Below are positions 1-64,000 of a stretch of DNA of 64,000 bases, one piece after another. The stretch covers positions 186,001-250,000 of the forward strand of contig JAVXUO010002690.1 of NCBI GenBank assembly GCA_033065855.1, given 5' to 3'. This DNA comes from Escallonia rubra. Taxonomy: Eukaryota > Streptophyta > Magnoliopsida > Escalloniales > Escalloniaceae. Position 1 is the stretch's first letter; every line of letters starts with the position of its first letter. Below the pieces are notes generated by a model that did no database searches, was not told the DNA's origin, and was given only the letters and a program-made list of their open reading frames with translations. Made by a program: the position numbers and the translations under genes.

Positions 1-1594
1 GGTTCAGCTCCAACTCGGTCGTATTGAAGAGGAGACCAGGCGCTTGGCTAACATTCGTGAGGTATATATCACTAATTTGGCGTTCTGTTTTGCAAATTAG
101 CATGTGGGTTTTGCTGATTTGGTTGCATGGTGGTCTAAATTGTTGGTTCACAGTTCTTGGATAGGGTAAATGGAGTTTTAGTGGGTCTTAGGGTTTTGTG
201 ATTTGGGGATCTGAGAAAGTATGCTTGTGGGAATAGTTAACTTTTTTTAGGGGATTTAGGGTACTATTTTAAACAGGAAACTATGTACTAACTTTGTAGG
301 GTTTTTAGTTTCAATTAATGGGGTAAAGACTTAAAGTTTAATACTCTTGACGATACGGGTTAGTTTGTCAAAGAAATCTGTGGAAAATTGGTAGCCAAAG
401 TTATAGAACGAACTTGTAAGATCCAAAACATTTTCCCTTGCCTTTGTCACATAATTTCTCTTTCTTTTCATGTGATAAAAAGGAAAGAAAATTAATCACT
501 TGAAGTTGGAGCCTATGTTTTTAAATAAGGAAATACGACTTGTGGTGTTTTTTTCCATGAACTTCAGATTCTGGAAAAATTAATGACATGAAGGGGAACC
601 AATTTCGGTAAATCTGATCATCCCTTATTTTGGGTCTGTCTTTGAAAAGCATTTTTCTAAGATCTATAATTGCTAATTGATCCATTTAAGAGGGTGAGAA
701 TGTGTACCAAGTAGCTGCAATTTGTTGAAGACAGTAACTGGAAATCAGTTGTTTGCTGGATGCAATTTAGTTGAGTTGCTCATGAACTTGCTTGTCGCTC
801 TAGATTTATATCAGAACCGACTATTTGGATGGGTAAGGCTTCTAAATTAATTGTCCCTCTCCCTGTTTTGGTTAAAAATTCATTATGCCTTACTGATATA
901 CCTTTCCCTTAGAACAATAACTGGGTTTTACCTCAAGTGGGAAAAATCTATGGGCCTATACATAATCTAGAGAAGATGTAAGTGTAAGGTAATTTTCCAT
1001 ATATGGGTGGACAACGTGGTGTTAGGTAGCAAAAGTTTCAATTGCCGTCAGTAGTTTCCTTTGAATTAAAGATGGATGAACTACCAGGAACTTGAAGCAC
1101 TAGCAGATCCAATGAAGAAGGAAGTCTCGGTTGTCCGTAAGAAGATCGATTCTGTCAACAAGGAGTTGAAGCCTCTGGGACAGACCTGCCAGAAGAAGGT
1201 AAAAACGTTACAATCAATAATACTCATCTGTCTACATGAAGTTTATGGATGATACTGGTATGTTTTGCTTTAAGCATAAGAAATTTAATGACGACCATTT
1301 TGAGTTTTCAATTGAACCTATCACAGGAAAGAGAATACAAAGAAGCTCTTGAGGCTTTTAATGAAAAGAACAGGGAGAAAGTACAGCTAATTACCAGATT
1401 GATGGAGGTGAATTACAAGCTAACTTTTCTCGTACTTGAAACTAAGCGCGTTATTTGCTTATTACATGGTTCTTATATCTTTATTTATGTTTTGCATTTG
1501 AAATGTGCTGGTTGACCAGCTGGTGAGCGAAAGCGAGAAGTTGAGGATGAAGAAGCTCGATGAGTTGAGTAAGAGCATAGAAACGATACGCTGA
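1..1594 (+). CDS. DUF662 / RAB6-interacting golgin-like coiled-coil protein, 3' part (4 exons)
   Basis: The gene enters from the left edge, so its start codon and N-terminus are missing. Exons are 1-61 (frame starts at base 2), 1088-1198, 1327-1407 and 1520-1594 (stop TGA 1592-1594). All junctions are GT..AG, all introns are phase 0, and the visible part is 108 residues. The protein is charged and coiled-coil-like: VQLQLGRIEEETRRL, ELEALADPMKKEVSVV, LKPLGQTCQKK, FNEKNREKVQLITRLME, then LVSESEKLRMKKLDELSK near the end. This pattern fits the plant DUF662 family (PF04949), annotated variously as transcriptional activator or RAB6-interacting golgin (GORAB-like); neither role is proven by sequence. 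Family members are roughly 200 residues, so about half is seen. A candidate poly(A) signal lies at 1987-1992. Family call is from recalled homologues; exon structure is directly visible. Confidence 0.85.
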
Positions 1595-1986
1595 ATTATA
1601 ACCTAATGCTGATGATGACTAATTAGGTTTGTGTGATTGTTAGGACGACTTTTCTATTTATATATGGGTGCTTTGGGTTTGGTTGTATTCTATGTTTTTG
1701 TTGTTTGTTTAATGTCAGTAGCTTTTGTTGGAGCATTTTCTGATTTAGGTTGGGGAAATACCTTGTAAACAGGCTTGTAACTAAACATGTCAAAACTTTG
1801 GATTCTCTTCTCATTCTTTCTCCCTTTCTCTTTCCTTTCCCTTTCCATTCAGTTCCCAAGTGCCCTTCTGTTTCTATGCTACATGTGTGAAAGGAAGTAT
1901 GTCCTTTTACTGCCAAAATGGTATTGTACCATTTGTATGTAATCAATGGCATTTAATGAACTTGTTATCCTCAGCAGGCCATTTGC

Positions 1987-1992
1987 AATAAA
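1987..1992 (+). terminator. Candidate poly(A) signal of the DUF662-like gene
   Basis: AATAAA about 390 bp after the stop codon, within AT-rich 3' UTR-like sequence. Position is plausible for a plant 3' end; there is no transcript evidence. Confidence 0.35.
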
Positions 1993-4000
1993 TGTAGTTT
2001 TCTGGAGATCATTCAGTATCTAAATATTGGATGACTCAACACTTCATTGAAGTCATGATTAAGTTACAACGGAGTCCAGAAGTTATATTGGTTTGATTTC
2101 ATGGCAAGTGTGTAGCAGCATATTAGAGCTGTCTGATGCCAAGACATAATTTTTGTCAAAGCAATGTGCAGTGTCAGAAAACATGGGCAGTGTTACACAT
2201 TGAATGTTGAATATGATATGACAACACTAGAGATGTTGGACGTAGCTGCAATTGGGGTTGTACCGAAATGCTTTTGATGCTTGTACCTTTCGGTGGTGGT
2301 GTTTTACCAAAATCCTTTGATGCTTGTACTTTCTGGTGGTGATGTCGTATCAAAATGCTTTGATGCTTGTACCTTTCTGCTGTTGCGTTCCTAGTAGGTC
2401 TTTGTTCTACTTGCATACAAATCTACCATCAAGAGTAGAGTCATTAACACTAGTGATGATGGTATATACACCCACAAACAAATTGATCATTTGACCTTGT
2501 TCAAATTGGTACAAGCATGTTCATGTGCAATCATGGTAATGGATTTCAGGGGAAGGAATTAAGTTTGCACTAATATTTCCAACCGGTCGCTCTACTCAGA
2601 GTAGAAAAACTGGTCAGAAATCATCAACACAAGCTCTATTCTTTGCGTAGCAGTGAAGTTCTCTGCATCTGCATCTGCGTTTCCTTTTTCTTTTTTTCTC
2701 CTTCCTTTTCTCTTTATATCGCCTTTGGACTGCCAACTTTACTAAAAGTCTTGATCTTTCTCATAAAGAATCATATTCTTGCAACTCTTAGCCGATGCTG
2801 TCTAGATAAACCTTCTCACTATTATTTCTGCACTTAAATAGAAATTACTGGTTATTGCCTAAGAAAGGAAAACCTTCGCCACGAAAAAGTGCAAAAGCGA
2901 AAAGTATGATAGTCCATATGAACTTTATTTTCCCTTTTGTTTTAATTAAAACAATGATGATATTAGTGATCAGGTTCCAAGTAAAAATAACTTATCCGAT
3001 ACAAAGAATCGTTCCACGTGGTAGGAAGAAAAAATTGGTTGGCGAAAAGGAAAAGGAGAAAGATTTGAGCTTAGTTAAATGTTTGTTTGCGTTTAGTTCC
3101 TTCATAAATTATCATTTGTATCACAGGTTTGAGGAAGTTCAGTATTGTTCTATTAGTCGAGCTATTTTTTGGACGAGTCCCGTCGGTTAGCCTGCCTTGC
3201 TGGGGGGAGCCGCATTTTGGTGTAAATGGATTGAGTTATCCCGTCTTTGCAAGATTTTTCACACCTTCGTGCTCACGTTTCTGTTTTTGGATCACCATAG
3301 AACTTGTGATTGTGACGGGGTTCTTGGTTTTCTATGCTTTATTCAGTTAATGTGTTGGTATTATGTGTGATTTTCATTATAACACATGTTTGTATTGTGG
3401 CTCATCCTCAACTTTCCATAAAGTGGGTAAGACATGGGATGCTCTTTCCTCCCAAAACTGAAGAGAAAAATGGGGACGAAACGAAGCTCATCCATGACCA
3501 CTTCATTAAATTTCTTAGCCCCTCGTCATTCTGCCTTGTTTTCCTTTATAAATTACAAGCAAAGGGATGGAAATCTCCTCTGAATTGTCTTCCTTTAATC
3601 CATTTATTTATTCTCCCTCCTACCATGACCAACTGATCTGGAACTGACTTGCGTTAAATTCAATGCTCTGGTGACGTTTGGGTCAACTATTGTAACTGCT
3701 ACAACTATCATTTGGGCCCGTTTCTTTATGACGTCTTTATCCAAGTAGAAAGTAGTGGCTAACCTGAGAGCGAGGATGAGACAAAGTTGGAAACAATGTG
3801 CGTTGGTCCATCAATAATTATGCTACTTCCGTCAAAAACAATCAGAGTGGAAGCACGAGCTGTTCCCTCAAGTTTATGCAACCTTATGCTTTCATAAATT
3901 GAAATGATTTGCAGCAGCAACATAACGACCCAAGTAAAAGTTGCTGCCCCCTAGTGGTTGGCCAACGACTCCTTAGCCAAAAACTTGTGTGCTACAAAAT
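1993..4000. other. Intergenic, no gene recognised
   Basis: AT-rich sequence. A threefold imperfect repeat lies at 2259-2395. A basic-residue open frame at 2855-3070 (lysine/arginine-rich) has no recognisable domain and no supported splice sites, so it is not called as a gene. Confidence 0.5.
2259..2395. repeat. Imperfect tandem repeat, about 3 units
   Basis: The phrase TTTGATGCTTGTACTTTC (with small changes) occurs three times at a spacing of roughly 50-57 bp, each followed by a GGTGGTG- or GCTGTTG-like stretch. Repeat is visible directly; no function suggested. Confidence 0.7.
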
Positions 4001-4001
4001 T

Positions 4002-4795
4002 AAGGGGTACAATTTTGTGGGTTGGGTTGGGTTCGGACCCAAGTTAATTCATGTGCTTTTAAAACACTAATCACTTTAATCGAAGAAGAAAGTGATTTAA
4101 TTTAGTCGGGTTAGGTTTGAAGAATTAAGTTGCTGAAAACAAAGTAAGAATTTTTTATATTAAGCAAAAACAAAGAGGTGATGAATGTTTGACAGCGACG
4201 GTGGCCATGACGGCTGATGGTTAGTGATCGTCGGATGCGGCAACGAGCGACATGCTGCTGTTAGCAAAGTGGTGGCGGAAGAGGTTTTTTTGTGTGTGTG
4301 GGTGGGTGGGGGGGGGGGGGGAGGTGATGATAGCCTGCGGCGACGGCCGATTGTTGATGGTGGCATGCAGTGGTAGCCTCGCCATGGTGGCCGGCGGCAG
4401 ATGTCAGAAGTTGACGGTTGGCAGCAGATGTCGGCGCTGGGGTCGGCGGATGACGGTGGAGAAGGCTGCCAAAATTGGAGTCAAGGGCCGGTAGTCCAGG
4501 AGGTCACGACATATAGCTGCGGAGGTTGGCGGTGGCTACAGTCGGTGGTCGACCCCGGTGGTTGCTAGTGGTGACAGCCGACGATGGATGGTAGTACGAT
4601 GTCATGTGGTAGCCGGTGGTTCTTATTTTGTGAAATTTACAAACCAAACTTGAAAGTTTATTGGGTTTTGAAACTCAATACAACTTAACTCGTTTTAAAA
4701 TTGAACCAACTCATCCTAATCCGTTTCATAACTAAGTGGGTTGTGTTCCGTAAAAACTAACATTATATTGGGTTGGACCCAACTTGCACACCCGT
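4002..4795. mobile_element. Degenerate hAT-like non-autonomous element
   Basis: Starts AAGGGGTACAATTTTGTGGG and ends with the roughly inverse CCCAACTTGCACACCCGTG. Both ends carry GGGTTGGGTTC / GGACCCAA stretches, and the middle is GC-rich without a long conserved frame. This matches the layout of the better preserved hAT element at 15502-16582. No clean 8-bp target duplication was found, so borders are approximate. The poly(G) run at 4309-4321 lies inside. Confidence 0.4.
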
Positions 4796-5110
4796 GAAAA
4801 TATCTGAGCCTCTTTGTTGAGATGCTTTCCTTGTTCTTCAAGATTTCGAACAAAAACAACAAAATTTAAGAATATGAGAAGAGCTCATATTGTACGTAAT
4901 TTGCTGCTTCATTTTGTACTATTTGCCAAAACTAAGTAGGATGAGCCTTTTGTTCTAATGGTACAGAAAGTATGATATTCTTTTCTCTTTTGTGAGTGGG
5001 CAGTTGTGGGGGACTGGGAGGGGTTTGGTTTAAATTTTATCTATTTATTTTGTTAAATTTTTGCTTCTAATCTTCTAATAAATCGCTTACAGAGAGAAAT
5101 AGCAGAAGAC
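4796..5110. other. AT-rich intergenic, nothing recognised
   Basis: No conserved frame, RNA gene or repeat border was seen here. Confidence 0.5.
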
Positions 5111-5114
5111 TTTG

Positions 5115-5370
5115 AACCAACTTAGCTTACTCCGCGGAGCATGCTCAAGCACTAGCTATCCGAGAGGCACGGGATGAAGAGCTACACTCGAAGTTTTAAA
5201 AACAAAATTAAACGTAGTCAAGCGGATGGCTTTAGATAAAGAGTGGACTGGTTTAATTCTTCCTATTTTGCATGATATCATGAATTTAGGTGGTAGGCTT
5301 GAAGTTCGTAAAATCCAGCAGGTACTAGAGCAAGAACGGCGGCCGCTCACAATTAGACCAAGAAAGCTCT
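5115..5370 (+). pseudogene. LINE RNase H domain relic
   Basis: Two frames read as pieces of the RNase H domain at the C-terminal end of plant LINE polyproteins: AEHAQALAIREARDEE from 5134 (the 'AEA.A...A' helix), then after a frameshift LNVVKRMALDKEWTGLILPI and LHDIMNLGGRLEVRKIQQVL ('vv..L', 'i..DI..L', 'v.Re' region). The expected acidic residue of the second motif is lost, and the frame is broken by stops. A retroelement fragment is the best explanation; borders and TSD are not visible. Similarity is by pattern only. Confidence 0.5.
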
Positions 5371-6299
5371 GGAAAAAGATTGTCACATTTTGGTGTTTGC
5401 TGGTTTCAAAGGGCTTACCTCTTCCTCGGTCAAGTAGAGACTTTTGACTGGGGTTCTTTGTCCATGGATTTGCTTTGTTCTGGACCTCATGGTCATGGTA
5501 TACGAGTCTTATTCAAATATCTATCTCCATCTCTCAAACGTCTTTGGAACTACAACTCCTTGCAGTCCCCACTCTCGATTCTTGTCAACTATATTAACTA
5601 GTAATAAACACCAAGGAGGCCAACACAGCCATTGTCTGGTAACTCTGAGGGCGTGGCCTCATATATGCATTGAGACACAAAGACCCCATTTGACAAGTGT
5701 TTTCATTTTCAGTTTACATCAGAGAGAGAGAGAGAAGAAGGGGGAGGGGGGGATCACCATAGGATAGCCGAAGGAGTCACCCTCCGCACATGAGCATATC
5801 TAATAAGTCCAAAGACATCCCCCTCTTAATTCTTTGACCAATACAAGGGAAAAAGAAGAAAAAAAAAAACTCAACTTGTTTCCATAATTCTGCATCAACC
5901 ATATATCTACCCCAAGCGCATTTAATTGGAGTGCATGTCAAACTAAGTTTGCTTGTACGGCACATTTACGTACAATATATATATTGCCAAGAACTTAATC
6001 CTTTGCTATCTCGAGAAGAAAATATGTTGGGGGGGAGCTTCTAGCTTAACTCTCACTTCTTCAAAGCATTGACTGCCCTGCCCAAGGCTGTGCAGTCCAG
6101 GTGGCGTAGCCCCCTCCAGTTGCCCGATTCTTGCAGCCCCACCGTGGGTCGGCAGTCGCACTTCAGGTCCTGTTCTCGTAGCCCAACCGTTGGATATTGT
6201 CTTTCAATTCTTACATGTGGAATAGCTAATATTTTTATCATATATTTCAAAAAGGATTTGCTTCACGTGATGGGAAACCAAACTCATGATATAAGGAGG
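5371..6299. other. Intergenic, no gene recognised
   Basis: Mixed sequence with a short GA repeat near 5720-5735 and a GC-richer stretch at 6060-6190 that I cannot assign. No supported gene. Confidence 0.45.
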
Positions 6300-6901
6300 T
6301 GTTAAAAAATTATAACCTAGCTAGTTTAGGTGGTAGATAAATTCTTTCCTAGATAGTTTAGGTGCATTATTCAGTTAATAGCAATAGGCATGGTATGGTT
6401 TCATTAGGATGATCTTCACCAACTTCTTTTCTTATAAAATGAGAACTTTGCCGAAGGTTTAGACACACCAAAACACCAACACTGAAGAACATTTAGCAAT
6501 TGAGAGCTAAATACGGTGATATACCGTGAGTTAACAACCAAGAGGGAAAAAAGAATGTTAGGCATTTAGAACTTATAATGGTAACTTAAATGCTAGAGTC
6601 TTAAGTGTTTTTGTAATAACACTAGTGAGTGAGAAAAATCAGAGAGTTTTTTTATTCACTCAGAAAAAAAATAGTAAGGTGAGTTCGGGTATGATGAAAT
6701 TTTGTCTGAGTGACTAAATGAAAGTTCCCTTATAACTTCTTCACTCTATAGTGCACATTTTCGCTGTCTTCCCTGTGGATGTAAGTAAGACGCCGAATCA
6801 CGTTAAATATATGTGTCCATATTTTTATTTGTGATAGTTTTTATATCTTTTTTTTCTTTGTTGTGCTGATTGTACCTGTTTTAGAGATTTGAATTTCAAC
6901 A
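6300..6901 (+). mobile_element. Probable Ty1/copia solo LTR
   Basis: Begins TGTTAAAAAATTATAACC and ends TTTCAACA, the TG..CA pattern of LTRs. A TATA-like TTATAAAATG lies near 6431. The segment CTGTGGATGTAAGTAAGACG followed by CCGAATCACGTTAAAT (6773-6809) resembles the R/U5 block common in plant copia LTRs. No PBS follows and no matching 5-bp TSD was found, so it could be truncated; ends are inferred. Confidence 0.45.
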
Positions 6902-9900
6902 CCAACCAGGGTTCCACTTCGTCTGAGCCTTAGAACTGCAGTGGAGTAGTAAAAAAGGATAGCACCGATTTAGTTACAAGAGAGAACTGCAGTGGTGTTT
7001 TGTGATTGGTTGTTTTTTTTCTTAGTATTTATCTTGTTCTAGGCTTAGTTGTCTTGTTTTTTAGTTAGTATTATCTTGTATATATATTTTTATGTTTAGT
7101 TGGTTAGTTTGTCTTTATGATCTTAGTTTTCTTTTAGTTGCTCACTTGGATAGGGATGTCATCAATTTAGTTGTCTTTTACTTTTTGGCTACTTCATGTA
7201 TATTCGGTCTCAAAAATAATCCTGGTATATATTCTCGACTTCTATATATATAAAACAAAAGGTTCAGGTTTTAGAACAAAATGGAGAAGGATTCGACTGT
7301 TTTCGATCACCTTTTGTTATGTGTAATTGGTTGAGGCCATTTATACCGGGGTGTGTATTTTTGGGTCATCAAAACCCTTCCAAAGTGGTCAATGCTTCAG
7401 CTTAGATCCTTATTCCGACTCACACTTATGTCGTGCGCTTTCATAGTACGTGTCAACTTTACTGATCTTCTGCTTTCACTCCCGCTCGACAAACTGAGAG
7501 CTTGGGTTAAACATTTGCTACAAGAAATGCCTAATACATAATTCTTCACTAAGATGCATTTTATACTACCCCCCACCTCACCCCACCTCAACACCCCAAC
7601 CCCAACCCTATTTCTTGTTCTTCATTTTTACAGTTATAGCGTTATAAAGTTAACCATCATAGTATAGTAGTATGCTTTTTAGGGGAAATACAAGCATTGA
7701 AGTTTGCAAGCTTGCTCAAAAAATGGTGACTTGTGTTATCTCTTGGATAAAATCATGCTCCTTTTGGTATTCTAACATGTATCTTCACTTTTAAAAAGGT
7801 TAATAAAACTCAAATCATCCTTCCGTCTCGTCATATTTTAGTAGGCCGTGGTGGTCTTCACTTTGATCGGGCCGTGAAAGACTCACACTTTAGGCCGAAA
7901 TTAATTTCTGGGTTGGTCCAGTATACTAGGTGCTGCAAAGGGGTTGGGCCAGCGGTGTATAATTGCCCAAGTATAAAGCAAATGGGGGATCCGAAGGTTG
8001 ACCCATATTTGGAAAAAACAAACATCATAAGGATAAATGACAGTGCTCCCAGAAAACTTTCTTTAGGAATGTGTTACGATGAATTTTTTTTTAAATGTAT
8101 TGCAAAATTCTATCATTTTAAAATCCGTGCAGTGCAAATTAAAAAGTTTAATGTCTGGCAACTTTTGCGTTCATAAAAACAAGTTATTGCAAGTGAATTG
8201 CTAACACAAAAGACATCAGTATAGATGGCAGAAATTGAAAAAAGAAGAAAGAGCGATGAACGATTGAAAAAGTAGAAAGAAATGTGGCGCAAAAAATAGA
8301 CTTGAATTGTGAAAGGTGACTTCTATAGTGGAGTTTGCAAAAAAAAAACTAATTAAAGTGGTTATTTGAGTCGGAGATTTTGGCCCCCTAAATCTCTTGT
8401 TCAATTCCCTCCTAAAATTTCTCAAATTCACTCTTGCACTTCCCAAATAGTGCCTTCAGTCAAAGTAAAATCTCAGTTGAATGACAAACAAGTTTATTCT
8501 TTTCGGATGAGAAAAATAACAACTAAATATTAGGTCTCAAAACAAGTAGATGGCTAATCGCATTTTAGTTGGATTTTGTTATCTTTTGACGAAACACACG
8601 TGATTTTGTTATCCAATGATGTTACTGTCGTTCTAAACACATGATAACCGCTCTTGCCTGTACGGATCCATTTAATTGGATCAATGAAGCGAATCCGTTC
8701 TTTAGTCATCCTTACAAACGGTCGATTCTAGCCCAAACTTTACAACCCACCGATCACAACCATGAACTGATTCACGACCCCGTATACTTATCGCATTAAA
8801 CACAAATTAAAGGAGATTGTAGCAAGGCATAAATAATGGAAGCCAAACCATGGATAAATCAATTACAAGTTTGGTTGCATCGTAAAAACAAGATAGTAGT
8901 CATACCATAGTACAGCATGGCCAATCATTCCAAACTCGGGCCAATCACACCGACATGGATAGCCATTTCCCTCATAATACAAAGGCATTACAGATCCTAG
9001 GTTTGATTTTGTGAACACTCCTCAATCCTCATGAAGCACCTCTAGACTAAATGGAAAGAACCCATCACAATCTGTAGACATAGAATATCATGATTGATTA
9101 ATTATGTTCTTTCTAAGTATGTGTATGGGAAAGGGAAAGGTATTGTCTCCTAACAAGAGGATGATTTGCATGTCCCCTGCGATGGCGACCTCTATGAATA
9201 TCATAAGATTTCTTCACATGGTTTCGTGTATTTTATTGGGTTTAATGGAAGAGAAAGGACAACATGCACAAACGCTACCGCGGGCCGACTGCCTTGTTGC
9301 TAAAAGTAAATCACGACGTGGAGTAGACATGACAAAAAAAAAATGCTCATACTCGCGGGTCTACTCAACCCAATGCAAAAATTGGGTATAGCATTAAAAA
9401 CAACCTGCTAGATTTTGACCTGTACATGAACTGAGTGAGGTTCGAATTGGGTCGGGGACGGGTTACCCGGGTTTACGCGAATTTTGATGACATATATAGT
9501 TTAGCCCAGTTTTAGGGTTTGGAGATATATTCTTCATCTCTTTTACTCTGCCGCCGCACCAACCTTCTCTTTATCACTCTGTCACCGCCACTCTTTTCGC
9601 CACTCAACAGTCATACACTGGTCCAAGTCGCAACCCCTTCGCCCCCCCTCTCTAACTCCCACTTAACAGTCACACCACTCTAAGTCGACGCCCCTCTCTC
9701 TCTCTAATTCTCGCTCACAGTCACATATTGTACTACTCTGCAACTCACGATAACTCCTTCGTCCGAATTCTCATCTTCGGTCTGTAACCACAACACCACC
9801 GACCACCGTAATCAACTTTGCTCTCTTGTTGCTTCAGCATTGTCACTGCCCACTCTTTACCGTCAACTGAATATCTTTTTTTTTTATTTTTTTGGTACAT

Positions 9901-10589
9901 GCCGTCAAAATAAAGCTGATAAAAAAACAAAATTTTGAAATTTGGCCAGTTTATCATCGGGTGTATTGGGTTGCGGTGTAGGATACGAATATGGGAAAGT
10001 TCTACCCCAAAAAAAATTGAATAATTTTTGCCAAGACCCGTTATACTCGTACCCATCTGAGTATTATCTAACCCGTTTGCAAGCCGTAACGGGGATAAAG
10101 TTGATTTGGAAATGAGGGGCACTAGAAAAGTATGATGTCATGGTTGAAGCCATGTCATTCGTTGGAATTAAGGATTTTTTTTATGTCAAAGTAATTTGAA
10201 AATATGAAAAGTAAGAAAGTTGAGAAAAAAAAAATAAGGATGAAAAGTATCAAAGACCTATGTGGTCAAGAATCCTCAAACTACTGTAATAGTTTTGATG
10301 ACAATTGATTATCACTGAAGTTTTTTTGGTTAAAATTGTTAAATTATAGTGACAATCTTTTACCGTCATAATGTAATTAGCTTCATTTTTCTGTCACAAT
10401 AGGTACCTCATCCAACAAAGGATCCTAGATCGATTTATGTCAAAGTGAAATCCCATAACATGTTAAGTAGATAACAATTTAGTGAACAAATATATTCTCA
10501 TGCTAATAGGCTACTTATAATAGCGTAAAATAAAATAAAAAATAACTACTACTCGAATTGTAAGAAGATGCCTAAAACCCTCCTCCTAA
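6902..10589. other. Intergenic, no gene recognised
   Basis: Mostly AT-rich sequence. Between about 9420 and 10090 both flanks carry degenerate GGGTCGGG / ACCCGGGT and AGACCCGTT / TAACCCGTTT motifs, like the ends of hAT-type elements elsewhere in the window, but no clean terminal repeat or target duplication could be placed. Open frames here lack recognisable domains. Confidence 0.4.
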
Positions 10590-10679
10590 TATAGCGACAT
10601 ATAATAACTTTGAAAAAGTATTATCAGTGATAATAAAAAGTTCACTAAAAATATTTAATAACTATTTATTCTCGCTATA
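10590..10679. mobile_element. MITE, TATAGCGA family, shortened copy
   Basis: Ends TATAGCGACATATAATAA and TTATTCTCGCTATA are inverted. The 3' half (GTTCACTAAAAATATTTAAT) aligns with the 139-bp copies at 12869-13007 and 31426-31564. At 90 bp it appears internally deleted. Confidence 0.5.
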
Positions 10680-12401
10680 ACAACGGGTTATAAGCATTTT
10701 TCTACGATTCGAGTAGTAAAAAAAAAATTCAAAGTAAAATTGACAAAAACCGAACAACAAGAAGGTGTTGGGTTGGATGGGGTCATTTTTCATTATCTCC
10801 TTGCCCTCGTTATGAGGGTCTCGTAAGTCGTAAGAGCGAGCCTTGCACCACTGCACGTCAACCTGGGTCGTTCAAATGTCTCGTGAAACTCAAGGGCAAA
10901 TGCGAAGAAAAGAGTCAAAGGCTCTCCCACACTGGAAGAGGAAGAGGATCCTATGTGAAGTACGTATGACCGACATGGAGATCGAGGCTGACAAAAATCT
11001 CTGACTGCATCTGAAACGTGGTTGTGGGGGGGGGGGGGGGGGGGGGGGGTGTGGGGAGGGATTGAATCGCAATTCGCAAGCACGTGGCGTGGGGGCTCGA
11101 CCCATATTTTGGTTGTATGCCCAATGCACCGTAAAAGGAGTACTATTGTTCTAAGTAGAGGCCACTTGGTCCCTTGTTTTGTCGGTAATGGTTACTTGTC
11201 TTTGGCAGCTTGGTGCAAGAGAAGCCTGTGGCACCTTTTTTTTTTGTTTTTGTGTACAGTGAAAGCTTCGGAAGATATCAAGTGCTTGTTGCGATTGTGT
11301 GGATCAATTCTGTGCTACGTGCAGCATTATCAATTACAAGTATATATATTACATATAAATGAGAGTGAAATTTACAAAATAATAAGGAGAACAAACATGT
11401 AAGGGAAAAAAAAATTGAACTCGAGACTTTACATTATTTTATGCTTTAAAAGTTCGAGCATTAGAAAATAGGTCTAACATAAGAGTGAGTTCACCACAAA
11501 GAGCTTATGTATATAGTGGTTTAACATTATAAAGCATTATATGTGTTGCATGCCTGAAAAGGTTTAGAGATACCTTCTATCTACCCATGAAACGACAAAC
11601 TACGAACTATAAAGCGCTAAATTCATGACCGTAGACGATCGACCCAAGGCACCTGATCAAGGAGGCTATAGAAATATGCCGCTGGGTGGAAAGAGTCGAA
11701 CTGAAGAGGAAAAGTACGTAGCTGGAGTTGTATATAGCTAATTTGATTTGATTATCGAGACAGGCTTGATAAGTTCATGGACTTCAAATGCCTTCAAGCC
11801 TACTTTGCCTGCCTCGTATACCTTGAGCGATCACAACCCCATGGAACTTAGTAGTGTGATTTCTTTTCATCCCTAAAGCAGTATTACAAGCTAGCTAGCG
11901 CGCTCCACTCGGTTACAATTTATTTTATTCTTATATTCTTAGCAATACTAATTAACTTGTTTGGCCACCACTTTTGGAATTACAAATAAACTAAAAACTA
12001 TTTTAGAAACACTTTGAATACTATTGCTTAACTCAATTATATGTCAAAATGAGTGGAGCAAAGTACATTGATATTTTCAAGGAGTCAATGAATAGCGGTT
12101 GAATTTGGTCTTTTTTAAAAAAAAAATTAAAAAGGTAACCAAACAAAAATTGAGGTTTGAAATAACGAAACTGAAAAAAAAAAAATGGTAAGTATACTGC
12201 GCGTTATCAATAACAGTGTGTATTTTGTCAAAGCAGCCTACCTAGTGAATTATTTTCAAGTCGGGCGAGTACATTATAAACAGTTATAGACATAGACAAG
12301 TGATATCACCTCAGCATACAGTAGATAGCACGTCACCTTTAATTTTGTGATCGTAATCATAATGTAGATTTCACTTCTTAGCATTATTCTGAGTCAAATT
12401 G
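10680..12401. other. Intergenic, no gene recognised
   Basis: Contains a 24-base G homopolymer (11026-11049) within a GC-richer stretch at about 10780-11120 that opens frames on both strands; no domain is recognisable. The rest is AT-rich. Confidence 0.45.
11026..11049 (+). repeat. Poly(G) run of 24
   Basis: An uninterrupted run of 24 G is read directly. Such a tract can form a G-quadruplex and is also prone to sequencing length errors. Confidence 0.9.
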
Positions 12402-12750
12402 GAGTGTACATGTTTGTTGGCTTTGGGATTCCTCTCCATCTCCGTTGGATCAGATAAAAATCGCGGCAGTAATATAAACTGTCATCTTATGCGGTCACTG
12501 GAACTGATGCCCCGTTGCATCTTCTCCATCCTTTTACCATTTGATATGAATTTTCAGAATTCAACAATGGTAATACTTGTATGTTTACTGCTTTCCTCCA
12601 AAGTCATGTTATTCGTGCATGTGCTTTCTTTGTTGTACCTTTCAGGGCCAAACGTTAGTTTGTGCTATTTTAGTTTGTAAATTATTGTCTTGGTAATATA
12701 ATTTTTGTTCGACAGAAAAAAAAAAAAAAAAAAAAGAGTGTACATGTTTG
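12402..12750 (+). mobile_element. Retroposed insert: poly(A) tail with 15-bp target duplications
   Basis: A 319-bp insert (12417-12735) ends in a run of about 20 A and is flanked by identical copies of GAGTGTACATGTTTG (12402-12416 and 12736-12750). Poly(A) plus a roughly 15-bp TSD is the mark of LINE-type target-primed retrotransposition. The body has no tRNA-like A/B boxes and no recognisable LINE coding sequence, so a 5'-truncated retroposed mRNA end (processed pseudogene) or a SINE of unknown family fits best. The identical TSDs and clean A run suggest a fairly recent insertion. Confidence 0.85.
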
Positions 12751-12868
12751 GAAGAAAACAGGTGGATTAAATACACACCTTTCTAATTAAGTTTACATCA
12801 TTTTGTCGCCAAAGACTTAGAATTTGCCACTAGGATTTCGAATTGCATAGAGATAGCTAGAACTTCTA

Positions 12869-13007
12869 TATAGCGACAGTTAAAAATTCTTAAATGTAGT
12901 TAGCGGCATTTATGTTGATACGTTCAACGATGACTTTAGCAACACTATTTTATGCTCATTAAATGAAAGTCACTAAAAGTACTTAACGATCATTAATTAT
13001 CGCTACA
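12869..13007. mobile_element. MITE, TATAGCGA family (139 bp)
   Basis: Begins TATAGCGACAGTTAAAAATT and ends CATTAATTATCGCTACA, inverted relative to each other. It has the same length and inner motifs (AGTCACTAAAAGTACTTAA) as the copy at 31426-31564. Non-coding. Confidence 0.6.
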
Positions 13008-15493
13008 CTACAGACAGAAAAATATGCAATATCAAGCTAGTTTCTACCGCATTAAAGACCGATAGAGTAATAGAAGAAAGAGAACGCCCACTAATAAAAA
13101 GAAGAGAGAATATTGCTTTTATTTTTTTGCTAGGAAAAAAAGAAGAAATAAAGATAGAGTAGATCTAGGCATACTACAGCTAATTCAGCAGAGCTAACCG
13201 CAAAGCATTCATCTTGGGATGAATAAAATGGCGCCCATGGAGGTAATATAGAATTGTAAAGGTCAAAATAATTTGACATTTAAAACCTAGACTCAGTCAA
13301 AAAAAATTCTTTTACAAAATAGGATCATGCTACATGTGTCCTCGAAGCACATGATAAACATGGTTTGATGAGGCCTAACAACCTTTATTCAAGTATTGTT
13401 AATGTGAATAAATTAATAAAAGTTTCATGAATTTTGCCTGAGCAATATGAATGTTAAGACTTGCTATTTGCAACTTGAAAAATATTGTTTTAACCTAATA
13501 CAAAGACAAGTTTAATTTCCTAATGGAACTTATGTGGTAATACCTTGAAAGATAAGTCTCAAGCCTCTAATATATTTCGCAAACACATACTATAACAAAA
13601 TAGGACCGAGAAATATACGTACTCATTAAAGTCAATTAAATGAAAAGAACCATTGAAGTGAATAACGTCACATGTATCGTGCAGTTAGTACTAATAATAA
13701 TGATGATATTTAGGGAAGAATAAATTGGAAAAAAAGAAGAAGTTAAAGTGGGAATGTGAATGACCACTTGGCCAGGCTTGATGATACACAAATAGGGATC
13801 ATAATAGTCTTTCAAATGGTTTAAGTGAACTCAAACTCAACACCATTTATGGCTAACAGTGACTAACGAGAACTCAAACTCAACACCATTTATGGTTTAA
13901 GTGAACTCAAACTCAACACCATTTATGGCTAACAGTGACTAACGAATTTAAGTAGCGTATCCATGGCCACTAAGCGTTTTTAATGCTTCTTTAACTTGTG
14001 CTGGGGGCACATGTTAGGATTTGCCTGCAAAATATTAAAGGAACAAAGCCTTGATTATTAGGCGATGATATACGTAGGCCTCTAGGTAACTGGCACATCT
14101 GCTAACAACCCAACATTAGACCTATTATTATTGATCACTAAAACTAAGCGCATTAATGGGATTTGTCTTGCCATAAGGAGGGCTGCACTTCGCCCTTTAA
14201 ACCCCAGCCTACAATAATAACATGTACAACTACGTACTTCATGTTACGTGGGTACTGTTCTTTTGCAGGAGCAATTGAAGAGGTAGATCAGTGGAGTACA
14301 ACCTAATAAACTACACTAATCATGTCCCCTTGAAACTGAACTCGTTAATGACTTCATGTTTCCTTGTTCTCCAGCTGTGGAGATTGGCTGAACTCTATAA
14401 AGTTTGAGACGGTAGAAAACATGAGCCAAACCGACCCAGAACAGCCATGTTCTTTGTTTTTTGTTAGGGTTTTGCTAACAAGTGCCCTAAGGAGATTGTT
14501 TAGAATCATTTTTTACTTTGGAATCGTGTTGTTTTGACTAAACAGTGAAAAAACTTTTAGATAGCTTGTGTAACTAGTAATACAATCACTCAGGCTCTGT
14601 TTGAAACTCTTTATTTTTTTTCTCCAGTTTTGTAAACTAGAGAAAATAAACGCGTTTGTCATACAGTTTTTCGTTTTTTTTTCTTTAGTTTTGAAAATCA
14701 GTTTTTAAAATATGGCTGTTTTTGAAAACTCCCATTTGGAGTTTTGAGTTTTGGTTTTATTTTGAGACAACCACAGCCACTGCCTGCGACAACCGCCGTC
14801 CGCCGGCGACCACAACCGGCCGCCCACAGGCACTAAACATATGAGACGGGATGATTTCAACAATTGCTAAAAAAGAAATGAAAAAGTGATGATTTCGCTC
14901 CAAGATTGAACTAATGCACTCTGTATTGACACTAAACATATGAGACGGGATGGAGTTGTATAGTTTAATTATGGAGTGGAAACTATTCCCTAAAAATGGT
15001 GGAAAAATGTTTAGCGTAGTACACGTTGCTGGATTTGTTCTCCAACCATTAGTATTTTTGGAGTGAACAATAATTAACCTAGCATAAAGAATAATAATAA
15101 AAAAAAGATTGCTAGATGTACTCAAGTCTATTCCTAATAAATACCACCCTTAGATATAATTGACCAGTGCACAGAAGGAAATGTAATCGATAAAATGTGG
15201 AAGTAATCATACCTCAACGATAGAACTTCTGTTAAGGTAACAAAAATATTCCCCCAGAGATGATTAGGTGGTGATAGACAAGGTGATAGGTAAATTATTT
15301 GTCTTCCTTTCGGTCATTGGCAATTATGACTGGCAGACACCCAACATAGTGAAAGCAAAGATCCAGATCAAGTTCAGATAAAATAAGGTTATGAAACAAC
15401 ATTGCAAAGTCCTGTTGGAGGAAGATTCTCCAGCTTATATTTTAAAGTTTACATGAGCATGAAGAAGAGAACAAACTAGCTAGATTTGATTAA
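13008..15493. other. Intergenic, no gene recognised
   Basis: AT-rich. Holds a tandem duplication at 13816-13945 and a 20-plus-bp direct repeat ACTAAACATATGAGACGGGA at about 14833 and 14933. A sequence starting CAGGCTCTGTTTGAAACTC near 14592 looks like a MITE end, but no partner end was found. Confidence 0.45.
13816..13945. repeat. Tandem duplication, 76-bp period
   Basis: A 54-bp segment starting ATGGTTTAAGTGAACTCAAA at 13816-13869 recurs identically at 13892-13945; part of it (AACTCAAACTCAACACCATT) also occurs between the two. Recent slippage or unequal exchange is likely. Confidence 0.85.
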
Positions 15494-16590
15494 AGTTCAT
15501 CTAGGGGTGGCAATCACAACCCAAACCCGTTTACCCGCCCAAATCCGCCCACTTAAAAATGACCCAAACCCATCCATTTATATAATTGGGTATAAATGGG
15601 TCACACATTTATCAACCATCAACCCAGGTTTTCATGGTTTACAAATGGGTGCCCATTTACCCGTCAGCAATATTTTTAGTGGTTTGACTTCCATCCGTTT
15701 CTTCTCAATCTCTCACCCGTCTTCTCTTTCTTCCCGGCGGAAACCATCAAGCCCATCGTTGCTCGCCGCCACTCCTTCACCCAACGCCGTCATCTCCACT
15801 CACCGGCGACATCCACTCATCTCCACTGGTCGTCGCCGCTTCGTCACCACCACCATCGCTGTCGCCACTCCCTCGTAACTCGCCAACTCTTCGTCACCAC
15901 CGCTGTCACTACAGCGACGCCCTCACCGAATGATTCCGGCGAAGGCATGGCCACCCTGGCTCAGATCTGGAATTAGATCTACTGGAATTTTAGAGAGCTT
16001 CAGATTTTGACTTTTTCATTGAGGTGAGTTCTTGGTTACATGCTATAATATGGAACTTATAGCATTTCTTAGAGGTGGTTGCTATGGTGTGATGGTAGTA
16101 ACATTGGCTCTTCAGTGGTGATTGCGGTACTGAGGCGGTTGTCGTTGCGTTTGTCGAAGTAATGGGAGTGGGGGGTGGTGGGCTGTGGGCGGTAGGACGG
16201 GTTGGCCAACGCCGGCGGTTTCTTTTATGGAGGGAGGGGAGGGGGGGGTGGGTGGCATCGCAGGTGGATTTGGGGAACTTGTGGTGGTGGCCGGCGTTTG
16301 TCGGTGGCTACAGTGCCGGGATTGGGCGATTCGCCGTTGATGATGACATGTATAATTAGGACAAAATTTGGCGAAAGTTTGTTTTAGATACGATACCGAG
16401 CTAAATAAGAGGCTGAATTAGATATGGATCACTATCGGGTCAAATGGGTGAAACCAACCCAATTAAGGAATGACCCATTTGACCCACAACTAAATGGGTC
16501 TAAACGGGTGAGTCACCCGTTTATACCCAATTCATTTAATTTTCACTCAAACTCAACCCACCCACCCATTTTGTCACCCCTAAGTTCATC
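15494..16590. mobile_element. hAT-superfamily non-autonomous transposon with perfect TSD
   Basis: Element 15502-16582 (1081 bp). Terminal inverted repeats TAGGGGTGGCAA and TTGTCACCCCTA match at 11 of 12 positions. The 8-bp target duplication AGTTCATC is identical at 15494-15501 and 16583-16590, the hallmark of hAT insertion. Subterminal regions are full of AAACCCG / AAATGGGT motifs. The interior (about 15700-16340) is GC-rich and encodes no recognisable transposase, so the element must be mobilised in trans. Long frames inside come from low-complexity CCG/CAC-rich sequence. Confidence 0.9.
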
Positions 16591-17961
16591 AGTTTGTTTC
16601 AATAATGATGTGCTCAAGGGTGGGGTTCTTAAATCATGGTATGTGCCCGAGGTCGACAAAGTAAACATGGATTTTGCTAAAATATACAGTTACAGAGAGG
16701 AAGAGGACAGAAGACATGAACTTGCAAAAGTTAACAGAGTTGGAGGACTTGGTAGATGGTCTTTTGTTGGCTTTCGGGATTCTTGAGCCTGTAAAACTTC
16801 AGCTGTCTTTTGGACTATTTTGTCTCTAACATTTTCGTAACACCTCGGACTGTTTTTCAATAATATACTTTCTTAAAATTAATTGCGGTTGGTTCTAATG
16901 TCACACACACACACACACGACTTTGTGTCAAAGCAAAGCATTGAATAAGAACCGAATCGAGTGGCACTACTCCAAGATAAAAAAATGTTCTGGCAAAAGT
17001 AAAAAACTGCTTTCACAATAACAGCCCAAAAAGAATATTATCTAGGTCATACCTCACCACTTTTTGTAAATGGATGATGCCCGGACCTGGATGTAATCTC
17101 CCTTTTTAGTCTTAATCCATCGTCTTGCTCAGGAAAAAGAAAAGGTAGCTTTATGGATTCACTAGCTTTATCTGGGGAAATATTACACTGCAAAGAAAAA
17201 ATTAAACCACTCTAAACCGACATTACATATGTGCCACGGGATTAAGTAGATCGGTTCAGTTTTAGAGTGGGAAAATCAATCTCTTCTCCCTCACGTGAAT
17301 ATTAAATTCTTGGAGTGAACTTTGTCAATTTGTACATTACAGTATGATGCATGTATAAGTTGTGTTAATTGCACAACGAGTGTGAGATATAAGATGGACA
17401 TACATATGTGGATGAATCCAAAACCTATCAAGCTTTTAGGTAAAAGTTATGCTTATCAGTAGACATGGCTTTTCTCGATGGCGATATGTCGGTCATGACA
17501 GTGGTTGTAGTGTGGTGAATCTTTAGATAATTTTGGCAAAAATGGACGTAATGACAATCACAACGGTATGGTGGAGGTGGCGGTGTCCTTGTGGTGGTGT
17601 TGGTGGTGGTAGTGATAGTGGCTAGGTCACGGTAACTGTGGTGGTGGTAGCAAAAAGGAAATAATGGTTGTGGTGGTGGTTGTATTGTGGTGGAGACGGT
17701 GTTGTCAGCAAATTTATTGAGGCGGCATCGTGGTGGTAATTATTTTTAATGTAAAAATATGTTAAATAACTTTTAACCATCTCACTAAGAATTAAGTGAT
17801 CAGCACTAATTAAGTCCACCATAACTTAAAATTTTAGTCTATTTTTTGTAAGAATTAATTTTTTAGGTGATACAAGGTTTAGCGTTACCAAACTCACTTA
17901 ATTGAAAATTATTAAAAACTTTAAGTTTTGATTGTGTTATCAAACACACCCTAAGTGTAAT

Positions 17962-17995
<34 letters not shown>

Positions 17996-18370
17996 CTCGC
18001 TCGCTCGGAAGATGGATCTTACATTCACCTTTTGTCTCTCGAGGATCAGGATAGAAATGCATCCAAATTATTTGACTAGGCATTGATCCATTTCATTTTA
18101 CTATTACTGTCTTGTTGGACATTGTGCAAGTTGCAGTGCAAGCAAATTTTTGAGGTAAAAGTTAAGATTATTTACTATGGCAACTGCTTTTCTTTTGGTT
18201 AAAGAATAAAAAATGATGCCGAGAACCAATTACAAGAGCAGAAGAATTTTTATGGCAATGTATATCTTGTCATCTTGCACCATAGAAGTTGGCCCGCTTT
18301 TTGGATCCCCTATGGATACTTAACTTAAAAGGATTCGAAGCCATCCTGGTCGGTTGATTTATCCCATGAC
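16591..18370. other. Intergenic, no gene recognised
   Basis: Contains (CA)n at about 16902-16918, a GGT-rich stretch at 17570-17700 and (TC)n at 17965-17993. The sequence CTTAGGGTGTGTTTGATAAC read on the minus strand at about 17935-17954 resembles a DNA-transposon end, without a visible partner. Confidence 0.45.
17965..17993 (+). repeat. (TC)n microsatellite
   Basis: Uninterrupted TC dinucleotide run read directly, followed by TTGCTCGCTCGCTCGG. Confidence 0.9.
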
Positions 18371-18373
18371 AAA

Positions 18374-18860
18374 GGGGTGAGCACGGTTCGGTTTGGGGGT
18401 CAAACCGCAAACCAAACCGTTACCCCTCGGTTTGGAAAATTGTGAACCGAACCAAACCAAACATCATCGGTTTGGTCGGTTTAAACGGTTCGGTTTAGTC
18501 GGTTTGCGTCCACTTAAAGACGTTCATTTGCAAACTACTATTGGATCTAACAGTGATTAAAAATTAAAGTTATATGTTTTCTAAATTGCATATAATGTTA
18601 GATTCGATATATAAGTGTTCCTTGATGTATGAGAAAATATAGAACATTTATTAGTCACGAAAATTTTGTATCATTAGTGTTCTCATAATTTTCTTTTCCT
18701 ATAACTTTCAAGATTTGTATATATGTATTTGCTTACTACCGTATGTGTGAAATTACCAATGAATGTTACTAAAAGTAGAGTAACATATCATAGGTCGGTT
18801 CGGTTCGGTTTGAAATCGGTTTAGAAAATGTGAACCGTGAACCAAACCGATCCAATTACA
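18374..18860. mobile_element. hAT-like MITE remnant (GGTTCGGTTTGG type)
   Basis: Begins AAGGGGTGAGCACGGTTCGG and has dense GGTTCGGTTT / AAACCGAACC motifs at both ends (18374-18510 and 18793-18860) around an AT-rich centre. This is the layout of a common plant hAT MITE type. The expected closing GTGCTCACCCCT is absent, so the 3' end is truncated or decayed. Confidence 0.5.
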
Positions 18861-20782
18861 AAAGCAGCAAGTAACACCAAGAACATTACTCGATGGATCC
18901 TTTACTTTCCCCTTTTTGCTTTTCTTTTCCGTAACCATTACAATAAAAGGATGCACTACTTTCAGTAATAATCCGGAAACCCGCATAATTGAGCCAAAGC
19001 CATGATCTGCACATTCACGTCCATGTATGTAGGTAAAATCCGACACCACAAATGAAGGACTTCTCCGATTCCACCACCGTTAGCACAAATCACACCTTCT
19101 CTTTCAAAAAATTCTAACTCAATGAAATCTCATGAAACTTTAGAACTTGTCACAATAATCAATCTAATGGGACGAAATCATTAACCATTGGGAAATCACA
19201 CACCCCATAAGGAAGAATATCAGAAAACAAATCAAGAGTGATACTCAATATGAGATGTGATCGAGGATTGACCACCAAAGCATAAGTTGAAACCAAGCCC
19301 AATGAAAGGATCTCACATTGACCACGAGATAAACCACCCCACATTGACCTAAAAAATGACCTACCTTTTGACACTAAAGTAAAAACTATAACCGCTCCAC
19401 CCTACCTTACCCCACCCCACCCCCCAATAAGAGACCAGCGTACGAAGAACCAAGTCTTAGATGATGGAACCTAGATTGACACTACAAAAGCTCCACTCAA
19501 TTATGCCAAACATGAATCGGCCAATCATTCTCTCTATTAGTCAGCTAGTCTCTCCATTGGAAGAACATGATCAACGGAATTTATAACGAAGATAAGATTA
19601 CATTCGTTGTTGCGCCTCCAACTTGTGTTTGAATAATGCGTAAAAAGTCAAGCTATCTGTGAATATTTGGTTTCGCTATTTGGCCATTTAGGGACGCTTT
19701 CTAAGAGACAAGAATTTGAAAAGAAATATCGCCCTCGGAAAGCCTCACGGCCTGGTAGTCGATGTGGCCGATGGCACGAGTGGCAATAAGAGTACCAAAT
19801 TTTGGAGACTTGATAGCTGTTTTCTTTGAATCGAAATTAAAGCAATAAAAGATGATTCTTCTAATGCACTAAGAGATGACGCCTAACAAAGATGGTACAA
19901 ATAGATCAAGCTAAAACTTTACAAGAAACCGAAACTCATTTTACAAACATTAAAAAACATACCACAATGACATGAGAAAGATGTATTTTGAACTCTATAT
20001 CAAGACAAGCTATTCTTAGACAAACAATGTTATACCCCAAATCAATAAATAGATTAATATTGTTACAAGGTCCATGTTCAATCAATTCCATGGGAGAATG
20101 GAAAATGTAACTGTAGATCACCTAAATTTTAAAGGTGATACTCAAATTCTGTCGAGTAATCCAGATCATAATTTATTAAGTCGTATACATGAAAAGATTA
20201 TGAAAAATAAAAAGACCTTTTCATTCTAATGCCATTTATGAATTTCATTCCCCTAATCTAGTTGCTCATTACCTGTCGAGGAGGTCTCCATAAGATTTGA
20301 AGTTTATATTCCATACAATTCTAGCCCAAAATGTTACCTAGACCATGTTGAAAGTAAAACTTCGCTTTAAGAAATGAAATTCATATTCCTGAATAACACC
20401 ACCTCCTAAAAAAGTGTAATATTGTAAAAGGGTTACTTGCACTCTAAACCATACTTTTTTTCCAAAAAAATATTACTAAAAAACTAAGTGTACAAATTAG
20501 CAGTCAAAACCTAAGATTTACATTTTGTTTTGGACGGAAAAATGAGGGGTAAAACGTCAATTTAGGTCAACCGTCAATCTTCCACGACTTTTTTCTCCCT
20601 CAACCGTTATAGCCACTGCTTTTATCAGAAAAATAACCCTTGAAAGCCACTGTGAAACACAATTTTTTCATCACCATTGCTACACACCACTACCTCTTTA
20701 AGCTAGATCACCAAATCTCAGCCAATCACCACTATTAACCATAAACAATGAAAATGTTGGCAATGGAAACCCTAGATCCCAT
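18861..20782. other. Intergenic, no gene recognised
   Basis: Open frames on the minus strand (18753-19374) have no domain I recognise. Sequence from about 20430 to 20780 looks like the non-coding flank of a DNA element, but borders cannot be set. Confidence 0.4.
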
Positions 20783-21114
20783 TGTTCACAACCTATTCGG
20801 ACCGCACCCCAGGGCCCGCTAAGGGACCCCTATTGCACGACACGTCACCCGCTTGTCAGTCAAAATTGCTCAACATCATTAGTCGGTCAAAGCGCTCCGT
20901 GCCTCGAGCATCAGGACGACGATCAAACTCAAAGTGCAGATTCCCCCCGAGGGGTCGGCCACCCCCTGAGAAGGGGGTCGGCCACCCCCCTCAGAAGGGG
21001 GTCGGTCACCCCTTAGGAGGGGGGTCTTTGGGGGAGGCCACTACTACCATCTCCCTCAACGCATTCTGCAATGCTCACTCATCACCAGTGGTTGTGTGAT
21101 GCCCGTTGTCGCCC

Positions 21115-21865
21115 GCACAATCAACTGATAGGGCTCCGGCCCTCGCGGCGGGACGGGCTCGCAACCCTAAAGCCCTCGCCGTCTCAATCAACTGATGGGC
21201 TCTGGCCTTCGTGGCGGGACGGGCTCGTAACCCTAAAGCCTTCACCGGCTCAATCAACTGACACGGCTCCGGCCCTCGCGATGGGACGGGCTCGCAACCA
21301 TAAAGCTCTCGTCGGCTCAATCCACTAACAAAGCTCCGGCCCTCGCGGTGGGACGGGCTCGCAACCCTAAAGCCCTCGCCGGCTCAATCAACTGACAGGG
21401 CTCCGGCCCTCGCGGCGGGACGGGCTCGCAACCATAAAGCCATCGTCTCTTCAATCAACTGACAGGGCTTCGGCCCTCGCGGTGGGACGGGCTCGCAATC
21501 CTAAAGCCCTCGCCGGCTCAATCAACTGACAGGCTGCGGCCCTCACGGTGGGACGGGCTCGCAACCTTAAAGCCCTCACCGACTCAATCAACTGACGGGC
21601 TCCGGCCCTCGCGACGGGACGGGCTCGCAACCCTAAAGCCCTCCCCGGCCTAATCAACTGACAGGGCTCCGGCCCTCACGGCGGGACAGGCTCGTCCCTA
21701 AAGCCCTCGCCGGCTCAATCAACTGACGAGCTCCGGCCCTCGCGGCGGGACGGGCTCGCAACCTTAAAGCCCTCGCCGGCTCAATCAACTAACGTGCTCC
21801 GGCCCTCGCAGCGGGATGGGCTCCCAACCCTAAAGCCCTCGTCGGCACAATCGACTGGGGCTCTG
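21115..21865. repeat. 67-bp minisatellite inside the solo LTR, 11 units
   Basis: Eleven head-to-tail units of about 66-68 bp can be counted by the phrase GGGCTCGCAACCCTAAAG (for example at about 21146, 21289, 21356, 21490, 21623 and 21818), each preceded by a GGCTCCGGCCCTCGCG-type segment and CAATCAACTGA. The units open long frames in several readings; these are by-products of the repeat. Confidence 0.9.
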
Positions 21866-22367
21866 GCCCTCGCACGCACAATCAATCGATGGGCTCCGAG
21901 GGACTCCGCTCATAGTGCTCCGGCACGAGGACCCTCCGCCACGGACTCTGAGTATCGAGCTGCAAGCATGTACGCTATTGTTACCATTGATCATCGACAC
22001 CGTCAGGGCAATGACCCCCGGGTCACTTCGGGATGAGAGCAGGTCCTCGGAGGGCATCGCGCCCGGCCCGCCTGGCAGTTGGCTACAGGGGTAACCCTCG
22101 CCGCTGTCAGGATCGTTGCGCGTCTCATGACGCATCTCGTGGGTTTCAGTAAGGGCTTGGACTGGAGGCTGGGGCAACGAGCTACTCTGACCATGCTACC
22201 GCGGTTTGGTCAGTCTCCTCAGACAGGCAGAAGGATGTTGCAAGGGCAGGGCAGCACGAACTCGGGGACCGACAGTCCAACGGAGAATCGGTACTTTGGA
22301 CCCCCTGGTGACGTGTCGCTCCCAGGGGACGACACGTGTCAGCTGATGACACATGCACACTTTTCCC

Positions 22368-22375
22368 TATAAATA
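22368..22375 (+). promoter_or_regulatory. LTR TATA box
   Basis: TATAAATA with a G-box/ABRE-like ACACGTGTC about 35 bp upstream. The same pair occurs at the same place in the other three LTRs of this family. Confidence 0.6.
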
Positions 22376-22717
22376 GTGGACTTTGGAGCTCATTCTGGGG
22401 ACTTCTCTCTTATTTGACATTTTCACTTTCTCTCTCTAAAACTCATTCTCTCTGGATTTCTAGTGAGAGAAAGACATTTGGACTCCTGTCATCGGACCCT
22501 TGACGCTGCACCCTTGACACGGACTGTCGACCGCCGGCCCTGTTCGTCGTCACCCTGCCTGCGCGGCGCTGCCAGCCCTCGCGACTTGTCTGGGGAGCCT
22601 TGCTCTCAGCCCTTACTCCATCCTTGATGTCTCCCACTTTGTCTACTTGGAAGCTGACTCAGACTGCGTCCTTTGGGGCACCTCTACGTGGCAACGAACC
22701 TTTTTTCCTAGGCAACA

Positions 22718-23237
22718 CCAAACAAGTATCGAAAGACTAAGATGTTACCGATTGTCAATGCATCGTTGCAGAGACAGACCTATTGCAGGGCCGAGGGGGA
22801 CCATGTTTTCCCCCTGTATATGCCATTAAAAGTTACTCCTTTATATAGTTAAAGCCTTAAGGTAAAAAAGTTGAGAAATCCAAACATATTTTGGGAAACT
22901 GATACTACTCTAAATTAAGAAAAGTTAAAGTTTTGTCACTATAACGTGCCATTGAAAAGTCATTTGGAGTATATTTATAAACTCCCTCTCGATCTCATAT
23001 AAATATAGGGTTTGACAAAAACTTTTTCTCTCTAATTCAACTCTTATAGAAAACGTTCGCATATAAATGCAACTTTAATTTATGTATGTGCAATCAATAG
23101 TTATGAGTGAATAGCAATGTACGACATTATTTGTTATATAGTGTGCATGTTCTGCAAATGTATGCAAATTTTTTAACCTTCATATAAATGTGATACTAAT
23201 ACTAATGCACATAGACACACAATTCTTTTTGCGCATC
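22718..23237. other. Between LTR copies, nothing recognised
   Basis: AT-rich sequence downstream of the solo LTR. A TATAAATATAGGG-like segment near 22999 is followed by a CT-rich stretch, but no element borders were seen. Confidence 0.4.
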
Positions 23238-23369
23238 CTATGTGTTGGCAGATCGGAGGTTGGCTGAGTCCATATACTCCTTTGGGTACTCGACCATGTG
23301 CGCTGCCTGCTATGCCAGGACTATAAGGAAATAAAGTTGTGCCCTTACTAATAGCAATTACTTTTGGTG

Positions 23370-23427
23370 TAGTGGTAAGCACTTGATCCTAACAATTGGT
23401 ATCAGAGCAAGTCACGGGTTCAAGTCC
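23370..23427 (+). promoter_or_regulatory. tRNA-like A box and B box across TRIM LTR end, PBS and internal region
   Basis: TAGTGGTAAGC (23370-23380) resembles a Pol III A box as in plant tRNA-Asp. GGTTCAAGTCC (23417-23427) resembles a B box, with GGG/CCC able to pair around it as a T arm. The spacing of 47 bases between box starts is in the tRNA-gene range. The PBS lies between the boxes. LTR 2 keeps an A-box-like CAGTGGTAAGC but has no B box. Activity is inference. Confidence 0.45.
23397..23408 (+). other. Primer binding site, initiator tRNA-Met
   Basis: TGGTATCAGAGC, the standard plant copia/TRIM PBS, two bases after the end of LTR 1. Confidence 0.9.
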
Positions 23428-23438
23428 CCTGGGGTGTA

Positions 23439-24088
23439 TCTGGGGACAGGGGCGGAACCAGAAATTTTTTCCAGGGGGTGCAAAAATTATATCGAATTCA
23501 CCAAAAACAAATTTAAGTAAAATAATATTAAAATTTTTTTTTATATAATCACTGAAATTAAACTAAAATTAAATTAACCAAACATATACTCTAAACCTCT
23601 ATATAATCACCGAAATTAAACTATAAATTAACATATATAATCACTAAAATTAATATATATAATCATCTAAGTACGCCCATCAAACCTGAGATTCTAACAA
23701 CAACTACTTCTCCACAACATCATCATCCTTTGTCTGTCACTCTCGGTGCAATCAAGTTGTACATTATGCATCAGTTATTGTACATTAGAGTGTGTAATTA
23801 ACCACTTAAATTGATAACCCAGCTAGCAAGCTAGATAATCAACACATAACGCAGCTTCAAATCAAATTCCCAACTAAACATTGCCCAAAATTCAAGACGC
23901 TAAGGTCACGTTTTAGTTACAAACAGAAAAGGGGAAACATAGATAAAACCATGAGAAGTTTGTACCTCCCCTCCATAAGCAATTTTTTAAAATTTCAGCA
24001 GAACCACCTCCATAAGCAATTTTTTCAAAAGTTCAGGGGGGGCTGAAGCCCCCCCTTGTCACCATGTAGGTCCCCCCATGTCTGGGGA
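23439..24088. mobile_element. hAT-like MITE nested in the TRIM
   Basis: Element 23447-24080 begins CAGGGGCGGAACCAGAAA and ends GTCCCCCCATG; the ends match as inverted repeats at about 8 of 10 positions. The 8-bp duplication TCTGGGGA is identical at 23439-23446 and 24081-24088. The interior is AT-rich with repeated TATATAATCACTGAAATTAA-type phrases and no frame. It inserted after the TRIM. Confidence 0.75.
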
Positions 24089-24303
24089 AGGGATTGTTGG
24101 CAGATCGGAGGTTGGTCACGTCCATCTACTCTCTTGTGTACTCAACTGTGTGCACTGGCTGCTGTGGTAAGACTATAAGGAAATAAAGTTGCGTCCTTAC
24201 TAATAGCAATTTTTTTTGGTGCAGTGGTAAGCGTTTGATCCTAACACTATGAAATCGAAGATTGAAAATGCTTCAAGTTTCTTAAATATTGCGCGTTGCA
24301 CAT

Positions 24304-26514
24304 TGTTCCCAACCTATTTTGGTCACACCTAAAGGCTCAATGGGGTCCCAATTTCTATGACACGTCCGCACAAGCAACAGTCAATATTCAACGCTCGCAA
24401 CCGGTTAAAGCGTGCACGCTCAAGTCACGTGCACTTCTCACTTTTGTTACGTTACTTCGTCACTAAGAAACTCATTTTCGCGCGACACCTTATCACGCTT
24501 CGACCGCCGCACATCGCATATTGTCCGTCGGCCCGCCATGGCACTTGCCCAAGGAAGTGGGCATTGGCCTTCCCCTTGGGGTTGGCCTCGATCTTGGCCT
24601 TCCCCACGGGGTCGGCCTCGGCCTCCCCTTAAAGGTTGGCCTTTGGTGTCCATACTTAACACCTTCACTTCTCTTCAAGGGACCATACATCACTCCACGA
24701 CCCCGTCGCCCGGACTTCACTCCGTAACCCCGTCGCTCGTCGCCCGGACGTCATTTCTGCGACCCCTGTCGCCCGTCGTCCGGACGTCGCCGGCGCCCGT
24801 GCGCCAACTTCGCGACGCTCATCGTCCATCGCCCGTACGTCGTCTCCGCGACCTCCGTCGCCGACATCCAGGCGTCGCACTCTAACAGTCCGCCGCGCCC
24901 GTGCGTCGCACCGCTGATACAGCCGTGCCCCCAGGCTCTCTATCACACAGACGTGCCACCGGCACCTTACTCAAGCCGTCGCGCCCGTGTACCGCGCCAC
25001 TAACACAGACGTGCCCCCGACACCTCACTCACTTCATCGCGCCCATGCCCCATAATCATGTTACATGCCCCCCGGGCACCACACTCATTCACCACACCAT
25101 GCACACCTTGCCTTGGTTGTGGAACATGCTTCGACCCACTCTCCGGAGTGTACATCATCCTGCGGGAATAGGCGACTCCTCTGAGACACTATCTCTGCCA
25201 GGGAGCTCTAAGTGCTCTAGCATGAAGACTCCCCTTCCGCCAGGTAGACGGCTCCTCTGGGATGCTACCTCGGCCCATCAGGTAGATGGCTCCTCCGGGA
25301 TGCTACCTTGACGCGCTCCGAGTGCTTCAGCACAAGGACTCACCCGCAGGGATAGACGACTCCTCCGGGACACTATCTCTGCCAGGGAGCTTTTCAACTC
25401 CCCTTCTGCCAGGTAGACGGATCCTCCGGGATGCTACCTCGGCCTGTCATGTAGACGGATCCTCCGGGATGCTACCTTAACGCGCTCCGAGTGCTCCGGC
25501 ACAAGGACTCACCTGCAGGGATAAGCGACTCTTCCGGGACACTATCTATGCCAGGGAGTTTTTTAACTCCCCTTTTTGCCAGGTAAACGGTTCCTCCGGG
25601 ATGCTACCTTGACGCGCTCCGAGTGCTCCGGCACAAGGACTCACCCGCGGGGATAGGCGACTCCTCCGGGACACTATCTTCGCCAGGGAGCTCTAAGTGC
25701 TCCGGCACGAAGACTCCCCTTCCGCCAGGTAGACGGCTCTTTCAGGATGCTACCTCGGCTCGCGGAATAGATGATTCATCTGGGACACTATCTCTTCCAG
25801 GGTGCCTGCGTGACTGGCTGACGTGCTCCGGCACTGGGGGCTTGCGTCAACACCCCTAGGGACTATGACCCCCGGGTGACTCCGAGACGGGAGCAGGTCT
25901 TCGGAGGGCATCGCGCCTAGTTCACCTGGCAGTTGGGCGACGGGTCTTCCCCACCGCTGCCAGGCCTGTGGGACTCCGCAAGGGCTTGGATTGGTGGCTA
26001 GATCAAGGGGTGTTCTCTGGCCACACCGACGCTGTGGGAGCCAGTCTTTCCAGACAGACAGAGCGACGCTGTGAGGAGTAGGCCAGGTGAATATGCGATC
26101 CGACAGTCCGTGGAGCACCGGCACCCGTGGACCCCCCCGGTGACTTGTCACTCTCGGGGAGCGCCACGTGTCAGTTAATGACATCATCATCTCAATCTCT
26201 ATAAATAGAGGTCTTGAGAATTCATTTGGGATGGAACTCTCATATTTTCACTTTCTTACTTTAAAATCCTAGAGAGAGAAACATACAGGACCCTGACTCT
26301 GGACCTAAGCATCGGACTGTGACTGTCGTCGTGTATTCATCATGCGCCATCGCCCTCGCAGCACTGCCACCCTCAGGCTCTGTCTAGGAAGCCCTTGGTC
26401 TTTGCCCTTGCTCCACCCTTGTTGTGTCCCACATCAGTACACTTGGCATCTGATTCGGACTGCATTCCTTGTGGCACCTCCACGTCGACTGCGAACCAAC
26501 TTTCCTTGACATCA
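24304..26514 (+). mobile_element. Solo LTR, GC-rich gypsy family (same as 43581-45798)
   Basis: Starts TGTTCCCAACCTATTTTGG and ends TTTCCTTGACATCA, matching the complete LTRs at 43581-45798 and 48986-51395. Length 2211 bp. Flanks CACAT (24299-24303) and CAAAT (26515-26519) differ at one base, consistent with a slightly decayed 5-bp TSD around a solo LTR left by LTR-LTR recombination. It contains the CCTTGGCC-type repeats (24560-24650), a GTCGCCCGGACGTC stretch (24700-24880) and the long repeat (25160-25790), then TATAAATA at 26200-26207. Confidence 0.88.
25160..25790. repeat. About 160-bp tandem repeat in the solo LTR, about 4 units
   Basis: Units follow the pattern CTCCTCCGGGACACTATCTC, CCAGGGAGCT, CCAGGTAGACGG, CTCCGGGATGCTACCT and GCTCCGAGTGCTCCGGCAC. 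Copies differ by internal deletions. The same array occurs in the two LTRs of the complete element. Confidence 0.85.
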
Positions 26515-26988
26515 CAAATTCAATCAATTGTGTTACAGCAGCGACTAAAACTTTTTACATGCAACTTTTGGGACCCTTCGACATGACATCTTGGATTCGT
26601 CTGCATTGTTGTGCATCAACACGTGGTGATTATGGCGGTGATAGTGCTGGTTGTTTTATGTGAGGTGTATGGTGCATGGTAATGGTGGTGCAATTCAGTT
26701 GGGTTTCTGGAGAAATTCAATTGGGTGTAAATCCAAACAAGCTGCAAAGAAACTCAATTATTTTCAGACTTTTTTCCTAAAAGTCGTGAAGATGGAGGGG
26801 ATAATTGTGGTGATGGTATTGGCAATTTTAAAGGCAGTGGTGGTCGTAGAGGTGAACACAACGACATATAGCGCCCAAGATGATTCAGACCTGGAATAGA
26901 CGGTTGTACCCTTGTCTGTTTGTGCATTGCAACAATAAGCAAATCTTAAGGTTTTGAAAGCTAATGCCTATTGTAACAATAAGCAAAT
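26515..26988. other. Short intergenic segment, nothing recognised
   Basis: Mixed sequence between a solo LTR and a Mutator-like MITE. The phrase AACAATAAGCAAAT occurs twice (about 26931 and 26975). Confidence 0.4.
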
Positions 26989-27628
26989 GGGGGATAGTTA
27001 CAACAATGTCTCTGAGGCTATGGTGAAATTATAGTCAAGAATACTTAGTTTCAATGTGTGACATACCGTGACCAAAACTGTTAAAATAGTAACACTTGTC
27101 ATCCGTCTGAATTCCGTCCAAATAGTGTACTTTTTATGATGTCATCATTACGTATTTTCAAAATGGCAATGCTGCCCTTGTACTATATATATTGAATAAT
27201 TTTTAAAATTTTCAAATTAGGATTTCAAACCCTAAACTTCAAATTAAGGTATCAAACACGCCCACCCCCCTGCCGTCGCCCCCACCGCCTTTACATCACC
27301 TCAAATCCATGGAACCACCAATTAATTGCAAATGAACACAGCTGCTTGATCTACACGAGGGGGGAATCAATTCGATGATTACTGTAAGGTTAGGCAAGGC
27401 AGGGGCTGCGTTGGGGTTGGGCAAAGGCGAGGGTGGGGATAGAGACAATAGTGGTATTTGAAAGAAAATAACCTTCTAACTTAAGGGTAATAAATTCATC
27501 TTTTAAAAATCAGTTAGATTTTTTAAGATTTCGTTTTGGTCAACGAATATAAGTGTAATTTGTCCACATTAATGTCTGTAATTTTACCCTAACTTTAGGA
27601 ACATTGCTGTAATTATCCTTAAGTTAAT
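26980..27628. mobile_element. Mutator-like MITE with long terminal inverted repeats
   Basis: Element 26989-27619. The 5' end GGATAGTTACAACAATG.. and the reverse complement of the 3' end GGATAATTACAGCAATG.. match over about 43 bp with roughly three quarters identity. Flanks TAAGCAAAT (26980-26988) and TAAGTTAAT (27620-27628) agree at 7 of 9 positions, fitting the 9-bp duplication of Mutator-type elements. The interior is non-coding. Confidence 0.6.
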
Positions 27629-29816
27629 ATTAAGGTTTGGAATGCTAAGTAATGTTTGAATGTTTGAGTCTCAAGTATAACTTTTGAAACATCACACATT
27701 TACGGTGTAGTTAAGCCATAAAAGAAAGTATCAAGCCTCACCGAATTTCTTAGCTAATAAATTAGAATTTTGCTCTGAACTCAAATTCGTGAATTCCATC
27801 TCTACAAACACTATCTTTCAACCACATCAAGACATGGACGTTTACTAGAATACAATGGCTAAGGCGCTAAACCATCCAAAAACAGAAAGCTCTTCTGGAT
27901 CCTCCCTTTCTGTCCTAACATCCATGAAATCTACTACACATATATATTATTTGCATTTGCATTTGCATGATAACAAAAATCATTATCAGAACAGGCTACT
28001 AAGCAAGCGTGTTCAAAAATGGGCCACGCTTTCAGTGGCAAATACCAACATTCTGAAAAGTGGGTTTCATTTTCAGGTAATAAAGCTAGAACCAAAGCTG
28101 TTAAAATCGCATCAATGGTGGGTCACGCTTCTCTCTTTTCAAGTCATATCAACAAAGATTTTGCTCATTTATACTACAAAGTTTCAATATAATAATAACA
28201 TTGTGATTTAAATTAAAGGTGGTTACTGGAATATTGAAGTGGACTGCACAGTGAAAAGGGTACGACCAGGGCTTGGACGCTCCCCTTCACGCAGTGGGTG
28301 CGCTTGTGAGCTCCGTATGCTCTCCTGAGCACGTTATTGTAATAAGGGAAAGGTGTTGCAGAGAAGAAAGACTGCAACTACATACACGAGAATAGTGTCA
28401 AAATTCAAATTTTCAAAAAGAAATGGATTTTAGGTTTGTCCTTTAACCCTAAGGGGGAAATTACAACATTTGAAAGTCTTATATGGCTCAGCCAAATTAT
28501 AAGATGTCCTTGTGAGTAGATTAACGTTGGATGGTTTGAACTAATTAATAGTCTCGATCTATGGAGTAGATGGTGAAACGATTATTCAATTCGTCACTCT
28601 TAGTCCTGCTGCCTATGCCTCCTCGATCTCATCTACCGGTAAAAAATAGCCCGAAAATATGCAATTTTACTCCTTTGTGCTGAAGTTGAATGTGTTCGTT
28701 TATCATGCATTTTCGTGCAAAAAGGGTTTTCTTTTGGTTTTAATAGATAAAACTAGATTTAATTATACCATTAACCATTTTCGGAAGGCATAGCTTCACC
28801 AAGCAACAAACATAAAACACCAAAGGCGTCAAGGACCATCCCGTACCAAGCTGCTCCTACACGATCAAGAGACACTAGGCATGTAGAAAGGCCTCCTCGT
28901 GACCACAAAAGGTCATCCTAGCTATCTTTCTTCACCTGTTACTTCTAGTTGTCTACGGGTAGCATGATCAGTTATTTTTTTTATTTTTTATTTTTTTTTA
29001 GAATGTGAAAACTGCAATTGTGTATGCCGTGTATTTGGAAATGCCATAAATCATTGGGGTCAATTTTCTCTGAAGAATGAGATTGGAACAAAATTTTGAT
29101 TTTTAGTCCAACGACCCATAATATCACAGACTTATTAAACTATTTTATTTATTTATTTAGATCCATGTTAGTTTTGATCTCCTGTATATAATGTTTTCAC
29201 CCCATATAAGGTTTATATGTTTTTTCTTTATAAAGTTTCTATTTTGTTCATTAACAGGGTCCGAAAACGAAGAAAGCCGTGACCTTTACCTCGCACTCAA
29301 AGAAATACAGATTTTATTGTTAATATCATCATTCATAATGAGAATTTCCGGAAGTGAATCAGAGCGAGGAGAAGAACCCAACTCAGATTTCTATGAGCGC
29401 CCTTTTTTTGGTAGTAACATGAAAAACCTAATACAAAAGTGCATTAAGAAGTTAAGTGGCAAACTAAAATTACAATATTCATATGAAAAGCAGTGAAATG
29501 CCCGAGTATACGTTGGAGTGTACATCATTGCCCGCTTCTTCTTCTTTCCTAAATATTTGTGACAAGCTATCTATGTGGCAAAAGTAAATTTGAGGAAGGT
29601 GAGGTAATAATAAAGTAATAATACTTCTTTGTAAGTATAAAATGTCATAGGTTCGAATCTTACGAGAGGTGAATTATATGTGGACCACGAGAAATTGTAT
29701 CATAGTAATTAAAAAACAAAGGGAAACGACAACAAGGAAAAACGTATGAGATTTTCCTGTTTCCACCCCGTTGAAAAATTGCAAAAAACTCCACTATTTT
29801 CTTAGAGTTTTTTCTT
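27629..29816. other. Intergenic, no gene recognised
   Basis: AT-rich. Frames at 27855-28211 and 29191-29496 show no domain, no convincing exon borders and no codon pattern I trust. A GGTTCGAATCT B-box-like sequence at about 29651 could belong to a SINE, but no A box or border was found. Confidence 0.45.
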
Positions 29817-30084
29817 CTCCCTCCGTCCAATTTAATTGCTCGATTTTGATATAAGTAATATATTATGTGTTTTTCATTATATATTGGGAGGGAGGGTAGA
29901 GTGGGCTAGGAGGAAGAAAAAAAAAAGGTTGGTGGATGTGCAGATCGAGAGAAATAAAATGAATAAAGTTTAAAAAGACTAAATAAGGAAAATCACATAT
30001 AGAATCTTTTCTAACATGAAAAGTGGACAATTTTTTTAAACAGTTTAAAAATAAAAACTGATCGCTTAAAGTGGGATGAAAAGA
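29817..30084. mobile_element. Stowaway MITE (Tc1/mariner type)
   Basis: Begins with the canonical Stowaway end CTCCCTCCGTCC and ends with the decayed inverse AAAGTGGGATGAAAAGAG, followed by TA. Length 268 bp. The 5' flank is TT rather than TA, so one target base has changed. Confidence 0.65.
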
Positions 30085-30741
30085 GTAATTTAAACTAACT
30101 CTAATGCCACAATTGTAGCGCCATTGTCAAAATGATTCTAACTTGGGAATAATAATACGTTATTTCAAATAACAGTATATTTTAGATTTGATAAGTCGAA
30201 TTCTAGCATGAATTTTGAGTTTTATATAACAAAAAAGAGGAAATTATTCGGAATCAAGCCGAGGATCGGCTGAAGAGGAAGTTAGTAAACCGGATCGACG
30301 GCCGAGGAGACAGTCAAAAGATCGCGTCAAAATCTGTCAGTCGGGGCACACGTGGACTCTTCTTAATGTTTTGTCGTTTAGTAATGTGATGGCGGGCCGC
30401 CGAGACGGACCATTATATCGCGATATTCATCGGGGACTCGCCAATATTTAAAAGGAGAATGTAATGAGTACCTCACTCGGGCAGAGTGAATGTACAACTC
30501 ACTGAGTGTGAGACACAGCTGTCCAACTCATTAAATGCATTAAAAAAAGGAAAGGGTGCACAATAAAACCGTTTATTTACAGAGAGCAATAGGTAAGGAA
30601 AGACTGGCCAAGTTAAGGTAGTTTTAGTCATTTCAAACATTTATTAGTGGTACAACATTCCTTTATAAAACCAATTTTTGTCTATGTACAATAGAACCTC
30701 TTCTGTCAACTTTTTTCAAAATTTTAATGCAGAAATATATA
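30085..30741. other. Intergenic; possible LTR fragment
   Basis: A GC-richer segment at 30240-30540 (GCCGAGGATCGGC, CAGTCGGGGCACACGTGG, ATTTAAAAGGAGAATG) has the feel of an LTR U3/R segment, but no TG/CA borders, PBS or duplicate was found. Confidence 0.35.
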
Positions 30742-31102
30742 ATCTTTCCATCTCACAAAAATTGATTATATTTTATTTTTATGTTATCTCATAAAAGTTG
30801 ATTACTTACCAAATCAAAAAATATTCTGCTAATATTTTTATATATATTTTTCTTTTTATGTAATATTGATTCTATTTCTCTCTCCACATTTAACTCTTTA
30901 CCAATTCATTTTATCTCTCTTGGTCTAGTTTCTTACACTTGTTTATTCTATTTCTTTCACCACATTTAATACTCTACTAACTCATTTTTTCTCTTCTGAT
31001 CCACTTTCTTCTCCTCCTCTCTCTAAAAGGTAGAATGAAAAACACACAATATATGATATAAATATTTAATCTGCATCGATTTATGTAGGACGGAAGGAGC
31101 AT
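30742..31102. mobile_element. Stowaway-like MITE
   Basis: Flanked by TA on both sides. The 5' end ATCTTTCCATCTCACAAAAA and the reverse complement of the 3' end ATGCTCCTTCCGTCCTACAT are related. TCTCATAAAAGTTGATTA and CTTTCTTCTCCTCCTC-type inner repeats are typical of decayed Stowaway copies. Confidence 0.5.
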
Positions 31103-31425
31103 TACACATAAATTTGTGTTGAAATCAAATAAAATGATAGATAAGTAAATAAAATTTGATAAGTCAAACTAAGGTAAGAATGATGAGTAAGTCAATACTT
31201 ATATGGATTGAAAGTATCTTACGAAGTTTTGAAAGATCTTTCTTTGACTTTCTATCACACATGCACATTTCCGGTATACATTGTAACTAACGAGAACCAA
31301 AATCAATTTATATTAGAGACGCATAAATCAACAAATGACTGACTGCTTGTATACTTGAACCAAAATTGAATTTGAACAAACTTTGGCTCCTACACAGGTT
31401 GTAAGAATTTTCCTTCAACGTCATG

Positions 31426-31564
31426 TATAGTAACAATTAATAGTCGCTAAATGTTTCAAGCGACTTTTCTTCTAACACTTTTAGCAACAATTATTAGCAG
31501 CATTTTTTAGCGTCACTAAATAAAAGTCACTAGAAACATTTAGAGATAATTAATTGTCGCTATA
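31426..31564. mobile_element. MITE, TATAGCGA family (139 bp, best copy)
   Basis: The 5' arm TATAGTAACAATTAATAGTC.. and the inverse of the 3' arm TATAGCGACAATTAATTATC.. match over about 43 bp with few differences, so the element folds into a near-perfect hairpin. Same length as the copy at 12869-13007. Confidence 0.75.
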
Positions 31565-33560
31565 TAAGGGGTAGGAGGAAGATTCCTCCAACCGGGGTAG
31601 CAGCCAATTTTTTTTCCATTGAATTTCTACAAAGGACAAGTACTACTACTACCAGAATGAATATAAGAACTCCTTAAACTCATACACCCAGACATTAAAT
31701 TTACTAATCAGGACATTTGATTTGATGCTAATATTACCTAATGAAACACTGCACAAAACTAATCGAGACATTTAATTTGATATTGAAGTCTAATTTGATA
31801 TTGAACACACACTAATTCATGTATGTTCCATATTGCGTGGTCTTTGTGTGGGTCTCACATCATCATATTCTAAATTTCACCAAAAATACCAAAATCGAAT
31901 GTTATAGGTCTCACATAGCTCCACAAAAGTTCTAATTTGATTGCCAAGAGTATACACCAAAGGCAAGATGCATATATTAAGCTTCACATGTAAATAACAT
32001 GATCTAGTGCTGAGAATCTAGAAGTGAAATTGTCACTTAATGAGCATTGTTGTCGCTCAACACAATTGTTTTTTACTAAATGTAAAATATATATTTCAAA
32101 GTCCATTATGAAACCAGTAAAACAACCCGGGGGGTGGTGGGTGAATTAGGATTTTTAAAAATTAATGAAAAATTTAAACTAAGCATAATTATAAATCTCA
32201 ATAAAACCAAGTAATACTTTAATGAAGATGCTAACTACACAATTTCAAGTAATTATAGAGTAATAAGTAAAGAGATTGAGTTATAGATACTTGATAAGGT
32301 GATTTAAATGGTTCGGCTTGAACTACCCTCAAGCTTACATCCACCTCTTCAAGAAAGTCTCTTGCAAAAGTACTAGAATCCACTAGCAACAATCTTCTTC
32401 CGGATCAAGATTAAAACCCTTACAATACTTGGTGATATCCCCACACCAAGCACAAGCCTTATCCACAAAGATCAATTGTGTACAAAGAAACTCTCTTGAA
32501 AGAAAATGAGTATAAATGGAGCTTTAGTACAATAGAGAGATGAGAGATTTGATGACTTGAAGAATACTCACTCTCAATCAAAGAATTGCTCACAAAGATG
32601 CTCTCTTTTATGTAGAACCGTGAAGTTGAAGAAAGAAAAATTTAATCTTTGAGCCCTGATGTTTCTCTAATGAATGGATGCTTATAATGTGATTTTCATA
32701 GTGTATGATGAAACACTAGATCATTTTTATAAGGAGGATATGAAATATAGTCGTTATAAATTATATGAGCAAAACTATTATTACAGTCGACTGTATTTCA
32801 AGTGCAGTTGACTGGGTTCCCTCTAAACTAGCCGTTAGAATCTTGTCCTAAAAAATAGCTGTTCAAATTGAATTTTCACCAATGCAGTTGACTAGATTGT
32901 AATGCAGTCGACTGTATTGTCCTACTACCTATCAACTGCTTCACAGAACCCCTTTTCTTATTTTCGACATAACTTTCTCTAGAAAAATTAAATTGAGGTG
33001 CCGTTTTTTGCATTGAAAGATAATTAAAAGTTTTATCAGTTTAGCACCAAAAATATTTTTGAGAAAATCTGAGTAAGCTCCAAAGTTCACTCATTTTCAA
33101 GAACTACACTTGTGTGAATGGTTATGAACTCACATGCAATGCATAAATGTATCCTAATGTCTTTTTAGGTCATAGTCATCAATCCAAGCATCAAATCAAG
33201 ACTACCTACATAATAGTAAAGATCAATCATAATCGATAGTAACTTAGCCTATGCATTCTTTGTTATTCTTTGACATAAGACTTGATGAAACTTCTATAAC
33301 ATGTCCATTATAGCTCTAAGCTTCTTTGACTTTAAGCCATCTATCCAACTTCTCAAATATGTCTTAATGAGCGTGCATGTATATATTTACTAAGAATACA
33401 CTCAAAGCATAAATTAGAACATAATTAATGTGTAGTTATCATCAAAACAAAATGTAAACCTAAGTTATCCAACCATACGGCTAACACGTTATTTGTTTCC
33501 TCCTCATAACAAAGCGTTCCACTTTTCCAAACATCCAAACAATTTACATATGACATGACT
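31565..33560. other. Intergenic with an LTR-like dispersed repeat
   Basis: From about 32120 (CCCGGGGGGTGGTGGGTGAA) to about 33470 the layout resembles a frequent plant LTR-like repeat: a GGGGGGTGGTGGGTGAATTA start, short exon-like AAGTCTCTTGC phrases, and four CAGTCGACTG / CAGTTGACTG palindromes at 32780-32930. True borders, TSD and PBS were not found, so family and ends are uncertain. Confidence 0.35.
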
Positions 33561-33576
33561 AGTCTTGCAATCTTCT

Positions 33577-33889
33577 CCTCAACCTGCTCGCTCTTTGGCC
33601 TACGTTAACTTGGCCATTCGACATGCATTTCAATTGGTCATTGATTTACATCTATATTATGTTATTATTGAGCTTGACTCTCTTGCTGCCCTAGCTATGC
33701 TTCGCACGCTGATGCCAACGGCCAATGGCTATCACACCTCCCGTGCGACTGCATGACATTAGCGATTCACTGCACCCACATCCAGTTCACCTTTTGTTAT
33801 TGTGATGCTAACTTAGTTGCTGACCAATTAGTCAAGATTGATAGTCTTGATATTAGTATGTCTGCTTCTTTTGTACACCCTCAGGCTTG
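33577..33889 (+). pseudogene. LINE RNase H domain relic
   Basis: Reads LAYVNLAIRHAFQLVIDLHL then YYVIIELDSLAALAMLRTL (the 'E.DS' acidic motif), and after a frameshift HIQFTFCYCDANLVADQL (the 'R..N..AD.La' motif, with the arginine replaced), ending PQA and a stop at about 33889. This is the C-terminal half of the RNase H domain that ends many plant LINE polyproteins. The rest of a LINE is not seen. Confidence 0.65.
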
Positions 33890-34815
33890 ACTCTCTCCTC
33901 TTCAAATTTTTTTTTTGGTAGAATTTTTTTTTGGTAGAAACACTGCACGTTGAGATAGGTATGGAGGAGTTTTGCCGCAAAGGGTTTCTTCGTGTAAACA
34001 CTGCACGTGCATCCTCTTGACATAACGTAAATATCTTTAGCTTGTGACAAGAGAAAAAGAATAATAAAATAAAAACAAACGTTGGATTAGTAACCATAAA
34101 TTATATAGCATACAAAAATATTTGCTATTTCAATGTGACACCACTTGATGCTCGATCAACATAAATGTTAATTTGCATTATGGTTTACCGCTAAAGATTT
34201 AGTTTTCCTTCATGGCATCTAAAGTAACTTATCCAAAGCGTCGCACTACGCGCACTTTCCTCTAAACCTAGTAAAAATAAAGAATATCATATATTTATAC
34301 ATAGATCGAATCATATTCCAAACTACGTTGACAAATTCATGGTTAACTTTGATAGAATTTCACCACTTCAATAAATTCTGATATCAATTTTTACTCGTCT
34401 TGTACAACATACTTGCACACCGTGACAACAATGTTCAAGCATCGCGAACTAACAACACATAAATTGCAAATCCTCTTGCCAAAATTCTGTGATGCAAAGA
34501 GCTGAACCACGCGGAAAACCCTACTTTGGTCCAGCAAAGGCAGCACAGCACGGTTCTCGTGTAGCCTGGCTGGCTTGTCCTCTTTCTTTTTCATTTTTTT
34601 AGCAACCAAACTGTTACTAACATAGCTTACCGGAGTACAAAATTACATTCAACCATCACTGCAGCTCCCCCCTCTCTCTCTCTCTCGTACAGAAGTAGGC
34701 AAGTCTAGAGAGAGAGAATGAGAATCAAAGTCCTCCTCCCTTCTCCCACAGACAAGATTGCCTGCTACTAATTTTAGTACTACTACACAACAGTCTTACA
34801 CGTCTACAGTTCTTC

Positions 34816-34848
<33 letters not shown>

Positions 34849-35064
34849 CCCCTATTATTTAATAGCTCCCCGCACATCATATCATAATAGCTATTAATTT
34901 ATCACCACCGTTGCCTCGGCATCGTAAACCCCAGATTTGAATCCCCAATATATGACCTCCCCCAAACTTTTTCCAGTTCGAAAAATCTTGTGTCCACTTG
35001 AGTGAAATAAATCTCCATATCTCCACAAAGCCCCCATCAAAGCTTTCAAGAAGTTTGTCAAAAT
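33890..35064. other. Upstream region of the TRM-like gene
   Basis: Contains a CT repeat at about 34672-34686, (CA)n at about 34818-34847 and AT-rich sequence. The last few hundred bases before 35065 probably hold the promoter and 5' UTR; the start site was not identified. Confidence 0.45.
34818..34847 (+). repeat. (CA)n microsatellite in presumed 5' region
   Basis: Uninterrupted CA dinucleotides read directly, about 220 bp before the start codon of the TRM-like gene. Confidence 0.9.
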
Positions 35065-38000
35065 ATGGCTCGTCAGCATTTGCACGAGCTGTTGAAAGAA
35101 GATCAAGAGCCATTCCAGTTGAAAAGCTACATTGATGACCGGCGTTTACAGCTCAAGAACAAACCCACCACCAGACCCACAACATTGCAAGTCAAGAAGC
35201 GCAAATCTATTGTTGAAGCCTCGGCTTCCACCTCAAACCGTAGCGTCTGCAAGCAAGCCTGCTTTAGTTTCTCGTTCCACGACTCTCCAGATGTCAGAAG
35301 ATCGCCGCTGATCAATTTTTCGCCGGTGAAAAGTCCATCTAAGAGTCCCAACACCGTTTTTCTACACATTCCGGCCAGAACTGCCTCTTTGCTTTTAGAA
35401 GCCGCAATGAGGATTCAAAAGCAGCAGTCATCAACTTGTAGTTCTAAACCCAAATCCACAAAAAACGTGGGGTTTGGGTTACTGGGTTCTCTTCTGAGGA
35501 AATTGAGAGACAAAAACCGGACAAAAAAACGTGAGATTGTTGGAAGTGAGGAGGTGGACGAAAATTTGGTGGGTGTGGAAGATAAGATTGTTCATGAGTT
35601 GGGTTTCTCTTGTAATAACAGTAGGCTTAGTAGCGCTGGCTGGTCTGAGAGCAATGAAGAGAAATCTTTGGATATGGATACTTCCAGTAGTTGCAGTAGG
35701 TCCGAGGACTTGGAAGAGAGAGAAAATGGTGGGTTTGATTCTTGTGAGAAGCACTTCTGTTCAAGCCCTTTAAGTCCTTTTCGTTTTTCACTTCAGAGAA
35801 GCCCTTCCGACCGAAGTACGCCGGAGTTTTTATCGCCGGCGGCGTCTCCCAGCCGCTGCATCAAACAGGTTCGGCTTGATATTTGGTCATATTATGTACA
35901 TGTGATGACTCTGTGTGTGTGTGTGTACAATGTGGTTTGACAGAGTCAACTCGTGTCTCAGCTGTGTGAGCTGGACTGTTTGGACTAACCGGCAAAACTG
36001 AATCGCTGGCCGGAATGTCCCCCTTGAATGACAAAGATGCACATGATTATTTTTCTACAGTTTTAGATAATGCAGTCAATGTTGAGGGTTTTATATGTCA
36101 TTTTGTCTCTGGTTATCTGCACATTTCTGTTTGTGTGGTAAACTGTACTTTGGATCACAATCTCTGCCACAAAAATCTTTTCTTAAACACACTTGCCCAG
36201 AAAATAATTTTCCGAAAAATGACAAATCTGGATTTTATTTTTTGAATCGGACCCCTGGATAACAGTCCAAAATCCTTCAGTTCAGCCACCCAAAGCTTAC
36301 ATTATTGTGAAGTTAACATCTAAAGAATGTGCTAGAAAAGTCAACATTCGACATTTCTGAATCATGGATTTTAGCACAAGATGACAATGCTAATTACATA
36401 ATTGTATTGTTGTCGGAGCAACAGTAAGCTTGCTTTATTGTGACCGGAACCTTTACTCAAAAACTGCCGTAAAGCTGTGTCACTGTGATGAAAGGCTCGT
36501 GCACCAGGCCTCCCTGCTGGTGTAAAGAGTTTATACATGATTGGGCATTTAAACTGCAAATTATTGGTGCTTATTAGAGTTTTACAATGACGTAAAATTG
36601 GTACGCTGGCCTCCCGGTGGTTGTAAGGAGAATTTATATATATGGGAACTTAGAAAGCAAGATATATCACTTGTTATCATGTATCTGAAGTTATGTTAAT
36701 GTTTGATAGATATCCTGCTTAAATTTGTTTCGAGTACATGTCAACTATATACTTGACATTCTAGCATTTGCTGATTATGGTTCTTCTTAAATTAGGAGGA
36801 ACAGATAGACGAAGCAGAGAGCTTAGGAAAAACCCAACTAGAGGAGGAGGAAAAGGAACAGTTCAGTCCTGTATCGGTGTTGGATCCTCCATTTGAAGAC
36901 GATGATGAAGAACGCGAAGGTGGCGACGAGGTTGAGGACGAGGAGGAGGAGGATGTTTATGATCTTGAATGCAGCTATGCACATATGCAGAGTACGTACT
37001 AGTTACTTGTTACATGCACGTAAATCTTTCAATTTGTTCAGCTCCATATCGGTTGTGTGGTCCTTTTCAACATACATGGTACATGCATTGGTTTAGACTT
37101 TTATGCTTGGTGAATAGATTCAGAAGGTGTCGTGATCAACGTTGATTATATCGATTTTGAAATCTGAATTATTTGTGGGATCAATGAGAACTTTCTTGAT
37201 CGTAGTGTACAAATGGTTGTACGCAAAAAGTGTACTACAGCAATGAGGTGTGCAACAATTTTCTGTTATTTGTGACCTCATTTGGTCTGTAAATTAGACA
37301 ATGCTAACATGGTCATAACTTCGTGTGCGACCCACATCTAGGTGGTGGGGATAAAATCCTTAATGGCCATCGTCCTTGCGAGTTCAATGAACTGTAGCAA
37401 TCATCCATCTTCTGTTGGCGGATTTTTCTGGCTTTGCTGTTTGTTTGGTGGTTTTGATCTTGACATGAACTTATTTTTCAGAGGAAGCCTTTCTATCATG
37501 GTCTCACTACCCTACCAATCTATTCTGACTTCAGAAGCAAGCTGCAATATCACCTGATCTGGATATAATAATTCTTTTGTACCTAACTATTTTTGAATTT
37601 ATTTCTCGTACTTCTTTGCGTTAGAAATTATCTGGTACCCTTTCATCCTTTATAGCTTTGTGTGGGACTGAATTCGTACGGGGTTGAATTCCCTCTTAAT
37701 CTTTCAGCATTTGCTTTGTGGGGCAGTAATCATCTTAATCAGCACCTTTTTGCTTAAACTGCCTAGTTTATTTTAGTATCGGGGTGCCGGTTCAGCCAGA
37801 AATTTAGCTTCAAAAGTCTATATAACATTTATCATACTGCATGTAGGAAAGGTCCCTATAAATGAAGGTACTCTAGGAAATTAGTTGGCAGATCAAATGA
37901 AGTAACTATGAAAGAAGGAACTCTAGGAACTCAAGCCATAACAGAAGGGGGATATCTTTCCTCACTCAATTATAACAGAGATGCATCATCTTATCTAGTC

Positions 38001-38656
38001 TATATCCCCGCTACAATGCATAGCAGCATAAGCATTTTCTCTCCAGCTACTGCGTTCTCCTTTATAAATTACCTATAATCAAGAACGTAACTTGTAGCCT
38101 TTTTCAGATTCTCATTTTCTTTCAACTCCCCTTGCTTGCAGGAACCAAACAACAGCTTCTGCAAAAGCTTCGTAGGTTCGAGAGACTGGCAGAGTTGGAC
38201 CCTATTGAACTTGAGAAAAGAATGCTAGAAGAACAAAGTGACGAAGATGATGATGATCACCTAGTGGACGACGAGGAGTGTGATTGTAATGATGCGTTAT
38301 TTTACAGTGAAGAGATTGTTGATACCTTTGTCAGAGAAGTGTTGAGCAGATCGAGTTTTCAGCATCTTAGGAAAATTCCAGGCGACATGAAAAGGTTGGT
38401 ATCAGACCTCATTGCCGAGGAAAGAAAGAATTGCGTAGATGATAATGAAGTGGTGACCGAGCGCGTTTCCAAGAGGTTGGATTCATGGAAGGGAGTGGAA
38501 TCAAACACCATTGACATGATGGTAGAACTGGATTTCAGAAGAGAGATAGGTGGATGGAAGAGGTATGATCAGGAGCAAATGGGAGAGACGGCGATGGAAA
38601 TTGAGCTCGCTATATTCGGGTTGTTGCTGGAAGAACTATCAGAAGAACTAGTCTAA
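35065..38656 (+). CDS. TRM27/TRM28-like protein (TON1-recruiting-motif / DUF4378-like)
   Basis: Three exons: 35065-35868, 36796-36991 and 38142-38656 (stop TAA 38654-38656). Introns are phase 0 and phase 1 with GT..AG borders. The protein is 504 residues. The N-terminus has LLKEDQEPFQLKSYIDDRRL (residues 9-28), a proline/serine-rich stretch SPVKSPSKSPNTVF, and a basic region around LGSLLRKLRDKNRTKK. Exon 2 holds EEQIDEAESL, EQFSPVSVLDPPFEDDDEE and a run of Asp/Glu. Exon 3 holds QQLLQKLRRFERLAELDP, a helix-like LFYSEEIVDTFVREVL, and the C-terminal ELDFRREIGGWKRYDQEQMG..EIELAIFGLLLEELSEELV pattern typical of TRM/DUF4378 C-termini. Known TRM proteins bind TON1 and act at cortical microtubules and the preprophase band; that role is inferred here. 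The ATG is the first in frame. A candidate poly(A) signal lies at 38704-38709. Confidence 0.85.
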
Positions 38657-40744
38657 TTAGTTGGAGTTTAATGGAAACCTTTGTGGTGTTTCTGTTTAGT
38701 CCAAATAAATTTTGGTTCCTCAAAGTTCATTTCATTAAAAGGATCATAGTCTGACTTTGCACTGTGGAGGGATAGGCTAATCACAAGTGTCTAAGATTAA
38801 ACCCTAGTAGTATCTGGGTTAGATGGTAGTAGCATGGTATGATGTACATGTATCATAGTTTGTAGTTGGGAAGGTATATGTATCCTTGCTTATTGAGACA
38901 TGAGGTCTACTATATTACTATAACCCTTTATTTTCCTTGAGGAAAGGGAGAGTATTTCTGTTCTAAAATTTCATCTGCTCTAAAAGTTTAAGCTGGTAGG
39001 AAATGAACTTAACAATGTACTCCATGCTTTAATATTTTTTTACGTGCAAGACCCGGATGCACGTGGATAGACAGACATAATGAAGTGCACCAGAACATAA
39101 GACATAAATATATAGGGTGCAAATTGCACTATAATGAACGAGAATCAAATATGCAAGCATGAAGAATCAAACTCAAGACCTTGCGAAATCATAGCTCGGC
39201 TGCCATGTTAAGTCACTATCTAGTATCTACTCTAAAAGTTTAAGTTACTACGGTACAGACTCAACAATCGATATCATGCTTTACATGTTTTAAGAAAGAC
39301 CGCGGAAAGACTGCTTCAGAAATTTTATCAAGTTCATGCCTTAGGCGTTTCTTACTGGTAAAAGGATTATGGCAAAGAAAGATCAAACACCTGCCGACAC
39401 TGAAACATAATTCTAAGATGGAATTTTCAGCAAGGAATAAGATTCCTGGCCTTTTCCCCAGGAAAGAACAAAAGCCATGAAAGCAGCCTTTAATTACCTT
39501 TGTTTCCCATGAATAGAAGCAGCATCTCTTGTTTTTTTCCTTTTAGCATTAGCATCTTTCTTTCCTCTAATCCATTTGTGCTAAACACCCACACCAATAA
39601 TCTCTCTATTCTATTCAATGCTTGGTCATGAAGCTGCCTTTTCAATAAGGTTAACCAACTTTCAACCGTCAATATAAGAAGTACAAATACCATTAAACAA
39701 GTTCACAGTTACCTCCATTATTGCCAAGAGAAAGCTAAGTATTTGGAGAGAATGTGGCAAAAAGCTTACACTTTATGCCATGCCAAGCCATTTTCTGTTC
39801 AACCAATTAAATAAAAAGTACCAACTACATGGTATTGGGAGAAATTAAAAACTCTAGAAATGGTCACTGTCTTTCTCTATCAAGTTGGGTTCACGAGGAG
39901 TCACCAACAAGGAATGGGCGGAGTAGGACAAAGGGTTTTGCGAAACCTTGATTAGTATACTCCAACTACCAAGAATGGGAAGCCCAATATCTGGGTTTTC
40001 ATGTTTTTTAGCACTTTAAAGGCCATTCCCAAATAAAATAGAGGTAAAGTTTTGATATGAATTCTTCACTTGTAAAGGAAAATTGCATTTTCGAGCTGCG
40101 ACTTCGAGCCGAAAGACAACTTGTAACCACCACTAAAAACAAAGCGATTAGAAAAAAATGTTTTCTTTTTTTATAGATAAAATCAAGTCTCATGATTCAC
40201 AATAAAACATGTTTGAATATTATAGACATATTAATTATTGTAGCAACTGCTTGGAAGTATCAAACTTAGATGTATTGCAAAAGTATCCCAAAAAAGAAAA
40301 AAAGAAATTTCCTCTGGTGATGAAAGAACCCTTTATGGTACCCTGGTTTGGAAATGAATTTTTTTTTTATATATATTGAGTACCTTGTTGGTTATAAATA
40401 TCCTAACTCATCGTCAATGGCAACCATGTTCTTGTACCTTTTTTAGTTTTTTGATTACTTGGGTTGGGATAAGAATTACAAGGAAAGCAGTGGCCAATAG
40501 TTGAAGGTTTTGATGTTTGGTGAGACCACTAATCGCTCAAAAAGCTGGACATGGTGGTTGCGTGTTGGCTTTAGAATATTCATGCAAACCAATTATTTTG
40601 TCTTTGAACCGGCCAAAAAGAGTACTTTGGGGGCTTGAAGGATTCTGAACTGAAAAATCAATTGCTTTATAGGTTGGGTTGATCATATTAGATCATTTAC
40701 TCCAACTGTCCTGGAAAGTATTTCAAAAATTAAGACCCTTATCG
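38657..40744. other. 3' flank of TRM-like gene and intergenic
   Basis: AT-rich. Around 38970-39270 a related phrase CTCTAAAAGTTTAAG occurs twice (about 38978 and 39230). The minus strand between them reads like a tRNA-derived SINE (GCAGCCGAGC..TTGAGTTTGATTC), but no TSD was found. No gene supported. Confidence 0.4.
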
Positions 40745-41893
40745 CACTATAACAAAAAAGACTTTTAGCGACGGGCAACTCCGTCGCTAAAAGTCTCCTT
40801 TCCGTCGGAAAAGACTTTTAGCGACGGAATGTCCGTCGCTACATTCCGTCGCTAAAAGTCCGTTGTAAAAAATTCCGTTGCTAAAAGTTTAGCGGCGGAA
40901 TGTTGTCATCCGTCGGAAAAAGTTTAACTTTTAGCGACGGATTATATTATCTTTAGCGACGGATTTTTCCGTCGCTAAAGATAATTTTGGTATTTTCGCT
41001 TTTTATGTTTCTCGAAATTAATTTCTGAAAATACTTTTAGCGACGGAATATTCTATCGCTAATAGTATTACCGACGAATTTTTGCTAAAAATTCTTAGCA
41101 GCATAGGAGACCTTTTAGCGACGGAAAATCCGTCGCTAAAAGTCTTTTCCTAAAATTTGAAACTTTTTGCAACATATTTCCGTCGCGAAAAACCATCTAT
41201 GATTTGTTTAAAATACTTATGACAACGTAATTTCGTCGCTGAAAATCCATCAGCAAAAATTGAAAAAACTATTTTTCAATTGTTTTTATCTTTTAAAAAT
41301 CCAAACTTGCTTTCTGTATTTGAATTCATACGAACAATTAAATCCACTAATCCATCCGACAATCAACCCTAATCAACCAATATATTGAAAATTTTATTCT
41401 TTAAACTGACATTCATTCTTTACCAAATTTGACATCATACAAATAAGATTTAAGTCATACACCATCAATTAACACTTAAATACTAACTTTTTCTAAATAT
41501 AATAGATCACATTGAACATATTCCAAAATAAAATTACAAGTTTCATTGAAACGAAAAAATATAAACCAGAACATTGCTCCAAAAGCCTGCACAATACTCC
41601 CAAGATAGGCACTCAATTCTAATTGTGCCTGAAAGAACATGTACATTACCCACTATATAAATGAAAAATGCTTTAGGTATATGATGAGAACTACATAACA
41701 CTTATATTTTCTTCTGAAAGAACAAAGATATAAATATTCTGAAAGAACAAAGATATTTTAGCACCATCCTTTTTGTTTCCGACTGCCATCCTACATTGCA
41801 TTACTATTACACTTTTAGAGTTACTTTAGATTCAAAAACCCTAGCCCCAGTGCATGTTAGCCCTGTCAAGATCACTTCACATACATAAATGAT

Positions 41894-41895
<2 letters not shown>

Positions 41896-41944
<49 letters not shown>
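41896..41944 (+). repeat. (TC)n microsatellite inside the CACTA element
   Basis: About 24 uninterrupted TC units read directly. Confidence 0.9.
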
Positions 41945-41946
<2 letters not shown>

Positions 41947-42489
41947 GCTCTTCACAAGAGTACCAAGAGGAACACATAACACAGAGCTCTTAGAACTGCT
42001 AAAAACCCCACCACTTGCTCATCTACTCAAAATTTGAATCCAATAAAAAACACCATCATTAACCTAATTGCTACAATCATACATGAGTGTGTTATTTGCC
42101 TATACACTCACACACAGCTACACCTACCCATGTACTTTTTAAATACAATATTTGTATTCAACCTTTTACTAAGGGGAATCATGATTTTCTTTCTTAGAGT
42201 CCATAACAAACTTGGCACTTTGACATGACTTGACTTTGGATAGATAGATTATCATCATCACTATGAACCTGATTTGTGCAGGCCACACAATATGAAGCCA
42301 AGTGTGTATATTTCATGACTAGATATGTTCAAGGCACATTTTGATTTCCAAAATAGCAATATCATTTATGTTGTTGATCCAGAGAATGTTACAACACTGC
42401 CATCGTCGCTTCATGTCATCACTTGAAGCAAAGCAATCTCAAATCACAACATGATGACCATACTTAGTACAAGTAAACGTGTGTCCATT

Positions 42490-42700
42490 TCAGCTGGGTT
42501 CAAAGAACTTTAGCTTAAGTCTGTTGTTGACCATACTCCAAATACCACCAAGCTAAAAGCAATGCCCAACCAAGGGTCCAATTTAGATACCAATTGAAGC
42601 TGAACTTGGCTGGTCTTTATATGAGAACCCACAAGAAGCAAGGGTAATACAATGTGACTGGAAGAGTTCCTCCTAACAAGCCAGCAAGACTAGCCAAGAA
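42490..42700 (-). pseudogene. Captured C-terminus of an AAAP-family amino acid transporter
   Basis: Read on the minus strand: FLASLAGLLGGTLPVTLYYP, CFLWVLI, then a stop (TAA), RPAKFSFNWYLNWTLGW, and after a frameshift LGIAFSLVVFGVWS, and finally LKLKFFEPS with a stop at 42490-42492. The order (small-residue membrane helix, YPCFxW, (K)RPAKFS..W..NW, another hydrophobic helix, LK(F)F.PS end) matches the C-terminus of LHT-type amino acid/auxin permease family transporters. One in-frame stop and at least one frameshift make it non-functional as a transporter. It lies wholly within the CACTA element, so it is a captured fragment. Confidence 0.75.
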
Positions 42701-43002
42701 AGTTTTTTTGGAAATTACTCAAACAATTAAGAACCAAAAGAAATGTCACTGCAAGAAGTCCTCTCGCAATGTCATGACTATGCGATCTAATTAAAGAATT
42801 AGAACTGAGATAAAACTTTTACTAAACTTTTTTACTTGGGCAAACATTTCTTTGTTCTTCCTGTCCGCTAAATCCTAAAATTAAACTAAATGACCAATCA
42901 TCGCGAAATTAATGCCGAACATAGCTCTTTTTTCCTTTTCAGTTATCAAGCAAACACACCAGGAACAATTTCACTCGAAACTCTAAGAGAATGATGTGAT
43001 AC

Positions 43003-43078
43003 CTGCAAGAATAGAGACCATCCTCATGGCCTTCCGCTTGCCTTTGTCATGGTGTAAATCCAGTTTCAAAATAAATTT
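43003..43078 (-). pseudogene. Captured, intact HMA-domain exon (HIPP-like)
   Basis: A 76-bp minus-strand exon preceded by TTGTTGTGGCAG (acceptor) and followed by GTATCACA (donor). It reads KFILKLDLHHDKGKRKAMRM then VSILA, with one base carried over for the next codon. This is the beta-alpha start of the heavy-metal-associated domain of HIPP-type proteins that lack the CxxC pair. In that family I recall exon 2 starting at just this point after a tiny 'MK' exon. The frame is open and both splice sites look usable, but exon 1 and exon 3 were not found nearby. It sits in the CACTA element about 300 bp upstream (minus sense) of the transporter fragment. Confidence 0.7.
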
Positions 43079-43299
43079 CTGCCACAACAAAATAATAAAC
43101 AAGCGATTCATATAGAGCCTTCTTACAACCAGCCAATAAAACCAGATCTAGATAGATGTTCGATTTACTGACATCAAAGATCTAATTTAAAGTTAGCAAA
43201 CTTAATGAAAGGATAATAGAATTAAATCACGTAGACACACAACATACATAGTGGGATCTTATATAGAATTAAAGAACCAAAAAGTTTTAGAAGTAAAGA

Positions 43300-43545
43300 A
43301 CCAGTGTGGTATCACGAAAACGATGTTGCTTGGTAGACGCGGAGGGAGCGCTGGTTGAGGCGGCGGCAGCAAGGCGGTGGGCCTGTGGTTGGGGTGATGA
43401 CGCCGTCGGGGAAGAAGAGAGGTAGCGGAGGTAGGCGGTGGCCTACAGTGGATGTCGGATGAGCTAAGTGCGAGAGAGTGGGAAGGAAGAGAAGAATAGG
43501 TGCGGCCGTGAGAAAGTAAGGAGGATTAGGGTTTTTAATAGCATT
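43300..43545 (-). other. Gene-5'-end-like fragment in the CACTA element
   Basis: On the minus strand this reads AAAAACCCTAATCCTCC (a telo-box as found at many plant gene starts), then a CT-rich leader and a GC-rich stretch with short proline/serine/arginine-rich frames. This is the usual look of a plant promoter/5' UTR/first exon and unlike the AT-rich surroundings. No protein family could be named, and a link to the HMA exon downstream is not shown. Confidence 0.4.
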
Positions 43546-44484
43546 TCCGAAATATTGTACCCAAAAAAATCAAAAAGCATTGTTCCCAACCTATTCTGGT
43601 CGTACTCAAAGGCCCACTGTGGTCCCATTTTGCATGACACGTCCGTACAAGCAAAAGTCATTTTTAACGCTCACAACCGGTTAAAGCATGCACGCTCAAG
43701 TCACGTGCACTTCTCACTTTCGTCACGTTACTTCGTCATTAAGAAGCTCATTTTCGCACGAAGCCTTATCACGCTTCGACCGTCGCCCGTCGATACGCCA
43801 TGGCACTTGCCCAAGGAGGTTGGCCTTGGCCTCCCCCTTGGGGTCGGCCTCGGCCTTGGCCTTCCCCGTGGGGTCGGCCTCGGCCTTGGCCTCCCCATTG
43901 GGGTCAGCCTCGGCCTCCCCATTGGGGTCGGCCACGGCTCCCCTTGAGGTTGGCCTTGGCCTTCCCCGAAGGGTTGGCCTTTGGCATCCATCCTTAGCAC
44001 ATTCACTTCTCTTCAAGGGACCATACATAACTCTGCGACCCCCGTCGCCCGGACACAACTCCGTGACCCAGTCGCCCGGACACGGACATAACTCCGTGAC
44101 CCCGTCGCCCGGACACAACTCCGCGACCCCCATCGCCGGCGTCCGGACGTCGCACTTCAACACTTCGTTGTGCCCGTGCGCCGCGCCGCTGATACAGTCG
44201 TGCCCCCAGGCTCTCTATCACACTATCGTGCTCCTGGCACCATACGCACTATGTCGCGCCCATGCGCCACCATTGACACAAACGTGCCCCCGACACCTTA
44301 CGCACTCCGTCGCGCCCGTGCACCGCGCCACTAACATAGACGTGCCCGCGGCACCTTACGCACTTCATCGCGCCCATGCGCCATAATCATGTTACATGCC
44401 CCCGGGCACCACACTCATTCATCACACCATACGCACATTGCCTTGGTCATGGAACATGCTTCAACCCACTCTCCGGAGTGTACA

Positions 44485-45065
44485 TCATCCTGCGGGGATA
44501 GGTGACTCCTCCGGGACACTATCTCCGCCAGGGAGCTCTTCAACTCGCCTTCCGCCAGGTAGACGGCTCCTCCGTGATGCTACCTCGGCCAGTCGGGTAG
44601 ACGGCTCCTTCGGGATGCTACCTTGACATGCTCCGAGTGCTCCGGCACAAGGACTCACCTGTGGGGATAGGCGACTCTTCCGGGACACTATTTCCGCCAG
44701 GGAGCTCTTCAACTCCCCTTCCGCTAGGTAGACGGCTCCACCGGGATGCTACCTCGGCCAGTCGGGTAGACGGATCCTCCGGGATGCTACCTTGACATGC
44801 TCCGAGTGCTCTGGCATAAGGACTCACCCGCGGGGATAGGCGACTCCTCCGGGACACTATCTCTTCTAGGGAGCTCTTTAACTCCCCTTCCGCCAGGTAG
44901 AAGGGTCCTCCGGGATCTTTGCCAGGGAGCTCTAAGTGCTCCAGCACGAAGACTCCACTTCTGCCAGGTAGACGGCTCCTCCGGGATGCTACCTTGGCCG
45001 GCCAGGTAGACGGCTCCTCCGGGATGCTACCTCGGCCTGCGGAATAGGTGACTCTTCCGGGACAC
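44485..45065. repeat. Long tandem repeat in the 5' LTR
   Basis: About 3.5 units of the same 160-170-bp pattern seen at 25160-25790 and 49970-50665: GGGATAGGTGACTCCTCCGG, ACACTATCTCCGCCAGGGAG, CCAGGTAGACGGCTCCTCCG and CTCCGAGTGCTCCGGCAC. Confidence 0.85.
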
Positions 45066-45474
45066 TATCTCTGTCAGGGTGCCTGCGTGACTGGCCTACG
45101 TGCTCCGGCACTGGGGGCTTGCGTCGGCACCCCTAGGGACTATGACCCCCGGGTCACTCTGAGACGGAAGAAGGTCTTCGGAGGGCATCGCGCCTAGTTC
45201 ACCTGGCAGTTGGGCGTCGGGTCTTCCCCACCGCTGCTAGGCCTATGGTACTCCGCAAGAGCTTGGATTGGAGGCTAGATCAAGGGGGTTCTCTGGCCAC
45301 ACTGATGAGGTGGGAGCCAGTCTTTCTTGACAGACATAGGGACGCTGTGCGGGGCAGGCCGAGTGAATATGCGATCTGACAGTCCATAGAGCACCGGCAC
45401 CCGTGGACCCCCCGGTGACGTGTCACTCCCGGGGAGCGCCACGTGTCGGTTTATGACATCATTATCTTAATCTC

Positions 45475-45482
45475 TATAAATA
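45475..45482 (+). promoter_or_regulatory. LTR promoter: TATA box with G-box upstream
   Basis: TATAAATA; CACGTGTC (G-box/ABRE core) lies 35 bp upstream at 45440-45447 and TGACATCAT between them. The trio is kept in the LTRs at 24304-26514 and 48986-51395, and nearly so at 20783-22717, which suggests it drives transcription of the family. The transcript start is presumably about 30 bp downstream. Confidence 0.65.
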
Positions 45483-45801
45483 GAGGTCTTGAGAATTCAT
45501 TTGGAGGACTTCTTCTTCACTCTCTCACATTTTCACTTTCTCACTCTAGAATCCTAGAGAGAGAAACATACAGGACCCTGAATTTGGACCTAAGCATCGG
45601 ACTGTGACTGTCGTCGTGTATTCATCCTGCGCCATCGCCCTCGCAGTACTGCCACCCTCAGGCTCTGTCTGGGAAGCCCTTGGTCTCTGCCCTTATTCCA
45701 CCCTTGCTGTGTCCTACATCAACATACTTGAAAGCTAACTCGGACTGCAGCCTTTGTGGCACCTCCACGTAGCTACGAACCCACTTTCCTTGACATCATT
45801 T

Positions 45802-45819
45802 TGGCGACTCTGCTGGGGA
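45802..45819 (+). other. Primer binding site, tRNA-Arg-like (Tat/Ogre type)
   Basis: TGGCGACTCTGCTGGGGA, three bases after the 5' LTR. It is close to the TGGCGACTCC.CTGGGGA site used by Ogre-type plant gypsy elements, recalled to pair with tRNA-Arg. Starting TGG (complement of CCA) and position fit a PBS. Confidence 0.8.
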
Positions 45820-45865
45820 GGTGAGCATCGTACTGCAGTCTGTCTATCTTCCGCACTCAGTCTCC

Positions 45866-47589
45866 ATGCCTAGACAACGAAAAGTTACGGGGGCTGCCAG
45901 CCAGGGCCTTATCCATGCCGTGCAAGAAGAGGACCACTAAGGTGAACAAGAGGGGACCAGTGCTGTGCGTCCCCAAGACCATCCACAAACTACCGCACCT
46001 GACATACAAGTTGCAGTCAATGCGGCCATCCAGCAGTTTTCACCCACTATAGCCACTCTTATGACAGCCATGGTAGAAATGCAAAAATCAATCCAAGTCT
46101 TGACTTCACAATCACCGATTTCCCAAAGCCTTAGAGCGCTGCACCCTGTGCCCATTACTCACCCCGTGTTATCCCAAGATCCAGGTTTGGCCTCTCCTGC
46201 TCATATCCAACCTTCAAGGCCTGGGCTAGTTTTGGACACTGCCCAGGTCCCAGTGTCGCAACCACCGCTGCCTTGGTCCTCCGGGCCCTCGACAGTAGGA
46301 CTCGTGGCACCTCAGCCCCCGGCACCACGCCTTGCCCTTGCTCGAAGAACTTCGGAGACTCACGAATCAATTGAGATGGAGCCTAACCCGAACATAACCA
46401 GCCGAAACCTAAACACAAGTCATTCCCCCGGCTTACTCCAGTCGACCTTTCCTGACGACCGGCCTCCAGCAGCTGACACTACCCATGTGCAAACCATGCC
46501 CCAACAAGTTGCTCACCACCACTAACCCCTCTCTACCATCGTTATCCCCTCAATGCCTCAGGCTGTACCGTCTGGGGGCTCTGGTGCTCGGATCATCTCG
46601 ACAGGACACAAACCCTCACATGCGTCGTACGTCACCAAGCATGACCTTGATGCCCTCCTTCACCGTCTCAAGCAGTCATCCTTACCCCATTCCCTCTCTA
46701 AGCTGTCAGGCCATGCTCCCTACTCTGGCAGCCTCGCTACCAAGCCTTACCCCTTCAAGTACAAGCAACCATCCTTCACTTTGTTCAATGGCAAAGAGGG
46801 CAACGCCCGCGAGCACCTCACCCATTTTACTGGCTCCCTAGAGCACTACGGGGAGGATGACACTTTGAAGCTTCGGGAATTTCACAAGTCCCTGACTGGC
46901 CTCGCCTACTCTTGGTATCATCAGATTCCTGACAGTACTATCCATTCATGATCCAGCTCTTCCTTGACAAGTTTTACTATGAGACAGAACGTGTGACCAT
47001 CGTTGACATCACCGGGATCCGCCAAAATCCCAGGAAAGACCTCAACACCTATGTTACGCGTCACTAGTGCTTGGAGTGCACTGACTTCAGCAAGGATGAA
47101 ACCCTTGTGCTCATTTGCATCAAGAACATGAATGACATCTACAAGGTCTACCTTGAAAACCTCGAGCTTCGATCTTGGGGACATCTCAAGGAAGCTACAC
47201 GACACACCTATGACTCGGTCGGTCCGTCAAAGACCCCAAAACCCCAACCTCATATTGTCGTGGCCGTGACAATGGAAGCAGCTAGTAACGACGACAACAA
47301 CCGTAAGCGCCAGTCCCAAGGAAGGGACGGGCGTCCTGACAAGAGAGGGCAGCCGATGCCTGCCCCGGAATACCCGTGTGACTTGAAGACTGTTAGAAAT
47401 CTCCTCGCGACATGGATCGATGACAATGCCATAACCCTGCCCAATGTCGACAATGAACCTACCCCGGAAGACTTAGCCCGTCACAACTACTGCCCCTATC
47501 ATCAGAAGGTCGGTCATGGCCTCAAGTGGTGCAGGGGCCTCAAGTTTGTCTTCGCCGACAAGATTGCGTCTGGAGAGCTCAAACTCTAA
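45866..47589 (+). pseudogene. Decayed gag of the gypsy element
   Basis: The frame opens at ATG 45866 and is broken by stops at 45938-45940 and 46523-46525, a one-base frameshift near 46949 and a stop at 47065-47067, then stays open to 47589. The N-terminal third is proline/glutamine-rich. The core has KYKQPSFTLFNGKEGNAREH, LTHFTGSLEHYGEDDTLKLR, EFHKSLTGLAYSWYHQIP and later LVLICIKNMNDIYKVYLENL, the typical retrotransposon capsid pattern. Near the C-terminus YCPYHQKVGHGLKWCRGLK gives a C..H....H....C-type zinc knuckle. Several lesions look like G-to-A or C-to-T changes (TGG to TAG, for example), as expected after DNA methylation. It cannot make a full-length Gag as it stands. Confidence 0.88.
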
Positions 47590-48985
47590 GTACGAGAGAT
47601 ATGACCTACCCGACCAAGCCTTGGCATGCCTTAGTGCATTTTCCACACTTGTAATTTTTTGTTCATTTTGCAAGTTTTCATGTACGTCACACCCATGTAT
47701 CAAGGCATGCTGTCTATCCTTCGTTATCAATGAAGTTACATTTTCCAGACTTAGAAAAATTTCAAGCTACATTGCTCTTACACAAGTCTATTGATATCAC
47801 CCTTCATGCCATCACCCACTCCATTAGGGGCTTCACCCTTTCCCAACCCCTTCGGCCTCACCTTGCAACGACTTGGTACGTGGTGCGCGGGGTGGCTCGA
47901 GCTGCGCTACTACGGTCGCATCATCACCCTTCATTAACTTTCCTTGACACTTAGAAAAATTTTCATTTTTTTGCAACCGGTCATCGATGATCATCTTCAG
48001 TGGTCTCCCTCAGCATCCTTGTCTCAGCCCAACACTTAGAAAAAAAAATTCATTTTTTTCGCAGCCGGGTCACCACCCTCAACGGCCTCCCCTTAGCATC
48101 CTTGCCCGAATTCAAAAAAAAATTTCAACACTTAGAAAATTTTTCAAGTTTTTCATCTTCCCCACTACTCCCCACATTCATGCTCTCATCACTCTCCCTT
48201 TTACATTTTCCTCTCCTCCCTCACCATCCAACACCGCATCACCCCTTTCCCATCTTCATCATTCTTTCACCCAATCTAGCCTCCAAGGCATCTAACCTTC
48301 AACCACCTATCCATCCCTCACTTTCCTTCAAACCCATAACCTCTTCCCTGCGGTCACCACACTCAAGTCCACCCCGCCACCTTCGACCTTCACACCATGG
48401 CTGACATCCAATGCCGGCAATTTAAAAAAAAAAAAATTTGCAACATAGACCGACGTGCATCGCCCCCGCACATGCGCCCGTCGTGGACTGCCCCTGCATC
48501 GCGACGTCCGACCGCGCCCTTGTCGCGCCCCTCATGACGATGTCCCTCAACATCAACATCCTTGGTAGGTGGTGCGCGAGGTAGCTCGAACCACCTACTC
48601 CAACTCATTATTCGACGCTCGTCATCTGTCGCCCAGGCGCCGTCTCCGCGACCCCCATCGCCAGCGCCCCGTGCGCCGTCTCCGTGACGTTTGTCGCCCA
48701 TCACCCGGGTGACGTCGTTGCCACACTCGTCGTCCGTCGCCCAGGCGCCGTTAACGTGCTCGCGCCCCTGCGCCCTATCATCATGCCCTTGCGTCAACAC
48801 CCAAGCATCCCAAGGCTTTCGTAGGTGGTGCACGAGGTGGCTCGAGCCACCTACTCTTCATCATCATCATGCATTGACGACGTCAATAACTCGTCGGCCA
48901 AACAACATCAAAATCTTGCTAAGTGTTTATGAGTGCGGTGCCCGCTCGGGTTGCCCCTCCGCGCGCACCACACGCAAGTGGCTTA
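47590..48985 (+). other. Non-coding 3' internal region of the gag-only element
   Basis: No pol domains in any frame. Four or five copies of ACACTTAGAAAAATTTTCA-like phrases lie between 47747 and 48150. A hairpin motif around GGTGCGCGAGGTGGCTCGAG occurs three times (about 47880, 48570 and 48825). The last 80 bases before the 3' LTR are pyrimidine/purine mixed, with no polypurine tract. Confidence 0.7.
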
Positions 48986-51395
48986 TGTTCCCAACCTATT
49001 CTGGTCGTACCCAAAGGCCCACTGTGGTCCCATTTTGCATGACACGTCCGCACAAGCAAAAGTCATTTTCAACGCTCACAACCAGTCAAAGCATGCACGC
49101 ATAAGTCACATGCACTTCTCACTTTCGTCGCGTTACTTCGTCACTAAGAAGCTCATTTTCGCACGAAGCCTTATCACGCTTCGACTGTCGCCCATCGATG
49201 TGCCATGGCACTTGCCCAAGGAGGTTGGCCTTGGCCTCCCCCTTGGGGTCAGCCTCGGCCTTGGCCTTCCACTTGGGGTCGGCCTCGGCCTCCCCTTGAG
49301 GTTGGCCTTGCCTTTCCCGAAGGGTTGGCCTTTGGCCTCCATCCTTAGCACATTCACTTCTCTTCAAGGGACCATACATAACTCCGCGACCCCCGTCGCC
49401 CGCACACAACTCCGTGACCCCCGTCCCCCAGACATAACTCCGTGACCCCGGTCGCCCAGACACAACTCCGCGACCCCGTCGCCTGGACACAACTCCGTGA
49501 TCCCCGTCGCCCGGACACAACTCCGTGACCCCGGTCGCCCCGACACAACTCCGTGATCCCCGTCACCCAGACACAACTCCGCGACCCCCGTCGCCCGGAC
49601 ACAACTCCGCGACCCCGTTGCCAGTGTTCGGGCGTCGCACTTCAACACTTCGTCGTGCCCGTGCGCCGGGCCGCTAATACAGCCGTGCCCCCAGGCTCTC
49701 TGTCAAACTACCTTGCCCCCGGCACCATACGCACTCTGTTGCGTCCATGCGCCACCATTGACACATATGTGCCCCCGGCACCTTACGCACTCCGCCGCAC
49801 CCGTGCGTCGCGCCACTAACACAGACGTCCCCCTGACACCTTACGCACTTCATCGTGCCCATGCACCATAATCATGTTACATGCCCCCGGGCACCACACT
49901 CATTCATCACACCATGCGCACCTTGCCTTGGTCATGGAACATGCTTCAACCCACTCTCCGGAGTGTACATCATCTTGCGGGGATAGGTGACTCCTCCGGG
50001 ACACTATCTCCGTCAGGGAGCTCTTCAACTCCCCTTCCGCCCGGTAGACAGCTCCTCCGGGATGCTACCTCGGCCAGTCGGGTAGACGGCTCCTCCGGGA
50101 TGCTACCTTGAAATGCTCCGAGTGCTCTGGCACAAGGACTCACCCGCTGGGAAATGCGACTCCTCCGGGACACTATCTCCGCCAAGGAGCTCTTCAACTC
50201 CCCTTCCGCCAGGTAGACGGCTCCTCCGGGATGCTACCTCGGCCAGTCGGGTAGACGGATCCTCCGGGATGCTACCTTGACATGCTCCGAGTGCTCCGGC
50301 ACAAGGACTCACCCGCGAGGATAGGCGACTCCTCCGAGACACTATCTCTGCCAGGGAGCTCTTCAACTCCCCTTCTGCCAGGTAGACGGCTCCTCCGAGA
50401 TGCTACATCAGCCAGTTGGGTAGACGGCTCCTCTGGGATGCTACTTTGACTCGCTCCAAGTGCTCTGGCATAAGGACTCACCCGCGGGGATAGGCGACTC
50501 CTCCGGGACACTATCTTTGCCAGGGATCTCTAAGTGCTCCGGCACGAAGACTCCCCTTCTGCCAGGTAGACGGCTCTTCCGGGATGCTACCTTGGCCGGC
50601 CAGGTAGACGGCTCCTCCGGGATGCTACCTCGGCCTGCGAAATAGGCGACTCCTCCGGGACACTATCTCCATCAGGGTGCCTGCGTGACTGGCCTACGTG
50701 CTCCGGCACTGGGGGCTTGCATCGGCACCCCTAGGGACTATGACCCCCGGGTCACTCCGAGACGAGAGCAGGTCTTCGGAGGGCATCGTACCTAGTTCAC
50801 CTGGCAGTTGGGCGTCGGGTCTTCCCCACCGCTGTTAGGCCTGTGGGACTCCGCAAGAGCTTGGATTGGAGGCTAGATCAATGGGGTTCTCTGGCCACAC
50901 CGATGCGGTGGGAGCCAGTCTTTCCTGACAGACGGAGCGACGCTGTGTGGGGCAGGCGAGTGAATATGCGATCTGACAGTCCATGGAGCACTGGCACCCG
51001 TGGACCCCCCGGTGACATGTCACTCCCGAGGAGCGCCACGTGTCAGTTTATGACATCATTATCTCAATCTTTATAAATAGAGGTCTTGAGAATTCATTTG
51101 GAGGACTTCTTCTTCACTCTCTCACATTTTTACTTTCTTACTCTAGAATCCTAGAGAGAGAAACATACATGACCCTGACTTTGGACCTAAGCATCGAACT
51201 GTGACTGTCGTCGTGTATTCATCCTGCGCCATCGCCCTCGCAGTACTGCCACCCTCAGGCTCTGTCTGGGAAGCCCTTGGTCTCTGCCCTTGTTCCACCC
51301 TTGTTGTGTCCTAAATCAACATACTTGGAAGCTGACTCGGACTGCAGCCTTTGTGGCACCTCCACGTAGGTACGAACCCACTTTCCTTGGCATCA
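48986..51395 (+). repeat. 3' LTR of the gag-only element
   Basis: Same start, end and internal order as the 5' LTR, but 192 bp longer. The increase lies mainly in the CTCCGTGACCCCCGTCGCCC-type array (49380-49625, about 9 units against about 4) and in the long-repeat array (49970-50665). TATAAATA is at 51072-51079. Confidence 0.93.
49379..49625. repeat. 27-28-bp minisatellite in the 3' LTR, about 9 units
   Basis: Units of the form ACAACTCCGTGACCCC(C)GTCGCCCGGAC are stacked head to tail; the 5' LTR has only about four. The frames opened on both strands are repeat by-products. Confidence 0.88.
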
Positions 51396-52481
51396 AGCAT
51401 TTTTACCGACAAAATTTTTCGTCGGTAAAAGTCCGTTGGCAAAAGTTCCGTCGGTAAAAACATTTAGTGACGGAAAATTCCGTCAGTAAAAATACGTTGA
51501 CAAAATCCGTCGTTAAAACTTTTTAGCGACGAAAATTTCTGTCACTAAAATGTTTTAGCGACAGGTTTTTGCCGACAGCGTAATCCATCGATAAATGACA
51601 CTTTTAGCCACGGATTTTTGGCGACGGAATAAAATCCGTCGTTAAAAGTGTTTTTTCTTGTAGTGTCGGTTTTAAAATTTCGTTTTCATATTAAAAACTT
51701 AAAAAGAGTCAATTGTGTTTCGGGTCATTGGCTACATTTTTTCTAGTATAGGAGTGTCGGACAAACAAGGGCAACATGCGACTTGAAGGACACGATCCAA
51801 CGTGGAGAGCTCTCTCCACTCTCAATGAAGAAAAAGGTCTGTAGCTTAACTTTTTCGATCCAAAGTGTATCGCGTAGGAAGGTTACAAATTCGGTCAAGA
51901 GGAAGAAACTTTGTTGATAGGGTCATCTTCGGTGTAGAGCTAGTATGAGAGGAAAAAAAACTACCTACCCCATGGCTAGAGTCTTTAGGATAGGATTCCC
52001 ATCATTTGCAGTCGGAGGCGAAGGCGTGTGGAACTCGGGTAATTACATTCCGAACATGTTGCTCACTTTCCTAATATAGACATTGGCGGTATTCCTACCA
52101 CGGAAATGCTGCTACAAGTCAAAGCCATTCTTTAATTTATTTCTCTGCTGACCTAGAGCTATCTCACCCAGTTTTTGCTAGATTTTGTGTGAGCTACCGA
52201 ACGAACTGTGTTTAGCATTTTAGTCTTGGGAACGCATTAGCTGTCCCGCTTTCAGGTTGGGCAGTAAGGGTCGGAGAAAGGCAATCATTCATCCTTAAAA
52301 CCAGCGTTGCAATTATTTGCCGGGAGCAGGTGTGGCACAGGCGGACACGTGCTTAGTTGCTGTATCTGTTTTTCTTTTCTTTGTACTAGACATTTTATGT
52401 TATATAGACGAAATACTCATTTAAAAACTCTAAAAGGGATGTCTTTTTGTTAAACGTACACAAATAAAGAAAACTGATATT

Positions 52482-52671
52482 TGAGCTCTACTTTTCATTG
52501 TTCGAGCTCCACTTTAAACTCTAAATACTTTAAAAGTGTTGCTATGTATCAACTTTAATGGAAAAAAGTAGAGCTCAGATAACAAAAGTGACATTTAACT
52601 TCATTTTTCACCATTTGAGCTCCACTTTTAGTATCGCTATCTAGTCACCTTAGCGATAAAAGTATAACTCA
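52482..52671. repeat. Cluster of inverted repeats (hairpin MITE-like)
   Basis: TGAGCTCTACTTTT (52482-52495) is the exact inverse of AAAAGTAGAGCTCA (52564-52577). A second weaker pair, TGAGCTCCACTTTTA (about 52616) and TAAAAGTATAACTCA (about 52657), follows. Related GAGCTCCACTTT also occurs near 52504. Confidence 0.75.
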
Positions 52672-53040
52672 CAAAACTAAGTGCAGCTCAAATATAAATT
52701 TTAAAGTTTTTTTTTTCTCTTTTATTCAGTGTCCATTTTAAAGACAATTCTGGATGCCGCTACTTAACTATATATGCCCCCATTTTACTGAAAATAAAAC
52801 TAGAAAACCGTTTAATACAACACAACAAAAACAGAACTTTGTTCACATCACGCAGCCAAAAAAGAAGTGAAAACGGTGTTTCGCGTAATAAGTTCTCGAA
52901 CACATATTTATGTTCTCTAATGAGCTCTTGTGAAGCAACCATACTATGCAACCCCCCTGTTTTATGGGCTCAATTATGCCTTTAATCTGGGACATACAGC
53001 TCAGAAGTGGCTTGGGTGAAGTTGGTGGCCGGTGAATATT

Positions 53041-53148
53041 ACTTAGCCATTATCTTCTCACAAAAATGTTAACAAATAACTTAGCCATTATCTTCTCACA
53101 AAAATGTTCACAAATCACTTAGCCATTATCTTCTCACGAGAATGTTAT
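53041..53148. repeat. 38-bp tandem repeat, about 2.8 units
   Basis: ACTTAGCCATTATCTTCTCA begins at 53041, 53079 and 53117, a period of 38 bp; the first two units differ at very few positions. Confidence 0.9.
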
Positions 53149-54733
53149 ATATTCATTTGTTATATATATATATTCACAAGGGAGCTTGCACGCCCGAACT
53201 ATGTGAACCTTTTTTAAAAGGGTCATAAGCAGGTCATCCACACTTAAGCGGGTCAATGAGACTTTTTCACGAAAAATAGTGTCGCTTTTCTCACTTTGAA
53301 CAAGTAAGATTAAAGCAATCAATACGATTGGGCAAAGCTGGGCTTAAATTTGAGAAATTAAAATAAGCCTAATTGACGCTTGTGTGCCACGTGAAGTTGA
53401 CCCGTCAAATAGTAGTATGGGGCTTAAGAAGGCACTGTTACTATGATAGTGAGGATTCTTCTTATCGGCTCATTTGGCCCAAATTTGCCTTCAAGGGTAT
53501 GCAATTCGAGTACGGCTATAAATATGAGAGATGACAGTAAAATGATATTGGAATTAACGAGTTGAAACTTTCTATACAAGCTTATCAACTTGTTAGGGCA
53601 AATTGTTGACAAAATCTCTTGACGTCTCTATCAGTACAGAAGTGAGACTTAGTTGAGCATAACGTGTCAAAAAAGGTGGTATGCTAATAGTTGATCGTGT
53701 TTATGCCAGCCTTCCTTGTTTAATTTGTAAATTGTTACCTCATGGATGTCGGTGTGCTGATGGTAACTTGATTGTCTTTTTCTTTTTTTCTTTTTTTGAT
53801 TTGGGGCCTTCGATGGTGAGAGAGGGCCACCCCAACCTCTCCCATTTACTGTCAAGTTTTTTTTTCCCTTTTCCTAATCACTTCTTTTGGAAGCTTGAAC
53901 ACTTGGTTTGATGATGAATATTGTGGTAGTTTTGGGTTGTTGTAGCGGTTGGACTCCAGCCGCTACAACAGCCATTGGAGGGTTTAGAGTGGTTATTTTG
54001 GTGGCAGAATAGCGATACCATTAGTATCAGTTCTATTTAGAAATAGGCTGTGGTGGTATTGTGGTGCATACTGTTGGAAGCCAGATTTTTTGAGGTAGTT
54101 TTGGTTGTTCGGTTTTAAATTGTTCTAAACACTTGTGAGTCCTTTAACTTATTGTGCAAGACTATTTTCAAGTTGATTGTAATGAAATAATTTGTATGCT
54201 AGTAAATTTTTACTAGTCGTGTTTTGTACTTGCTGGCAAGCTTATCATTTGTTTCTTTATTAAAAAATATTGGATAATTTAGAACCAATGGTTCTAAGCA
54301 AATGGGATGGTTGGATATATTATAAAAATAACCCCCACCTCTCTTAACCCTTCATCTATTTACATCGCCTCCGTTATCCAATGATCCTCAATTGTCGGGA
54401 CCAATGGCCTTAAACTATGCAATATTTGCTCGTTGCTTTAGAGTACTATGGAAACTAGAATGAGTGTTTGGAGAGTTGAACCTTGAATGGGAGTAGCAAA
54501 TTTTAATGCTTTTGATTCTAGTATGTTCTAAGTTACGTGATCATTTGGGTCATAACGTCTTGGGTCTTAGGCTAACAGAATAGTTTGTAAAATGTGAAAA
54601 TTTTAAGGAAATCTAAAATTAGGAAATTTAAGAATTCTTATATTTTTTTGGTCAAAAGGCTAAGAATGTTTACATCACATTAAACGTATTTACATAACAT
54701 GGATTCTAGTATGGCAAAACACCACCATACAGA

Positions 54734-55275
54734 TCAAAAAGCAAAAGAAGAGTCGGGCCATCCAGAGGATGAGCAAAAGTCATCCAGAGGATGAGCAAAA
54801 GTACTACATATAGACTTTTCGAGGCTAACAAATTTAGCTAACCAATCTACACCTAGGTTAGTTTCACGATACCAAAAAGCAAGCTGTACAGTTGAACATA
54901 AGCAGAGCAAGGTCAAGCACTTATGATAGATGGGGAGGAGCCAATGGCTGCTTGCGGCGGACTTGCGTAGGCAAGACAAAGAAACAAGATAATTCGTTTC
55001 AATGATAACGAAACATAGTTGTAGATGTGTATGAGATGGAGGGCATGCCGACTGGCAAGGAGTTCCACAACAAGGTTGGTGGTAGTACCAACTGGTTAGC
55101 GAAACCACACATGATTTTTCCTATGTGATTACAAAGGAGACCATCAACACCAGAGGGACCTGGGTTCAACAGAGGTACCATCGACATTAAACTTTAGAGA
55201 TGCGTAAGAAGGGAAGACCCAATCGATGTGCGAGAGAATGCTAGCTGGTTTCGAGAAGAGGATGGAGGATTGAAG
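54734..55275 (-). pseudogene. LINE RNase H domain (broken)
   Basis: On the minus strand: LKFNVDGTS (first acidic motif) near 55200, then after a frameshift GPSGVDGLLCNHIGKIMCGF, a region resembling NYLVSLSCL..SAASSHW, and STVQLAFWYRETNLGVDWLA (the 'yRE.N..aD.LA' motif) near 54830-54890. The catalytic pattern is partly present but frames change at least twice. Confidence 0.75.
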
Positions 55276-56764
55276 TGTACATGTAGGGATGGCAACCGGG
55301 CAGGTCGGGTGCAGATTTTATGAAATCCGTACCCGCCCCGATAGTCCTATAAAACAACTCTGCCTCTACTTGCCCTGCTATCAGGTTAAGGGATGGAAAT
55401 ACCATCCCTGATTCGACGGACCTAGAAAAATCCGAACCCACCCGGGTCATTTTTGTTGCCGTACAAACTTGCCTCGGTCCGCCCCTTGAGCGGTTTTCAG
55501 AAATAATCACTTTTGTGTAGAACTGTTTTATAAAACATGAAAATAGAACAAATAATGATTTCAGTTCACTGAGATTTCTATGCTTTCAATGATGTTTAGT
55601 TCTTTCTTGTCCTATGCAATTTGGGTAATTTTCAACCTGATTAATCATCTTTCATCTTCTTACAATCATCTACACTTTTGAAACTTAGGTAATCCAAATA
55701 ATGGATCTTCAAATTCTCTGAATGGACTGAAAATGTTTGGTTTAGGCAAATAACTACACTAATTTGCCCTGTTTATTATAAGACGAACATCCTTGAAAAA
55801 TCTCCGAAAATGGAGGAATTTTAACAGATTTCACAATTTGTATACATAAATAACTTTTTTATATGTACAATCAGAATGCTTCTTAGTTAATCTTCATCCT
55901 ATCAAGGTGATACTCCAGTTGTAATGTTTTTTTTAGATGTACAAACAAAATGCTTTTCTAGATGTACAAACAAAATACAAGAATTTCTGTAGGGATTTTT
56001 TTTTCTTGCACGTCCATTACTTATCATCTTTACAATCAGCCCATCTCCATCCCCATCAAACACCCCAAACACCTGCTTCACCTCCATCCTCTTTTCTTGA
56101 CTCGCATCCCCTTCAAACAGCTCACTGAACTCGTTAATATTGATCAGCCCCGTCGCCATTATGTTGGAATGATGACAAAGAATAGATGGAGAACTGACCT
56201 TTAATGGTTAAGGATCGACCTGGCTTGAATCGGCTGCCGCCTGTTGACCGTTACAGTGGACGGTGGGTCGGGTATAATAGGCACCACGATGGACAGTGGG
56301 CAGCATGAAAGACGATGGGAGTGGACGGTGCTGAGGTGGTCTGTGGAGGGAATGAAGGTGTTGGGAAAAAGAGTGGCGAAGAGGTGAAAATATGGGTGGG
56401 TAAAGCGACGAAAGAAGAGAGAAGAGAAAGCGAAGATTGGCTGAATGGATAGGGTTTTTCTCGTGAGTACTTATATCCTGAGATGGATGGCTGTGATTGA
56501 ATAATAGAATCAGATTTAGGGCTAGGATATAATCATATGCGGGATGGGTACGTGTAGGGGTTAGCGGGGTAGGTTGGATACCAGGGCGGTTTAGACTAAA
56601 TACCAAACGCAATCTGTACGCATTTGTACACACTGTGGTTAAACTTTTAAATACCATAACCGTGCCATAACCTAGTCAAAGTTAAAAAAAGCCCCGCTCT
56701 TATTGGATTGAGACGGGATAGATATGCGGTGGGTGCAGATCAAATTTCCACTCCTATGTGCATG
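55276..56764. mobile_element. hAT-superfamily element inserted in the LINE, carrying an EF-hand gene fragment
   Basis: Element 55284-56756 (1473 bp). Ends TAGGGATGGCAA and TTTCCACTCCTA match as inverted repeats at 9 of 12 positions. The 8-bp duplications TGTACATG (55276-55283) and TGTGCATG (56757-56764) differ at one base. GGGCAGGTCGGGTGCAG and GATATGCGGTGGGTGCAGAT are related subterminal motifs. Removing the element joins the two LINE parts in the right order. No transposase is present. It carries a calmodulin-like fragment at 56010-56185. Confidence 0.8.
56010..56185 (-). pseudogene. Captured calmodulin-like (EF-hand) gene fragment
   Basis: Read on the minus strand, FQHNGDG then, after a +1 frameshift in a G run, LININEFSELFEGDASQEKR, MEVKQVFGVFDGDGDGLI. 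This gives the end of one EF-hand loop and most of the next (DGDGDGLI, the calcium-binding loop). The similarity stops at GGGCTGATT followed by GTAAAG, a likely splice donor, so a piece of exon and intron was taken. The first loop has lost its leading Asp (Gln in its place). It cannot encode a complete calmodulin-like protein. Just upstream in minus sense (56190-56470) is AAAAACCCTATCC plus CT-rich sequence, like a gene 5' end. Confidence 0.7.
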
Positions 56765-57375
56765 TGTTCGTGCCTTACTAAGAATAGTGTTACAGTTAAT
56801 GGAGTCATTTCGAAAAATAAAATTATTCAGAGCAAGCCACTCATGCCATATAAGAAACAACAACATATATAACTGGTGACCTGAACCAGAGAGGTGAGAG
56901 AGCTTTGGTAAAACCCAATAAAAAGGAAATGGGGAATAGGGTTGATGGTAGGAGTGGGGAAATGTAAGTGTGTAAAGATTGGAACAAAGGTCACGTTGTG
57001 ATGAAATGAGTGGTACTGCTGACCGCATGCAGCAAACGGAGCATCGAGGTTAAGGCCTATGTGATAATGATATAGTGCGGCATTGTGGGTAGTCGGCCGT
57101 GTAATAAGAGCTAGAGGAAAATATGATTTTAGGGGGAAGTGGTATTTTTGAGAGAGCATGCCAAGGAAGCGAAGGTCGGAATGAGCACCGGCCTTGAGAA
57201 CGTAGATAACTAGAAGCAGATTTAACAATAAAACGGCCATGCTCAGTAAAGTTCCATAAATGCTGATCCGTGTGTGGGAAAAGGGAAAAGGAAGGCTGTG
57301 AATACGCGCCAATATGTGACTTGAGAGAAGATCACTGAGCGGTTGGAGTTGCCAGCTACCCTATTGTGAGATAAG
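56765..57375 (-). pseudogene. LINE reverse transcriptase C-terminal (zf-RVT) region, broken
   Basis: On the minus strand: WQLQPLSDLLSSHILARIHS, then after a frameshift DQHLWNFTEHGRFIVKSASS (the classic 'D.l.W..t..G.FsVKSAY' segment, start near 57268), PSLPWHALSKIPLPPKI ('W..lWk..lPPKi'), IGLNLDAPFAACGQ, and finally FLIWHEWLALNNFIFRND ('W..R(N).. vF') near 56780-56850. At least three frame changes. Confidence 0.8.
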
Positions 57376-57420
57376 AAAGGCTACATGGACATACGGGAGG
57401 CTAGGGCGAAGGTGAGGAAT

Positions 57421-58960
57421 TAACTACAAGATCCCGAAGAGGACAATTCGCAAGCCCAAACATCATTTCAAACATGAACCGAGGAACCGTCATCAATTTG
57501 CCAGCGAAGGTCAAGTCGCAAAAGATTTAAGAGTTGTATATGTTGAAAATATCTAGGAAAGTGTATGGTGTGTTTAACTTTTGGAGTGATGTTTTTATAT
57601 GAAGGTTAGGATTTCTATGTTTTTCTTTTTCAAAAACTTAATGTGTTTAGGACCTATTTACCGGTACACGTCACTGAATTCAACAGGTGAAAGCAATCAA
57701 CAAAGTCAACCTAATAAATCTAAAACACGCCATCCATCGTACATGAAACCGAGAAAATATCGAAAAACCCAAGAAAATGTCAATGCACGAAATTGGGCCA
57801 TGGCCGCCCAAAATTGGCCAGGCTATCCAAAAGGATGATGAGGTTTATAGAATCATCAACTTTCAAGCCGATCTCAAAATGATGACGTGCTTCAACTATT
57901 GAAGCTTCGGTTAATTTATCTCACATGCCAACCTCAAACGAGCTCTAAAGAAGCGACCACCAAGACCGAATTAGTGCCTAGCACAAGATAGCCAACAAGC
58001 GATCAAACAAGTTTCTTCTGGGTAAAAGTTTTAAGGAGACTGGGCTCCCGTACATCACTTCAAGTGTGCAAGATGAAGATAGTCGACGTCTATGAAGAGT
58101 GGGCCTCGGTGCTGTTCATTCATATAAAGCGAAGGGGCCGCTTTATCTGAACAAAGCGTCTGGGATGCCCAAGTTCTACTGCCTTAGGCAAGCCCTGGGC
58201 TTGCAGCCTGATGAATCTCCATATGGGCTTAACAGAATTATTTCTACAGGCCTAATGCCTAAACCAAGGCTTCTCTCAACTCAAACTTGGAATGATTTTA
58301 GTGTTGAGAAAGAGGCACTATTATATTCTTGCCTCCTAGGTCCTCCCCAAATTGCTCATATGATTTTCAGACATTATTGAAGAAACCAAAATGATTGGTC
58401 TTCATGCTATTATGTTTTGGAGAACGTCATTGTATCTACCTTATTAGGCTCTTTCACCCTCATATTTGTCGCTAAGAAATGTAGTAGTGACAAAACATTA
58501 ACTTTTTTTAGCAACAAATGAGGTGCGAACAAGCATAAAAAAGATATAGAAGTAGAACTTGTAAGCCATATACAATACGGAGTATATTGTTAACTTTGTA
58601 GGATTTTTCAACTCTTGTGGTTTCTGTTTAATATGGTTTTTAGTTACAGCTTGCATCATTATCGTCATTAAATTACATTCTTTTAAGTATAATCATCCAG
58701 GAATAAATTGAAAAACTGAAGCACTTTGAAGATAATGGATAGAAAAATAACCAAATTAAAAGGAGAGGAGTGGATGAGATCAATCCAGACTTTGAAAGGT
58801 AGGTTGTTTATTTGTTTGGTCAGAACATTGAAAGGTACTCACTCAACCATTCCTCCTAACAAAATAATGTTCAAGGTCCCTCTTCCCCGTTGGTCCTGAC
58901 CCTCTCGTCCTCCCAAATAGTTGACACTGATATTCTCCCAAACCTCTGTGATTCCCAAAG
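57421..58960. other. Intergenic and upstream of DUF247 gene
   Basis: Mixed sequence at 57900-58380 includes GC-richer stretches with no known domain. The promoter of the DUF247 gene should lie just before 58961; no clear TATA box was identified. Confidence 0.4.
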
Positions 58961-60923
58961 ATGGGCAGCAATTCAACACCTGAAGCAGCCCCACACCATG
59001 CCATCAAGATATGGGAGGTAAACAAAGACAGATTAGCTTCGATGGAACGGAAAATCTCCGATAAGCCGCGCTTGTTAAGCAAATCGGCTGGTCACAGCAC
59101 ATGTTGCATTTTTAGAGTCCCCCAGAGCCTTGTTGACATCAACGGTCGATCCTACCAGCCCCACATAATCTCAATAGGCCCATACCACCACGGCGAGCCA
59201 CACCTGGAGATGATAGAGGAGCACAAGTGGCGGTTTCTCGGCACGTTACTAAGTCGCACGCAAGGCAAAGAACTGGCCCTGGCGGACTACTTGCAGGCCA
59301 TACAACCACTGGAAAGGGAGGTGAGGGCGTGTTACTCCGAGACCGTGCGGTTCAACACCGACGAATTCATTGAAATGTTGGTGCTCGATGGTTGCTTCAT
59401 CATCGAGCTGTTTCGGAAAATTGTTGGGCTGGTTCCATGGGAGGAGGATGACCCGCTTATTTCCATGTCATGGGTGTACGCTTTCTTCCTAAGGGATCTT
59501 CTCAGACTCGAAAATCAAATCCCATTTTTTGTGCTGAAATGCTTGTTTGAGCTTACAAGGATGCCGAGTGAAGTCGATGGTCCCTCCTTGGCCACTGTGG
59601 CGTTGCACTTTTTCAACAACAGCTTGCAAAGGCCGGATGAAGTCATCGCGAAGCATCATAACCTTGAAGGCAGGCATTTACTCGACTTTCTTCGATCTAG
59701 TTTGATCCCACCCGATTTCAAAGAGCCTCAACTTGGCTGCAAGTCACAGCCCCATTTTATTGAATGTGTCTCAAAGCTTCGTCGTGCAGGTGTGTGGTCT
59801 TCTCTTGCTATCTTTTTTGTGTTCACTTTCCAAATGTCCTCAAAGTAGACGACGAATTAATTATCTTTTTGAAAGTTAGGTTGATCTATGTTTAAAGTGT
59901 TGATAAATACTACTTTTAGCGACACGTTCTAGTTCAAACTGTCCATGAAAGTCAGCTTTCTTCAACTTTTTACGGAGGGATTAAGTTGATTATAAATACT
60001 CGATCGGTTAACTTCCTAGTTTGGTGAAAATGTAACATTTTATTGATGAAAAAGAGTGAAAAAGCATATAAAATTGTGGAATAGCATTTCTCAAAAGTTA
60101 TATTCCCACAATATTGTGCATTTTCACCCATTATTTACTGCCCAAAATGTATTCGCCCCAAATTGTTAAAGCCTCTTAAGATCAAGGAGATAGTGTAGTA
60201 GTACATGCATCTTCCTAGAACGGTGGCTCGTAAAATGAAGATATTATTGCTTAGCGAGAGATGAGGCGTGAAAGTAGACTAGCTTGCACGTGCGACTTAA
60301 GGCTAGAACAGAGAAATGCCCGCTAGATTATGCTAAATCCTTCGACTCAGAGCAAGAGCAGAGAAATCCTGACCATTACTCGATCTGTCATCTTGGTGTT
60401 TGCAGGTATCATACTCAGTCAAGAAGAGGCTTACAGCTTCTTGGTGATAAACTTCAAACGTGGGGTGATCCAAATGCCAGCGATCACAATTGATGATTTC
60501 ATGGGCTCATTTTTGCTGAACTGCGTGGCATATGAGCAATGTCACAGCAGTTGTTCCAAGCACATGACAACTTATGCCACTTTCTTGGATTGCCTCATAA
60601 ACACAGGCAGGGATGTGGAGTATCTGTGTGACAGGAACATTATTGAGAACTATTTTGGAGCAGATGCCGAGGTGGCCAAGTTCATCAATAATTTGGGGAA
60701 AGATGTCACATTTGACATTGATCTGTGCTACCTGGCCAAAGTATTCACTGATGTGAATCAGTACTACAGGAATGGTTGGCATGTTCAATGGGCCAGCTTT
60801 AGGTACACTTACTTTGACACGCCATGGTCATTCATATCAGCAGTGGCTGCATTAATTCTTCTAGTTTTAACCGTGCTTCAGACACTTTACACCGTCCTTG
60901 GATACGTTAGTTCATCTCCTTGA
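58961..60923 (+). CDS. DUF247 (UPF0481) family protein
   Basis: Two exons, 58961-59789 and 60406-60923, with a phase-1 616-bp GT..AG intron; 448 residues, normal for the family. Hallmarks in order: CCIFRVPQSL (48-57), PHIISIGPYHHGEPHLEMIE (67-86), a LVLDGCFIIELFRK segment, LRDLLRLENQIPFFVL, CVSKLRRAG at the exon junction, then FKRGVIQMPAITIDDF, FLLNCVAYEQCH, LDCLINTGRDVEYLC and a C-terminal hydrophobic segment (about 418-440) that should anchor the protein in a membrane. DUF247 proteins have no settled biochemical role in general; some act in self-incompatibility of grasses, which cannot be assumed here. The ATG at 58961 is the first in frame; a second Met at residue 28 is less likely. No stops or frameshifts were seen, so the gene appears functional. 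Confidence 0.93.
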
Positions 60924-61740
60924 GTGCATTCGGGAGTTGTACCTTATGATGCCCTTTTAGTACTTTTTGTTGGAGGAAGTGTACACACTATTCTTAAAAT
61001 GTTTTTCGGAGGTGCATATATTAAGCATTGGGTTTGTTAAATATTTACTTTCTTGGTATCTTATCTGCCTTTCCTTAGGATAGAAGCTTTGGTATATGTT
61101 CTTGAAGAAGGGATCAGTTTTGAAATGAAATTAACATACAAGATCACGTACAAGACGTTTCCGATTCACCGGAATTTGTATTAAGAAAAATTGTTATACA
61201 CCACGACAAAAAGAAGTAGTGAAAATCTGTAGGAGCGAAAGAAGAAAATATTTGTCAGGGGACGAATGTAGGTAAATAGCATATCATCTACGGGTGCGGC
61301 AAAAAAGTAAAAAAATTTACAAAGAGGCTAAGGCCAAAGAAAGAGACCGTGACACCAGCGTTTTCAGTCCCTTAATTGATTGTGTGTAAAATTATTGACT
61401 TATCCTCTTTCTTTCCTAAAATTTCATTTTCCCTTTATGTGCATAAGAAGACATAATAACGTCCGTTAGAAATTGACACAAACCTAATATTTCACCTTTA
61501 CGATATTGAAAAGATTGTCTTTGACTCTTCTCTTTGGAGTTCAAGTGAAATGGAAGTTTGATAACATTCTTAGGACACGTTTCGTCAAGTGTACGTGCGT
61601 AAATGACAAGAAAAGCTGGCCACTATTTGGTTAAGACTGATGGCGCGACTAGAGTTATAAGACCTTGGACGGGCAGCATCGAATAAATTCCAACCCCTAA
61701 TACGAAGATATATAATGACAATTTTTTCTTTAGAGTTATT
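60924..61740. other. 3' flank of DUF247 gene, nothing recognised
   Basis: AT-rich sequence without repeat borders or frames of note. Confidence 0.45.
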
Positions 61741-62908
61741 TAGGGCTGAAAGTTGTTTTGGATTTTTTTATGGGTTTAATCGACCAACTCAAGAAAATGT
61801 TTTTGCTCAGACCAACCTAACCCACTTAGTTACAAAATAAGTTCAATACTATAGAGTTATGTTGAGTTAGGCTTATAAGAAAAATTTATTTAAAAGCTCA
61901 TATTCTGTTGGTTAATTCCATAAACAAGAACCCCAGCAACACTTGCAGTCTCATTGCCATCAGTGCCGACCTCTGCTGGCAGTAGTCCCTGCCGACATCC
62001 ATGTTGTTGTCTCCACTGTCGGCCGCAAACTCTACAGGCAGCCGCTGCCTACATACGCTAACTTCTAGCACCAGCCGCAGCCACCATGCCGACGCCGTCA
62101 CTATCTACCACCATTAGGGGTCGGCTGCCTACCCCCAGCCCTAGGTCACCACAACCCTGCTGCCGGCAGCTGGTTGCTGGCCGTTGCTGGAGCTCACCTC
62201 TGGCAGTCATCGCCACCGGCTCTTTTTGCCACCTTTCTATCCTCCGCTGCCGACAGCGGCCGTGACTGGCTGTCGATGGTGGAGGATAGAGGGCTGCCAG
62301 TCACAGCCACTGCCGGTTGCTACCTACCTCCAGTTGTAACAGCCGGGGCTGTTGCCTCCACTACTATTGCCTGCCGCCAGCCCTTCATCGCAAATAGCAA
62401 AATCCTTACTAATTACCGAAAGCTATGAAAATAGCAAAATCTTAAGGGGTCGAGAAATATGGCAAATGGTTGAGGAGAGCTCTAATAGGCCTTGAACCGA
62501 TAAGCTGACCATCTATCTGCCATTGGCTTAAACAATTATTTGAAAATGACTCCTAGCTAGCTTATCTTGTGTGATGATGCCGGCTCAACTTGACATAGAT
62601 AATGAACTGAACTACTTGGAACTGTTGCTCGCTTGATAGCTTTGGCATCGCCGCTACCAACTATCGTCTGTTGCCACCACCTGCCACCAACGTTGTCAAC
62701 CATCAACCATCACTTTATTTTGCTGTTTAAAATAAAAAAAAGTCTTACTTTATTTCTATCAATTTATTTTTAAACTCAAATATACCCGGCCAATGTAACC
62801 CAATTAATTCAATTCTTTATGGGGTTAAAGTTTGTCGTGCCTCAAAGCAAATGGGTTTTTCTTAAGCTGGGTACAAATTCAACCCAACCTACCCAAGTTA
62901 CACCCTTA
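61741..62908. mobile_element. Degenerate hAT-like non-autonomous element
   Basis: Starts TAGGGCTGAAAGTTG and ends CAAGTTACACCCTTA, inverted with mismatches. Both flanks carry AACCCA / GGGTTAGG motifs (AACCTAACCCACTTAG near 61815; AACCCAACCTACCCAAG near 62880), and the middle (61960-62390) is GC-rich like the hAT element at 15502-16582. No matching 8-bp duplication was found. Confidence 0.45.
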
Positions 62909-64000
62909 AATTAAATAGATGCTAGGGGTCATCTGCACACACAATGCATGTGTAATTAAACAAATATATGTAAATTAATCGGCACAAAAGAACAAATGCT
63001 AGATATGAAGCTAAAAAGATAGAGACGAAGAGGAAATCAGCGAAGTTGAGTAAAGATGTTGACGGTTGGATATTTGAGTAGAGTGGTTCGAATAATGTGG
63101 ATGAAGAAGTCTTAGAGTTCGTTTGTGAATGATTCTAAGAAGCATATTTCAACTTAAATTTTAATCAGTTCTTAAAATTAGATTTAATCTACTTTAAGCA
63201 GAATAAGTTTACTTTTGGCAAAAGTAGTTGTAATCTAACTTAAAGCTGAAAAAAGTATTTGCAAAAACAATGTTTGAATCAGCTCCACTATGACAAAATG
63301 ACAATAAATGACACTTACCAAACAAATTCGATTAAATCTGAGGCTAGTATGGTAAGTTAGAAGGTCAAACCTGATTATAGGAAAAAAGTGATTATTTCAT
63401 AATCCTCACTTTCCAGGATTATGAATTTAATCAGTTTTATACTTTTTGAGGCTAATTATATCTCTTAATTTTTTTGCCGAACAGATTAAATCAGTTTTGA
63501 CCATCCCAAAATTTAATCCCGACCACTCTCTTAATTGTGATTAAAAATTAAAAAAAAGGCTCGATGCTCTCGCTTAATAATATTAAATGTTAAGAGATTT
63601 TTAACAATGACGTTGATCAACTTTTCTTTACATTAAAGTTAGTATATTATGAAAATATGTAGTTAAAAATTAAAAAAAGGCTCGATGCTCTTGCTTAATA
63701 ATATTAAAAGTTTCTAATTAAATACTGGTCAACAGAGGCCTAAAGATTTTCTTACTCAAGGAGGAATCCCGAGCCCATGTGTGCTAGGAGTCCTCAGAGC
63801 TGTTGCTCCAACGAGTAAGGAAATTAGTGAGAGGTCGGATCTGAATACTTCGAAGTAACTGCAGAATTGCAGTTTTATAATTATCATCACTGAAAAGACA
63901 AATCTAACAATTTTTTAGCGACAAAAGAATCCCAACTCAACGGGGTCTGGCAGGTTGCATGGAGATAGAAGAGTCGGCTTTGATTGTAGTGAACAAGTTG
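62909..64000. other. Intergenic to window end, nothing recognised as a gene
   Basis: AT-rich. Contains a duplicated 50-bp segment (63541-63590 and 63663-63712). The last 100 bases do not show a recognisable exon. Confidence 0.4.
63541..63712. repeat. 50-bp direct repeat, 122-bp spacing
   Basis: TTAAAAATTAAAAAAAGGCT followed by CGATGCTCTCGCTTAATAAT at 63541-63590 recurs with about two changes at 63663-63712. Confidence 0.88.

Follow-up and report, generated by a model that had tools for sequence, protein, structure and literature searches.

A CACTA element of Escallonia rubra that probably carries pieces of two host genes and is split by an LTR retrotransposon

Multi-gene chimeras between CACTA termini are already published, as Tgm-Express1 in soybean and as Pack-CACTA elements in maize. 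Tgm-Express1 is described as a CACTA element in the wp allele with fragments of five unrelated host genes, which are spliced into chimeric transcripts (PMC1947982). The Pack-CACTA/Pack-TYPE elements described in Arabidopsis, maize and rice are non-autonomous elements with terminal inverted repeats (TIRs) and coding DNA between their ends, and the model put forward for gene uptake by Pack-CACTA is the joint mobilisation of neighbouring copies (PMC8903248). Captured gene fragments are also reported for CACTA elements in Chenopodium (PMC8978399), and a model of CACTA gene capture is reviewed elsewhere (PMC13317346).

The locus described here lies in a window of 64 kb, which is the whole stretch of Escallonia rubra DNA that was analysed. 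It resembles Tgm-Express1 as that element is presented in the literature, in that it belongs to the same superfamily and apparently combines exon and intron pieces of several host genes. However, Tgm-Express1 measures 5.7 kb, lies within an intron and is spliced, whereas the Escallonia element measures about 3.1 kb, apparently holds pieces of two genes instead of five, is split by an LTR retrotransposon and is known from DNA alone (PMC1947982). The likeness to Pack-TYPE elements is that of a non-autonomous TIR element with coding DNA apparently lying between its ends. According to their description, the Pack-TYPE elements were set against host genes and sorted into clusters of copies (PMC8903248); the Escallonia element is judged from the sequence of one copy.

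A sequence-only reading of this DNA that preceded the analysis had called the chimera probably not described. This applies at most to the individual copy and not to the kind, given the account of Tgm-Express1 (PMC1947982). A text search of the open-licence literature, which cannot match sequence, found no published CACTA element with captured amino acid transporter and heavy metal genes. An individual copy like this one was not named in the titles among the matches listed in that literature, and when its subterminal motif was searched for there as text no plant CACTA element was among the matches listed.

Structure and class of the CACTA element

The element at 40745-51665 belongs to the CACTA (En/Spm, CMC) superfamily. 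It reads CACTA...TAGTG over 10,921 bp and has TCG on either side as target site duplication (TSD). The features found in it, including those of the nested retrotransposon, are listed below by position in the window.

40742..40744, no strand: TSD of the CACTA element, TCG, left copy
40745..41245, plus strand: left CACTA end with an imperfect TIR (CACTATAACAAAA...) and subterminal TTTTAGCGACGGA repeats
41246..42489, minus strand: interior depleted in CpG (o/e 0.24), past the stop codon of the AAAP piece
42490..42708, minus strand: decayed C-terminal piece resembling an AAAP (Aa_trans) transporter (Pfam, sub-threshold)
42986..43081, minus strand: piece resembling an HMA-domain exon (PDB phmmer; acceptor-like ...TTTGTTGTGGCAG before the piece, by eye)
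43082..43325, minus strand: AT-rich, intron-like sequence separating the HMA piece from the GC-rich stretch
43326..43535, minus strand: GC-rich leader-like stretch starting AAACCCTAATCCTCC
43576..43580, no strand: TSD of the retrotransposon, AGCAT, left copy
43581..45798, plus strand: 5' LTR, 2,218 bp (direct repeats)
45799..48985, plus strand: internal region of the retrotransposon, 3,187 bp, with broken frames
48986..51395, plus strand: 3' LTR, 2,410 bp (direct repeats)
51396..51400, no strand: TSD of the retrotransposon, AGCAT, right copy
51401..51665, minus strand: right CACTA end with TIR (CACTACAAGAAAA...) and subterminal repeats
51666..51668, no strand: TSD of the CACTA element, TCG, right copy

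When the two ends are compared, the TIRs are identical at 11 of the first 13 bp and at 26 of the first 30 bp. A pattern made of the TIR and the adjoining CTTTTA, with up to two mismatches allowed, matches exactly twice in the 64 kb, in inverted orientation and at both ends of the element, against a chance expectation of 0.07 for the window. The right-end 13-mer is identical to the TIR of a radish En/Spm CACTA element as printed (PMC7210773).

The subterminal motif, also with up to two mismatches, matches 28 times across the window. Sixteen of these matches fall in the left end (40763-41244) and 11 in the right end (51418-51647), which leaves a single one outside the ends. Across 100 shuffles the mean was 1.34 and the maximum six. 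The 27 matches at the ends lie in direct and inverted orientation at both of them, and at the left end the two orientations form palindromes. Three of the six matches in a stem-loop scan made with a bacterial terminator model are these palindromes; a bacterial promoter model is inapplicable to plant DNA. Each of the ends has a CpG o/e of 2.4. Neither the ends nor the core have a second copy within the 64 kb window, and an exact match to the CACTA end was not found in a viral contig collection, as expected for virus sequences.

In known CACTA elements a transposase and a DNA-binding protein act via the TIRs and the subterminal repeats to move the element, and the tnp2/TNP1 transposase is needed only in autonomous copies. 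A transposase domain was not among the nine Pfam families (E up to 1) matched by 80 six-frame segments, taken stop to stop with at least 25 aa from 40745-43580, a range that leaves the 265-bp right end aside. The copy is therefore classed as non-autonomous.

The sequence-only reading had placed CACTA termini and TCG duplications at the limits of 40742..51668, and both were located there. Its description of the CACTA ends as perfect is correct for the 5-bp CACTA but does not extend to the TIRs. It also treated the whole range as one element and left a nested LTR retrotransposon of 7.8 kb unseparated. The range that it proposed for searching, 41240-43575, ends just short of the retrotransposon's first base (43581).

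The nested retrotransposon and neighbouring features

The LTR retrotransposon at 43581-51395 fills 7,815 of the 10,921 bp, and the CACTA element without it and without one AGCAT copy comes to 3,101 bp. A single chimeric CACTA interior of 10.9 kb is ruled out because the greater part is this later retrotransposon. Its LTRs are direct with the termini TG...CA, and they align with 2,031 identical positions, 132 mismatches and 302 gap columns, which gives 93.9% identity over ungapped columns. The divergence between them is 0.064 (K2P). With 1.3e-8 per site per year, a commonly used substitution rate for plants, the retrotransposon was inserted roughly 2.5 million years ago, and the insertion of the CACTA element is older than this.

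Autonomous LTR retrotransposons require gag and pol. The Pfam scan (E up to 1) covered 24 of the 26 listed frames of at least 60 aa in the internal region, the two omitted frames being those that run into the 3' LTR, and no family was found in these 24; the retrotransposon is thus a non-autonomous or decayed copy. Some of its short broken frames look gag-like by eye, from their Cys/His pattern and layout. A gag label on profile evidence was dropped, since Pfam gave one weak match in the nested element, to an RNA-binding-domain family (E 0.25), and otherwise nothing. The element is like the gag-only non-autonomous TR-GAG elements in its LTR pair, in these gag-like frames and in having no pol domain in the scanned frames. 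It is unlike them in that its gag has no profile match and in that its LTRs, of 2.2-2.4 kb, are full of tandem repeats.

Tandem arrays were noted in the LTRs at 44489-44957, 49974-50611 and 49348-49650, with spacings of about 169 bp and 28 bp, and the copies listed differ in number between the 5' and the 3' LTR. An exact 26-base core of the LTR was absent from public prokaryote and viral contig collections, as expected for both. A solo LTR of the same family is found at 24304-26514, with 78.8% identity to the 5' LTR and the flanks CACAT and CACAA (four of five positions alike). A more distant relative at about 20783-22717 starts with TGTTCACAACC, has about 66% identity over the last 740 bp and is apparently also a solo LTR; it carries a tandem array with a unit of roughly 67 bp at 21109-21873. 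Near these, a 152-bp direct repeat (84%) at 23243-23394 and 24095-24246 flanks an AT-rich stretch and possibly represents the ends of another mobile element.

Other frames in the window are gene-like. Two of them, at 58961-59848 and 60330-60923, each correspond to one half of a plant protein of the DUF247 family (Pfam E 6e-65 and 4e-54), and what separates the two may be an intron, inserted DNA or a lesion of a pseudogene. Plant-gene-like frames at 35065-35940 and 38132-38656 have no Pfam family above the cut-off, and end about 2 kb to the left of the CACTA element.

Resemblances to host genes inside the element

The HMA resemblance lies in a minus-strand frame of 54 aa (43147-42986) that terminates in QKFILKLDLHHDKGKRKAMRMVSILAGITSFS. 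A search with phmmer against the PDB gave seven matches for a 37-aa piece (E 0.006-0.57), and E values of 0.017-1.8 were obtained with the whole frame. All seven alignments are in one register, from chain residues 3-7 to 33-36 in the N-terminal part. Two of the seven chains are named as HMA (Rmo2 and ancestral Pik-1) and one as 'integrated domain of Rmo2'. The remaining four are entered as 'protein kinase domain-containing protein' (twice), 'OSIGBa0128P10.9 protein' and 'NBS-LRR class disease resistance protein'; given their register, we take these to be HMA domains as well. One shuffled control had four unrelated matches in the PDB (E at least 0.88). In Pfam, with E up to 10, the piece had no match. 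The stretch upstream of it has a GC content of 31% (43090-43325), and an acceptor-like site directly before the similarity, recognised by eye, suggests capture of genomic DNA and not of cDNA.

The AAAP-like piece is interrupted by an in-frame stop at 42617-42619 and by apparent frame breaks. Its reading path follows the frame 42718-42620 to this stop, continues from 42616 onward, then passes through two other frames and finishes at a stop codon at 42490, which, from the sequence, looks like the transporter gene's own stop. With X at the stop only, the translation matches Aa_trans at profile positions 344-389 (E 0.01), and with a read-through that has X at all lesions at 344-408 of 410 (E 0.0028), both below the gathering score. 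None of eight controls (seven shuffled, one reversed) matched Aa_trans, and one of the shuffled ones matched another family (E 0.076). The PDB search with the piece gave no AAAP relative, only unrelated matches with E of at least 0.07. There is no CpG in the 219 bp of the piece. The interior of about 1.2 kb beyond the stop codon is possibly the 3' flank of the transporter gene, and it includes a (CT)n microsatellite at about 41896-41945. The ends of plant LHT-type transporters and the sequences of plant HMA proteins appear to agree with the sequence-only reading of the two pieces.

The two homologies are weak when taken singly, being short and sub-threshold. HMA and Aa_trans were both absent (E up to 1) from the Pfam scan of the 80 stop-to-stop segments, and the best of the nine other families were DUF3915 (0.00022) and BES1_N (0.003) with two members each, presumed to be chance matches that stem from the (CT)n/(GA)n stretch. 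On Pfam evidence by itself the case for gene pieces would not stand, because this unbiased scan matched neither family and nine others instead.

A separate observation, which does not depend on the protein matches, is the uneven CpG content. The o/e is 0.18 in 41246-42715 (7 observed and 39.5 expected), lower than in all 5,015 overlapping stretches of the same size outside the element, where the minimum is 0.31. In 42716-43580 it is 0.86 (29 observed and 33.8 expected), a value reached by 13.7% of same-size stretches, so this block is ordinary and only the other one is unusual. As a descriptive estimate, a single change point fits best at about 42,760 (the top five positions are 42,746-42,766), which is between the HMA and the AAAP piece. 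The break is compatible with two blocks that differ in origin or in age, though the difference could come from the composition of the parent sequences instead of the history of capture.

Origin of the pieces and meaning of the locus

The element is probably a non-autonomous, decayed DNA transposon of the Pack-CACTA kind in the En/Spm superfamily, with pieces of an HMA gene and an AAAP gene, and it was later split by the LTR retrotransposon. As judged from the anatomy, its TIRs and subterminal repeats would have been bound by a transposase and a binding protein supplied in trans. The content would be a piece of an HMA-domain gene (the exon and the intron-like sequence before it) and an AAAP C-terminus with the possible 3' flank, all on one strand. 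Their uptake may have been in the form of genomic DNA, for instance if two neighbouring copies moved together by means of their outer ends, and it probably took at least two steps, because the CpG content changes from one piece to the next. That the pieces were captured in the strict sense, and from two separate sources, is likewise inferred. The retrotransposon later inserted at AGCAT; it now lies between the gene scraps and the right end and has lengthened the element from about 3.1 kb to 10.9 kb.

If the resemblances to genes were due to chance the locus would be an ordinary CACTA deletion derivative, and the short, sub-threshold matches and the unbiased scan that found neither family are consistent with this. 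It is nevertheless very unlikely, since the seven PDB matches for the HMA piece share one register, and the transporter match falls at the C-terminal end of its profile and was given by none of the controls. A single capture is somewhat easier to accept, though still unlikely. Leader, intron, HMA exon and AAAP end would then have been neighbours at one host locus and have been taken up in one step, as their common strand and transcript-like order would allow, and to the eye the GC-rich and intron-like stretches with the acceptor resemble the 5' part of one gene. Against this stand the CpG break at about 42.76 kb and an AAAP similarity that begins partway along the profile of its family, at position 344 of 410.

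The GC-rich stretch (43326-43535) has about 60% GC, a CpG o/e of 1.19 and no ATG on the minus strand. Two origins are possible for it, as a leader that belongs to the element itself or as the HMA gene's first exon captured with the rest, and for this reason it is not counted as a third captured gene. The AT-rich stretch, the acceptor-like site and the HMA piece come after it, as they would after a first exon. If it is the promoter-proximal leader of the CACTA element, which has a real but somewhat less than even chance of being correct, the foreign DNA is limited to the HMA and AAAP pieces. In maize Spm a GC-rich, methylation-controlled region lies behind the subterminal repeats, and the stretch at this locus, with the retrotransposon discounted, is about 310-520 bp from the right terminus and directly behind the subterminal repeats; its high CpG and the missing ATG also agree with a leader of this type. 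On the other hand, the stretch also fits the leader of an ordinary plant gene (AAACCCTAA...CCTCC).

The preferred reading, a decayed Pack-CACTA-like element with pieces of two genes, partly agrees with the sequence-only reading, which had proposed a non-autonomous CACTA element whose pieces come from two or more host genes and share one strand. The anatomy, the weak but consistent homology and the CpG break speak for that proposal, from which the nested retrotransposon had to be taken away. The HMA exon that it named was retained for the common register of its PDB matches, as a weak resemblance without a Pfam match, and the AAAP C-terminus for the profile match up to position 408 that no control reproduced, which stays below the Pfam cut-off. 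Its GC-rich 'gene 5' end' exists as a stretch, but that it is a captured 5' end is no more than a possibility, with the element's leader or part of the HMA gene as its possible origins.

With the pieces broken and the element split by 7.8 kb, no protein product and little mobility are to be expected; the gene scraps would have decayed to the point of encoding nothing now, and the element is probably immobile. Before the retrotransposon arrived, the element might conceivably have used its GC-rich leader as a promoter-exon, with splicing first to the HMA exon and after that to the transporter piece. We consider this improbable, but if true it would make the element a mobile exon-shuffling cassette that brought host exons under transposon control.

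The locus is one more plant CACTA element that apparently assembles gene pieces, and it leaves the existing picture of gene capture as it was. The order of events is partly readable in it, with capture followed by loss of CpG in one block and then by the insertion of the nested retrotransposon. The CpG break could serve as a cheap marker of separate captures if it is seen again in copies whose parent genes are known.
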